A stretch of 64,000 nt of DNA. It comes from Muricea muricata. Its lineage: Eukaryota > Cnidaria > Anthozoa > Malacalcyonacea > Plexauridae. Both the position numbers and the translations under genes were made by a program. The DNA is taken from positions 6,404,115-6,468,114 of the forward strand of contig OY979729.1 of assembly GCA_963855995.1 (NCBI GenBank), read 5' to 3'. This document shows, piece after piece, positions 1 to 64,000 of the stretch (position 1 is its first letter; each line of letters opens with the position of its first letter). The notes beneath the pieces were generated by a model. The model ran no database searches. It worked only from the letters and a program-made list of their open reading frames with translations, and had not been told where the DNA came from.

Positions 1-101
1 TTGGTGATGTCATAATTTTAGCTAGGTTGAAACGCCGTCAGCACGCTCAAAACATCACAAATGACGACTAGTTTCATATCCATTTCTGTAACAATCCATG
101 G

Positions 102-275
102 TGTAACGCATCAAGACATCTAAATAACATTCTCAACTTTTAACAATTTATTCAGTACCGTTCAGACATGCACAGCTCATTCTCTCCGGGCGCACAGTCA
201 CTCTCCCTCGACTACATGAAACCCTACTGCTTTAATCTTTAATGTTACTTATTTACAATTTTCTGTCTTAATGTC
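102..275 (-). repeat. gypsy-1 3' LTR, first part
   Basis: This block matches 23005-23180 over its whole length, including the stretch around the shared words CAATTTATTCAGTA and ACAGTCACTCTCCCTCGA. On the plus strand it begins TGTAACGC, which with the ending TGTTACA at 4637 gives the TG...CA form of an LTR. The match stops near 275, where the DIRS-like element begins; the remainder of the LTR resumes at 4606. The sequence 1-101 outside the LTR holds nothing I can identify. Confidence 0.65.
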
Positions 276-369
276 CTCACCGTTTAGTAAATATATATAT
301 ATATTTTGAGATATTTTATATAACGACACGCATAAGAACACACGGTTTGTGGGGTTATGGAAGTGTGGG

Positions 370-690
370 ACAACTGCTCCATATACTGTATTTTTTATCT
401 GCGAAGAGCTGGGTGCTGAGCGGTTCCCAGGGCATATACTCGTATTTAAAAGCTGGATCTTGGGGAAAGTCGATTAGGACATATACTGATTTGCAGCTGG
501 GTCCTAATCTGCCCAAAACATATACTTTTATGGATTTTGAGCTGGGTCCTGAGTCGGCTAGAACATATACTCCATTTAGAGCTGGGTCCTAGCCTGCCTT
601 GCAAGACATATACTCTGAGCTGGGCCCTGGGAAAAAAATGATCAGGGAAATATTTCTTAGAACACTGATCTGGCTCAGCACATATGCTCA
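370..690. repeat. degenerate tandem repeat near DIRS 3' end
   Basis: Five to six degenerate units of about 50-60 bp each carry GAGCTGGGTCCT-like and CATATACT words. They lie between the recombinase stop codon at 875 and the left boundary of the DIRS-like element. Unit length varies, and the units read open in more than one frame only because of the repetition. A role in the element's terminal structure is possible but not shown. Confidence 0.7.
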
Positions 691-874
691 TATGCGGAAA
701 TAGAGTGATTTTGTAAATGGGAATTGGCTGTATGCCATGTTGCCCAATTCCGTAAAGAAAACGTGAGGTCTATGGTAAAATTGCGACCTCATACTAGAGC
801 AATTGCCTCCACAATCACACAACGATAGTGTGTGTGATCCCCATAGACCGACAAACAACGCTCGAGTGTTTATC

Positions 875-1723
875 TCACTCTGCAATCAATCGTTTTGAAA
901 CGTCTGTAAGGACATTGATTGGCGTGCGAATATATCTGAGGTAACAATCGGAAGACCATCTTCCTAGCGTTTGAATAAGCCAATGAGGCAAACCTTGGGA
1001 CGCAGCTGTGGTAGCCGCTCCGATTCTAAAGCTGTGGCCTGCATAGTGAGCAGGGTGATGACCACCTTGGGCCAAAAGTATTCGTAGTTCCTTACTAAAT
1101 TGACTACGTGATAAAGGAACACCGTTTGAGTAGCAAAACAATGGTCCCGCACAGTCCGTTGGCGCACGTGAAAGGTAGGTTTGAAGAGCCCTTACTGGAC
1201 AATACATACCAGAATTGCTGCCAATGGTTATTGTGGCGGAGGCTCGAAATTGATCGGTTTTTGACGCTTTAATTCGTAGTTGCAGAAAAACCTCGTTATC
1301 CCCACGTTTTTTGTTATGAAAACTTACATCTGATCGGCAAAGGTTTGTTAAAGAATTATAAGGACCGGAGCAAGTCATTTCACCAATCCGCAAAAACCCG
1401 AAAAATGCTATGGAAATCGCTGCCCAAATCATGGTTTCATCATGTGTCGGTGATGTCCGTGAGTGTAGTATGCGGTGAAACAATTTTAAATGGTCTAATG
1501 CAATTGGTAGGCGTGTTCTTGTAGACACTCCTTTTACTCGCTTTATACCTCGCAAAATATAGTGTAGGCGTTGAAATTTGGTGATTTGAAGGTCGTAGCC
1601 GTTAACCAAATGCATATGGCGTACTGCTGCAAGATAGACTTTGATGGTGTCGGGATTTACCGTCTTAGCGAGAAAAACAGCAAAGTAAATCAGAGTGTTT
1701 TCCGTGGTTGGCAGAAGAGGCAC
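875..1723 (-). CDS. DIRS-type tyrosine recombinase
   Basis: Tyrosine recombinase of the DIRS group, which integrates the circular cDNA of the element. The N-terminal half (to about residue 90) resembles a SAM-like core-binding domain; the catalytic half carries FLRIGEM (first Arg), the HSFRIGAATTAA box (His-x-x-Arg) and GRWSSDCYLRYIRTP with the candidate nucleophilic Tyr near the C-terminus. The frame is intact for 282 codons. It stays open upstream to about position 1855, overlapping the end of the RNase H frame, and that extra stretch also looks like coding sequence; no ATG is obvious, so the protein may be made as a frameshift product or from a spliced message. All catalytic residues I can check are present. 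Confidence 0.8.
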   Translation of the reverse strand: MPLLPTTENTLIYFAVFLAKTVNPDTIKVYLAAVRHMHLVNGYDLQITKFQRLHYILRGIKRVKGVSTRTRLPIALDHLKLFHRILHSRTSPTHDETMIWAAISIAFFGFLRIGEMTCSGPYNSLTNLCRSDVSFHNKKRGDNEVFLQLRIKASKTDQFRASATITIGSNSGMYCPVRALQTYLSRAPTDCAGPLFCYSNGVPLSRSQFSKELRILLAQGGHHPAHYAGHSFRIGAATTAASQGLPHWLIQTLGRWSSDCYLRYIRTPINVLTDVSKRLIAE

Positions 1724-1839
1724 ATACTTATGTAAATGAAATTGATAGTAGAAATTCGTGAACTGTTTTTCGCCACTGCTATAAGTTTTAATCGTACCTT
1801 GAGCTAACGAAGCAAGTTGATAACGACGTAAGTCAGCGT

Positions 1840-3867
1840 CTAGAGACGAGAAAGTTCCTCTGGTAGAGGTTGAGGTTGACGGTCCGCATGCGGTGCTAGC
1901 CGCCGAAATCTGGTTTGCTGAAAACGGGAGATAGAATCAGCAATGTCATTATAATGACCAGGCACATGTAAGGCTTTGAAATAAAAGTTATATTTAAGTG
2001 TTTGTAAGGTTAGAGCACGCACTAAGTCCATAATACGAGGGCTTTTTGAACGTTTGGAATTGACTAAAGAAACTACTGCCTGGTTATCGCAGTAAAACAC
2101 AATTCGTTTTTGAGCCCATAAAGGTGCCCATATGTAGGAAGCTACCACAATAGCATAGAGCTATCGCCAGTCAATGCTGATATTTTTTGTGGTAAGTGTT
2201 TGGTGAGGCAACCATTTACCCTGAAACCACTGGGTGCGAAAAATTCCCCCAAAACCAAGGGTCCCGGAGGCATCCGTATAAAGAGAAAGGTTTGTAGAAT
2301 TTTCCCAGAAAGAGTTGAGAAATAAACTTGTCCCATTCCAGTCTTTAAGAAAAATTTGCCACATTTTTACATCTTCGCGAAAACCATTCGTCAAGCGAAT
2401 GTGATGATGTGGTTTGGAGACACCCCGTGTTAGATTTATGATACGTTGCAGAAAAGCTCGACCCGGGGGAATTACTTTGCATGCAAAATTTAATGTGCCA
2501 ATTAGTGATTGGAGCTCTTGGAGTGTAGCTGACTTTTTTGTGTGCCACGAATTTAAATCACCAAATAGACGGTCCAATTTATCGGATGGGAGACGAACCT
2601 CCATCTTTTGTGAGTCAATGATAATGCCTAGAAATTCTATAATGAGACTGGGTCCTTCCGTTTTATGTTCTGCAATAGGAACACCTAACGTGCGGAATGT
2701 TAACAACATGCTAGAAAGGCCAGTTTGGCATGCTTGAGAAGGTAGCCCAGTTTGGGCCGGTAGTTCCATGATGAGAAAATCGTCTAGGATGTGCCCAACA
2801 TAGCTTATATAACATTTGTTGAGTAAAATCCATTCAAGTGCATCTGAAAGTTGATTGAAAATATACGGCGCACTACGCAGACCAAATGGCAACACTTTGT
2901 CAAAATAATAGGACTTGTTCCAATATATGCCTAATAACTCCCAGTCGTCAGGATGAACAGGGAATTGACGAAAAGCAGATTCTATGTCAGTTTTAGCTAG
3001 ATAAGTGCCTCTGCCTAATCGGATTAAAGCCGCAATTGCGTCGTCGATTTTTATGTACTGCAATGAAAAATCGTCTTTCTCGATGGAGGAATTGATTGAT
3101 TCTCCCGTTTTTGGGAACGAGAGATGAAAAATGGTTCGAAATTTATCTGAATGCTTTTTAGGTACAATGCCAATCGGCGAAACCTGTAAATTAGCAAATG
3201 GGGGATTGGTGAAAGGACCAGCTGTGTGGCCAAGAGCAACTTCCTTAGCTAAGTTAGTTGAAACAATATTTGGATTGTCAATAGCAGACTTGAGGTTTTT
3301 CGAAAATCTTGACATGCGAGGACCATCGTAACCGAGACGGGCACCGAAACGCAAGTCTGAACAGAGTTTCAAAACGAATGATGAATTAGGATGCCCACAA
3401 AGAGCACCTTCGAGCGCGTCAACGCGAATTGGCGTAACTATGGTAAAATCTAAAGGTATTGAATTACTGCTATTATATATACTACACTTTAAACTAACAG
3501 TTCTATTTTTTGTTGGTCTTCGCGGAGCTACGGGCTGATTGTGAAGGGTGGTCGTCGCTGTGATAGTTTTCCCAACGGGGTCGTGGACATTGGTACCCAG
3601 GATGGTTCCCCCCACAGCCAATTCGGTTACATCGGTGAGTGTAAGGGCAATTGGGTCGTAATGGGCAAGGTCTACCCCTGTTGTAGCTGTGGCAAATTCC
3701 GTCCCTCGCTGCCCCAGCTTTGTTTGAGGGTCCGTTAGAAAAAAGGGAATAATCTTCCCGCAACTGAGTAGAGCTAGCGGTGAAAATACGCAACCATAAC
3801 TGCATGTCAATGTTGGCCCACGACAATGTTCGACACGCGGCGGCTTTATAGCGAAATTTATGGTCAT
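1840..3867 (-). pseudogene. DIRS-like reverse transcriptase-RNase H, one in-frame stop
   Basis: RT motifs in order: YLAKTDIESAFRQFPVHP (motif A Asp), LPFGLRSAPYIFNQL (motif B) and HILDDFLIM (motif C, with ILDD in place of YxDD). RNase H follows with YTDASGTLGFGG, FYCDNQAVVSLVN and HVPGHYNDIADSISR, carrying the expected acidic residues. A single in-frame TAG at 2163-2161 separates the first RNase H Asp from the rest; the frame then continues to 1840. The N-terminal 120 codons overlap the gag frame. The function is cDNA synthesis for the DIRS-like element. With one stop as the main defect, the copy is recently dead or just polymorphic. Confidence 0.8.
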
Positions 3868-4206
3868 ATATGCACCAGCCTAAACTGCCATGCGTTTTTG
3901 CCGCATGACGGATGGTTTCCATGTACTGTAAAAGTTCTGATGCGCGATTTGGAAATTTTTGTACTATGATTAACATATACGTGTTGAAAGCGGTTGTCCA
4001 CTCTTCAATGTTAGTCAGCACTTGAGGCTTGCGCGGTGTTAATGAGATTCCCGTAGAGGAAATTGTGAAATTTCGCGGCAAAGGTTCTTCAATTCTGAAA
4101 TTGATAACTCGCCCAAATTGCTCGGTACTACGACGGACGGTTGAGTACTGGACGGTCGTTGATCCTGCTGACGAACTCGTGATCGTGGTTTGCTAACTCT
4201 TGGCAT
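3503..4206 (-). pseudogene. DIRS-like Gag with cysteine-rich motif
   Basis: A start codon at 4206-4204 opens a basic N-terminus followed by a short helix (LGELSISELKNLCRE) resembling the SAP-like start of YR-retroelement Gag proteins. Between about 4080 and 4055 the frame shifts by one base and continues to 3503. The C-terminal part has the Cys/His-rich stretch CHSYNRGRPCPLRPNCPYTH followed by CNRIGCGGNHPGYQC, a plausible nucleic-acid-binding knuckle. The last 360 bases overlap the RT frame. Assignment as Gag rests on position and the Cys/His cluster rather than on a recognised family. Confidence 0.6.
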
Positions 4207-4605
4207 TATTTTTGGTGAACGTTTAGAAATGGTAAACGTGAAACGATTAATTTTTTAAACGATTCTTCAAATGATTCTTTACAGCTCGCAATCCAAGTAA
4301 GAATGATATAGGCAGATAAGGCTAACACGGATATCTGACCATGTTTAACTACAGTTTCATTGTTATAGTTATGAATAGGTCAAACATAGTGGTTTGGACA
4401 ATAATTCATAGACGATACTGGGTGCAGTAGCCTACGGGTTTTTGGCAAGCAATAATGAAAATCTGTGATAGAGTCTTCCTTTGTTTAGGCAATATTAGCT
4501 TTCGAGTTGGCTTAACATAGACATTTTAAATCTATAATTTTTTAGGTCTAGCGCATTGAGTATCGTCCATTAACAATAATTTGTACTCGTAAAAATTACC
4601 ATATA

Positions 4606-4637
4606 ACAGTGTCAAGCAATTACAACATCATGTTACA
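4606..4637 (-). repeat. gypsy-1 3' LTR, second part
   Basis: The bases GTGTCAAGCAATTACAACATCATGTTACA match 23180-23207 of the other LTR and complete the LTR interrupted by the DIRS-like element. The end TGTTACA gives the TG...CA inverted ends. A short purine-rich stretch on the minus strand near 4660 would be the polypurine tract. Confidence 0.6.
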
Positions 4638-4644
4638 CTATCCC

Positions 4645-5340
4645 TCAACAATAGCACCCATGCCCATGCACAAATAACAATAGTACAAATGTGTCTGCCC
4701 GGGAGTAGTACCCACGAAAGCCGTACTGATCAGGCGCATGAACATTTTGCCTGAGATTCCTGGGCCTAACCCCTGGGATATGTGGAGCATTGTCGCAGTG
4801 AGGTTGAACGTTGTCTGTGGGAATAGTGTAAATCACCTGGTCGCTCCCAAGTTCTAGAGCAGGGCAGACAACCTTGCCGTTATCCACTGGTGCGTAGCCA
4901 CGTTTCAACCAATCTTGATGAACCACCGTAATCTTACTTGTGCTCGATCTTATTTTGTTGTCGACACCCATCCTCTAAACGATTTCAAATGGCCCAATCC
5001 ACTTGCCCCAATTTACATCCAGTCAAAAACTATTTCATAGGGAGACGTTTCCTAGGGATTCTTGGTGACTAGTGTTGTATACGAAAACTCCATAATCCCG
5101 ATCGTTGTCATGTTTGTTACAAAATGCCGCTGACATTTCCTGCAGTATTCTATTTTGTCTCTCCACTTCCTCGTCGCAATGAGTTTGATACACAGTTGTT
5201 CGAGTTTTTGTAATTCCCATTAATTGTAGACCTTGTGCTTTAATGTGCTTTCAAAATTTGCACCTTGATCAGAATGCAAGAGAACTGGAGGTCTGAAGCG
5301 ATTCAAAACTCCATCAACAAGTATTTTTGTAGATAGATGT
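4645..5340 (-). pseudogene. gypsy-1 integrase core and C-terminus
   Basis: Read on the minus strand from 5340, the segment gives LLHSDQGANFES (second catalytic Asp of a DDE integrase), then GITKTRTTVYQTH and the EERQN-type region with the catalytic Glu, then a C-terminal chromatin-side region ending in KITVVHQDWLKRG, which matches the usual end of gypsy Pol before the polypurine tract. At least two frameshifts or stops separate these pieces (one near 5225, one near 5030), so no integrase can be made. Neighbours are the LTR at 4637 and the RNase H/integrase start at 5490-5946. Confidence 0.7.
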
Positions 5341-5489
5341 TTTTTGTTTTTAATAAAAACTACTTTGCAGCCCTAGGGCTGAATTACGTAGATTTTTACA
5401 AATGTATGAACAATAAGACTATAAGCTCAGTTGAGTTAACTATGTACGTAATAAATCACTATATTTACAAAAGGTTGACACAATTGGTA
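5341..5489. other. no recognisable coding; deletion or insertion scar in gypsy-1
   Basis: Integrase similarity stops near 5340 and resumes near 5490. The 150 bases between them are AT-rich and show no motif I can name. Confidence 0.4.
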
Positions 5490-5946
5490 GAACTAGGATA
5501 TGCTTGTTACAGCGATTGGCCTCTGGCAAGGGCCCCATGCATGTGATCGATGGCCCAAAACCTAAATGGCTCGCTAGCTTGTAAATTTTGTAGCGGCGCT
5601 GAGCGATTGTTGATAGCTGGTTCTTTCGATGCATCTGTATGTAGTCGAAATTCTCGACCGAATTTGGGATGAATTAAGACCGGTGACTCTCATGGACATG
5701 AAATGCTTTTTCACAGTCTGTGGTCACGTTAAACTGCGTGCAGTTTGTTTTCGTGGTCAGTTTAGTGAGCGATGCCGAAATAGTTGCATTATTTTAAAAA
5801 AAACGGTGGTAGTTTCCCGACAATCCTAAGAAATTTCGGACTTCTTTTACTGTTTTTGACATTCTGTTTTATTGATTCAACTTTTGTCGGAAGGGGCTAA
5901 ATAACTCCATGCACCTTCGAAAATCACATGTCCGAGATGATGAACT
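5490..5946 (-). pseudogene. gypsy-1 RT C-terminus, RNase H and integrase start
   Basis: On the minus strand, 5946-5850 gives QVHHLGHVIFEG, the conserved segment after the RT palm of gypsy Pol, followed by the EVR-FLGL-like connector in broken frames. Around 5670-5600 FGREFRLHTDASKEPA marks the first RNase H Asp, and 5560-5490 gives an integrase-start-like WAIDHMHGPLPEANR...HILVL. Several stops are present and most of RNase H is deleted. The upstream palm is missing because a Copia-like LTR begins at 5947. Confidence 0.6.
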
Positions 5947-6174
5947 TGTTGGGAATGCCGCTAGAGGCTAAAGTTTGAACCAGTACACTCACAATATAGT
6001 TTTATAATTTATTAAAATCACGGTCTAAATCATCACTCACGATCGCTGCATGTTGACTCTACTCACTAACCAGATCCAACTATTTGTCTCTTATCACTCG
6101 ACTTACTCATTCCCTATGACGCATGCATTGATTTGATTGATTAGATAAATTATCATAATTACATATTACCAACA
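5947..6174 (-). repeat. Copia-like LTR (probable 3' LTR)
   Basis: The block is bounded on the plus strand by TGTTGGGAATG and ATTACCAACA, inverted ends of the TGTTGG...CCAACA type common in Copia elements. Immediately to its right (minus-strand upstream) is GTAGGGGGAGAGTGCTG, a good polypurine tract. It interrupts gypsy-1 RT. No Copia coding sequence and no second LTR were found in the following kilobase, so this could be a 3' end left after deletion. Confidence 0.45.
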
Positions 6175-7097
6175 ATTTTCAGCACTCTCCCCCTACTCGT
6201 TTCTGAAGGAAACGAATATAAAGTTCATGCTTCGTTCACCTAAATGAATAAATGTTACGATTGAATTCGTTCCGAATGCAGTTTTTTCAGGATCTTCCGG
6301 GTCGACAGAGATATACTATATACCGTGAGCTTCGAATCAAGCTCGGAGTAGATTCCTTATAAATTTTAATATTTGTTACCATTTGCTTTGCAAATTAGCT
6401 TTTCGTTAGTGAAAAATAGAAAATAAAACTAAAGCTCTTATCTACATTCATACCCATGTGTAACTCCATGCATCAGCGCGACAAAGGCAACATATAACAC
6501 TCCTTGCTATCGCGTGCTCACTGGAGGATGCACGTTGTCACTCATTTATTTCAGGTTAATGTAAGTTAGAGTTAAATACAGAGAAGGAGGGATTTATGGC
6601 GTATAAACTAACTTATTTAACTAATTTATTTTATTTTTGAGGAGGTTTTCTAATAGAATCTTTCGACTTTAAACAATTTAAGTCGAAATTCGTCGAGATT
6701 TTTCCACAAGTTTGATCTAATTATTTATTCAAGGGCTGTATCTGAGATACAGCCCGCGGTACATCAAAGAAAACCGACTCAAAAATAAAATAAGTGCTAT
6801 CACATCAATGGAGGTATAGTACCAGACTGTATAATTGGTGTATGTTTACATCAAGTAGGTCTATTACACTAGACGACAGAGAGTTATATTAAATATGCGA
6901 GCGCTCTAAGGATGACAAAACCCCACTGTGCTCGTTACAGTTATTCTAGGAGAAAAATCCCGGCCCTAAGAGCATAACTCCCTGGACCTGCCGGGCTCGG
7001 CGAAAATAAAGTATTATGTCAGATGAATAGGTAGATATTTAGATATGGATATATATACATGTTCTCAGATTCCTAAAGACTTTGATACTGATAGCAT
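6175..7097. other. non-coding stretch with one copy of a 100-bp direct repeat
   Basis: After the polypurine-like tract at 6182-6200 I see no coding motif. A 100-bp sequence at 6435-6534 is repeated at 7579-7678. The rest is AT-rich and unassigned. Confidence 0.5.
6435..6534. repeat. 100-bp direct repeat, copy 1
   Basis: This copy begins CTCTTATCTACATTCATACC and ends CTGGAGGATGCACG; it matches 7579-7678 with only a few differences over the full 100 bases. The two copies bracket the Ngaro-like recombinase. Split direct repeats are a known feature of Ngaro/DIRS-group termini, so this may be a terminal repeat rather than a random duplication. Confidence 0.75.
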
Positions 7098-7613
7098 CTA
7101 GTCCAAATTATCCTTACCATAACCGTCCTTGGCATTTTCACTAACCCAACGACCATGACGTTTGAACATTCTGTCTTTTACACCAGCATTCGCAGCTGCT
7201 GTTGCGCCCCCGGAGCGCAAGCTATGTACAGCAATCTTCGACACGTCCGTCAGGCCCTTGAACGAAGTGCTTCCTTCACTATTTCTCTCGCTCTTGTATA
7301 AGTAATACCACGAACTCTGGAATCTTTTGATCGCAGCAGGGATCTGAACAAAGGCGAATCATATCTTTTTTCCGGCAGCAATATAATGTTCTAAGGCTTT
7401 CACAGGGCAAGTAGGTTGACCGAAACGTGCAATAACAATCCAAGCGCCCTGCCGGAGCTGATCTGTCTTAGAAGACTCTAAAAGGATAGATACATAAGAT
7501 GGAAAAAACTTAACATCAGAAACTTTGATAGATGAAAAACGCGGGAAAACGCTAATTAGCAAACGCGGAAAAATACATCTCTTATCTACATTCATACCCA
7601 TGTGTAACTCCAT
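7098..7613 (-). pseudogene. Ngaro/Crypton-like tyrosine recombinase remnant
   Basis: The minus-strand frame 7613-7359 contains SILLESSKTDQLRQGAW and PTCPVKALEHYI, typical of the central part of this recombinase group. After a break near 7330 the C-terminal half reads AVHSLRSGGATAAANAG (His-x-x-Arg box) and HGRWVSENAKDGYGKDNLD, with the nucleophile-region Tyr, ending at a stop at 7100-7098. The N-terminal domain is absent, and the first twelve codons lie in the 100-bp direct repeat, so the reading frame start is not genuine. Together with the RT remnants at 7949-8830 it looks like an internally deleted Ngaro-type element. Confidence 0.7.
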
Positions 7614-7678
7614 GCATCAGGACAACAAAAGCAACATATAACACTCCTTGCTATCGCGTGCTCACTGGAGGATGCACG
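7579..7678. repeat. 100-bp direct repeat, copy 2
   Basis: Second copy of the repeat at 6435-6534, same orientation. It lies between the recombinase remnant and the RT/RNase H remnant of the Ngaro-like element. A 28-base word next to it (7548-7576, ending GCAAACGCGGAAAAATACAT) also recurs at 8998-9026, just outside the other end of the remnant. Confidence 0.75.
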
Positions 7679-7948
7679 CCCCAAGAGTACAAAGAAAGCA
7701 AGGTGAAATGCAGGGCATTTCTTGGGCATGAACATCCTTTAATTAGCTACGAAGGGCATAAATACCCGCTATAAACATAAGTTGGCTTATATTTGATAAG
7801 ATTAAATATACATACACTTGAGACGGTTTTCCACACAGTTGAGCAGTCATACCTTTACAGGTTAAAGTCAACTCGCAGAGCTAACATGCGAAATGTTAAG
7901 TCTTGGTTTCCAAAAATGCTGCCACAGTTACCAGGGCAAGATGCGTTT

Positions 7949-8830
7949 TTATAAGGCGGTAAAAGTCCAAATCAACGGCCAAAACGGAGCTGAATACCAA
8001 AGTGGGATAATGAGTGTTCCCTGAGCTTTGCAATTGGACATATGTAAAAGAACGCGGGGTATAAGACAAATAGGAGGACAAACGCAATTATTCTCCCCGC
8101 TCCAAACCATGCTCAAAAACTTTCCTGACGACTGGACAGCAACATGCAATGGATTACAAAATTCCGGATAATTTGCAACTTTCTCGTACACATCCACTGG
8201 CCAACAATTCCGAAATGGCTTCGCGAACAAAACTGTCTCTGCGCGTGGCTGAAGAGTGATTTTCAATTGAATATGGCGGGGGAGTAATTTGAAAGGGAAT
8301 TTTGTACACATGCTCTATGATATCTAAAACAAATTCTGAAGCACAAATAGTGTCACGCCAAAACGATGCACAAGCGCGAAGTTTACCATGAAAAATTTCG
8401 GAATAATGCACTCCTTGTTCGATTTCCCAACAATCTTCAGCTGCAGGAATGTTAGGCATTTGACTTGTTCCTGACAGAACAGGAACTAGCCCAATGTCCT
8501 CGTTTGCCGCATCGAAAACACAAGTCGAGAGCTTTGAAGGAGTGGGCACAATGTGACGAGTATCTACCTTGGGGCCGAAAATACGCGAAATTAGGTGGGA
8601 GGGACCCATGTGCAACACTGTGACGAGTAGAGACAAACAGACAATGACAACTGAGCTTGTGCTGTCAACAGATTTGTTTGAAGATTCTGTATTTGAGAAT
8701 TCACGGCTAAAAGAATAGCGTGCTTTTGAGCCTCTAATATATCGCCCAAATCAGTCGGGATGGGCGCTGCTGAGGAAGGTTGTCCCGATAGTATAGAATG
8801 ACTGCTTCTTTCCTGTTGTTCTTCCGCCAT
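7949..8830 (-). pseudogene. Ngaro-like Gag/RT remnant, internally deleted
   Basis: From 8830 a Gag-like start (MAEEQQERSSHS...) gives way to a frame (8636-8154) containing ASEFVLDIIEHVYKIPF and TPPPYSIENHSSA, the region just before the RT fingers of Ngaro-type Pol. The frame 8311-7949 then jumps to GENNCVCPPICLIPRVLLHM and GTLIIPLWYSAPFWPL, which is the region after RNase H. The RT palm and RNase H core are therefore deleted. This matches the organisation RT/RH followed by recombinase and ties to the recombinase remnant at 7613-7098. Confidence 0.65.
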
Positions 8831-9026
8831 GAACGACGCAAATGTATTTCACTTTTGTGGGATGTTGGAGTTCAGAGATGACAATTTTTGAGTGAGCCTC
8901 CAGCGAAGACACCAAGATGAATAATACCATGCAACGCGACCTTATATACTCTTACCAAATCCCTTGGGTATGCATACCGATAAGAGCATATTTTTCCGCT
9001 AATTGGCAAACGCGGAAAAATACATG

Positions 9027-9915
9027 ACTTTAAATTATCCTGAAAAAGGTTTGAAAAATCTATACCGTACCATAAGCATAGATATAGATACAGTATTAAA
9101 GCATTGTTAAATGAGCGTAAAACGGATTGTCAGACTGAGGTCTTTTGAGGCAAAACATTTCGTAGTTTTCGTTTATCGTCCAAGATATGGAAACCGGTTC
9201 AAATACGGATTTTTACAGGCGGCATTTGACGGGACCGTTAAGATACTAATGCCTTGGATTAATCTTTTGGCTTTTCGCGGATTTTTTAGGTAGTTTTAGT
9301 GACATTCAGGGATTTTTTAGGCGTACGAGACTGTTTTGAGTAGACATACACGGTCTTCGGAGCATTTTTATTTTTTAAGAAAATTGTAGAAGTAGCAACT
9401 CTGATGAAGATTAGTAGCAACTCTGATCAAGTTTACAAAGATGCATGCAAGCGCCGGCGAAAATTGTCAATTCGCCAACATTCAGCAAGACGTATGAAGA
9501 AATTTGATGTCCGTGCCATGCAAAACGTTCTCGCAAAAATGTTATAATTATAATATTAGCAATATTAATAGGCTATGAAAAATCTAAAATGCAAAAATGT
9601 ACCGGTAACTTGTAAACTGATGTGAAAATTACAACCCTCAAACTTGCTTAACGACTCTTCTTCAAATTTGTCGCCACGTTTTATACAACGATTTAGCTAT
9701 GATTTTGTCTGCCTCGGTTTTGTGATGCGTCTTGACGACTTATTCCACTGGACGCAAGCATATCGGGCTGCCGGTCAGCTCATATTACATGTCCTTTCTC
9801 TTGCAACACGCGCTCTGGGGAGGTCTGTCCTCATAGTCTAGAAAAAGCTGTCGGTCAGCTCATATTACATTTCTTTACAACTTACGAATTGAAAATAGCT
9901 TGTTTCTGTTTAAAA
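9027..9915. other. no gene recognised
   Basis: The stretch has open frames of about 60 codons without recognisable motifs. The word CGGTCAGCTCATATTACAT occurs twice (near 9773 and 9851), a small local duplication. Confidence 0.5.
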
Positions 9916-10095
9916 CATGGCTAAACCAACACGGCTATATTCTGAGGTTGCTAGTTCGAGCGGGAATGAAACAGATCGATCAATGTATCCCACGGAAGCG
10001 CCTGACTGGCAAAACATGGCTTGGTTAACTGGCTAAAGGATTACCATGAGGAAGGTGAGCACGTTACTCTCAAGAAGGCTTTATGTTTAAGCAAG
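9916..10095 (+). pseudogene. degenerate exon of the SWIM/MULE-like gene family, copy a
   Basis: The segment encodes a Ser/acid-rich piece (EVASSSGNETDRSMYP) followed by a WLTG-RI-TM...L pattern, and ends at a GT-donor-like AAG|GTACGC at about 10095. A related, diverged segment occurs at 11160-11330. The similarity between the two (SM-P....SPT..W, LKDY or RITM, RRL) suggests a duplicated first exon. Function is unknown. Confidence 0.3.
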
Positions 10096-11159
10096 GTACG
10101 CTGACTTGAAGTACTTTTTCGAAATTTTCATATAGTTCTAGTCTACTTCAAAGGGTTCTTTTGCGACGATGATACAGTTGATGATATGATCGTGCAGCCC
10201 AGTGATAAAGCATTTAGAATCTCAAAGGTATTATGATATATATTTGATACTATTTTAAACAATATAGCTTATGAGCTTTTGGGCTAAACCGCAATGAATA
10301 ATTAAATCATAAGCAAAGTACTGCCATAACATATTATGAATAATTGAATTTAAATTTTACTACCTAAGTATGTAGTCATATGCATAATTGGTCTGCATGT
10401 TTGGATACAACAATATTCTTTGTCAATGCACGAATTCACAGTAAATTTAGTATTTTTACTTATCCGCAGCTGATTTTTGATACAACCATTCCCTGATGTT
10501 TGAAAATGTGTGTATAACGTATATACCGATAATGCTATGACGCATAAGTTTATTAAATGCCATGTTAATTGCTAAAACTTTTTTTACTTTCAGTACGGCC
10601 ATCTTAAAAACTTGAAATTGTGTTCCCGCAGTTGAGTTTCATATTTGTTAACTGTAAAATACAATTGCGGAGTCACACGAAGATTCATTTGCAGCGAAAG
10701 AAGATATTCATATATATTCATAGGCCTTGCCGCCTTGGCCACGCGCTAATGCTTTTTTGCACGGCAAAAACGAGTCGAGTAATTCGCGTACACAATGTAC
10801 TGCAGGGTTTTTTGTCTTTTTGACTGTCCGATACTGGATTTCGATGCATTTTTTTCAAATATTTATGTTATACCTAACAACCCAAAATAGGTTACATGGG
10901 CCTGAAGCATTAATATAGTCACTTGCATGTTCATGTTTTTTTTGCTTGAATAACTGAATAGAAAAAGATTAAACGAGAGCTTATTATGCATCACATTGTT
11001 TGCAGTGGAAAGTTCAAACAAACTAAAATACGTCAAGTTAAAAAAAGAAATGAAAAACTGCAAAAGAAGTTGTTATACAGTTTTAAAATAATTTTCCAAA
11101 TAGGGAATAAAAAATTTCGTGTTATATACACTTTAACAAATTTAATTGTAGAATGGTGA
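10096..11159. other. no gene recognised (intron-like)
   Basis: AT-rich sequence without coding motifs. It lies between the two similar exon-like blocks and could be intronic. Confidence 0.45.
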
Positions 11160-11330
11160 TGGTCGGTTACATTCGGATGTTGTGAGTGCGGATGATAAGG
11201 ACTGATCAATGTCTCCTGCCGCGTCTCCTACGGTAAGCCCCACACTGTGGTTTAATATATACTGGCTGAAGGATTACCGTAGGAAGAAGAGTACGTTGCA
11301 CTTCAGAAGGCTTTAAGCCAAGGGCAAATA
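11160..11330 (+). pseudogene. degenerate exon of the SWIM/MULE-like gene family, copy b
   Basis: The reading SDVVSADDKD-SMSPAASPTVSPT...WLKDYRRKKSTLHFRRL resembles the block at 9916-10095. It has an internal stop. It may be the N-terminal acidic exon of the gene whose zinc-binding, transposase-core and SWIM exons follow to 15962. Confidence 0.3.
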
Positions 11331-11916
11331 ACGTAACTGACGAAACTAATGATCGTGCTGAGTCAGAAAAACTTTATTTTGTCAAGTTAGCTCACTCACT
11401 GTACAATATACTGTTATCCTTCGGAGTCCTGGGGAGGTGTAAGTTGAAAAATAACCAACAGAGCGAAACGAGGAAACGTTGATATTTTCTTTAAACGTTG
11501 AAGTTATAGATTTAAAAGCCGATTCGCCAGTGAGGTAATTAGTGCCAAATCTAATACACGGACTTTTAATTCTAACTCGAAAATTTGGAATAAGGTTGGG
11601 TGTGAAACGCAAACAAGCGAACCATCAACTCGCTTTATAGTCCATTATTTCAAGAACCTTATTTTACGGCAGTGGCTCTTCTGGCAACTAATAGGAAATA
11701 ACACATAGCCATGGTAATTATTTCAGGAGCCCTTCAGTGTATGATCTTACTTCTGAAAAAGAATGTTCATCGGATGATAAGGTACAGGAGATCAGACTAT
11801 TTATGTTTGGTTGAGTAACTGTGAATTTGTGGCTTGGCTTTCGGTAGTGACAATGTAAAGTCAAATATAGTACGTTTTCTATTCAACAGGAAAGTACTTC
11901 AGAGTCGGATTTCGAA

Positions 11917-12050
11917 ATGCAACACAACCAAGTGACATCTCGTCTGCAGTGCCGTAAAAGCTCCAAAGTTTTCTCAACGAAAAGCAATTTAAGAAAACAC
12001 CAGAGATCAATACGTTGTGATAAGAAGAAGAGGTATGCAATGAAGCTTGC
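11917..12050 (+). pseudogene. C2H2-type zinc-finger exon
   Basis: The segment reads LQCRKSSKVFSTKSNLRKHQ followed by a second His/Cys position (RSIRC), matching the C-x2-4-C...H pattern with the F/L core positions, but the second Cys of the finger is replaced by Ser. It is preceded by an acidic stretch (ESTSESDFE). Confidence 0.45.
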
Positions 12051-12279
12051 AATTTCAAGCGACTTTATATATATATCCAAGTATTGTAGCAATATTTCAT
12101 TATATCTCTTCAATCATACACCGGAAATCAAATGAAGTTATAATCAAACAGGAAGACAAAAAAGTGAATTTGGACTTTCGGTTATTATCCTACGATTTAC
12201 GGTCAAAAAAATGAATTTTTTAAATATTCTATAATATAGTTTTTCTGTATATGTATGCATTGACCATGTTATTTAGAAA

Positions 12280-12895
12280 TCAACGGAGGCACATGCCATC
12301 ACTATGGAGAGGGTGTAAAGTCCAAAAACGAGATAGCCTTCCACATAACATTGATGGAAATTGTGTGTTCGAGTTGCCATACGACAAAGATAAACGTATG
12401 GGGAGTTGTTCAGATGGGAGACCGTGGTAGCAGTGGTGTACGTCCAAGAGACAGGGCTTTCAGGAAATTAGGAGAGTAGCATCTTGTGGCGGTACTTACG
12501 TGTGCAAAAATACGCGTTGTCCCTACCTTCACTCATGTGGCAAAGAGAACAAGGTGGCAGAGAACGAGGTAGTGTGCTCGTGTTGTGGGTACGAAGCTCA
12601 AGGAATGTCATGCGAGGCAAGGAAAATCTGGGAATTCGAACATGACAAAGTAACCGCATTTCATTGCGTGGAGCATAAGCGTAGCGTAAAGGAGCAAAGT
12701 CCTGACATTTGGGAGGCGGCTACAACGTTTTTCCGTAAAAATACTTCGGCAAAACCATCTCAGTTTCCTTATCAACATTTGCGAGGAATGCTGAGGGAAG
12801 GAAAGACCGTGGAGGGTGTTCGAAAAAGATTCAAAGTATTAAACAAACGGTCGTCGAACAAGAGAACCCTGTGGGACACTCTTTTGAAGCTTTAG
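12280..12895 (+). pseudogene. Cys-rich zinc-binding exon
   Basis: The frame is open from about 12280 except for one TAG near 12428. It carries CKNTRCPYLHSCGKENK, then CSCCGYEAQGMSCEARKIWE and a FHCVEHKRSVK end. The spaced Cys/His pairs with a W-x-F core resemble the WRKY/GCM1-like or FLYWCH-like zinc clusters that precede MULE cores. A conserved-looking helical part (PYQHLRGMLREGKTVEGV) follows. Confidence 0.5.
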
Positions 12896-15189
12896 CGGCA
12901 ATAAAAGAGTCCACATGCAGATGTCAAAGATAAGTACCTCTTGTGAAGTGTTAGGGACTGTCGTGTTAACGACATTACTGCTATATGTTGAAGTAACAAG
13001 AAACGACTAGAGATTGCAAGCCAGATGCAACGAAATGCAAGCACACATCCTCTAGCAACTGAGTTCTGTTTCGTAGATGCAGAACATGACAAAGTGAAAG
13101 GCTTGAAAACGAACAACTTGTCGGTTCAGCACCCACTATTGAAGGAAATTGTAACAATCGCAAGCATGGATTGCCTCACAGAGTCCACTGAGACACTCTG
13201 CGAGTTTTGGCAGCAATTAAACGCAGTAAGTATGTCTTTTGTTCGATGAAAACTACAGAGCTGTACAATCATAAATCAAAACAGAACCAACGTACGGCTA
13301 CCTTATACACTTATACGAGAGGGTGTTGTACGTCTGAGTACAGACTTTAGTTTATGAAGTCGATTGGTTTTCAAGAATGCTTTAAATTAAATCGTGTGTC
13401 TAGTATAAAAAAGCACTTTAATTATCATTTAGGTTTACTTTTCTTTAGGTCATAAGATAACACGTTATCTTCCCTTACACGGTAAGGAATGGCACCTCCG
13501 TCTGTATGTTGAAATTCTACTTTTCAGTATAGGCGCTTGCAGATTATACTGGTGAGGCAAATTATATATTTGACCCTGAATGCATTGTTAAGGATGAGCA
13601 TAGAGGCAATGGGGAAAGTATAAGGCGAGTGTGAAAGGAAGGGATGGTGGAACGCACACAGTCGTGTGAGATGCATTTCTACGAAAGCAGCATGGAGTTC
13701 TCAATCCAGAAAGAAGTTCATTACCATGATCGACGGTATTTATACGGCCAAAACTCCTGGATGCTATGAGCAAAGCGCCGTGCCCTGTTCGAATGGGCTG
13801 CAAATAAACCCAAGAGAGCCCATGTAAGAACATGGTTTAGTAACTTCTGGCATGTTAGCAAGTGAGTCAGGTCTTGAAAGTGGCGTACTGTATGTATACT
13901 GCAAAGGGGGCTTGTGGGAAAGTTTCTAACATCCCATTTTTGCAAATAGCTTCTTTTCACCGGGATAAGTCGATATTGTTTGTTCTAAATGGTATGCATT
14001 TTTTGTTACAGGTTTCAAATACAAACATGGCGGAGGTTGGTCATTCCAGGAATGCGACAAGAAGGGCCAAGAATGACACTCTAGCCCGAGTGGCTGCAGA
14101 CCATGTTGTCGAAAGTGCCATCCTTCAAGCAAAAGTACAAAAGCTGATTTAGATAATGTACGTGTCGTATACAACTGGCTTTCAGGCGTTTGCAATATTG
14201 TGCAGGCGGGTATAGGCGTAAAATGTCAATTTTCGATTTAAAAAATGCGAAGAGTTTTTGGCACTCATTATTCTGTACTTCAGAAATTTTAGATAAAACT
14301 TTTATTTTCATCTATGCGGCAAATTTTTCGTGATACCATGAATGAATAATGAATAAAAGATTAATAGCACTAAAAGAACAAAGTTACCGACATTGGTGAT
14401 GATGTCAAAAGCACAGCTTATTTTCTTGCATTTTTTGAATTTTTTGTCACAATCAGTATTAGCAGTATTAAAACAACCCAAAGTATATTAAAAAACGTGT
14501 ATTGCTTTCAAAGCAAAGTTTTTAAGGTAATGCTGCAAGTCTTTATTTCAAATTATGTGTACTAATCAAGCGGACCTTCATCGTCAAAAAAACTAGTAGA
14601 ATTTTTGGTGCGTTTTTCAAGTGATGTTTGATAGATTTCAGTTAAGCTAAGAATAATATTTATAGACAATACATCGTTAATTTGCACAGTAGTATTTTAA
14701 AGTTTATTACACAATGTACGCACGTTTGAGGGATTTTGTGGAGTTGTAAATGTGACATGCAATTAGGCCTTAACACCAATATCCTATACAAAAATCAACG
14801 CCTAAAAGTTTAGCTTAAAGAGTGTGTAAATGATTCAGTATCGTTATTTTAAATTGTTTAGCTTTCTTAACGGAACATACCAAGGTGGGCGGTGCCCATA
14901 CCGAAAGAAAAAGGATCAGCTGTCTTTGCGACGAAAACTCGATAGAGCTACGCAGTTTGCAAACGATGACTTCAGAAATGGCTCCATTGACGCCAGCCAG
15001 TACGAAGCTAGTCCGCCTATGCATGAACGTTCGAGTCATAAGGCCAGAAATGAAGATATTTTCAGCTCATCGCAGATGAAACGCCAGTTCAGCACAAAAA
15101 CGCAAAGAAAGCTCACCGTGAAAGACGTACGAGAAGTAAAAAAATTGAGGAGTCTTTAGAGATAGCCAAACGAGCCAAAATTGCACTTA

Positions 15190-15440
15190 TTGCAACTCAT
15201 GACATGAGTGCAACAAAGAAAATTTTCAAGCTCAACCATGGCGGGAAAACGCGTCTCACGGAAATATCAGAGACGGTCTCGTGTAACTGTTCTTTTGCTA
15301 GAGGCAGTGATCTTAACTTACATGTTATATTGGTACTGATGAATGTGCTTCAAGTTAATAAACATGATAAAATGCTTCATCAGAAGGCACATTCTGCAGA
15401 GAATGTTTTAAAACTGTTTTCCAATTGTCAGCCAAGCACC
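15190..15440 (+). pseudogene. SWIM-type zinc finger with altered third ligand
   Basis: The motif is CNCSFARGSDLNLHVILVL: the CxC pair (15282-15290) and final His (15321-15323) of a SWIM finger (CxCx(n)CxH) are present, but the expected third Cys position is Leu. The following helix (VLMNVLQVN) fits the family. Loss of a zinc ligand agrees with the stops elsewhere in the gene. Confidence 0.5.
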
Positions 15441-15699
15441 GTCGCCAGACTAGCTAGTACCGTCTCATCCAATATACGTCACATCCATCACTGTTAGGCC
15501 AAACGCAGACAGGATCAGCTGACGTGTCTACTGCTAGTGCTACAAGAACTGCACTACGTCCACCGTCGCCAGGTCCAACACAGACAGGATCGTCTGGTGT
15601 GTCTGCTGCAACAGGGACTACACCTCTTCATCGACCAGCCATAAGCGTGCCTTATCCAACACCAAAAGTTGGCCAGTACGTACTAACATCGTCGCAGTA

Positions 15700-15962
15700 C
15701 TGCCACCCAAACGTGGAGAAGTGCTTTGGCTTCCAAGGTCAGTTAAGATGTCGAAATGGAACCCCCTCCCCCCCCGGAAGATCTGGTTGTCATTCGCATG
15801 ATGCCACGCCAATATATCGTGGCAGGTACAACAAGACTGAAAATGAGCAATGCATATTTTCATGCAAATGAAGGATGCATCAAGTGCAGGTTACCCAATT
15901 TTCCCCACACTCTTGTTGATATCCAACTAGGACTTCCCCCATTAATCAAGCCATGCAGATAA
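15700..15962 (+). pseudogene. C-terminal domain of the SWIM/MULE-like gene
   Basis: Two frames together cover VEKCFGF...LR and PPPEDLVVIRMMPRQYI, then SNAYFHANEGCIKCRLPNF, ending at 15962. The Cys/His spacing (KCFGF, YFH, CIKCR) suggests a final treble-clef-like or other zinc-binding unit. The two frames overlap at 15756, indicating a one-base shift. Confidence 0.4.
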
Positions 15963-16292
15963 AACATTCCTCCTTGGCGACTTAAATTTCCCCATCTAAG
16001 TATGAGTGACGGGACGAGCATAATGAATTACATATTTTTTTGTATGCACATTAACAATGGGAATCACTACTCCCATATATTTATATATAATTTAAATTTA
16101 TATTCAATAGGCATTTCGACCAATCACGTCGTTGCTTTCTCCCACGTGCATATGCTTTTATACCCAATAAATTACTCAACATTCTAAAAGCCCGGGGAGG
16201 GATTTGATATCGGCTTCAGGGAAATATGGGGTATAATAGAAGAACAAAGCAATGCAAATGAACATGAATTATTATATAACGACACATGAACA
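15963..16292. other. no gene recognised
   Basis: AT-rich spacer between the SWIM/MULE-like gene and the palindrome at 16293. Confidence 0.5.
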
Positions 16293-16347
16293 TTATATAA
16301 TGACACATGTGCATTATACTGTATAATGCACATGTGTCATTATATAA
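16293..16347. repeat. perfect 27-bp inverted repeat (hairpin)
   Basis: The arms 16293-16319 and 16321-16347 are perfect reverse complements around a single T. The left arm is TTATATAATGACACATGTGC followed by ATTATAC. A partial extra half-copy lies just upstream (16271-16290). It could be a MITE end or a cruciform-prone palindrome. Confidence 0.9.
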
Positions 16348-16469
16348 AATTTTTCATCTCATTTCTTTATGAGTACATTTACAAACATAAACCCAAACTA
16401 AAACACACAACGATATGACTTTTAATTCAACACTTCCCAACAACATACTATTTTAGACAAACGTAGAAA

Positions 16470-17952
16470 CTATTTAGAAAAATTGAAGGTACAGTTATTG
16501 AATACAGATCCCGACATAGAAACATTTGTAACACCACTATCACTACCATCAGGCTTCGACGAAATCATACTACACATTAAGTCATCAGTTTCTTCAAAGT
16601 CAATCAATTCAAGATCTTTGAGAATGTCTGACGAACCTTCTTGTACTGACTCGCTTAAACTTGGTTTATTTACAAAGGTTCCTTCACTTTTGCCGATATC
16701 AATACTTGCACCACTGTAATCTGGAGGGGCGAGTGTATTACGGACATTCATTTGTTGTGCCAAACTTGACTTCTCACAGCTAAACAAGGCGTTAGAACGA
16801 TGGCCTGTCCCATCTCGAATCAATTTCTCGTCAACTTTACTTTGAAAAAGTCTGGTCGCGCACGTGACTCTCAAGCTGTGCGATTTTTGCGTTCCAACCC
16901 CGCTTCGACACATAGTTCTGGCAAAACTTTGTTTAATGTATTAATGCCAACAGGCATTCGACAAAATTCTATTCCGTGCTGTTCAAATTCGGCTTAAAAT
17001 AAAATGCCTCCACTTTGCACGCGATCTCTTGGATTTTTGACATATAAATGGAGTAGCATTTAATAATACATCGGTTGTGACCGACATCTTTTCCTGCGCA
17101 GCAAACGTGTTTAACAACCCTTGGTTTATAGTTTAAGTCTTTTAACCCGCCGTGGTACGTTTTCGATACACTTTCATCGTAGGTAACGGATTCTGAATCT
17201 ATGCTGAAATTCGAGTATCTTAGGTTCCTATGTTCTGTAGAACGTAATCCGAACAATTTACCGTTATAAAAATAAATAGTACTAAACAACGACTTAGCTG
17301 AATTTCACCCAAGGATTCCCTTTTCCCACAAGAGAGCCTCATCTTCTTCAGATATTGGGTCTCGTTCCCTCATTTTAGATTTTATAGCCACGCCATCTGA
17401 TGTTGCCTTCCGCATCTCTGCCTCCAAAGCTCGCCTTAGTAAGTTTAATCTTGAAAAACAAACTATTATTAGCAACTGAAATAGATTCAGCAACATATTT
17501 TGAATTGTTTTGAATTCAAGAATTACTCAGTACATCATATCGCTCAAGACTAACCTTGGCTCGTCGCGATTCAGCAGTCGAATAATGCTACTATTTCCCG
17601 CTAAATGTCGTTGAAGACCAGAAAAAATCATATACAAACTTCTGCTGGGTTATCTTTCCCCATTTTCCTTCACAATTTCTTCAAAAAATTTTTTAGCCAA
17701 AAATTTAAGCTCTCCACACTCATATCGACGATACTTGTCTCCAAAGTCTGAATTTTATGCAAATCAACTGGAAAAGAACAGTGCTCTGGCCTCTGCACAA
17801 GGATTTTTGTTTTCTCGCTCACTTTGCCATTGGGAAAAGACTTTATATGCCCACTTTGTTGCACTTCGTGTTGATTTTGGAATACATTCATCCAAAATCT
17901 CTTTTTCTTCCTCTTCCGACTTGGGAGGTCGATAACGGCGCTTTGGTGGCAT
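16470..17952 (-). pseudogene. Crypton-type (DUF3504) tyrosine recombinase, frameshifted
   Basis: The start MPPKRRYRPPKSEEEEKEIL at 17952 leads into a SAM-like region (WAYKVFSQWQSER), then after shifts SDGVAIKSKMRERDPISEED and LLWEKGILG, the block FYNGKLFGLRSTEHRNLRYS (first catalytic Arg), SKTYHGGLKDLNYKP, and the C-terminal KSHSLRVTCATRLFQ (His-x-x-Arg) with GTGHRSNALF; the tail GSVFNNCTFNFSK is typical of this family. DUF3504 recombinases drive Crypton DNA transposons and were domesticated as KCTD1/ZMYM/QRICH relatives. At least four frameshifts or stops (near 17780, 17640, 17500, 16940) kill it. No terminal repeats are expected for Cryptons, so the element ends are not placed. Confidence 0.75.
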
Positions 17953-18244
17953 AGCGTTACTGATAAAATTCGTCCTTGTTCATATGGCTGGGTTCCGATA
18001 GCATTTCACGAGCAAATAATAAATGAAGTTGACATAGTAATCAGTTGAAGACGTGTCTCTGATTTAATCCAAGTTAACAATGAGTTATTGTCGTAACTGT
18101 GCTTTAGGCAGCGTTTTACCATATACAAAACACTGCATGCGTAAAAGCTATTCATTCTTTGAAATCAATAGAATACTATTTTGGCTGATTTGAATTTGAA
18201 AGGGTGCCAATAACTGAACAGGTCTACTCTTTTTGTCACACCTT

Positions 18245-18491
18245 CAGGGACCGCGGAGCGGGGTGGCTGGCTGGGCTAAAGCCACACCAATAATTTTTGT
18301 TCAATACATATGTTTGCATCAAAAATATAAGAATCGAGGCAAAAACTATATGCCACTTCATGATGATTGTTGAAATTAGAAGTGTTTCCAGGCATCTCAG
18401 GGCTCTTGATTTCAAAAGTTTCCCCTCTAGATATCTCGCACCTTCGGTGCTCGATTAGCCCCACCAATAAAAAACCGCTCCGCGGTCCCTG
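18245..18491. mobile_element. 247-bp MITE with CAGGGACCGCGGAGC ends
   Basis: The left end CAGGGACCGCGGAGCGG and right end CCGCTCCGCGGTCCCTG are inverted. Flanks ACCTT and TCCTT match at four of five bases, suggesting a 5-bp target duplication. The same terminal words bound the large fold-back element at 41984-44289, which has a perfect TATTA duplication. No coding capacity. Confidence 0.75.
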
Positions 18492-18590
18492 TCCTTTATG
18501 GTAGAATAATTTACTGATTACTCTCATGTCGGTCTCAATGTCTATTGAATATTAATGAGTGTTTTAAGCCATTCAAAACACCCGTAGGTC

Positions 18591-18649
18591 GTGTTTTATG
18601 TGATATAAAACGCTCGACTGCGTCTCGCGTTTTATATCACATAAAACAC
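18591..18649. repeat. 23-bp perfect hairpin with 13-base loop
   Basis: The arms GTGTTTTATGTGATATAAAACGC (18591-18613; first 20 shown as key bases GTGTTTTATGTGATATAAAA) and its complement at 18627-18649 flank the loop TCGACTGCGTCTC. Additional imperfect pairing extends outward (GTGTTTTAA on both sides). This is a typical short fold-back element. Confidence 0.85.
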
Positions 18650-18834
18650 TCCTACTCGTGTTTTAAATATTACATATTTATTCGGCATGCTAATTCACAG
18701 TTATTACATTAGATTTTGATTATTATTATTAGTAGTAGTAGCATTATTAGAGTATCATATTTCAATTATAAATGCGTCATAACTCATAATTTTAAAGTCT
18801 TTCATAATGTCATTCCTTTATCTTCTCGAATCCG

Positions 18835-19125
18835 AGCTCGAATCTGAACCTACGGTAATCCATACAGAGAGACCTTTTGCGGACTAAGACTGTGGCCTTG
18901 TACTAGGACGAATGATACCTTTATCTAACATGTCATTAGATTCATAGCGGAAAGCATCTGGCATTCGCCTGGCACGCTGCCTATTCGGCGGGTATATATA
19001 AATTTTATGATGTGCAATACGCGTTTGGCCAATGGTGTCGCTAAATAGTTATTCAAATTCGCCCAATACTCGCTTTACTTGTTGTTTTTCGGAATTTCTT
19101 AGACTAGCATCTAAACGAGAATCGA
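18835..19125 (-). pseudogene. gypsy-1 RT N-terminus
   Basis: The minus strand gives LRNSEKQQVKRVLGEFE, then after one stop SDTIGQTRIAHHKIY, PPNRQRARRMPDAF and MLDKGIIRPS: the conserved start of gypsy RT (aspartate-rich linker, His-x-Ile, GIIxPS). Similarity ends at about 18835, where other repeats begin. It fits between gag (22188) and the RT end (5946) of gypsy-1. Confidence 0.65.
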
Positions 19126-19139
19126 CATTCTCCTCGCGA

Positions 19140-19330
19140 TCTTTTGTTTTCACGGCATCACAGTATAGGGTATAAACAGTAGGGCCACTCAGCAGTGCAA
19201 CATGTCCCCCTATTTTTATGCACTTATCTGGCCAGAATAATGGCGGAACGGCCAGTTCATCGTTCCTATTGGCCAGAAAAGGCAATTGACTGGCCAGAAC
19301 CTGCATAATGAACATGCGTAATGAGACATG
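19140..19330. repeat. dispersed repeat, copy 1
   Basis: The block CAGTATAGGGTATAAACAGT to the TTGGCCAGAAAAGGC region matches 40776-40905, including a shared run containing CACTCAGCAGTGCAACATGT and CCCCCTATTTTTATGCA. It has no coding motif; both copies happen to be open on the minus strand. It is probably a SINE or MITE of unknown type and lies inside gypsy-1. Confidence 0.65.
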
Positions 19331-19814
19331 CGTGGAGACACAAACTTCAAAGGTTCCGACTCGAGTGGCCTTTCTGTTTATTTCTATTCTGTGACGGCAT
19401 TACAATTAAATGGTTACTTATTGTTAGCGATTGCTTCCTGCTTAGACTCAATCAGAGGACGAAATTCCGCCAATTTGCAACCCTTTAGTTACGAGAGGCA
19501 CCCACTATTTTAATATACTATTCTTTTGTATTTTATTGCAACCCTTTAGCAACTCAATTTCATTCGCTGTATTATAGGCTATTCAGACTGGTACCGTTTT
19601 AGGCATACTGCGAAACCCGGACTGGACTCGGACCTGTTTAAAACCCGGACTCGAGAAATAACCGGACTCGACACTCGGCTTGAAAAAAGCTGGACTTGTT
19701 TTCACAAAACCCGGACTCGATTAATAAAATTGAATTCAAAACTGGAATCATTAAAGACAAGTTGCGCGTAAATCTGTAATATACTATTTATTTAATCTCT
19801 GCATGAATTGGCCT

Positions 19815-20725
19815 AAAAATTTATAGGAGCAGGTTTACGCCAACCTTTACACAACAAGTTAAAGCATTATAGTTAAACGCTGGCGTTCACCTCGAACTAA
19901 CGTTAACTTGCCACTCATCTACCGGCATTGCGTTCGAAAGTGCAGAAAAACATTTGATTGTTTCACTATCTTAAACAAAATTCGACGTTTCGAGCGAAAA
20001 CCCTTCGTCGGGAAGTTGCAATTATGATTTCGATGCAAGCTTCAGCGGTTTTAAATGTTGTGCGGCTGCCGCATAAAATGTGTAGCCATCGCCTATCTTC
20101 TGATGTATTGTTAAAAACAATCCCAAACGATTTCCGGTATGAGTATGTCAATGATATTCACCCAACTAAACACAAAATAATGTAATGTGTCGCAGCTTTT
20201 TCGAACGGGCACTTAGTGGCATACTCGGCGAAATACATATTGGAGAACGTAAATCAAACCTGGGTTTCTGTTTGTTATAAAGGCAACTGCATAGCATCTC
20301 TGCTTTAATCATACTATGACAAGCAGATAAAACCCCCATGCAAATGGACTACTGATTCCAAGGATTGGCGTCTTGGACACAATTTTGCAAAGGGAATGTG
20401 GTCCGGTGCACTCGTTTGGTTGCTCTTTGTCTTTTCAATACCTGTACAGCCAACTGAGTTAAGTATTGAAAACATTAACCTACGGACAGTCCTACTGAAA
20501 ACACAGGCATTAGCGCTAACTTCCTGACGAAGGGCCTTCGCTAGAAACGTCAAATTCTGTTTATATCGTTTAAGATAGTGAAAAATCCTTTGCTTTTTTG
20601 TACTTTTGAATGCACTTTCGGTAGACTGAGTGGCAAGTCAGTTCGTGGTAAACGCCAGCGTTTATAATGCTTTAACTTGTTGAGTAAAGGTCGGAGTGAA
20701 CCCACTCATAAATTTTTAGGTCAAT
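19815..20725. repeat. nested inverted repeat with GACGAAGG...CGAAACGTC core
   Basis: The arms 19815-20020 and 20522-20725 are imperfect inverted copies. Each contains the palindromic GACGAAGGnnnTCGnnnGAAACGTC-like word that is often found near the 3' ends of Penelope-like and related retroelements in invertebrates. That link is only suggestive. The approximately 500-bp middle has no identified gene. Confidence 0.55.
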
Positions 20726-20744
20726 TCAGGAATTAATAAATATT

Positions 20745-20800
20745 ATACTAGGTTACCTGCAAGGTAGGTAATGCTGCGGAGCCTTAATTGTTTTATAGGT
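20745..20800. repeat. short dispersed repeat (pair with 23268-23315)
   Basis: ATACTAGGTTACCTGCAAGG followed by TAGGTAATGCTGCGGAG recurs in close form at 23268-23312. Both lie in non-coding sequence. Confidence 0.6.
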
Positions 20801-21928
20801 TTTTGAAAAATGACATTTATGCAACCCAAAATTCAGTGGGATAGTGTGCATTACTAGCCTGCCAGTACATTACTCGGCCTTGACTCAGTTTGTCTGCCAG
20901 AATATATTATGTTTCCGGCTGGCTTAAGCATAAGGGGTCAAAAAGGGTCAACAAGTCAAAAGCAAATGCCTTATGGATAAGGAATAATACGCTAACGATT
21001 TTCTTACAGCTACAGTAAACTCTGAAATACTTTGTTGTTGTATAATTATGTTTGTTGGAAATATTTGCTAGATCACAAACACACGAACTTTAAAACTGTC
21101 ATAATTCCACTGCAAATAATGTCGCGTGAACAGCAAATGCGTTTTAGAACATAAGTACATAACATGAATATATTATGCAGCGTCTCTGTTCAACTGTGGT
21201 TTGTTAACTTCGAATATAGTTGACTATTAGCACAAATGGTAATGTTGGAAAATTATTATCGACATTCGACAAAACAAACGCGCTTTAATGCAATTTCACA
21301 GACGCGATACTATCAAATAGAATGTATATTAAAATTCCACTGCAATTTAATACGAGATTTAATATTGTCGTGTGAATAACAAACTCGTCTTAAATTGTAG
21401 TATACTTGACTAGTACTGCAAACAGCAGACTTCAAAAATGAATATATTCAGAAAAACAAATTGTCTTCCTCTCGCATATGTAATTTAACCTTGATAAAGC
21501 ATTTGCTTTTGACTAACTATGATTTAAACAGCCAGCCTGAAACATGATATCTTCTGAACACAAGACTTAATTGGTGGCGAAACGCAAGTGAGGAAAGGTG
21601 TTCTGCGCATTTCCGAACGCGCATGACCACAATGCACTGCTTTAAACATGGTTTGAGATAAATTCTCCCCTACATACACAAATTAGGTCTGCTGCTTCGC
21701 TCGCTCGCTTCAGGCTCGCTCGCTCCGCAGCAATTACAGATTATTACGCGCAAAGCTTTTAAACCTCGTTTTTAATGAGTCCAGTTTTGAATTCAGTTTC
21801 TTTATGAATCGAGTCCGGGTATTGCGAGGACAAGTCCGGCTTTTTTCAAAGGTAAGTGCGACGGTCGAGTCCGGGTTTTATACAGGTCCGAGTCCTGATC
21901 CGAGTCCGAGTCCGGCCCGGGTTTCGCA

Positions 21929-22187
21929 TTTTAGCGACAGGGGTTACAACCAAATAGGCTACGTGTAGTCCTTGTAAATGTCTAACACTATATCTGCATG
22001 ACCAGCGGATATCATACCAACCTGCGAAATATCTTTCGCCTGTATCTTACCTTGGATTAGTATTTCCAATCGCGCCGGAATTGCCACTACTTCAGATACG
22101 GCTATTTTGTACACCTTTCAACATATTGATTGCACAAGTACTGCATTGGTTTCACCACCGGTTTAGCACGCTCTGCCTGGCGGTGAG
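21929..22187 (-). pseudogene. gypsy-1 protease-end region
   Basis: Minus-strand frames give VSEVVAIPARLEILIQGKI, reminiscent of the stretch after retropepsin in gypsy Pol. No DTG active site was located and the frame is broken. Confidence 0.35.
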
Positions 22188-23041
22188 TTAGCCGCTGTAA
22201 TCACAACTCCGTTCGACAACGACGATCTTAGCGTCTGCCTGAATTGCGACAATGTGGCCTGGTTTTCCGCAACGAAAAAACGTAACTTTTGATCGTGGAC
22301 GTTCTTGTTGCTTGATTGCTGCGGCATTTAACTGCTGCGAAATGCTCACTTGCTTTCGGGCGTTTTCTGTCGAGTTGCTAGCTCGGTAAGTTGGTCGACA
22401 TCCGCTGTCGGTTTTTGTGTCGCTGTGCTTGCGCTCGTATTTGCACAATGTGGGGCACGTGCGTCGTGATCTGCGATTGCTCAAACGTTGGACCAAGGTT
22501 AGCATGTCGCTTAAGTTTGGTGTAGAATTGTGAGCCAAAAGTTTTCCTCGTACTAAACTCAGCAGACTGCGCATGATTTGACAAGTGAAAAGAGCAGATT
22601 TGACGTCTTCAGCGAGTGTGGGGTCGACTGGTTGGGGTGTATCTCATTTTTAAACCGTCAGGTCTTCATCAGTACGAAGCATTCGGATTTCAAATTTTGC
22701 ATAGTAATTACCCCTCTCAACTGTTGGACACAGAGCTTACTTTAGTTTTTTTTTGCTGCAGTGGTCTAGGTAGCTCTTTCTTCGGCAGGAGTGGCGTAGA
22801 AATGCGTAGCTGCTTGTCCCTGTAGGAACGCAAGCAATTTCTTAACCTTATCGTCGTCTTTCCAACCACATGCGTAAAGCGTGTGTAAAACTCTTTCAGT
22901 CATTCGACAATATCGTCTTCGTCGAACTTTGATGGAAGAATGCTCGTATAGCTTTTGAAATAGCGTGAAGATTTTCTTTGGTCCAGTTTTACCGCTGTCA
23001 CCAGTGGTAACGTATCGAGACAATCTAAAAAACACTCTCAA
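22188..23041 (-). pseudogene. gypsy-1 Gag with damaged zinc knuckle
   Basis: The frame 23041-22766 reads ERVLHTLYACGWKDDDKVKK and LLAFLQGQAATHFYA, typical of gypsy capsid (a length of helix ending in L-G-x-A). The frame 22574-22188 gives SLVRGKLLAHNSTPN and the knuckle FFRCGKPGHIVA, in which the CCHC pattern has lost its first and last Cys. A frameshift lies between the two parts near 22600-22760. The position next to the LTR and primer site fits. Confidence 0.65.
22985..23004 (-). promoter_or_regulatory. gypsy-1 candidate tRNA primer-binding site
   Basis: Directly inside the LTR end on the minus strand lies TGGTGACAGCGGTAA, which begins with TGG as needed to pair with a tRNA CCA end. The tRNA is not identified. 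Confidence 0.45.
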
Positions 23042-23207
23042 CGTTTAACAATTTATTCAGTATCGTTCTTACAAGCATAGCCCATTCTCTCCGGGTGGAC
23101 AGTCACTCTCCCTCGATTACATGAAACCCTACTTCTTAAATCCTTAATGCTAATTTTTTACAATATTCTGTCATAACAATGTCAAGCAATTACAATATCA
23201 TGTTAGA
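23005..23207 (-). repeat. gypsy-1 5' LTR
   Basis: About 203 bp, closely related to 102-275 plus 4606-4637. The plus-strand start is TGGTAACG and the end is CATGTTAGA, slightly diverged from the TGTAAC...GTTACA ends of the other copy. Confidence 0.65.
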
Positions 23208-23965
23208 TATGTATGAATAACGTTTAATGGAAAGGTGATTGCTCCAAAATAATGCCTACATGGATAAATACTAGGGTACCTGTGAGGTAGGGAATGCTGC
23301 GGAGGTTTTAAAGGCTAAAAGTGGTTGGAAATTTTTGTTTACATTTTGTTCGATCTTTCTCCAGCTCGGGGCAGCCTTGCTTCCAGAGATGTTAACTGTG
23401 GGTACGAAATTTATTCAATAATATCAATGTGTGTACTACGACTTTGGGTCTGATCAAAATAGAGATTAATGAGAATAAGTTATTAGAAAAAAGAAATCAC
23501 ACATATTTAGTTTAAATAACAATGCATAGTTTAGTTTTGCGGTATAATTATTACGTAGACATGTGTGTCTATGCTAAGCAATATCCAGCCATTTATTTAT
23601 ATTCCATTCTTTACTTGGACAACATTGGTCGAGTCTTCCATTTTAAAATTATATCGGTGAAGTTTTGAAGCTATTTCAAAATGTGGAAAGAACCTCCAAT
23701 GCAAACAGTGCCATCAAAGTAATTAGTATACATTGACAAAATTATAGTTTCACCCTCACTTGCAGTAGTTGTAACTTTTACTAACCAACAAGATTGCTAT
23801 GATATGAATCTCTCAATCTAACAAATATTTTGGGGTTTTCTATTATTTTGGCGGTCCTTCTCAAGGGCCAAACTTGGGGGAAGGGATATTGCATGAAAGT
23901 CGGTCCTCAAATAATTGTGCAATTACAATTAAATTAAAACGATTAAATTGTCATCAGTCGCAATA
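23208..23965. other. no gene recognised
   Basis: Contains the second copy of the short repeat (23268-23315). The rest is AT-rich without motifs. Confidence 0.5.
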
Positions 23966-24303
23966 GACCATTCCCCAATTAGACAAACTTTAAAATTCGA
24001 AAACAATTTTAGCACAGTTGGAAAGAGCTTCCTAAATTTAGTGAAATTGTGAGATTTGGTTCTAAAATATTGTAAAATGTCGAAAACATAGTAATGTAAT
24101 GTTTGCGAATTTTGTGTACTTTTGTATTACGCGGGAAAAAGTGTTACCAAATGTTACCAAATTTCCACATAGTGGTAACACTTTTCCCTGCGTAATACAA
24201 ACGTATACAAATTCGCAAACTTTACAGGGCAATTTAGGATGCTCATTCCAGCTGTGCTAATTGATTTTCCGAATTCAAAAGTGTGTCTAATAGGGGAATG
24301 GTC
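23966..24303. mobile_element. 338-bp fold-back MITE
   Basis: The ends GACCATTCCCCAATTAGACA and its inverted counterpart TGTCTAATAGGGGAATGGTC pair imperfectly for about 80 bp on each side. A second palindrome sits in the middle (24101-24220, GTTTGCGAATTTTGTGTACT against AATTCGCAAAC with a CGGGAAAAAGTGTTAC core). The inner palindrome is related to that at 27288-27486. Confidence 0.75.
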
Positions 24304-25669
24304 CATTTTCTTCTAAAATATCATAAATTTGCAAAGATTGTGGCAGAAGATCAATGCTCGAACCACGGGAAATGGCCTTTTCCAGCTCAAGATTTTAAAA
24401 TGTTCCAGGGCCCATTCCCCGGACCCCTATAAAGCACGATTATGTATTACGAGCGTCCCCACCATCGCAAGTATGTACATAATTAATTAAGAAGTCGGTC
24501 CCAGAATCGAGTACCTTCTCCAATTTTTTTGAATTTGCGCCTCTGATCCATCTAGATATCCCCCTAATGTCTTTCTTCAGTATGAATAGTTTACTGCATA
24601 TATAATCGTACAATCAAGATAACTCTAGGAAACAAAAACAACTGACCAACTCTTTATCGAGCAATAATTTCCCAAATTGGCAATATATGGTGGCGAGTGA
24701 CCAATAGGCTAATAGAGTACATTCGCTGAGAACGACAGAAACTTCACCCAGAAACTGCAAAGTTTCTTTTAACGAGCCATTATGGCCATAAAATATCAAC
24801 ATTTCCACAACATTAGCAAAGTAAAGTCTAGCTTTATTTATATCCTATCTCAGAGCATGATGGTTATATGCACACAACAAGGCCATTTACACGAGAAACA
24901 AAAAGTCGTGACTTATCCAAGACGCGTTTTATTTGGGTCGCGAGCCTACTAGCGTAAGAACATGGGTTACTACTGTTCCAAAATAAGTCGCGACTTAACA
25001 GAACGTAACAGAAATTGACTTAGTAGACATAGCTAAATAAGACGCAACTTAATTAAGACGCGACTTATAAACTCTTGTTTAAACTCGGTATAAATTGCCC
25101 TAACGCATGGTTCTGCTTTAAAAAATGTTGGCATTGAAATTTAGAATTAAATTTAAAAGTGTAACTATTTTAAAACTAATAGTGGAGAACTTTAATGTTA
25201 AATCTACAGCTGAAATATGTTATTACAATAAACAGGAAACAGTCTGGTCAGTATACTCAGGTCGCGTGCTGCATAATATACGTCTTTACACGATAACACG
25301 ATGTAAGGTATGCATGTGTAGTCAAAATGTTTTCTCAGTACACGGGCAAGTTGTAGTTTCATACTGTCTATAGACGTCCGTACACTATGATCAGCCACTA
25401 TTTCTTTGCGAGTTAAAAGTTTGAGATAAAGCGGCAAAACGTACAATGGTAAAACCACGAGTATTACTGACCACGAAACTGCAGTTTTAAGGTTTCACCG
25501 CATGCAATATAACTGACAATTCTCGCTGAAGCCCCCTTTGAAACTTTATCCACTGGGGAAGCTTTACACTCGTTTGCTTAATTAACGCTCGCTCGCTCCA
25601 CAGCAATAACAAGTTTTAGTAGAATCACACTAGTATTCTATTGCAAATGCTGTAATTTGATTGGTTACT
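24304..25669. other. no gene recognised
   Basis: AT-rich sequence with several short open frames on both strands that lack motifs. Words such as CGCTCGCTCGCTCCACAGCA (near 25585) recur at 21690-21735 in a related form, suggesting element debris. Confidence 0.5.
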
Positions 25670-25705
25670 CTACTCGCTATCTATTCCTCGATAGATAGCG
25701 AGTAG
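25670..25705. repeat. 15-bp perfect hairpin
   Basis: CTACTCGCTATCTAT, loop TCCTCG, ATAGATAGCGAGTAG. This is a strong short stem-loop 100 bases from a larger hairpin. Confidence 0.9.
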
Positions 25706-25803
25706 CGAAACAATCATCTTCCTATAGAGATTTCTTTTAAAAAAATTGCTTAAAAATCAAATTTTTTGTTGAATATTCCATGTTTGACCTCTGATTCTAC
25801 TAA

Positions 25804-25910
25804 AACAATTAGATTACTCGCTCTCAATTTCTATGCGGTGATAGTTGATTCGGGCTTCGCCCTCATCAACTATCACCGCATAGAAATCTCGAGCTCGTAA
25901 TCTAATTGTT
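25804..25910. repeat. 46-bp hairpin element
   Basis: The arm 25804-25849 (AACAATTAGATTACTCGCTC ... GGTGATAGTTGAT) pairs with 25865-25910 with about three mismatches around a loop TCGGGCTTCGCCCTC that itself folds. The perfect inner part is TTCTATGCGGTGATAGTTGA. It is a short fold-back MITE; transcription would give a long stem. Confidence 0.9.
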
Positions 25911-27287
25911 AAATAGAAATTCCGTATCCGGGGACTGGAAACGACAGTGACCTTGGCCGCAAAATTGCTTTTCAATACGTCTTGTCGTGTACTATGCAAA
26001 ATTTAATGAGTTTGAAATAAGAATAACTTAGCTATGCTTGCGGTTTTATATTCATTAAACATACTTGCCCAACTAGCGACGTCACAACTTTTCATTGCTG
26101 AATCAGCAATTTACATTTTGTACTTTTTTTGCGAATAACTTCGCAAATGGAAGCAATAGTCTACTATAGTTAACGGCCAGTTAGCTTTTTATGCTCTTTT
26201 ACATGAAACAATAGAAAATATTGCCAGCATTCTATAATCAAAACATGTTATTTTACGTGCTCGAAATTGCATAAATTGGGCACGGAATTGTACGAATTAT
26301 GAATTTATGATAAAATTTTGCTATCGATATTGTTCGCCCACATTTCATAGAACTTCGCGCCATCTAGCGGGAATTTGAAATTTTGACGTTTAAAATCAGA
26401 TTGGGAACAGAAAATTTGGAACATGTACCCATAGATTAAAAAATAGAAGGCAGATTTGGAGAGCACTTGCAACAGGCACTAGATGGGGTGGGGGGTGCTT
26501 TAAATCTGAAAAAGCTACACGAACTGCTGATGTTTTTAATAGCTTAAAGTCGAATTCACTTTCTTTCTGCGCAGCTGGTTACGAACATTGATTGCATAGG
26601 CTTGTTTGTTTGTATACCGTATTTTACTCTTAATGCATACCAGTTTTTATTCCGTTTAATCTCTGAAATGTAACCGCTTTCTTCGTAACGAGGTAATTTC
26701 TGAAATATCCTATCGAAATTTAGAGCTAAATAATCTAATTATATGGGCTATCTTTCAGTTCTTTTTTTATGTATGGTGCATGACATAATAACATTAAATT
26801 CCAACGCAGGACTTTACAGCAGGAATTCAAATTTAATTATCAATTGTTTAAAACGAAATATGTAAACAAAAACACCAAGCAACTTTTACGCCCACAAAAT
26901 GTACACTGAGCGGATTTGACTTCTACTTTAGAAAACAAGTTATCTAATCAGTTAATTAATTCACGAAGTTATTTTGAAAACCTCCACTACGTTGTGATTT
27001 TTTTTTCTCTTTTCTCATGAATTATTAATGAGTTTTTTCAGAAAAAACGGTCAACTGACCCATCTCTACCACTGTGCATAATCTATTCTACTGTACACTT
27101 TATTAATTGCTTCTTTTTTACGTAAATGCTACAAAGCGAGAAAATTTGAATTAAGTCTATAATGACATAGCCACGATAGACTATTTGCAATTTCCATTAG
27201 AGACTAAAGGTCGAACTGAGCAGGAAGAACGAAATATTTTACAACAGTTAGAAAGAATATTTTCAAGTACAGTTGTAAAGTTTGGTG
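25911..27287. other. no gene recognised
   Basis: AT-rich; no open frame with a recognisable product. Confidence 0.5.
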
Positions 27288-27486
27288 GCGAAATGCTTTA
27301 AAATACGGAAAATATAGCCCTGCGAAGTTTGCAATATTTGTATATATTTGTATTGCGCGTGGAAAAAGTTACTATTTTTGAGACGAAATTGCCGTGAAAA
27401 TGGTGACTTTTTCCTGCGTGCTAGGAGTATACAAGAAATTTGCAAACGTGGCAGGGCTGTAATTTCCGTATTTTACAACATTTCGC
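27288..27486. mobile_element. fold-back MITE related to 24101-24220
   Basis: GCGAAATGCTTTAAAATACG pairs with CGTATTTTACAACATTTCGC; inside, TTTGCAATATTTGTATATAT and the GCGTGGAAAAAGTTAC core mirror the other side. The core resembles the inner palindrome of the 23966-24303 element. Confidence 0.7.
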
Positions 27487-27719
27487 TTGAAACTTAGCAA
27501 TTCTACTAATCTTCACGATTAATATTCACGATTACACTATTTAACAGTGCAGTAAATGCAAATTTGTTCCAAAACATGTCAAGAAAAACGTTGGCATGAT
27601 CATAGACATGAATGTAAGACTTCGTCCTATCCAAGTTAATAACCCAACTAAACACCCAATTAGGTTGCGAAAAAAGAACCCTACTGGGTGGAATTCTGGG
27701 TGGAAACAAGTACAGGAAA

Positions 27720-28681
27720 TTGAGCAAGCGCGTAAAAATAACTGCGAAAGAGGAAATTAAGAAACACGAAGCACGTAGAGACGACAGTGACAGTTTATCT
27801 GGTTACATTTCAAATGTTAACTCCATGGACTATCGGCCCGACCAAAGGATAGTTCAAAAGATGTTACAAGAGGAATCGGAATCATTTTCACGGGCAAAAA
27901 CATATACAGCCATGCCCCGACCTCTTTACCCCGAGGTAAAACAGTACGTAGAAGACCCTTTGAACAGAGGATGGGTACAGAGGTCACGATCAGCGTATTC
28001 ATCACCAGTTGTCTGTGTGCGAAAGAAGGATAGAACGCTTAGGCTGCGTATTGATTATAGACAGTTAAATCAGAAAACGGTTCCCGATCGACATCCCTTA
28101 CCCCATGTTCAGGCCTTCCAGGACAGTCTTGGTGGTAATAACTGGTTTTCTTTGTTTGACCTGGGTAAGGCTTACCATCAAGGGTATATAACGCCTGAAA
28201 GTCGGCATAAAACAGCATTTATTACTCCTTGGGGATTATTCGAATGGGTACGCATCCCATTGGTCTGATTAACGCACCAGGAGAATTCCAGTGGCTCATG
28301 GAAGATTGTTTACATAGCTTTAGAGACGATATCTGTACCCCTTATCTCGATGATGTGATTGTTTTCAGCAAGTCGTTCCAAGATTATGTAGACCATGTTC
28401 GACAAGTACTGCAACGACTTCTGGCGAATGGAATCAAACTCAAACCAGAAAAATGTAAGCTTTTTCAGAAGGAAGTGAACTATCTCAGTCAGATTGTTAC
28501 ATCAGATGGTTATAGACCAGACCCCTCGAAGATTAATGCAGTAACGGCGTTAAAACACTCCATTTCAGCCAATGTAGGGGAAGTAAGGAAACTGTTTGGA
28601 CTACAAGGACCGCCTTCTAATATTTCCAAAACGACCAGTAAGACTGATAAATCTAATAAAGCTGGATTTGTATCATCATAA
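27720..28681 (+). pseudogene. gypsy-2 reverse transcriptase, frameshifted
   Basis: The first part carries the fingers (SAYSSPVVCVRKKD, LRIDYRQLNQKTV, RHPLPHVQ) and motif A (WFSLFDLGKAYHQ). A shift near 28258 moves to the frame with GLINAPGEFQWLME (motif B), CTPYLDDVIVFSKS (motif C, YLDD) and the thumb start (KPEKCKLFQKEVNYL). All catalytic Asp codons are present; the shift lies between motifs A and B. Confidence 0.8.
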
Positions 28682-28784
28682 AAACAAGTTGTATGGCGGA
28701 AAGAACGTCAAGAAACCTTAAGGAACTATTAAATCATTTAACGAGTCCACCAATTATGGGATACCCTAATTAGAATGACCCATT

Positions 28785-29300
28785 TGTTTTAAATACAGAC
28801 GCCTCACTACAAGGACTGGGGACTCACCCTCAGTCAAGCAGAAAAAAATACCATTCTGGAAAACTAGAGATCCCAAAACTTAAATGGGCAGAGTGTGAAC
28901 ATTTTAGCGATTACCTATATTACCCCCCCCCCCCCCTCCCCCAATTTACCGTGTACACCGATAATAACCCACTTACATATGTTTTAACCACGGCCAGATT
29001 GACCAGATTGGTTGATTTAACTTTAATATAAGGTACAGTCAGACTAGAAGCCGGTTGTATAAAACTCTTAATCACTTTTTAATCACTGTTTTGTAGTTAA
29101 TTAGTGATTAAGTACAAAATATGTGGTTCTGATTGGTTGATGTTTCCACTAGTCATAGTTAACTTTAATCACTTTTTTATACAACCAACCCTAGGACGTT
29201 CAAACACAGATGCAAATGTGCTCTCTAGAATGCCAGTGGATTTCTAGACGTGCATGAGAGTGTGGAAGATGTCTCCCTTAAAATATAAAAGCAAGTATTC
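28785..29300 (+). pseudogene. gypsy-2 RNase H, interrupted by a MITE
   Basis: The block VLNTDASLQGLGTH (first Asp), LKWAECEHFSDYLY (Glu) and VYTDNNPLTYVLTT (second Asp) is followed by a 134-bp MITE (29053-29186) and then RSNTDANVLSRMPVDF, the usual RNase H end with the last Asp. A run of 14 C at 28923-28936 sits inside the coding region and breaks the frame. Confidence 0.7.
29053..29186. mobile_element. 134-bp MITE inside gypsy-2 RNase H
   Basis: Ends GGTTGTATAAAACTCTTAAT and ATTAAAGTGATTAAAA-like ...TTTTTTATACAACC are inverted; TAATCACTTTTT occurs three times inside. Because the interrupted Pol frame resumes right after it, the insertion is clear. A target duplication could not be resolved. 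Confidence 0.75.
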
Positions 29301-29499
29301 ATAATCAGCGACACTGTTTGGGTTTCCGCATTTACACACGATCTTTTGGATATGGACAGAGAATTCCTTGCCGAGAACCAACCTGCCATTCCTACGCATA
29401 CAATTCTACAGGCCTAAAAACAACACGCCACTATTGGCCGAGTACTATCCTTTTAACTCGAAAGACGACGCCCATCTCTTCAGAACAGGAAGCGAGAAC

Positions 29500-30274
29500 T
29501 AGCTGGTGCAAAATCATTGTCGCGACAATGGCACAGACTCAAAATTGATAAAGACGGTTTGTTACGACGTGAAAGTGGTCCTCGAAAACAGTTAGTGTTA
29601 CCGAGTAAGTTCAACCGGACCATTTTCAAGGAACTTCACCAAAACATGGGGCACTTAGGTGCTAAAAGAGTGACCCGTAGCTAGAGAACGTTTCTACTGG
29701 CCTAATATGAGAAAAGATATTACCCACTTCGTCACCAATATTTGTAGATGTCTGAAACAACGGAAACCTACTTTGGAACATAACGACCTCATCTCCTTGA
29801 GAGATGTTATATTTTCTGGTTATCGTGGACCATCTTACCCGTTTTGCGCAAGCGTACCCCACTGAAAACAGGTCAAGCACAACAGCGGCTGAAAATTTCT
29901 ATAACGATTTCGTACTCCAGTTTGATTTCCCAGCAAAAACTCTGCATGACCAACGAAGAGAATTTGAAAACAAGTTGTATCATCAACTAGAGAAACTTAG
30001 TGGAGTTCACCCTTACCACCTACAGACAAACAGGAAGGATGAACGGTTTAACAGGGCATTGTCGTCGATGTTACGTACGCTGCCCGATAGAATGAGCAAA
30101 TGGAAGGACGCCGTGAACAAAATGGTACACGCATGCAATTGCACTCTCAACGAAGTAACTGGGTTTTCGCAATTTTCCCTAATATTCGGTCGGTCACCAA
30201 GGTTACCAGTAGACCTATTGTTTGGAACATCATCTGATGTGGCGAAAGGGAATCATACGGATTATGTAAAATAA
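29500..30274 (+). pseudogene. gypsy-2 integrase
   Basis: The zinc-binding part reads HQNMGHLGAKRV and a Cys pair near 29745 (ICRCLKQRKP), followed after a frame break by the open stretch 29804-30274 with FLVIVDHLTRFAQAYP (first Asp), TLHDQRREFENKL (second Asp) and NRKDERFNRALSSML (Glu). The DDE triad is present in one frame. A C-terminal tail in broken frames runs on to about 30770, where a G run (30524-30536) disrupts it. Confidence 0.75.
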
Positions 30275-30754
30275 TGGAAGAGCGCTATGAAAGACGCCTA
30301 CGCTAAAGTTATCAGCGACATCAGTAAAGCTGCAACAGCGGGAAAAACTATACGAACATTGGCAGCGAAAGGTGCTTGAGCTAAAGTCATTTCCTGAACG
30401 TACGCAAATACGAAACATTTCCAAAATAATGCAAATGCCAACATAGAGACAGATTTATAATTTATGATCGCAAATTCCGTTTCACACTGTTAAGGCCAAG
30501 TGATCGCGTGTTGGTCCGGAACGCGGGGGGGGGGGGCGTGGAAAGCTCAGATTGTACTGTGAATAACCAACTTTACGAAGTAGTGGAATAGAATGGAGAG
30601 TTACCTATCAACCTGAAAGGTAACGCGAAGGGAGGATCTCGACTACTACACGGAAATCCTCTTCTCTCCAGTTACTTTTTACCACCAGATAATCCTGAAA
30701 GCATCGAACCAGTCGCCCAACAGCAAGAAAGAAAGAGTAAGGCTGAAGTGTCCA

Positions 30755-30815
30755 CACCTAAACTGTAAACACCTAAACTTGTCCACACCTAAACTTGTCC
30801 ACACCTAAACTGGAA
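30755..30815. repeat. short tandem repeat (CACACCTAAACTTGTC)n
   Basis: Three to four copies of a 17-base word, CCACACCTAAACTTGTC and variants, at the end of the gypsy-2 Pol region. Confidence 0.85.
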
Positions 30816-31304
30816 GTACAAGACGCGGTCACAATGATAGAAGGGAAAGAACTGCCTGTCAACAATGTGTTAACCCATGAAGATGCTGACGAAAATGCCC
30901 TGGAGCCCCACCACCAGTTCAAGACACACAACCAGAGCAACAACGGATAGACATGATGGCTCAACCTCCAGTGCGAGATGGGCGTCCAGCCTCGACGTGC
31001 ACTTGCTCCACCGCCATGGTTCTGGCCCTTACCTCCCATTTCTTTTTTGGACTTCACCTTTATTCCACCAGCAGAGTTACATGTACCACGGAACACCATA
31101 CCTACCTTTTTAAGTAACAAACGTTTTATATTGTGCTACCCGATGCATGAAGAAAAACAACTTGTTGGGTTTTCTAAGAATTACCATAAAGAAGATAAAT
31201 GTGTATTATCTTAGTAATAAGCCTTAGGTAAAGACGATAAGGACAGAACCAGAACACGGAACAAAGCCGAGTTTTAAATACAAGTTGCAATACTATAAAA
31301 GTTG

Positions 31305-31433
31305 AAATATAATTTTGTGGAAACACCACGTAAGTTAATTATCGCAGTGTGCTTACTTGACTCACCGCCTGACGTCTCATCTGTTCGTTTGTGCCATAAT
31401 AAACATACGTGGTGTTTCCACAAAATTATATTT
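31305..31433. mobile_element. 129-bp MITE with perfect 28-bp inverted ends
   Basis: AAATATAATTTTGTGGAAAC (31305-) and its complement (to 31433) pair over 28 bases without mismatch. The loop of 73 bp is unique. Function unknown; likely a recent insertion given the intact ends. Confidence 0.85.
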
Positions 31434-32399
31434 TAATTTGATATTCACCATGCAAACATGCAATGATCTATAAAAGATACTGGATATTGTTCTTTTTACG
31501 TTGGTAACACATGGGTTCGTTTTTGCATACCGCATCGTCCAATATTTTGAAGGAAGTAAACAAGTTTATTCTGGTTAAACCGCTATTTGTCGGTTAATCG
31601 TTGACTAAATGCGAGCCCACGATGTAAACAAAAGGTTGGTAGTATTCATGAATAATTACGACAATTCCTTAACAATGCTCTAAGTTTTTCATTGTTTTAG
31701 TTTTTTGTTTTCTTGGGTTTCTTGACGAAACTAATGACGGTTTTGCCTAATTATTCATCAAAACTACCAGCACAAAATAAAATTATTTTTTGAGGCATGA
31801 AACATATATTCTGATTTATTGATTGTTTCCGTAATTAAGTCCTTGTAATTGGTGCAAAAGATGTTCGCATGTACGTACAGTGAAAGTACTTTTGAATAAT
31901 TTATTCTGATTCGCACCTAACAATTGCACAAAATAATTCGCCTCGGAAGAGGAATTTGGATGTAACCAAGAAACCAAATGCAGAACGTGCGCAATGAAAG
32001 AGGAATGTAAATACTGCAGAGCCTTATTTTCTTGTTTCCGTATCATAAGTAGGGGGGGGGGGGGGGTCGGAAGAGCGGGCATCATATTTCCTAGGAAATA
32101 TCTTTGGGGACAAATTTCCTTGTACACGAAACACGGCCCGCTTAAAATGTGCGTCCCAAAAAACAAATGTTAGTGGATAACAAACAAATTACAAATTCGT
32201 GGGTTTTTTAAGCATGGCTGATATAATGTAAAAATTGCTTTTGCTTGCATTGGTATATGCATGTTAGGAAACGATAAATTATTCGAGCAAGGTACAAATG
32301 CAGCTTCCGAACAAGAGTATCGTTTCATAGGCTAAATAAACCACGAGTTGCCTTAGTTGAAGCATTTTAAGCCTATTTCATCAATCAACGAGAAAGATT
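31434..32399. other. no gene recognised; G16 run near 32050
   Basis: AT-rich. A long G tract lies at 32052-32067. No motif-bearing frame. Confidence 0.5.
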
Positions 32400-33476
32400 T
32401 TTATGGATGCATCCACGTTCGCAAATTATGTTCCACATAGTCGATCAACAACACAACGATGAACTGTGGTACGTAAATTTTCGAGTGAGAAAAAGAACGT
32501 TTCAATTTATTTTAGACAAAATTCACCAAGAAATATCTCGTAAAAGTAATCCATGCGTGACCCAGTTACAGGAAAACGACCTCTGGCTCTAACGTTGTGC
32601 TATTTACCCCCTATCGCGAGCATCGAACAGTTACAAATCTGTTTGGCGTGTCTCGGTTTGTGTGTCAGTGCGTACGAGAAGTAAGCCGTGTGATAATAAA
32701 GCGCTTTCCAAAGCCCACCACCTTCCCTAAGGGAGACGACCTTCTTAATGTTCTCCAAGATTACGAAGAAAAGTGAGGATTTCCCATGTGCATTGGTGCA
32801 ATAGATGGCACACGCGTACTGATAATAGCACTAGCTGATCGCAACACAGAATACGTGAATCGTAAAGGCTGTCATAGTATTGTCATGCAAGCAGTAACTG
32901 ACTGCAATTACATGTTCCGGGATGTAGTGATAGGATGCCCTGGTAGCGTCCAACTATGATGCACGGGTTCTTTCTAACTCTACAATTCTCACAAAGGGAA
33001 GTGAGAAACGTCTTTTTCCTAATGATCTCGTTAACAAAAATTGGCGGAGTCGAAATAGCACCTTATCCCTTGGGCGAACCAGCTTACCCTCTCTTACCAT
33101 AATTGATCGAGGGATATCCCAGTAAGGAAACCACTGAAAGGCGGAAGACGTTTAACTACAACCTCGTGCGAGAATGACAGTCGAAGATACCTTCAGAAGA
33201 TGGAAAGGGAGATACACAAGGTTTAGAAACAGATTAGATAAGGAACTAGCTTCTGCAGTTGATGTTATCCACGCGTCATGTGTTTTGCATAATATTTGCA
33301 AACTTCAGAAAAAGAAATTTATGCCGAACTGGCAGGCGGCGGACGCTCTTCAAGACGCTGTTATCGCAGAGCCAATGAATGAAATTGAAGCACAACATGC
33401 CGACAATATTCTCGATGCTCTGACAGAGTATTTTTCTTATAACAGTTTTCGAATGTTTAATGGTCAAGTAGTATGA
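32400..33476 (+). pseudogene. Harbinger (PIF) transposase remnant
   Basis: The N-terminal part (WYVNFRVRKRTFQFILDKI) is followed, across stops, by PMCIGAIDGTRVLI (first Asp), GCHSIVMQAVTDCNYMFRDV and GCPGSV, where a shift disturbs the second Asp region, then LPWLIEGYP-like and ARMTVEDTFRRWKGRYTRF (Glu) and VIHASCVLHNICKL. This is the DDE_4 fold of PIF/Harbinger nucleases. At least three stops or shifts are present. Terminal repeats and the usual 3-bp target duplication were not located. Confidence 0.75.
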
Positions 33477-36400
33477 GCGATGCTGTCACGTTGTTGTGGA
33501 TTGGAGTTAAGAACTGTAGACAGTATGGTAATTATATTGCTGCATGGTAACCAGTGATCACAACAGGAGACTGTTAAGCCTATGTTGATAACATCATACG
33601 TAGCTTGCTGAGCTCATGTATTATTTTCAACCGAAAATAAGTTTGCTATCGTATATTATTGCGCGTTGTCTTGTTGTAAATGATAATAGATATAGATCAC
33701 ATACAACCCATGCAGTGCAAAGTAATGTATTAAACAACTATTGAAATTTGGTATAGCAACGCCCATCTTGGACTTCAAATGTAGTCAACGGAGAAATACT
33801 AAGTTCTTTCATTAGTTGAGGTTAAATAATGACTTTTCTTGTCAATGACTTTACCATTGTCTATTTACTTGTTATTTCAGTAGGGACCTTACTGTCAGAG
33901 TTACTAATACTACTCTAAAAAATTATTGATGCTGTGAAGAAATGTGGTTTATTAGATAGATGTAATTTTATTCTCATAATTATTGAGTTTTCAAGCATTA
34001 TTTGTACATAAAATGAAATTGACAATAAATTTGTTCATTTTTTTATAAATATATGGGTGTTAACCTGCGACCTAGAGAATGAGGCAAAGGCTCAGGGTAA
34101 GACAGGAGAACATCTCCAATGAATGAAGTCTAGCTTAAACTTGTCTAGGCAAGCTCTGTATGGTGGCCTTAACTTTAAATTGCCAAATTATTTACTCGAT
34201 TTCCTAACAAAGGTTAGCTATAGCTATCTGTAGCAAATATCATCATGATGCACACGTGCAAACATTCTGCTGCTGGTCGAGGGAAGGAACACGATGTTTA
34301 AGAGATGTGATTTCCATTACTTAACGTAATATACATTTGCAAACCTGACTGAAAAAATTCACCAGCAGTTACAAATAATATATTTTGCAGATGGTCATAT
34401 GACCACAAACACTAGAAAAACTATTGTCTTCCAAAATGAATCACAACTATAGCTGTTAAGATTTAGGCAGGTTGCAACATAAGCTGTTGAGTTTCATTTG
34501 TTATGTTTTTTCATGCATGAAGTATACAGAACTCATTGATGTAAAATCTTTATGAATTATATTTTAAACGCATTGCACGGTAAAAATATTGACTTAATTG
34601 GCTCCATAAGGCATAAGTACTCAAGCCCGTATTTGATCTTTAAATACCATCGTTCCACCATTGCCGATTTGACGGCATGTGAGCATCATACCGGGCGCGC
34701 GTCGTACTATATGCATAAATATCTAAAGTTGTTGATTTTTTTAGAGAAAACACCGTGTGGAAAATGTAATTAGTACCTTACAACTACAATCACTGAATAG
34801 AAAAATATGTGATACTAATAGTGATTCAATAAAGCAGTTGGATTGCTCGAGCAGTACCCATTTAACACTTGTATAATCTGTTTGTTGAGATTATAAGGGT
34901 GTGGAGATCAAAATAATTTATGTCCGGTTGAACGCAGTGAATTAGAACGTAAATATTTTCACAAGCCATCTCTTGTATTAACTATGGTCACTGGTATTGT
35001 GGCTGTGAGATGTTTCAACATGTTTTGATTTCGAATGCGTGCCAGATTATGGTTTTCATGTCAGAATGCATTTTGTTGCTACGGAGATATCTATACAATA
35101 TAATGTAAAGTAGGTACCATACAATCATGGCAAAGATTGTCAGTTGTGTTGAAAACTTGTGGGAACCTAAATTTTATATCTCACATGCAAATCTTGACAT
35201 GTTTTAAACCATCGCACTCCCACACAATGTTGAATGGATAACACATTTCACAAAGCTTTGCTGCGAGTGATCTATCAGTGAAAAAAATTATATTCTTGGC
35301 AGCGCGGGTATTATATACGATAACTTTTGCCATGATTATACAATAGTTGAAATAAACCGCGCAAAGAATACCACGTATCGATGTGTAGAACAATTTGAGA
35401 AATGCACAGAAACCTGCCTTACGATATGTACATAATGTATCAAAATGGGAACGATTAACAAACCAAAAATGTTTTCACTTCAAAGTAACAAAGAACGAAA
35501 AATAAATACGTACTTAATAATTGTTTCCATTTTTTGTTGGAAACCCTCAGTACATAGGATAGTATTTGTTTGTTTTTGGGCAGCTGAAGTATTTTGACGT
35601 CATAAAATTTAATTAAGCAGATCAAAAATACAAAGTATTTCAATAACGATACACTGCCCGGTGTCTCGGAGCGAGATGTAACTCTAAAAGTAACTATACT
35701 AAACGGGAGAAATTTGGCCATATGACATAAAAAATTTCCGTGTATATCGGCCGTAAAAACAGGCAATCAACTGCTGATTAAATGAATGTAGGTTGATGGG
35801 AAATGTGCCTATCATACTCTATTTATTGGCGAACCCCTACATGATTCTCGTACCTTAATTGTTGAGAAATATTCTGTGAACTGGCTGAGGAGCGGCTCCT
35901 ATTAACCTTTTTATGATCGGTTTGGGCGACTAGACGAAGTAAGCTTCTGTTCTCAAATTTTAAAAAATCTTTTCTGATGATTAAAATTTGGTATCTGATG
36001 GACCAAGGTGAAATTGGGCCTGTGGTTAACCATCTAGGGAAGGAAGTAAATCTGTTATTCCAAAGCAATTAGAAGACAACATGCTTATGATTTTCGTGCA
36101 AAGAGTTTATTTTCGCAATAGATTTCCTTAATTAGAGCCTATGATTCTATGAGATTACACTGTAGCCTTAATTAAGATACCTAGAGCATCTACGCGTAGA
36201 GACAGAGTATTGAAGAATTTTCCTGCAAAGGAATGAGAATATTTAATATCCTATATCACTCCAATATTAAAGAATCGTTTGCATCGACAACATGGTGATG
36301 TAACTGAGAAAATCCTTAAGTAAATATATTGTTATGGGTTGATGAAAAGTACTTGCCTAAAAAATGTTCTTGCTTGCAAAATTTAAAGTTCCAGTCAAAC

Positions 36401-36839
36401 GCGCATTGCAGAGCTTCTGCATGAAGATCAAAATCGGCGCATAGTTGTTTTAGCCTCAATGAAGAGTGGTGCTCACGACTAGTTTAGTAAACAATGTATT
36501 TGTTGCAATGACCGTAACAATTTATAAGATTTGATTAAAATACCGAACATTTTTTTACCTATTTCAGTTTTATGTGCATGAAAGAGTGCTTCTTAAGAGC
36601 ACATTTGTAAAATAAGCTAGAAAACAAACTCCGCGGTTATGACAGAAGCCTATTGGCAAGTTATACTGATCTTTTCAAGTAAGTTAATCAGTGCATAAAT
36701 ATATGCTGCAGGTAAACTGATTAAATCAGATCTGCCCAAACAGAATTAAGTTAGTAAATTGCATGAAGCAAAGAATCTTCGTCTTATATATTTTGAAATT
36801 TGTTTGTTCGCATTTAGCTCATGCATTCCTAAATTTCCA
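33477..36839. other. no gene recognised
   Basis: 3.4 kb of AT-rich sequence with short frames that carry no motif. It could be intronic or old element debris. Confidence 0.5.
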
Positions 36840-37999
36840 CACTTAGAGAAAACAAAGGGGTAATGACCAGGTTTTCACAAAACAGTCGTAGATGTTTCAT
36901 TCTCAATGTGTAAGGAGGCGATAGAGTACAAAATCTGACACGGTACGCCACACCGCCTCTAAATGGTGAAACAGCGGCGGATCTAGCGTAAGTCAAAATA
37001 AATTACCACAGCTCATTCTAGGATATATTTACATTTTAAAATACCTTCAAAGCAACTTCATTGGTTAGATTTTATTCTTTTGAAATTCATAACCTATGAC
37101 ATTGTTATAAAGTTATTTTGAATTTAAAATTGAGCTGCTATAATTTATTTTGACTTACCCTGGATCCGCCACTGTGGTGAAAGAAATAAAAAAATTAGCA
37201 TGCATTACCAACGAAGTGAAATGGCTGGAACAAATCATTGGAAACCATACTTTGTCTATCAAACAGATGGCACAAAATATTAACAATTATTTTGCAAATG
37301 TATCAGTAAAAATTATCGATTAGAGGCGGTTCCCATTAATCAACCATTTAATGTTTCGACCTTTTTTGCTTAAAAGGTTTTGACCTGGTCAACCACGCTG
37401 ATTACACAGGGTGGGCATTTGTAATTCACGTGCCCTTATTCCTAGTACAAGTAGGAGTCTAGCCAGGCCTAAACCAATCAATGAGGGGGCGGGCGGCAAT
37501 CATCCTACACGATGAAGAAACTAATCATTTTCACGCTGCCCCCCCCCTGTATTTCTACCCGGTTTGGAACAAATTACAAATCTGGTATACGGTGCTTGTA
37601 AACCGATTGATCTAAGACTGGAAGCAGACTATTATGATAACTATGCTGACGATTTGGCAAATATAAAATTATTCTGAGATGTTAACCTGCCCTATAACGC
37701 CGCTATAATTAGTCAATGATGCACACACGATGAAGCCAGAGCATGCGTTTTATAAAATGTGTGAGAAAAGGTTGAGAGAATTTCTTCAATACAGACTACC
37801 ATTTAAGGCTACATTCGCAAGCACTCAATTGAAAGAGTATCTTCCTACAAAACTAATTAGGGATCTCTCTTGGAACACAAAGATTAAAGATATTATAAAA
37901 AAAGCTAAGCAAAGATTATACATCCTGTCTACGCTACTAAAAACAAGGATCAAACTTTCGGAGCTAGTAACGGTCTACTCCAGGATCCAATTGCGCTGA
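36840..37999 (+). pseudogene. non-LTR retrotransposon (LINE) RT fragments
   Basis: Before the MITE a short stretch near 36930 gives YKI-HGTPHRL; after it, 37182-37330 gives EVKWLEQIIGNHTLSIKQMA and NINNYFANVSV, the segment before the RT fingers. After a deletion, 37735-37999 gives LIRDLSWNTKIKDIIKKAKQ and RLYILSTLLKTR, the RT thumb/C-terminal region of CR1/jockey-like elements. The palm is missing. Confidence 0.6.
36972..37174. mobile_element. 203-bp hAT-type MITE with 8-bp target duplication
   Basis: The ends CAGCGGCGGATC and GATCCGCCACTG are inverted, with longer imperfect pairing (AGTCAAAATAAATTA against TAATTTATTTTGACT). The flanks are TGGTGAAA (36964-36971) and TGGTGAAA (37175-37182), a perfect 8-bp duplication, the hAT signature. 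It sits in LINE coding sequence, so it is younger than that LINE. Confidence 0.9.
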
Positions 38000-40496
38000 T
38001 GTCATAATCCTTGAGTTGCGTTTCAGGTTGTTAGTTAGATACTTTTAATTAAAATATTTTTTTATTCAAAGTTTCTAAGTCATATAGAGTCAAAGTTTAC
38101 GAGTATGTTTGAATGACACAGAATTAATCACTCTTACATTTGTGTTGCCATAGTAACTTAAGAATTACTTCCAATCGGGAAAATGTGTTTGCGCACTTTA
38201 ACATGCACAAAACATGCACGTAATATCAAACGCAGGATAGAAAATATTATACGAATATATATAAATGTATACTAATAGTAAACTTTACTAAGTTGTACTT
38301 TTTGCCGGCTGTAATACCTGTGCAGAACTGTTTTATAGCTATCATCATAGTATCATGGATATTGCCGTGATATATAACAACATTAAAAATTTAGAATTCA
38401 TTCGGTATTAAATTCAGAAGAATTTTTGTGAAAGTGAACGAGAAGCTATTGAAGAAAACAAACTGTTTGCAATCATTAAAATAACTTAATAAATAGAGAA
38501 ATATATATGCCATTGAAACGCACAAAATAGAGTAAACCAATTGCATACCATTATTTGCTCTCGGTGAAGTCATGGTTTTTCATGGCTGTTCTACATTGAA
38601 CTCGATTTCTTGGGTTTTAATAATTATATCTTAGTGTTTTAAAACCATGCGCTTGTTTGAGCAAATGGTGTAAGCACCCGATCTTTCTAAAATTAGCAAA
38701 GGTTGAAAAATTATTTTATAAGTCTACCTTAAAAGCTTATATGATTGAAATGGAGCAATCGGAGTGAGGACCTTTTGGACTAATGTTGTCAATATTTCAA
38801 CATTTTATCAAAATATACATTATTTAAATGTTTGTACAAATATATAGTTTATGCACCAGACGCCCACTGTGACGGCATGGGTATGCAAAGAGCATATTAG
38901 AATCATCGCAGTTGTTGAATATGCTGTACTGGTGTGGTTATCCAGCCATCCATTGGTTTTTCGGCCAATAATTTTCCGGGTGTAGTCGGCAACTTACCTG
39001 ACTGTCGTGAAAATTGCCCAAGTTTAGTGTGTTACTGATAGTCATATATAAACGTCATTTCAATGGACTTGAAGTGCTGCCTCAGTCCTCAGACAGTTTT
39101 CTGTTGTACAAGATTAATTTTGTCCTCCATGTTTCTCAGATGGCACTATAATTCATTGTTCGACACTGGCAATGTGTAAATACTTCAAAGGTGAAGCAAA
39201 TACTACAAAAGAAAAGTTGTTATAGAAAACAACATTATCAGTTCTATATACACCGATGTGAAAAACTGCACGTGAAAAACCAACAAGCAAGGTCTTAAAA
39301 TGAACAATAATGAGAAAATGTGTCCTGTTTATTTTTCTATTACACCCGGCGTTTTAGCCGTCTGGCTTTAGCCATCCAGTCAATAAGGGCACCTAAGAAA
39401 TGATGCAGATGCAGTGCATAAGGCAGCGACATCTCGAGAAATACTTCGTCGCAATGGTTTAATGTAGGTTTTAAACATCTAGTTTCTATCCAGGAAGGCA
39501 CAGGAAGTACTCGAAGGATCTAAGACATCATGACGTCAGAAAGTTTTTTAATAAGGCTAAAAATGTTTGAAAACGTTAAGAGGTCTTGGATATCTTTAAG
39601 AGTTTTGGGTCCTCAGTCTTATCGTTGCGCCACTGCACTTTTTCTAGTACAGTTTTAACCTAGTTAGTACAGTACTTTGACAACTATTCCCCCGACTGTG
39701 AAGAGAATATACACCCTGCCCGGTACGCCCAGGAATCAGTCCCAGAATATCTAGATATTACCTTGGAAAGAGTAAAAGATGGCACTGAGGATAATAAGGG
39801 GCTCAGGGTCTCTTATAACGAGTTATTGAAAAGAACCGACCTAGAAAAAACACATTAGAAAGCAAATAACATTCTGTAAAAGGTTTGCAAATGAGCAACA
39901 AATTATTAGGACCTCCCAGACGTGTGTTAAAGAAATGAAAGCTATAGTATTGGGCACAACTGATAGGCTTTCAAATTCAAGTATTAATAGAGTATAATCA
40001 GACTTGTAAACTTTAAAACTCTATGTTAATCAAGTGCTAACTTAGGACAAGCTGCAAGCATTTTGATAAATATTTAATAAATCAGGGACGTGCCGAGCGT
40101 GCTGAGTGAGGGAGATTACACCTCAACGAGTTTTCGATTCGGATAGTCAAGAGTTTTTCGAAAGCCTATGTCTAAAAATGTGGAGGGTCTCAAATTCAAA
40201 TAATCGGAGAATAAATTCTTACATAATTAATTTCACAGCTTTGAACTGCTTCATGTTAATTAAGGAATGTCTGTAAAAAAGAAACACTAGGAAGAATTCA
40301 AAGAAAGAAGAAAACAACAAAATGTTGCATGCTAGCGTATCTTATCAATGTTATCATGTTCTTTTTTGTCTCTGTTTTTGCTGTCAAGTTTACCTGGCTT
40401 ATCCAAGCATACAACCACAGGCACACCGACTTTGCGATTGATGCTGAATTATTTTCCCACTCAGTCTAGGATCTGCATATGATTTAATTAGCATTC
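38000..40496. other. no gene recognised; one short coding-like frame near 39680-39855
   Basis: Mostly AT-rich. The plus-strand frame at about 39680-39855 (YSPDCEENIHPARYAQE, LDITLERVKDGTEDNKG) is open with balanced composition and follows a splice-acceptor-like TTAGTACAG, but I do not recognise it. Confidence 0.4.
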
Positions 40497-40735
40497 CATT
40501 TAGGACAGAGTATTCAACTGTTTTAGGAGAAGTTCACCATGACCGTCAACATAGTAAGGCTGCCTGAGAATCAATCTGGGACGAAACATCAAACTTACCA
40601 CACCAAAAAACAACGCTTTTGCAACAGTGGTATCTACCAAAGCATAAAAGCTTAAGTCATTCTGAAGTTCTTACCCAGATCGAACAGATATCACGTTTTT
40701 AGCGGTGATCATTGGGAAGTATGAAGTTCCTAGCA
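40497..40735. repeat. diverged fragment of the 41984-44289 element family
   Basis: Words such as CAACTGTTTTAGGAGAAGTT, CACCATGACCGTCAACA and AGCATAAAAGCTTAAGT correspond in order to 42350-42560 of the fold-back element, with many substitutions. It directly abuts the dispersed repeat at 40743. Confidence 0.5.
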
Positions 40736-40742
40736 TTGATAC

Positions 40743-40970
40743 TTAAAGAAATAGCCATGCAATACCCGTGGCACAGTATAGGGAATGAACATTTGGACCA
40801 CTCAGCAGTGCAACATGTCCCCCTATTTTTATGCAATTAATTGTTCCAATCACAGATAATGGCCAGACAGCCAGTTCAGCGTTTTTATTGGTCAGAAAAT
40901 GCGTCAAAAAACGTCTGCGGAAAAACGTCTGCGTATGCGTCAATTTAATTGACATTTGTGCTGCGAACAT
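40743..40970. repeat. dispersed repeat, copy 2
   Basis: Second copy of the repeat at 19140-19330, same orientation. Confidence 0.65.
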
Positions 40971-41983
40971 ATTATTGAAGCTATAAAAGTGTTCTGAATA
41001 TTTAAAATGGAAGCCTAAAGGAGTGACCCAGATGGTAGCCTATTATAATATAGCTATGATGAATCCTGAACACTCATTGCTTGAGAGCCCTGTTGATATA
41101 TTAAACTGTATGCCAACAAGGAAAATTTCTCGTCGCATGCGTTCAAGTTATTTTATATTTTTGTTGCTATACTGTTTCGGACGTAGTAGCTAAGACAATC
41201 ATTATTTTATTCTGTTAATTTATACGAGTAATTTATGCATGTTGATTTACATATTTAATCTGATTACCCGCTGATTCATTGATGATTCGCACGCCGTAAT
41301 TCGATATAGGATAAGAATAGCTTTGCGCAAAGTGTGCGACAATAACAAAATGCGCTCAGACGTTTAGATAAAACTCGAACAGAGATAGTTCCAGGCTGTA
41401 GAGATCCACTCTTCAGAATGATAGGATATATAATGTCCAATTTCAAATATAATTACTGAAAAATCTCTACGGTTTGAGTATGATTTCGTTCATTGGCAAC
41501 ATATACAATTAAAGAAATATAAAACTTTTCTCCCTGTTGATATGCAGTTATATCAACACTCCTAATTGAAAAAACTTGAAATTTTGTGAAGACACTCCGC
41601 CCTGCGGCCGTACGTTGTGTTTCCATCAAATTTCTCGTTTTTCCAATTTCTACTCGTGTTGATATAACTGTATATGAACACAGAAAATGTTTTATATTTA
41701 TAGAGAAAGACAAAGACAAGAAATATAAAACATTTCCACCACTTAAATAATATAGTATTCACCATATTTTAAAACAGTTTTGACCAGATTTTCCTGGTTT
41801 AACCATCGATAAATAATGACAGAGCCGTGGCCTCGACATTTTTACGACGATACATGAAGGCTGATTAGTGAATAGAGACTAAAAATTGAACTTGTATTCC
41901 AAGCTTAACACACATCCTAATCTACAGCATTATTTGCTAAATTCTAGTTCCAGGACAACCCGTCTACTAATAATTTTCTATTA
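40971..41983. other. no gene recognised
   Basis: AT-rich; no motif-bearing frame. Confidence 0.5.
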
Positions 41984-44289
41984 CAGGGACCACAGAGCAA
42001 TTTTTGGATTGAGGGGGCCGAATGCTTAGCTTCCCAGGGGCGGAAGGGGGCCAGGGCAACAATCAAGTCCCCATTCTTGCTTCGTTCTTTTTCAACTTTT
42101 TTCCGTTTTTTTCATTTTTTAAGTTTTTTTCTTAAACTATCTTGCAGTTGCGACGTGTTCATGTTTCTTGTTGGGTTTCTTTATTAGTAAATACTGGAAA
42201 AAATATATGTATGTTATTTCGACGCCAATCCTTTTGCTGGATGTCAGAGTGCATCTTCCCAAAATCACAGCCAAAATGTTAATGAGGTGCTCTTGATCTG
42301 TAGTCTAGGACCTGTCAAGGACTTTGCATGCGTTTCATTTACCCCAGATAATCTCAACTGTTTTGGGGTGAGTTCACCATGACGAACAAGGACGGGACGA
42401 AATATCCGAAAACGACACCTGCAGAAATAACCCTCTCGTTAGGACTACAACTTCTGAATCATTAGAGATACATTTGTTTTTAAGCTTTTATGGTGTTCAG
42501 AGTGGTCACATTAGGGGTGGTTGTTAGGAAGCAAAAAATCTCTAGCTTTAATATATTCCAAGAATATGGTCATACCTTACTCATCATGGGAAAATTGCTG
42601 AATATGCATAATTTAAGTTACAACATTGGCAAAGTGGATTATTTATATTTTTTACGAAAATTTTTTCGCTGTTGTCAAACTTCACACTTGTTTAAACATA
42701 ATTCTCGTATTCTACATAACAGAGCATGCAAACCTGCCGATATATAGTGCCGATAAATTTACTCACCGACGCCATTTTGCGAATTCGGCCTTGTGTTGCA
42801 GATTCCTTAGCTTTTCACGGTCGTATACTTCACACGAGTTTTAACTGTAGCACACGAACAAACGGTAATGTGGTAAACTTTGGAAGCAAAAATTAAACAA
42901 TTCGACTCGCAGGTTTTGATGCAAACCACTCTGAAGAAATTCCATCACGGGGCAACCGGTCGCCAATTTCAAAACACACACGAACTGCACGAAAAGAACG
43001 CGCGAACTTGATGACAGGGGGGATTGCACATTTTCACGATCGACGCTCGTGCGAGGACCTGAATATAACCAAGAAAGTAATGTTGTTTAGCACAAGATAC
43101 TTGTTTTTGAATTGTTTCTCAAAAATATTTTTGACATGTTTATGTTGAAAATAGCGATCTGAAGAGCTTGCTTTCATTTGATTCATGGGTTTGCTGTGGT
43201 CCTCGCACGAAAACCCCCCCCTGTCATCAAGTTCGCGTGTTCTAGATCTTTTCGTGCAGTTCGTGAGTGTTTTGAAATTGGCGACCGGCTGCCTCGTGAT
43301 GGAATTTCTTCGGAGTGGTTTACATCAAACCTGCGAGTCGAATTGTTTAATTTTTGCTTCCAAAGTTTACCACATTTATACCGTTTGTTCGTGTGCTAGA
43401 GTTAAAACTCGTGTGAAGTGTGTTACATGCTATATTTCGAGAAGACAAGTGACATGACCCAAAGTTGAAGCTATAATTCGCCAAAACAACACTTCGACAA
43501 CATCGAAGATTTTAAAGTCACAGAAGCAACGGGATTCGTTCAAAGCCATTAAGGATGTTCTTCTAATAGTACCTAGCAAAACCAATGGCATTTTGCGGAT
43601 CATCAAAGCAAAGTACGACGGTGAAAAGCGAAGGAATCTGCAACACACGGCCGAATTCGCAAAATGGCGTCGGTGAGTAAATTTATCGGCACTATATATC
43701 GGCAGGTTTGCATGCTCTGTTATGTAGAATACGAGAATTATGTTTAAACAAGTGTGAAGTTTGACTAAAGCGAAAAAATTTTCGTAAAAAATACAAATAA
43801 TCCACTTTGCCGATGTTGTAACATAAATTATGCATATTCAGCAATTTTCCCATGATAAGGTATGACCATATTCTTGGAATATATTGAAGCTAGAGATTTT
43901 TGCTTCCTAACAACCACCCCTAATGTGACCACTCTGAACACCATAAAAGCTTAAAAACAAATGTATCTCTAATGATTCAGAAGTTGTAGTCCTAAGAAGA
44001 GGGTTATTTCTGCAGGTGTCGTTTTCGGATATTTCGTCCCGGATTCAGGTTTGGGCAAATATGCCATCTTGTTCATCATGGTGAACTCACCCCAAAACAG
44101 TTGAGATTATCTGGGGTAAATGAAACAGATACAAAGTCCTTGACAGGTCCTAGACTACTGAGCTGTAACGCTACTTATTGGAAAAACGTCAAGTAGCACT
44201 GGTTATAATTAACCGCCATTCAATCAATCACAGGAAAATTATTGGGGGGGGACCAAGGCCCCTGGGCCCCCCCTCCTCCGCGGTCCCTG
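41984..44289. mobile_element. 2.3 kb fold-back DNA element, TATTA target duplication
   Basis: The ends CAGGGACCACAGAGC and CCTCCTCCGCGGTCCCTG are inverted and match the 18245 MITE. Flanks TATTA (41979-41983) and TATTA (44290-44294) are a perfect 5-bp duplication. The interior is a long palindrome: 42298-about 42990 against about 43190-44163, for example GTTCAGAGTGGTCACATTAG against CTAATGTGACCACTCTGAAC. The right arm keeps about 200 bp (43440-43640) missing from the left. No transposase is encoded, so movement would need help from another element. The superfamily is not certain. Confidence 0.8.
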
Positions 44290-44296
44290 TATTAGC

Positions 44297-44835
44297 GTTT
44301 ACACAACTGCCGGGTCAACCCTTTTACACTTCGCCAACCTGGGGCGCCCTTCTCGAGACCTGGGTTGACCCAGGTTGACGAGGTACATGTGAAAGATTGT
44401 GCGTAAATCTTAATGTAAACCTGGGTTAACCTAAAAACTACAAAATATCGACGCACATTCATATCGAATGAAGTTATATTCATGATTATAAATGTCAGAA
44501 TTCAACGTCTTTCGGGATATAACTGAATGACTGAAAGTAAAGATTCATCACAAAAATAATGATGTTTCTTGTCCTGTTGCCTCTAGAAGCTTTAGGATAA
44601 TCAGAATAACAGTAATATGTTTTATTTAAAAAGTCACCTTTTATTTACGTGCTGCACAAGTACAATATGTCAGGCTATAAAATAAGGACCATGATCAAAC
44701 GGTCTGAGGCAAAATAGTCTGTAAAGAATAGGATATGGGTACAAAATTGCCGTAACTTACCAACCTGGGTTGGCGCAACCTGACCCGGGTTGAAAACAAA
44801 GACCGGCGTTTTTACCATCCCGGGCTCGTGTAAAC
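44297..44835. mobile_element. 539-bp MITE with GTTTACAC...GTGTAAAC ends
   Basis: The outer ends are short inverted repeats, and GGGTTGACCC/AACCTGGGTTGGC-type words recur in both orientations inside. It begins seven bases after the right target duplication of the fold-back element. Confidence 0.5.
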
Positions 44836-45907
44836 CAAGAAATTAATGTTTTTAATCTTTGCCGACCTGGACTCAAACGGGTGAGGCCGACAAATTATTT
44901 AACGCGTTTCAACGTGCATGTATGGCCATCATTTCTGACAGTACAGAGTTTTTGCTGGGTTTTACAAGAATTTGCAAGTACAACTGAAATTTTAAAAAGA
45001 CAAATAGTCGGAATGGGGTTTTACAGATAAATTTTGGCTTTATTTGTTTCTGCTATTTTTACATCAAGGAGATGACCTTTTTAACATTAGTCTAGAGGGA
45101 AACAATGTGCTTTTATGTGTTTGTCTGCGCTACTTCTAACTGTGCAAAATAATCCTTTGACAACCTATGGTCCAAAATTACAATTGATGTCTTGCTGCAA
45201 GGTGATCAAAATTATTGAAACGCTTTATATAGCGGCTTTATAGTTCTCAACTCATTTGTGGAATATTTGTCTGTAGATATATACCAAAGGTTATTAATGT
45301 TTTTCTGATAGAAACATGTTTTTCTTATAAGATATGCATTGACATAATACAGTATATGTGGACAGGGTAGTGGTTGCACAAATTCTTATCAAGAGTAAAC
45401 CATGTTTTAATTGAAACACTATCTCTGCCAGGCTACTTAAATTAGTTTAAGTCATTAAATACAAATACACCATTATTTGTCTTCATTGTCTCAAGCTGCT
45501 ATAAATTAAATAATTTGGTGTTTTGTCATGACTTTGTTTTCAGATGACTGTGGACAATTTTCCAAAGATTTGACTAGATGGCCTCATTTCATGTTTCTTA
45601 ATGGCTCATTTTCATACTACCCTAGGCTATACCTTGCAAAATTAAATTATGATGTTTTTTAGTTTCTTAATAATATATACAATATTATACATCCCTAAAA
45701 ACTCCATCACTGAAAAGAAATGGTGTGGTAAAATACATTATTACAAAAGCATCATGTTTTTGATGTGGTAAGTTTCTAATGTTTCATCCAGGATGAGGGT
45801 TCAGGGCAGCATTACATTACTATGTTGACAGTCATTGTCAATTTGCTCTAAATCAGATGAGATTATCTGCCCCAAATAAAATGTATGCAAACTTGTACAC
45901 AAGTCTT
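44836..45907. other. no gene recognised
   Basis: AT-rich; no motif-bearing frame. It precedes a host-like exon and may be intronic. Confidence 0.45.
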
Positions 45908-46270
45908 ACACTAACTGCAACAGTTTACAATTGTACATTTGGATATGTCAACAGTGGCTTACTGCAAATATCAAATGTAATACACAATGTAATAAACACA
46001 ATGTGATATTCAGACTTGTATTTTGTGTACTTTAATTTTGCTATATACTTTGACTGCTTTTGTGAAGACAACTATCCTCTTCGACTATCTTACATTAACT
46101 GGGACCGTTTACAATTGTACATTTAGACATGTCAACAGTGGCTTAGCCGGCTTACTGCAAATGTCAAATGTAATGCACACAATGTAATATTTAGATCTTA
46201 TATTTTGCGTACTTCAATTTTGCCTTATACTTTGACTGCTTTTGTAAAGACAACAATCCTGTTCGACTAC
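45908..46270. repeat. tandem duplication, two units of about 175 bp
   Basis: Unit 1 (45908-46088) and unit 2 (46094-46270) share GTTTACAATTGTACATTT, GTCAACAGTGGCTTA and ACTTTGACTGCTTTTGT in the same order with about 10-15% differences. Confidence 0.8.
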
Positions 46271-46599
46271 ATACTTACAACTACGTATGTTCATTTGCAT
46301 CTGTCAATCACTTCTGACGTCAACATGCAGTTAATATGTTAAATGTCCATTATTATACCTAACTCAGTCAAGTTAAACATCAAGCAATTATGGTATTGAG
46401 TTCGGATAATCAGCGGAAAAAGTGAAAACTTAAACCTAATCATATTGACTTCGACCAATTTGGTATTTTGGCTTTTGACTCTGCCTTGCTCAAAAGTGGT
46501 TTATCATTTAACAGTTATACTTGTTTTGAAACGTTAAAATTAAGTTTTCATTGTACTAGTAAATATTTAAGATTTATCTTATCCATTCTTGGTTTATAG

Positions 46600-46991
46600 G
46601 TATTTATTTTGGCAAGAAGATGGAGGGTTTTTACGACGTATCAGTTTGGCTACTCATGAGATGCTGACTTTGGAAATGAGGGTTATTGATGAGTCAATTA
46701 TTAAACTTGACTGCATCAACAAACAAGTGTATAGTTTCCTGCCAAAATCTGGTAATGGGCACTATATTTCTGCAAGTGGTTATGATGGCGGGAATCAGAC
46801 GAAGATCACTAGTGGACCATTTAGGTATTATATACTCGGTGTATTTAATGGTTCGCTGTACTTCATGAATAACGATAGATCACAGATAAAGGAAATGGAT
46901 GCATCAAACGAGACTGTTATTCGAAGTATTGCAGTGGACAGAAATGACTACTGGGACCTGATTCTTGTACACAACTCTCTGCAACCATTAG
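46600..46991 (+). CDS. probable host exon, YWTD/LDLR-class-B-like propeller segment
   Basis: A 392-bp frame without stops is bounded by a strong acceptor (TTGGTTTATAG before 46600) and a consensus donor (AG|GTAAGT after 46991). It enters in phase 2 and leaves in phase 1. The residues include YLFWQEDGGFLRRISLAT, FNGSLYFMNNDRSQIKEMD and SIAVDRNDYWDLILV, resembling the strand patterns of six-bladed YWTD propellers (LRP or Ros/Sevenless-type receptors), which are extracellular. The wider gene is not visible in this window: no neighbouring exon was recognised on either side, and element debris follows within 400 bp. Composition and splice sites mark it as the best candidate for a real cellular gene here. 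Confidence 0.5.
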
Positions 46992-47384
46992 GTAAGTTAT
47001 AATAATATGTATCCTTAGGCTTAAAAAATTACCTTTGGTTCCAGTTTCATGTCATGAAAAAAATTAGGGCTGGTAGGTCAGAAAAAAATGTTTTCAATGA
47101 TTTTTTCATGGTTTTGACGGTTTTGAATAAACTAGAGATGAATTTAAGCAATTTATTGTTGTTTCGTTTGTGCGTCTAAACCGTGAAGATTCCGGAACAC
47201 AAAACGCGTCATGTAATTGCGTTCCTTGCACGAACAATTTCGTCTTGAATTAAAGAACAAAACAGGATAAAGCTCGGTTAATCAGGTTGAAAAAATAATA
47301 GGGTCGCCAAAAAATAGTGTTTGTTGGGCAACAGAATCTTACAATTAGAACTGCAAAAAGCCAAATTTTTGCATGCGTAATCGA
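46992..47384. other. probable intron, nothing recognised
   Basis: Follows the donor of the YWTD-like exon. Confidence 0.4.
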
Positions 47385-48170
47385 ATCACCACCATTTACA
47401 TTCCGTCTGTTCGAAACATAATGTAGTTAGGGATAGACAGTTCAAAATCATAATAATCTGAGCTGAAATGGCTTTCTGTCGCACAAATTATATCAGGGTC
47501 TCAATCTCAAACCAAAATAAATAACACTATCATTTTGTTTCTCAAACAGTTGGCATTGGTACAAGTCAGCTTAAATTTGTTTTCTTCCCTGTCGACTTCT
47601 ACTCAGCTTGACTGGGCTTGTTTTCCTTTCTCTGTTTGGCCTCGTGTAGGAAATTTGCTTCCCTCTGCATCTTCGATAGATCAGGATTTATCCAATAACT
47701 ATCTTTAGATTTTACTCATTTCCTATGATACCAACTGGACATTTCAGATTTCTCGAAGGACACGAGAAGACATCTCACTATTACTCTCGTATCTTGAATT
47801 TCGAGAATATCTTGCACTTTCGCGATATCGTAATCTCCTTTGCATACTTGATTCGTAATTGCACTTACATTGCGAATAATTTACTTACATTATACTTTTA
47901 AAATAACATTATACTTACAGCGATCTTGTTCAACAATGTCATCCTCAATTTTCTGCATACCCTTCACTCCCACTACTGCAGACGATTTCTCAAACATTCT
48001 CGTCATAGAGACTCTTGTGCCTCCTCTGTAACCGATGTGTAAGTTCTAGTAGACTGTTCTTTGGCTTCCTTGACTACTGTGGTGAGCAAGGCTGGCAATA
48101 TGTACATTACTTCTTCCAACGTAAAATCTTTCACTTGACAAACTGATTCTTTCAGTTACAAGACATAGCA
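47385..48170 (-). pseudogene. LINE 5' part: ORF1-like end and endonuclease start
   Basis: On the minus strand, 48170-47920 gives FTLEEVMYILPALLTTVVKE and, after a one-base shift, FEKSSAVVGVKGMQKIEDD. Near 47640 REANFLHEAKQRKEN follows, and 47575-47390 gives LTCTNANCLRNKM, DPDIICATESHFSSD and ELSIPNYIMFRTDG, the typical start of an APE endonuclease domain in CR1/jockey-like elements (T-N-A-x-x-L-x-N-K, then the TE catalytic pair). Stops are present in the last block. Confidence 0.5.
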
Positions 48171-48298
48171 CTTTGGACACTGCCATTCTTGTGTGACTCC
48201 TGCCACATTGAATACCGCGACACATAACCGCTTACTTCGAACACTGTAAACACGCCACATTGAATATTTTCTTTCTTGTAGTGATGGTTTTCTGACTG

Positions 48299-48433
48299 TG
48301 TAACCGCCTCGACTTATTCACTCGAACTAAAATACCTTTTATTCAAAGCACACCTTAAATACTGATTACACCTAATCTACATATATTAATGTACATATTT
48401 ACATAGGAACACACCCCCCCTTACGTGCCTACA
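48299..48433 (-). repeat. BEL 3' LTR
   Basis: 135 bp, TGTAACCGCC...GTGCCTACA on the plus strand, matching 54493-54628 with a few substitutions and a small C-run difference. The minus-strand stretch CATCGGTGGGGAGTA just inside it is a plausible polypurine tract. Confidence 0.9.
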
Positions 48434-48529
48434 TACTCCCCACCGATGGGGAGTAATTTAACGACTCCATCTCTACTTGAGACACGTCGGTATTGTTACA
48501 CACGAATATTCGCGTCAATGTCCTTCACA

Positions 48530-49511
48530 CTATCTTTCACACTCTTCTAGTAAGCTAATGTTCACGACTGGTCGCGATAAAACAGTATCTTTTGTTTTTA
48601 TTTCTACTGTTCTTACTTTAGCATCCCGACCGTTGTTCGCCTTCTTTGCAACAGCAGTAGGCCAAAGTCCTCTTCGTATTCTTTTTTCATGCACCAAAAC
48701 TAAATCTCCGACGCGAACGTCACGCTGAGGCTTTATCCATTTTTGGCGTAAATGTAGCGTAGTTAAATATTCTTGAATCCATCGAGACCAAAAATGGTTT
48801 GAAAGGATTTGAGCTTGCTTCCATCTTCTTCGACTCAAGATTGTATCGTTTGCTGAAATCCCCCATAGGTACAACTACAGCAGGCTTCTGCAGTAAAAAA
48901 TTAGCAGGGGTAATCGCGGTTGCATCGGCTGCGTCTTCACTCGATCTTGTTAAAGGACGAGAGTTTAGTATTGACTCGACCTCGCAGAAGACTGTCCGTA
49001 ATACATGCGATTTTACCAGGGCGCCCTTTAGGATAGCTTTCAGGGAACGCTTTATTTCTTTAATTAACCTTTCCCACACTCCCGCGAAATGTGGAGCATT
49101 TGGTGGATGGAATATCCAATTAATTCCTCGATCAGATAATCGTTGTTTGAGGTTCTCATCACTCCAGGTTTTCGCTGCGTTCTTCAATTCTATATCAGCT
49201 CCTCGGAAGTTACTTCCGCAGTCTGATCGTATCTCTTTCGGAGTGCCACGTCGAGCAATAAACTGTCGCAAAGTATTAATAAAATCATCAGTTTCCAACG
49301 AAGGCGTAACTTCCAGGTGTATCGCACGTGTTACCATACAAGAGAAAATGCATCCCCATCTTTTTGGCGTGGACCGACCTTGCTTTATTAACAGTGGGCC
49401 GAGCATATCGATTCCTACGCAGGTGAAGGGGTTCGTACGCAGTGACTCGACATTTAGGAAGAGGAGCCATTTGTTGATGGAGTTTTGGAGCGTGCCCTTT
49501 CCTACACACAA
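48530..49511 (-). pseudogene. BEL integrase core and C-terminal domain
   Basis: The frame 49511-48720 contains VGIDMLGPLLIKQ (first Asp), IRSDCGSNFRGADIE (second Asp) and NAPHFAGVWERLIKEIKRS (Glu), the DDE integrase triad in the BEL arrangement. It is out of frame with the following 48874-48530 segment (WIQEYLTTLHLRQKW, VGDLVLVHEKRI), the DUF5641-like tail that follows BEL integrases. The shift lies near 48850. Confidence 0.85.
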
Positions 49512-50391
49512 AACACTTGTTAATTATTTTTCTAACCAGCGACCGGGCCTTACAGCTCCAGAATCTTTCACGTAGGAGATTTAAAGTGTGTTCTTGCCCA
49601 ATATTGCCATTGTCACAGTGGATGTGTCTTGCTAATAGCTGTGATACCCAGTGGTGTTTCGGCAGCACTGGTGGAAACTTTGCATCATAGCTTAAAGGTG
49701 CAAGCTCCAATCTGCTCCCCACTCGGATCACACCGTCGTCGCCAACAAAAGGATTCAGCCTTGCGATATTGCTTGTCACTTTAACACTCTTCTTCTTATT
49801 GAGATCAGTGTACTCTTCGGAGTACACTTGTATCAGCAGATTCTTAAACCTTGTTAGCCACACGATCTTTGCTTTGAGTACGTTCCAAGATAAATATCGT
49901 TCTAATAGTTCGTATATAGCCGGTTTTTTTACCTCGACTAACGAATTGGATTGGATTAGAACGTCACGGTCTTCTTCTAGTACTTGTGGTAGACTCGTCT
50001 GTGGCCAGTTCGCCTCTGGGGTTTTCAGAAACGATGGACCAACTAACCATCGACATTGGGATGTCATATCAGATGGTTTCATTCCACGAAAGGCGTCATC
50101 GCCTGGATTCTCTTTGCTTGGTCAGTATTTCCATTGTTGTACCTTGGATTTCTTTCTGATTTCCGCTATGCGATTACCAACGTAAACACAGAATCTTTTT
50201 TCTTCGTTTCGAATATACTTAAGTACAACTTCGGAATCGGTCCAGTAATAAATCTTACTGAATGACATCTCGATTTCGTGCTGTACAAGTTCACAGACTC
50301 GAGCAGACAAAACCGCGGCTTGAAGCTCTAGACGAGGTATAGATATTTTTCGTAGAGGTGCAGCTCGAGATTTTCCAACACACGAGCGCAC
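49288..50391 (-). pseudogene. BEL RNase H end and integrase zinc-binding region
   Basis: The frame 50391-50122 gives SIPRLELQAAVLSARVCE and YYWTDSEVVLKYIRN, the BEL RNase H core with Glu and Asp. After a break the frame 50082-49288 gives DGVIRVGSRLELAPL and the HHCC region HWVSQLLARHIHCDNGNIGQ and KIINKCFVCRKG. A shift near 49500 moves into the integrase core frame. Confidence 0.8.
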
Positions 50392-52124
50392 ATCACTCTC
50401 CTATCGGTAAATTCAGTCGGAATGTACGACGCCGCTCCATACCCTATTTCACTGGCATCAGAGAAGTTGTGTAGCTGGATTTCTTTGACACACTTTCTCG
50501 TATCACCGTGACTCGTCTGGCTGGGTTTCTTTTCTTTGGATTTATAACAGCGTGGAATTTTAACCTTTGTAAGGGCTAAGAGATCGTTTTTCCATTGTCT
50601 CCAGTCTCCTAGCTCCGCTTCAGGAAGTCGTTCGTCCCATTCAGCTTTCGTTCGCCACAACTTCTGTAGAAATATTTTAGCTAACAGTGTTACTGGCGCG
50701 GCGAAGCCCAGTGGATCGTATAACGAGGCAACTGTAGACAAAATCCCTCTCTTCGTCTCCGGTTTGTCTACGTCGACAATCTTGAATTGGAAAACATCTT
50801 CTTCAACATTCCATTGAAGGGCCAGCGCTCGTGATATTGGAAGTTTATCTATGCTCAAGTTCAGCATTGGATCTGCTCGTTCTGACTCCGGAATAGTAGC
50901 TAGAACTTGCTTGCTTGAGCTAATCCATTTGGTCAAGCAGAATCCTCTCCTTCGGAGAAGTGCCATTAAATCGCTGGCGAGTTGTATTGCGTCGTTATCA
51001 TCAGGAACCGACTTCAATAGATCGTCCACGTAGAAATCCTTTTCCACGGCATTCACAGTCATTTTATTGAAATCACAGCTGTTATCTCTTGCTGTTTTCT
51101 TTAATGCATAATTAGCAATAGAGGGGGAATCTTTGGCAGCAAATATGTGAACGTTCATGCAGTATTCGTCTGGGTTATCATGGACACCATTTGTAGACCA
51201 CAGAAACCTCAAGGAATCTCGGTCCTTTTCGGGTACTTTCACCTGGTGGAACATCTCTTGGACATCGGCGGCAATTGCTACTTGTTCTTTGCGAAATCTA
51301 AAAAGCACTTCGACTATCTCGTTAGCCAAGTTAGGGCCATGTATGAGGTTTCCATTTAATGATGTGCCTTTAAATTTAGCTGCAACATCAAATACTATAC
51401 GGATCTTTCCAGGCTTGGCTTGGTGATACACAGGATGGTGGGGAAGATACCAAATTGTCGGAGAAGTTTTATTGATTTCTTCGGGTCGTAACTTGCTTGC
51501 GTATCCCTTTTCGACGTATTCTTCTATTTCGGATTGGTACTTCTTGTTTAAATCTTTGTCCCTTTTCAGTCGGGTTTTGAGGTGCTGATAACGCTTGAGG
51601 GCAACGTCACGGTTGTTTGGTAGTTGAGGGTTGTCAACTTTCCACAGCATGCCAATTTCATAATGTCCATTGACAACTCTAGTAGATCCTTCCATCATCT
51701 TTTCTGCTTTCTTACCTTCATTAGACATAACTCTTTTAATACTGGTGACCACGCTAAGACCATCGTCATGGAAAAACCGCTTTACTTCATTAAAAACCAT
51801 TTCTTCTATAGCTGTGTTTGAATGCTGTAACAGGTTAACCTCAACTTGACTTGTCCGAAGTTTGTTCGTTGGTCCCATTAAGGCCCAACCTAATTTGTAT
51901 TTAAATCCCCAGGGTTCTTCTACGCCGCCTGTCTTAACTTGTTCAGTTATGAACATCTCGGGATTATCAGCTCCGATTAGAATGAGGATATCATCCAGTT
52001 CTACTTGGGGGAAGTCGATGTCTGGCTGTACGTCATCCTTGGGTGGCGCAACTTTCAGCTGTACATCTAGACTATCAGTCACGATGACGTTTCGGACCAA
52101 CAACTTCGCGCCGTCTGTCACCAA
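50328..52124 (-). pseudogene. BEL reverse transcriptase
   Basis: A long open stretch of 598 codons. It starts after the protease region (QVELDDILILIGADN) and includes KYKLGWALMGPTNK, RIVFDVAAKFKGTSLN, IAADVQEMFHQVKV (motif A Asp), FYVDDLLKSVPDD (motif C, YVDD) and GFAAPVTLLAKIFLQ. The RNase H start FSDASEIGYGAASYIP with its first Asp follows before the frame shifts near 50385. An in-frame TAG lies just upstream (about 52139-52137). All RT catalytic residues are intact. Confidence 0.9.
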
Positions 52125-52139
52125 GTCAGCAGATTCCTA

Positions 52140-52883
52140 GATGACGTCAACCTTCTCGGCTTCAATCGAGGTCGTTCCAGTCAATGACTTTACGGACAAT
52201 GTGCCTTTCTGACCCTCAAGACTGAGTTTCTTTGCCAGGTTGGTATGGATAAACGAAGCTTCACTTGCTTGATTCAAGAGAGCATACGTAGTTGTCTCCA
52301 GCCCATCAGACCATGGACTTTTACAGCCACTACTGGAAGCGCGGTTGTGTCTCTTATAACTTGAGGGAGAACGCTTGCTGCGTTTGTTTGCACATTCGCG
52401 TCTCGCTTAGTCACTTCACAAATATTAAATTCTTCCTGAGAAGTGTTCGTTTCTTGATCCTTCTGATTGGACAAATGCAGGAGTTTGTGGTGTCTTCTTT
52501 TACAGCCATCTACTTCACATTTGCTTTTCGTGCAAGTTCGCTTGTAGTGCCCCGAAAAAAAGGCACTGGAAACATAACTTCGACTTGAGTACGGCCTTCC
52601 GCCTTTCAACAGCTGTCATTTGGAGGAATTCTTTGCACACTGTAAGGTTGTGATTTCCTTGGCAAACAGGACATACGGTTCTCTTTTCATAACCAAATCG
52701 TCCAGACATGTATTGGGTTGCGAAGCTCGAAATGGGCTCTTCTTTTCTCTTTCTCTCCAATTCGCTTTTAGAACGATTGGAGATTTCTTTTTCTGGGTCT
52801 CTCAGGGTTCCAAACAGCGGGTTATTCTCGGATTCTGCTCTCCTTTGAAGGAATTCTGTCAGATCTCGAAAGTTTGGTGGCAC
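52140..52883 (-). pseudogene. BEL zinc-knuckle and protease region, frameshifted
   Basis: From 52883 the frame gives RDLTEFLQRRAESENN, VCPVCQGNHNLTVCKEF (a CCHC knuckle) and LCFQCL; a shift near 52560 continues with SGHYKRTCTKSKCEVDGC, completing the second knuckle. Further down, ALPVVAVKVHGL marks the start of the DUF1758-type aspartic protease, whose active-site turn falls in a second shift near 52290. An in-frame TGA at 52889-52887 separates this from Gag. Confidence 0.8.
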
Positions 52884-52886
52884 GCC

Positions 52887-54377
52887 TCACTTCCTCAATA
52901 AATCGCTTGCTCGATTTCTCCATCCGGACTGGTTGTAGAACGGTAAACGAGCTGCCACTTTTCGCAGATGATCGGAATTTATTTCATTTAGGCTGTTCAT
53001 CGATTCGAATATTTTCAATACAGATTGACATTTGTCAGCCAGCTTCTGAAGAGCTTTTCCATCCCCATTCGCAATGCTTGGCCCTTTCACTATCGACCCA
53101 ATACAGGCATCAACGATCATGTACGATTGCCCAAAACGGGTTTTCAGAACATTCAAGGCTTCCGCCAAGGCTCCTGATCCCATCCCTTCAAATCTCTCGA
53201 CCGCTTCCTTGGCCTTTCCATCTAAATATTGCATCAAGCGGCTAAGCATCTTGCTCTCCTGAATTGGTTGGGAAAGCACCTGATCCCGAAATCTAGTGGC
53301 GAATCTAAAATAATCTTTAGGATCGCCAGAAAACTTTATTATTTCAATTGGTGGTGTATGTGATAAACTAGCAAGCGTTTCAGCAAGCTGGTGTATTACG
53401 TTCGTGCCTGTCTCTCTATCGCTATTGTTGACGACAGAATAGTTCTGTAAACCTCGTTTCGGGTCAGCAAAGTTAAACTGTCCCTTTGTTCTCGCAGATT
53501 CGGTCGGCAAATTATAGTATTCAAATTTAGGCGCTTCAGTAGGCTTACTGAAATCTGCATAATTGTATAATTTCTCGTCGATATATAACAATTGTTCGTC
53601 CTCGGCAGCGTGTCGCTCTTCTAACTTAGCGATTTCAATTTCGTCCTTTAGCTTTTGTCGTTCTAAAAGCTGGCGCATTTCTAAATTCCGAAGTTCAACG
53701 GTTTTCTCAATTTCTTGTTGATCATGTAGATGATTTAAGCATAGTTCCGCCTTTTCACGCTTCAGTTGAGCCTTACGGGATTTTGAGCTTGCTGCTGATT
53801 TTGCACTGGACGTTAGTGAACTAAAAGAGCCTACACTAACGCAACTTCTTGTCTCGAAATCATCTCGAGTAACCTTTTCGTCAACGCGCGATTGAAGATA
53901 TTGACTAACTTTAGCTAATAGTTCCGGTTTTTTTGCTACTTGCTGTTCGTATACCTCCGTGGCGCTCGCTACGCTTAACTGATTATGATTAGCAAATAAC
54001 AATATTTCATGATGTACTAGACTGAATCGTTCCCATTGTATATTAAATAACTGGACTAGTTCCTTCACTGCATCTTCGTTTTTAGCATCAAATAAAAGTA
54101 CACTTATCTTATTATTGAGCTCAGTTAGATGTCCCTGATGTTCACTTCTTGATCTCTGCAACTTTAACATTTTTTCGTGGTTAACAGCGTCTTGATCCAA
54201 ACGCACATTCGGCCTTCTTTCCCGTCTATCAATCCGATATACGTCCTGACGAACTGCTCCATGCTGGACATCGTCAACTTTATCTCCCGCCTTCGAACTT
54301 GCTCGTCTTAACTGTTCATTTACGAGCTCATCGGTTCTCGCTTCTAGTACGCCATCCTCGAGTGACCCAAGTCCCAA
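52887..54377 (-). pseudogene. BEL Gag (DUF1759-like)
   Basis: 496 codons: an N-terminal charged region, a long coiled-coil stretch (roughly residues 200-270, KSRKAQLKREKAELCLNHLH), then the DUF1759-type capsid part IEIIKFSGDPKDYFRFATRF, MLSRLMQYLDGKAKEAVERF and ALNVLKTRFGQSYMI. It ends at a TGA (52889-52887) where related elements continue in frame into the zinc knuckles. It would form the virus-like particle. Confidence 0.85.
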
Positions 54378-54474
54378 AGCGTCGCTATATATTTCTAATC
54401 TGTCACGTTCTGCAATTTCTCACCGAGGTCTACAACACTCGGGTCAACTGAAAACAACTGAGAAACGTCTATAT

Positions 54475-54492
54475 CCGGCTCGAAGGACCATT
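54475..54492 (-). promoter_or_regulatory. BEL primer-binding site
   Basis: Adjacent to the right LTR on the minus strand lies TGGTCCTTCGAGCCGGAT, complementary to a tRNA 3' end CCGGCUCGAAGGA-CCA with a recognisable T-arm (GGCUCGA). The tRNA identity is not assigned. Confidence 0.75.
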
Positions 54493-54628
54493 TGTAACCG
54501 CCTCGACTTATTCACTCGAACTAAAATACCTTTTATTCAAAGCACATCTTAAATACCGATTACACCTAATCTACATATATTAATGTACATATTTACATAG
54601 GAACACACACACCCCTTACGTGTCTACA
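54493..54628 (-). repeat. BEL 5' LTR
   Basis: 136 bp, TGTAACCGCC...GTGTCTACA; pairs with 48299-48433. A few substitutions separate the two LTRs, so the insertion is not brand new. Confidence 0.9.
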
Positions 54629-54681
54629 AACTGTTCGACTTTAAAACCCGCACAACAACGAATTATTTACGCACAAACGTA

Positions 54682-55487
54682 AGTAGTAATATAGGGGCCG
54701 ATCGAGCCGGATTTTTAGGGGGGCGCAAGGGGGGGCGAGGGGGGCGCAAGGGGCGCGCGAGGGGGGCGCACACATATTGAGGGGGCGCACCCTCATTAGA
54801 ATATCGTGCTCTGATTGGTCGAAAAGCGTACGTACACGCCGTGACGTACGCTATACCCGTGCTCTGATTGGTTAAAACAGCGTACGTATCCCCCGTGACG
54901 TACACCCCGTGAGGGGCGCAAGGGGCGCGCGAGGGGGACGCACACATATTGAGGGGGCGCACCCTCATTAGAATATCGTGCTCTGATTGGTCGAAAAGCG
55001 TACGTACACGCCGTGACGTACGCTATACCCGTGCTCTGATTGGTTAAAACAGCGTACGTATCCCCCGTGACGTACGCTATAGTCGCGCGCTCTGATTGGT
55101 TAATGGTTGGCGTACGTATACCCCGTTACGTACACACCGTGACGTACGCCATAGCCGTGCTCTGATTGGTTAAAACAGCGTACGTATGCCCCGTGACGTA
55201 CACCCCGTGACGTACGCTATAGTCGCGCGCTCTGATTGGTTAATGGTTGGCGTACGTATACCCCGTTACGTACACACCGTGACGTACGCCATAGCTATGC
55301 TCTGGTTGGTTAAAACAGCGTACGTATGCCCCGTGACGTACACGCCGTGACGTACGCTATAGTCGCGCTCTGATTGGTTAAAACAGCGTACGTATACCCC
55401 GTGACGTACGCTATAGTCGCGCTCTGGTTGGTTAAAACAGTGTACGTATACCCCGTGACGTACGCCATAGGCGCGCTCTTTTGCCGA
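54682..55487. repeat. Polinton left terminal repeat with GC-rich and CCAAT/CRE-like array
   Basis: The first 100 bases are G-rich (GGGGGGCGCAAGG words). A block of about 174 bp is duplicated (starting near 54739 and 54913). Then about ten tandem units of 50-70 bp follow, each with CTCTGATTGGTTAAAAC (an inverted CCAAT box) and CGTGACGTACGC (a TGACGT half-site with palindromic CGTACG). The mirror copy is 62880-63770, with one unit more. Confidence 0.85.
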
Positions 55488-55788
55488 CATGATCTGATAT
55501 GTCGCACCAAGAAAGTGAAGAAAGAGGGTCCTAATCAGGATCGTTTATTCTATTGTTGTCCTCATCCAAGAGAAAGTGCTTGTGACTTCTTTGAGTGGAA
55601 ACCTGACGAAGACCCCCTTGAGCCAGGTTGTGTTTGCCTGTTTAGTATGCCACCATCTTACCGATATACAGTGAGAAAGACAGGGGAGACATTTACTAGT
55701 AAGGAAACGGATTCGTAAGAAAGCGTATGACGAATTCCTTCGGCAAAAGGAAATCGGTGAACTGATTCAGGACTTACAGATCTACTAA
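55487..55788 (+). pseudogene. GRF-type zinc-finger protein remnant (left arm)
   Basis: The frame reads LICRTKKVKKEGPNQDRLFY, CCPHPRESACDFFEWKPDE: the GRF pattern (C...GPN-x-x-R-x-F-Y-x-C...C-x-F-F-x-W) known from DNA-processing enzymes such as topoisomerase 3, NEIL3 and APE2. No start codon is in frame. The frame stops at 55718; a second frame (55690-55788) continues with RIRKKAYDEFLRQKEIGELI, a plausible C-terminal helix. It converges on the polymerase C-terminus on the other strand, as a normal Polinton gene pair might. The identity of the parent protein is unknown. Confidence 0.6.
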
Positions 55789-56488
55789 TAACTATAACAA
55801 AAGTGTAACTGTACATATAATTAAATGAACTTAAACATATAACTAAATATTGTTAAACACAAAACCAAATAAAATAGTTTTTGTAAAAGTCCCGTGGAGG
55901 GACAAATTGTGTCCCGCAAGTCCCGCAAAGTGATATTAGGTTTTGCAAAAGTCCCGTGGAGGGACACAAAGTTCCGTGGAGGGACAAATTAAGTCCCGCG
56001 AGTCCCGTTTCAGCAAAACAAACCAATGCCCGCTCACGAACTCGATTCTATTATTGTCCAAAATCACATATATCGTGTTATATGATCCCCCGTGTTGTCA
56101 AGGTTTTATTCGCCTCGGGCAAAGTAAATAAGACACAGATGGTAATAACACGCACACATGTTAGTTGTTGAAAAGATATATTCACAAAATAGCTATTTAC
56201 AGATCAAATATCTAATGGAATGGTTGCAACACCGTCTTCCAAAACTTTACGTTTTGGATAAAAATAACTAAAAGCGTTTTTAACTTGAACATATGTGCAC
56301 ATTGTATTGTTCATAACTCTGAATCCCCTATTTACACCCGACCCACTACGTTTACTTAAAATTACATCTAAATATTTATCTTTATTAATAACATTATTCT
56401 TTTTGTTAACCCCTTTGCAACTAAATTTGTCTTTCCCATCCCCAAAACAATAATACGTTTTACTACATAGACTAATTATCCCATCCCC
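55595..56488. repeat. 894-bp module, left copy 1
   Basis: Runs from GTGGAAACCTGACG in the GRF remnant to the CCCATCCCC word. It holds the GRF tail, the convergent intergenic region and a truncated polymerase C-terminus on the minus strand (56488-56204). It recurs at 56489-57382, and three times in the right arm. Confidence 0.9.
55880..56012. repeat. GTCCCGTGGAGGGAC short-hairpin cluster
   Basis: Three copies of AAGTCCCGTGGAGGGACA (arms GTCCC/GGGAC) and four GTCCCGC(A/G)AGTCCCG-type words lie between the convergent GRF and polymerase genes. The cluster recurs in every 894-bp module (five times in the element). A terminator, RNA-processing or replication role is possible but not demonstrated. 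Confidence 0.8.
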
Positions 56489-57382
56489 GTGGAAACCTGA
56501 CGAAGACCCCCTTGAGCGAGGTTGTGTTTGTCTGTTTAGTATGCCACCATCTTACCGATATACAGTGAGAAAGACAGGGGAGACATTTACTAGTAAGGAA
56601 ACGGATTCGTAAGAAAGCGTATGACGAATTCCTTCGGCAAAAGGAAATCGGTGAACTGATTCAGGACTTACAGATCTACTAATAACTATAACAAAAGTGT
56701 AACTGTACATATAATTAAATGAACTTAAACATATAACTAAATATTGTTAAACACAAAACCAAATAAAATAGTTTTTGTAAAAGTCCCGTGGAGGGACAAA
56801 TTGTGTCCCGCAAGTCCCGCAAAGTGATATTAGGTTTTGCAAAAGTCCCGTGGAGGGACACAAAGTCCCGTGGAGGGACAAATTAAGTCCCGCGAGTCCC
56901 GTTTCAGCAAAACAAACCAATGCCCGCTCACGAACTCGATTCTATTATTGTCCAAAACCACATATATCGTGTTATATGATCCCCCGTGTTGTCAAGGTTT
57001 TATTCGCCTCGGGCAAAGTGAATAAGACACAGATGGTAATAACACGCACACATGTTAGTTGTTGAAAAGATATATTCACAAAATAGCTATTTACAGATCA
57101 AATATCTAATGGAATGGTTGCAACACCGTCTTCCAAAACTTTACGTTTTGGATAAAAATAACTAAAAGCGTTTTTAACTTGAACATATGTGCACATTGTA
57201 TTGTTCATAACTCTGAGTCCCCTATTTACACCCGACCCACTACGTTTACTTAAAATTACATCTAAATATTTATCTTTATTAATAACATTATTCTTTTTGT
57301 TAACCCCTTTGCAACTAAATTTGTCTTTCCCATCTTCAAAACAATAATACGTTTTACTACATAGACTAATTATCCCATCCCC
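56489..57382. repeat. 894-bp module, left copy 2
   Basis: Second tandem copy; its right boundary leads into the complete C-terminal polymerase frame. Confidence 0.9.
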
Positions 57383-57424
57383 TTCCCACTCCACTTTAAA
57401 TAATCCCGGCGTTCTCTTATCCAT
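57098..57424 (-). pseudogene. protein-primed DNA polymerase B, C-terminal piece (left arm)
   Basis: 108 codons with TPGLFKVEWEGDGIISLCSK, TYYCFEDGKDKFSCKGVNKK, GSGVNRGLRV and FSYFYPKRKVLEDGV, the characteristic end of the large protein-primed PolB family of Polintons and adinto-like elements. The palm and thumb are missing upstream: right before the first codons the sequence joins, in opposite orientation, to the polymerase N-terminal part. Truncated further copy at 56488-56204. Confidence 0.7.
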
Positions 57425-57427
57425 CGA

Positions 57428-57892
57428 CTATTTGGTGGAAATTAGCCAGGAAAGCTATTCGCTATTGTTGGACCGTTTCTCTCATGTATTCGACCAAATC
57501 AGTCAACGAATAGTGAACGGTGAGGTATGTTGTGCGTTTGACCACCTAGGTATTTTCGAGACTTGTACTTATTACTATTATGACTATTTAGGTGTGTGCT
57601 GAAAGTGGCGATGACGTTGAAGAAATGGTGCAATGTCTTCTCACATTGAATCAGGTATAGACCATATTGTTGGTCAACTTGATCTGTGTAGTTCTTGCTC
57701 TTATTACTCTTTCTTATTTTTTTTTTTTTTTTGCAGGAGACCCAAGATGAAGCGGACGCTAGTCAAGCAAGCGAGGACGAAGTGTATGAGGTAAATAATT
57801 TTAGAGGTTTAAAATTCTAGTCATGGTTTACTTATCTTTCCGGGCTTGTGATATATATGTGTAGCATTTTTTTTTTCCTCCGTTTTTTTCAG
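57428..57892 (+). pseudogene. acidic, intron-containing segment next to PolB exonuclease (left arm)
   Basis: Three short introns with consensus ends (57525-57591, 57655-57736, 57791-57892) separate exons ending at 57524, 57654 and 57790. Exons 2 and 3 are exactly 63 and 54 bases, all phase 0, giving VCAESGDDVEEMVQCLL and ETQDEADASQASEDEVYE. The first exon gives ESYSLLLDRFSHVFDQISQ. Polypyrimidine tracts (T-rich) precede two acceptors. The product is probably the N-terminal extension of the polymerase or of a protein formerly upstream; I do not recognise it. Confidence 0.55.
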
Positions 57893-58303
57893 GCGAGTGA
57901 GAATGAGGAAAGTGGGGAAGAAAATACAATTAAAGGTTCACCCATTAGAAAAATTGCAAGAAAAACTGGAACTTCATCTCATGGAACTACCTGTTCTGGG
58001 CTTCAATTCCGGAAAGTATGATATCAACGCCGCTAAAAACCCTTTCTTTGCCCACCTCATGAAACATGAGCAAGTTAAGTTTGTGATAAAAAGAAACAAC
58101 AGCCACATGTGTCTCAAGACAATACACTTGAAGTTTCTCGATATTACAAACCACTTGGCTCCTGGATTCTCCTACGAACAATTTTTAAAAGCTTACGAGT
58201 GCACACAGACCAAAGGGTACTTTCGTCTGACAAAGTTAAACTTATCCACCTTACCGCCCCCTGAAGCCTTGAATTCAATGCTTTCCAACACCGCCATTTC
58301 CGA
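57893..58303 (+). pseudogene. protein-primed DNA polymerase B exonuclease piece (left arm)
   Basis: The frame has LMELPVLGFNSGKYDINAAK (Exo II-like N-x-G-K-Y-D), then KFLDITNHLAPGFSYEQF and the YECTQTKGYF region, found between Exo II and Exo III of protein-primed PolB. It is cut at the palindrome centre, before Exo III. The spliced acidic frame enters one base out of register with this frame, so the join is damaged near 57935-57960. Confidence 0.7.
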
Positions 58304-58590
58304 CACCGACGTTATTGTCTTTCATGGTATAGTATAAGTCTTTGTCTTTTTCGTTAAACAGTGAGAAATGCACGTTTGGAACATTCGAATATAAATATTT
58401 CATCGTCAAACCTGGCACACTCACGCCGTCTTTAAACATGTCTATATCTCGCTCCTTCCAAAACTTGTTCATCTTGTCAATAGCCTCGAGGAAGGGAACG
58501 ACATCAAGATTATTATATCAAACCAAAAAGTCACGAAACGTTTCCATGTTGTTATCGTTCCACACGCGCTGGCAGTACTCGTATTGTTCC
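58304..58590 (-). pseudogene. unpaired centre: PolB exonuclease continuation
   Basis: This single-copy segment continues the right-arm exonuclease on the minus strand: WNDNNMETFRDFLV, then a TGA, then YNNLDVVPFLEAIDK (Exo III-like Y-x3-D) and KERDIDMFKDGVSVPGL. The TGA stands where relatives have a Trp codon. It ends where the left arm begins, before the polymerase palm. Confidence 0.65.
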
Positions 58591-59001
58591 TCGGAAATGG
58601 CGGTGTTGGAAAGCATTGAATTCAAGGCTTCAGGGGGCGGTAAGGTGGATAAGTTTAACTTTGTCAGACGAAAGTACCCTTTGGTCTGTGTGCACTCGTA
58701 AGCTTTTAAAAATTGTTCGTAGGAGAATCCAGGAGCCAAGTGGTTTGTAATATCGAGAAACTTCAAGTGTATTGTCTTGAGACACATGTGGCTGTTGTTT
58801 CTTTTTATCACAAACTTAACTTGCTCATGTTTCATGAGGTGGGCAAAGAAAGGGTTTTTAGCGGCGTTGATATCATACTTTCCGGAATTGAAGCCCAGAA
58901 CAGGTAGTTCCATGAGATGAAGTTCCAGTTTTTCTTGCAATTTTTCTAATGGGTGAACCTTTAATTGTATTTTCTTCCCCACTTTCCTCATTCTCACTCG
59001 C
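58591..59001 (-). pseudogene. protein-primed DNA polymerase B exonuclease piece (right arm)
   Basis: Mirror of 57893-58303 and identical to it at the protein level over about 135 residues. Here the frame runs on into the unpaired centre to Exo III. Confidence 0.7.
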
Positions 59002-59466
59002 CTGAAAAAAACGGAGGAAAAAAAAAATGCTACACATATATATCACAAGCCCGGAAAGATAAGTAAACCATGACTAGAATTTTAAACCTCTAAAATTATT
59101 TACCTCATACACTTCGTCCTCGCTTGCTTGACTAGCGTCCGCTTCATCTTGGGTCTCCTGCAAAAAAAAAAAAAAAATAAGAAAGAGTAATAAGAGCAAG
59201 AACTACACAGATCAAGTTGACCAACAATATGGTCTATACCTGATTCAATGTGAGAAGACATTGCACCATTTCTTCAACGTCATCGCCACTTTCAGCACAC
59301 ACCTAAATAGTCATAATAGTAATAAGTACAAGTCTCGAAAATACCTAGGTGGTCAAACGCACAACATACCTCACCGTTCACTATTCGTTGACTGATTTGG
59401 TCGAATACATGAGAGAAACGGTCCAACAATAGCGAATAGCTTTCCTGGCTAATTTCCACCAAATAG
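59002..59466 (-). pseudogene. acidic, intron-containing segment (right arm)
   Basis: Exact mirror of 57428-57892, with the same three introns. Confidence 0.55.
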
Positions 59467-59469
59467 TCG

Positions 59470-59796
59470 ATGGATAAGAGAACGCCGGGATTATTTAAAG
59501 TGGAGTGGGAAGGGGATGGGATAATTAGTCTATGTAGTAAAACGTATTATTGTTTTGAAGATGGGAAAGACAAATTTAGTTGCAAAGGAGTTAACAAAAA
59601 GAATAATGTTATTAATAAAGATAAATATTTAGATGTAATTTTAAGTAAACGTAGTGGGTCGGGTGTAAATAGGGGACTCAGAGTTATGAACAATACAATG
59701 TGCACATATGTTCAAGTTAAAAACGCTTTTAGTTATTTTTATCCAAAACGTAAAGTTTTGGAAGACGGTGTTGCAACCATTCCATTAGATATTTGA
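59470..59796 (+). pseudogene. PolB C-terminal piece (right arm)
   Basis: Mirror of 57098-57424, identical 108-codon frame. It points away from the exonuclease piece, with 15 bases or less between the divergent pieces. Confidence 0.7.
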
Positions 59797-62779
59797 TCTG
59801 TAAATAGCTATTTTGTGAATATATCTTTTCAACAACTAACATGTGTGCGTGTTATTACCATCTGTGTCTTATTCACTTTGCCCGAGGCGAATAAAACCTT
59901 GACAACACGGGGGATCATATAACACGATATATGTGGTTTTGGACAATAATAGAATCGAGTTCGTGAGCGGGCATTGGTTTGTTTTGCTGAAACGGGACTC
60001 GCGGGACTTAATTTGTCCCTCCACGGGACTTTGTGTCCCTCCACGGGACTTTTGCAAAACCTAATATCACTTTGCGGGACTTGCGGGACACAATTTGTCC
60101 CTCCACGGGACTTTTACAAAAACTATTTTATTTGGTTTTGTGTTTAACAATATTTAGTTATATGTTTAAGTTCATTTAATTATATGTACAGTTACACTTT
60201 TGTTATAGTTATTAGTAGATCTGTAAGTCCTGAATCAGTTCACCGATTTCCTTTTGCCGAAGGAATTCGTCATACGCTTTCTTACGAATCCGTTTCCTTA
60301 CTAGTAAATGTCTCCCCTGTCTTTCTCACTGTATATCGGTAAGATGGTGGCATACTAAACAGACAAACACAACCTCGCTCAAGGGGGTCTTCGTCAGGTT
60401 TCCACGGGGATGGGATAATTAGTCTATGTAGTAAAACGTATTATTGTTTTGGGGATGGGAAAGACAAATTTAGTTGCAAAGGGGTTAACAAAAAGAATAA
60501 TGTTATTAATAAAGATAAATATTTAGATGTAATTTTAAGTAAACGTAGTGGGTCGGGTGTAAATAGGGGATTCAGAGTTATGAACAATACAATGTGCACA
60601 TATGTTCAAGTTAAAAACGCTTTTAGTTATTTTTATCCAAAACGTAAAGTTTTGGAAGACGGTGTTGCAACCATTCCATTAGATATTTGATCTGTAAATA
60701 GCTATTTTGTGAATATATCTTTTCAACAACTAACATGTGTGCGTGTTATTACCATCTGTGTCTTATTCACTTTGCCCGAGGCGAATAAAACCTTGACAAC
60801 ACGGGGGATCATATAACACGATATATGTGATTTTGGACAATAATAGAATCGAGTTCGTGAGCGGGCATTGGTTTGTTTTGCTGAAACGGGACTCGCGGGA
60901 CTTAATTTGTCCCTCCACGGGACTTTGTGTCCCTCCACGGGACTTTTGCAAAACCTAATATCACTTTGCGGGACTTGCGGGACACAATTTGTCCCTCCAC
61001 GGGACTTTTACAAAAACTATTTTATTTGGTTTTGTGTTTAACAATATTTAGTTATATGTTTAAGTTCATTTAATTATATGCACAGTTACACTTTTGTTAT
61101 AGTTATTAGTAGATCTGTAAGTCCTGAATCAGTTCACCGATTTCCTTTTGACGAAGGAATTCGTCATACGCTTTCTTACGAATCCGTTTCCTTACAAGTA
61201 AATGTCTCCTCTGTCTTTCTCACTGTATATCGGTAAGATGGTGGCATACTAAACAGACAAACACAACCTGGCTCAAGGGGGTCTTCGTCAGGTTTCCACG
61301 GGGATGGGATAATTAGTCTATGTAGTAAAACGTATTATTGTTTTGGGGATGGGAAAGACAAATTTAGTTGCAAAGGGGTTAACAAAAAGAATAATGTTAT
61401 TAATAAAGATAAATATTTCGATGTAATTTTAAGTAAACGTAGTGGGTCGGGTGTAAATAGGGGATTCAGAGTTATGAACAATACAATGTGCACATATGTT
61501 CAAGTTAAAAACGCTTTTAGTTATTTTTATCCAAAACGTAAAGTTTTGGAAGACGGTGTTGCAACCATTCCATTAGATATTTGATCTGTAAATAGCTATT
61601 TTGTGAATATATCTTTTCAACAACTAACATGTGTGCGTGTTATTACCATCTGTGTCTTATTTACTTTGCCCGAGGCGAATAAAACCTTGACAACACGGGG
61701 GATCATATAACACGATATATGTGATTTTGGACAATAATAGAATCGAGTTCGTGAGCGGGCATTGGTTTGTTTTGCTGAAACGGGACTCGCGGAACTTAAT
61801 TTGTCCCTCCACGGGACTTTGTGTCCCTCCACGGGACTTTTGCAAAACCTAATATCACTTTGCGGGACTTGCGGGACACAATTTGTCCCTCCACGGGACT
61901 TTTACAAAAACTATTTTATTTGGTTTTGTGTTTAACAATATTTAGTTATATGTTTAAGTTCATTTAATTATATGTACAGTTACACTTTTGTTATAGTTAT
62001 TAGTAGATCTGTAAGTCCTGAATCAGTTCACCGATTTCCTTTTGCCGAAGGAATTCGTCATACGCTTTCTTACGAATCCGTTTCCTTACTAGTAAATGTC
62101 TCCCCTGTCTTTCTCACTGTATATCGGTAAGATGGTGGCATGGGTGGCAAGTGGTGGTGGTGAAAGTACAAAAACTGCAAAATAGAGCATTCAGAATAAT
62201 CACACGTGAAAATTACACTACAAGGTCAGTTGATATCTTAAAAACGTTAGGGATTCCGAATCTCGAAAAAAGAAGAATGCAACAACTTGCAATTTTCATG
62301 TACAAGGTAAAAAACCGATTGGTCCCCGATTACTTGTGTGATTTGTTTACAAATGTAAGTGACATACATAATTATGACACGAGACAGTCGGGAGCCGATC
62401 TGATTCTGCCTAAGCCTAAAACAAACAGTATGAAAAATGCATTCTCCTATAGAGGTGCGGAATCCTGGAACACTCTTTCTCCGTCTCAAAAGTCATCAAA
62501 AAGTCTTGCCAATTTTAAGGCTACTTTGAAATACTAACAATAAGAATTATGTCTTTGTTTTTATATTTTTAAAAATTCCTCTAAATATGTTATGTAGCGT
62601 AAGTGTGAGCACGGCCGGTTGGAAGATCACCATTATTTATTTTTATATTTTGTACATAATTTTTTACAGGTGAAATCGTACCGTGTTAAAATATTGTTCA
62701 TAATAATAAAATATTGTTCATAATAATACTAAACAGACAAACACAACCTGGCTCAAGGGGGTCTTCGTCAGGTTTCCAC
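59512..62779. repeat. 894-bp module, three right-arm copies
   Basis: Copies at 59512-60405, 60406-61299 and 61300-62779; the last contains the 586-bp LINE insertion and is 894 bp without it. Copies differ by a few substitutions (for example TGCCGAAGG against TGACGAAGG). The left arm has two copies. Confidence 0.9.
62142..62727 (+). mobile_element. 5'-truncated LINE insertion in the right arm
   Basis: The frame 62151-62537 gives VQKLQNRAFRIITREN, LEKRRMQQLAIFMYKVKN and YRGAESWNTLSPSQKSS, the C-terminal end of CR1/jockey-like RT. The 3' end has a duplicated AATAAAATATTGTTCATAAT tail. Four other module copies in the palindrome show the empty site (GGTGGCAT|ACTAAACAG), so the boundaries are exact. 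No long target duplication is seen. Confidence 0.85.
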
Positions 62780-63000
62780 TCAAAGAAGTCACAAGCACTT
62801 TCTCTTGGATGAGGACAACAATAGAATAAACGATCCTGATTAGGACCCTCTTTCTTCACTTTCTTGGTGCGACATATCAGATCATGTCGGCAAAAGAGCG
62901 CGCCTATGGCGTACGTCACGGGGTATACGTACACTGTTTTAACCAACCAGAGCGCGACTATAGCGTACGTCACGGGGTATACGTACGCTGTTTTAACCAA
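62728..63000 (-). pseudogene. GRF-type zinc-finger protein remnant (right arm)
   Basis: Mirror of 55487-55718, with identical zinc-finger sequence; its tail is displaced by the LINE insertion. Confidence 0.6.
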
Positions 63001-63770
63001 TCAGAGCGCGACTATAGCGTACGTCACGGCGTGTACGTCACGGGGCATACGTACGCTGTTTTAACCAACCAGAGCATAGCTATGGCGTACGTAACGGAGT
63101 GTACGTCACGGGGCATACGTACGCTGTTTTAACCAATCAGAGCACGGCTATGGCGTACGTCACGGTGTGTACGTAACGGGGTATACGTACGCCAACCATT
63201 AACCAATCAGAGCGCGCGACTATAGCGTACGTCACGGGGTGTACGTCACGGGGCATACGTACGCTGTTTTAACCAATCAGAGCACGGCTATGGCGTACGT
63301 CACGGTGTGTACGTAACGGGGTATACGTACGCCAACCATTAACCAATCAGAGCGCGCGACTATAGCGTACGTCACGGGGGATACGTACGCTGTTTTAACC
63401 AATCAGAGCACGGGTATAGCGTACGTCACGGCGTGTACGTACGCTTTTCGACCAATCAGAGCACGATATTCTAATGAGGGTGCGCCCCCTCAATATGTGT
63501 GCGTCCCCCTCGCGCGCCCCTTGCGCCCCCCTTGCGCCCCTCACGGGGTGTACGTCACGGGGGATACGTACGCTGTTTTAACCAATCAGAGCACGGGTAT
63601 AGCGTACGTCACGGCGTGTACGTACGCTTTTCGACCAATCAGAGCACGATATTCTAATGAGGGTGCGCCCCCTCAATATGTGTGCGCCCCCCTCGCGCGC
63701 CCCTTGCGCCCCCCTCGCCCCCCTTGCGCCCCCCTAAAAATCCGGCTCGATCGGCCCCTATATTACTACT
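62880..63770. repeat. Polinton right terminal repeat with array
   Basis: Mirror of the left terminal repeat. It has about eleven CCAAT/CRE-like units against ten, and an extra 11-base G-rich word near 63525. Confidence 0.85.
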
Positions 63771-63776
63771 AACGTA

Positions 63777-64000
63777 GCAGTTTAAACAATAAACATAACG
63801 CGTGTCTCTCCGTTTTCCTACTTCGGATTTGTCCTTCCCCCAGTCGATCGCGCGCATCGGCGCATTTCAATCAATTATGTAACAACTAAACATCAACTAG
63901 AACCGGTAGCTACACCGGCCCCCTATGTATGACAACATTTTGTTTAGCAACTTCTCAATAAAGCTACATGTTCTTTAAAATAACAACAATTGTTTCACTG
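63777..64000. other. flanking DNA, no gene recognised
   Basis: Sequence outside the Polinton-derived element; contains an AATAAA word near 63956 but nothing attributable. Confidence 0.4.

What the first reader, a model, noticed from the sequence alone, without database searches (positions are those of the whole stretch)
54676..63776. A Polinton reduced to a 9.1 kb snap-back palindrome with intact ends and target duplication
Seen: identical inverted termini AGTAGTAATATAGG, a perfect AACGTA 6-bp flank on both sides, arms collinear for kilobases around a 287-bp centre. Known: Polintons/Mavericks make 6-bp duplications, start with AG and use a protein-primed polymerase. Inference: both halves derive from one terminal part of a Polinton, so the element resembles the inverted-duplication defective genomes that protein-primed linear replicons can form by snap-back synthesis. 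Having both cis ends, it could be integrated in trans. I know of no described class of fold-back Polinton of this kind.
Basis: partly seen in the sequence, partly recalled or inferred. Interest (0 to 1): 0.88.

Follow-up and report, generated by a model that had tools for sequence, protein, structure and literature searches.

The report
Mirror-image remnant of a Polinton
A broken copy of a virus-like jumping gene (Polinton) in an animal genome has become a 9.1-kb near-perfect mirror image of one of its own halves, with both ends intact; it looks like a fossil of a fold-back accident, but only this one copy could be examined.

Summary
An element of 9089 bp (54682-63770) has identical ends AGTAGTAATATAGG, a 6-bp duplication AACGTA and inverted arms of 3622 and 5180 bp around a 287-bp centre. 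The arms align with 4 substitutions; they differ mainly by one 894-bp tandem unit, terminal repeats and an insertion in the right arm only, so an assembly artefact is unlikely. AGTAGT ends and 6-bp duplications are the published Maverick/Polinton signature (PMC8097293). Each arm carries a GRF zinc finger and a type-B DNA polymerase fragment; no integrase or capsid domain was found in the 27 of 99 ORFs scanned. The centre continues the right arm's polymerase reading and meets the left arm bluntly: a fold-back junction. The representative of an 87-member protein cluster shares its lesions, and that of a 47-member cluster reads on past the fold-back point, so the parent was probably a defective multicopy lineage. 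Fold-back of extrachromosomal DNA followed by integration in trans is the best reading (0.47); fold-back repair in place (0.3) is not excluded. The genome search did not complete (20 attempts), so copy number and autonomous parent are unknown. New variant of a known kind.

The parts
54676..54681 (.). target-site duplication AACGTA, left copy
   Evidence: exact match to right copy
63771..63776 (.). target-site duplication AACGTA, right copy
54682..58303 (+). left arm, 3622 bp, starts AGTAGTAATATAGG
   Evidence: inverted match to right arm
58304..58590 (.). 287-bp unpaired centre; continues the right arm's polymerase reading (minus strand, past a stop) and meets the left arm at a blunt fold-back junction 58303/58304
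58591..63770 (-). right arm, 5180 bp, ends with the reverse complement of AGTAGTAATATAGG
54682..55479 (+). left terminal region with 54/68/140/172-bp tandem repeats rich in TGACGT and CGTACG
62949..63770 (-). right terminal region, same kind of repeats, copy number slightly different
55374..55715 (+). ORF with GRF zinc finger, left arm (finger in residues 36-76)
   Evidence: PF06839 E 4.6e-14
62701..63000 (-). ORF with GRF zinc finger, right arm
   Evidence: PF06839 E 9.4e-14
55595..57382 (+). two 894-bp tandem units L1, L2
59512..62781 (-). three tandem units R1, R2, R3 in the right arm; R3 is interrupted by the insertion 62142-62725
57101..57427 (-). putative PolB C-terminal fragment, left arm
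   Evidence: ORF; assignment recalled, not tested
59467..59793 (+). putative PolB C-terminal fragment, right arm
   Evidence: ORF; no Pfam match, no relative in viral contigs; assignment recalled
57897..58337 (+). PolB exonuclease-region fragment, left arm; its reading frame crosses the fold-back junction
58518..58997 (-). PolB exonuclease-region fragment, right arm, ends at a stop
   Evidence: some relatives match PF03175 DNA_pol_B_2
62142..62725 (+). 584-bp insertion in the right arm only; judged a non-LTR retrotransposon 3' fragment from recall of its protein sequence
   Evidence: absent from left arm; short A+T-rich repeat at its 3' end; no Pfam match for its ORF

Best explanation
A non-autonomous Polinton that is a fossil asymmetric snap-back genome. 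SHOWN: Polinton-type ends and 6-bp duplication, two near-identical inverted arms, a 287-bp centre contiguous with one arm, a blunt inverted junction, a broken polymerase fragment in each arm, and relatives that read on past the junction. INFERRED: a copy of an already defective, trans-mobilised Polinton lineage was replicated as linear DNA; a displaced or broken strand from one end turned back on itself (or was joined to its sister) within the polymerase gene, so that synthesis ran back to the same terminus and made a molecule with that terminus at both ends. Because both ends carry the AGTAGT end motif, an autonomous Polinton's proteins could replicate and integrate it, leaving the AACGTA duplication. 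Afterwards the left arm probably lost a tandem unit and an insertion entered the right arm.
For: Ends, TSD and anatomy. End motif (AGT)2//(ACT)2 with 6-bp TSD is published for Mavericks (PMC8097293, passages and section 7). Polymerase identity: the right-arm piece has 211 relatives, and four of eight relatives scanned match PF03175, E 4.2e-6 to 0.022, one of them (P0027) above the curated cut-off. Parent lineage: the representative of P0001 (87 members) has the same shifted frame, the same small deletion and ends at the same place; the representative of P0163 (47 members, 98% identical over 70% of the query) continues NNVGGPSIIF where this element reads NNVGV and turns back. One template: P0001's representative differs at 4 of 158 residues, so at least 0.84% of nucleotides; at that divergence 7.8 differences are expected in the inner 921 bp if the arms came from two such copies, and 0 are seen (Poisson 4e-4; but see evidence against). 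The centre is contiguous with the right arm, as a snap-back loop must be.
Against: No second palindromic copy or autonomous parent could be looked for (20 unanswered genome searches). No listed protein cluster covers the fold-back junction: BLASTP coverage of the two junction-crossing queries is at most 93% (120 of 126 listed) and 89% (56 of 56), and none of the 46 sequences read contains it; hidden cluster members could. The one-template argument is weakened by P0002 (one member), which has no substitution and 2 gap columns against the right-arm ORF over 150 of its 159 residues: two copies that alike could also give such arms. The junction shows no microhomology in register (TCGG stands on both sides, out of register), which fits end joining at least as well as strand-primed snap-back. 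Gene conversion between arms could also keep them alike. If the C-terminal assignment is right, more than one rearrangement is needed.
Confidence: 0.47

Rival explanations
1. Rearrangement in place. A normal or internally deleted Polinton was already inserted here. A chromosomal break inside it was repaired by fold-back synthesis or by copying the other end, and repair finished in the opposite TIR by homology, replacing one half with an inverted copy of the other and leaving flanks and TSD untouched.
For: TIR homology makes this possible; Galileo TIRs are proposed to recruit internal sequence by break repair, and the same text says TIR expansion is reported for Polintons (PMC3573991). Break-induced fold-back inversions are documented in yeast (PMC10622511, passages). 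The absence of the junction from the listed clusters fits.
Against: The yeast fold-backs in the passages read use short inverted repeats; by eye none is in register at this junction. A chromosomal fold-back would be expected to run past the element (inference); here it stops exactly at both tips, which requires a switch within the TIR.
Confidence: 0.3
2. Established palindromic family. The fold-back happened earlier and this is one of many copies that move as palindromes with the help of autonomous Polintons.
For: The lineage is multicopy in the protein database (87 members in P0001); palindromic copies could be hidden inside clusters.
Against: P0163's representative (47 members) reads on past the junction, so at least part of the lineage is not folded here. 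No listed cluster covers the junction.
Confidence: 0.11
3. Two different but very similar Polinton copies recombined or were joined head to head, giving the palindrome.
For: Many related copies exist, and P0002 shows that a family member without amino-acid substitutions against the right arm exists.
Against: Arms show 0 substitutions in the inner 921 bp, against 7.8 expected at P0001's divergence; no internal TIR was found at the centre (the end motif occurs only at the two tips).
Confidence: 0.08
4. Assembly or library artefact (fold-back read or inverted chimera).
For: Long palindromes are known artefacts of some libraries (recalled).
Against: The palindrome ends exactly at TIR tips with a TSD and different flanks; the arms differ by a 584-bp insertion, an 894-bp unit and smaller indels.
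Confidence: 0.04

Closest known systems
Polinton/Maverick (PMC8097293: section 7 and passages read)
   Same: AGTAGT end motif, 6-bp TSD, inverted termini, type-B polymerase fragment
   Different: 9.1 kb instead of 12.7-24.6 kb (intact vertebrate elements); TIR is the whole 3.6-5.2-kb arm instead of 46-1447 bp; no integrase, capsid, ATPase or protease domain in 27 of 99 ORFs scanned; polymerase broken
AAV asymmetric snap-back genomes (PMC8235507: passages read)
   Same: one end of a linear DNA genome duplicated in inverted form with an unpaired loop; end joining proposed by those authors
   Different: virion DNA of a parvovirus, not an integrated Polinton derivative
Galileo/Foldback long-TIR elements (PMC3573991: abstract, Discussion, part of the references read)
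   Same: long TIRs with internal tandem repeats whose number differs between the two ends; internal sequence recruited into the TIR; non-autonomous two-TIR copies
   Different: P-superfamily transposon; no DNA polymerase (recalled)
Fold-back/palindromic derivatives of adenovirus and of yeast linear plasmids (recalled; Daniell 1976 not held)
   Same: protein-primed linear replicons giving inverted-duplicated defective DNA
   Different: not integrated; not read here
Mu killer of maize (recalled)
   Same: inverted partial duplication of an autonomous element, able in principle to give hairpin RNA
   Different: a Mutator transposon; silencing shown there, nothing tested here

Membership tests
Polinton/Maverick | 6-bp target-site duplication | tested here: met
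   AACGTA both sides, exact
Polinton/Maverick | 5'-(AGT)2//(ACT)2-3' or (AG)3 end motif | tested here: met
   AGTAGT...ACTACT against PMC8097293
Polinton/Maverick | inverted terminal repeats | tested here: met
   outer 913 bp without a substitution; far longer than the published vertebrate range
[quoted passage not shown]
   fragments only; window pieces have no PF03175 match, four of eight relatives do; model of a relative too poor to use (mean pLDDT 53; no PDB match with E<=0.001)
Polinton/Maverick | retroviral-like integrase, capsid proteins, packaging ATPase, protease encoded | tested here: not met
   none among 27 of 99 stop-to-stop ORFs scanned in 54600-63850 (count); hence a non-autonomous derivative, not a Polinton proper
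Polinton/Maverick | autonomous relative with the same termini in the same genome | not tested
   The genome search unanswered 20 times
snap-back genome | one end inverted-duplicated around a loop contiguous with one arm | tested here: met
snap-back genome | exists or replicates as extrachromosomal DNA | not testable with these tools
   needs DNA from tissue
Foldback/Galileo (P superfamily) | P-type transposase, Galileo-type TSD | tested here: inconclusive
   no transposase domain among 27 of 99 ORFs scanned; Galileo TSD length not checked

The most novel reading that the evidence does not exclude
The element is an integrated defective-interfering genome of a Polinton: a self-complementary molecule made during protein-primed replication, replicated and integrated by a helper Polinton, and transcribed from its repeat-rich ends into a kilobase-long hairpin RNA that could silence the helper's polymerase, a Polinton counterpart of Mu killer. 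The evidence does not exclude this; the RNA part is untested.
Probability: 0.15. Interest if true: 0.85.

Novelty: new variant of a known kind. Interest (0 to 1): 0.52.

Why it matters
Protein-primed replication of Polintons is inferred from sequence; I know of no direct observation of their replication intermediates (recall). An integrated snap-back molecule with intact ends and TSD would be a physical trace of such an intermediate and would suggest that two identical termini are enough for integration in trans. Because relatives that read past the junction exist, the order of events can be tested by ordinary genome comparison. If the hairpin is transcribed, it could also link Polintons to small-RNA silencing.

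Tried and rejected
Genome search for other copies, empty site and autonomous parent: the genome search 'own' was sent unchanged 20 times and each time answered busy or unreachable. Viral contigs: exonuclease piece, C-terminal piece and alignment A1 gave no relative; a 17-base terminus pattern hit one contig (L001), taken as chance after looking at its ORF coordinates and 251 bases; a TIR-repeat pattern gave none. Terminus pattern in prokaryote genomes: none. PHROGs: one weak match, E 0.041, unknown function. PDB by sequence: only weak 3A-like matches, E 0.019-0.073, taken as chance. Structure model of relative P0014: mean pLDDT 53, no PDB match with E<=0.001; not used as evidence. Weak Pfam matches P3A, LEF-3, zf-ChsH2 and CofB_C lie below their cut-offs and are taken as chance. 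Microhomology at the junction: none in register by eye. On the minus strand the reading runs ...GTCGGTG and resumes TCGGAAATGG; relatives encode Gly-Gly here, so the next parental base should be G, not T. Literature: all 10 paper searches used; none of the listed titles or abstract openings describes a palindromic Polinton, but lists were cut (25 of 224; 12 of 30; 15 of 20; 12 of 16; 12 of 124), and only open-licence PMC papers are held. PMC354903 and PMC10748475 are not held. Papers opened but of little use here: PMC5033970, PMC6431247, PMC9415595, PMC11071308 (passages).

Full report
WHAT IS THERE. The element occupies 54682-63770 (9089 bp) and is flanked by AACGTA at 54676-54681 and 63771-63776. 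Its tips are AGTAGTAATATAGG and the exact reverse complement; that 14-mer occurs nowhere else in the window. The left arm is 54682-58303, the centre 58304-58590 (287 bp), the right arm 58591-63770. In the optimal alignment the arms differ by 4 substitutions, all within the tandem units; pairing the units outer-to-outer and inner-to-inner gives 5. The outer 913 bp and the inner 921 bp have no substitution. The remaining differences are small length changes (1, 2, 11, 68 bp), one 894-bp unit and a 584-bp insertion in the right arm (the insertion was left out of the alignment). The longest exact inverted repeat is 1178 bp here against 117 bp in 1-54675.

NOT LIKELY AN ARTEFACT. A library or assembly fold-back would not be expected to stop at both TIR tips, to carry a target duplication with different flanks, or to differ by a private insertion and a private tandem unit. 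Raw reads were not available.

WHAT THE ARMS CONTAIN. From the tip inward: a terminal region with tandem repeats in which TGACGT is 15.0 per kb against 0.46 per kb in 1-54675; a GRF zinc finger (PF06839, E 4.6e-14 left and 9.4e-14 right); 894-bp tandem units (L1, L2; R1, R2, R3); a 109-aa ORF that I recall as a Polinton PolB C-terminus (not tested; no Pfam match); then, in the opposite orientation, a polymerase piece that seems to be split by intron-like stretches and runs through the exonuclease region into the centre. L1 pairs with R3 and L2 with R1; R2 is the extra unit and has four private changes, which suggests that the left arm lost a unit (inference). If the recalled assignment is right, the opposite orientation of the two pieces means that an internal rearrangement came before the fold-back, since both arms share it.

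WHICH FAMILY. Mavericks have 6-bp duplications and most often 5'-(AGT)2//(ACT)2-3' ends; intact vertebrate elements measure 12,723-24,620 bp with TIRs of 46-1,447 bp (PMC8097293 passages and section 7). The ends and duplication here match; size and TIR length do not. The exonuclease piece has 211 relatives at E<=0.001 (best 120 listed). Of eight relatives scanned, P0148, P0125, P0027 and P0041 match DNA_pol_B_2 (PF03175) at E 2e-5, 2.1e-5, 4.2e-6 and 0.022; only P0027 exceeds the curated cut-off; the other four, among them P0001 and P0163, do not match. The window pieces themselves have no PF03175 match. No integrase, capsid, ATPase or protease domain was found in 27 of the 99 stop-to-stop ORFs (45 aa or more) of 54600-63850; many of the other 72 look like mirror or tandem copies, which I did not count. 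So it is filed as a non-autonomous Polinton derivative. The host is not identified; the named relatives come from Branchiostoma belcheri, Actinostola and Porites evermanni, so an animal, perhaps a cnidarian.

WHERE IT FOLDS. On the minus strand the centre continues the right arm's polymerase reading (past a stop) as far as KDNNVG and then turns into the left arm. Relatives continue NNVGGPSIIF: the representative of P0163 (47 member sequences) does so and is 98% identical over 70% of the query. The representative of P0001 (87 member sequences) has the same shifted frame, the same small deletion and ends after FRDFLV as here. Thus the parent was probably a defective, multicopy lineage that is not folded at this point. 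Only representatives are visible, that P0001 and P0163 belong to the same copies is inferred, and how many sequences lie in one genome is unknown. No listed cluster covers the junction: coverage is at most 93% and 89% of the two junction-crossing queries (junction after residue 135 of 146 and near residue 72 of 80), and none of the 46 sequences read shows it. The junction looks blunt: the parental base after GTCGGTG should be G (glycine codon), the acceptor begins with T, and the bases before it do not match; TCGG stands on both sides but out of register.

ONE TEMPLATE? P0001's representative differs from the right-arm ORF at 4 of 158 residues. At that minimum divergence 7.8 differences are expected in the inner 921 bp and 31 in 3622 bp if the arms came from two such family members; 0 and 4-5 are seen (Poisson 4e-4, and 1e-8 for up to 5). 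Against this, P0002, a one-member cluster, has no substitution and 2 gap columns against the same ORF over 150 of its 159 residues, so very similar copies, or another record of this same locus, do exist. Gene conversion between the arms is a further caveat; the insertion and unit differences show that it has not been complete.

HOW IT PROBABLY AROSE. Best reading: fold-back or sister joining of linear Polinton DNA, giving a molecule with the same terminus at both ends, then integration by a helper. The closest described molecule that I read about is the asymmetric AAV snap-back genome with a loop, for which the authors favour end joining (PMC8235507, passages); a blunt junction agrees with that. 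Main rival: break repair in place, finishing in the opposite TIR; TIR extension by break repair is proposed for Galileo, where the authors add that inverted-repeat expansion has been reported for Polintons (PMC3573991; the works they cite were not read). Break-induced fold-back inversions are shown in yeast (PMC10622511, passages). The readings are told apart by whether the junction occurs at other sites, which could not be tested: the genome search was unanswered in all 20 attempts.

VERDICT. Observation confirmed, interpretation partly supported, new variant of a known kind. Interest 0.52: the anatomy is unusual and clean, but it is one copy, with a plausible in-place origin and known analogues in other DNA elements.

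Noticed in passing
42297-44161: A second long imperfect palindrome: outer arms 91.9% identical over 553 columns, inner part about 76%; no clear target duplication seen by eye.
   Followed up: partly
48299-54632: BEL/Pao-type retrotransposon (Peptidase_A17 E 2.2e-28, Integrase_H2C2, DUF1759; rve below its cut-off) between repeats of about 140 bp, 95.7% identical; the palindrome's target duplication starts 44 bp further on.
   Followed up: partly
875-3867: Tyrosine-recombinase-like ORF (Phage_integrase, slightly below its cut-off) next to a reverse-transcriptase ORF on the minus strand, as in DIRS-like retrotransposons (family recalled).
   Followed up: partly
54682-55479 and 62949-63770: Terminal tandem repeats dense in TGACGT (CRE-like) and ATTGG (CCAAT-box-like) motifs, in the left copy about 33-fold and 4-fold over 1-54675: possible promoter or origin arrays (motif names recalled).
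   Followed up: partly
57430-57900: The polymerase region upstream of the exonuclease piece looks split by introns; relatives P0003, P0005 and P0016 read out of a pyrimidine-like tract into the same exon (by eye). Intact vertebrate Mavericks are reported intronless (PMC8097293).
   Followed up: partly
P0007 (protein cluster, 14 members): Its representative ends MKDNNVGGWNGN at almost the same place where this element folds back, while several other relatives read GGPSIIF; possibly an independent breakpoint or frameshift nearby.
   Followed up: no
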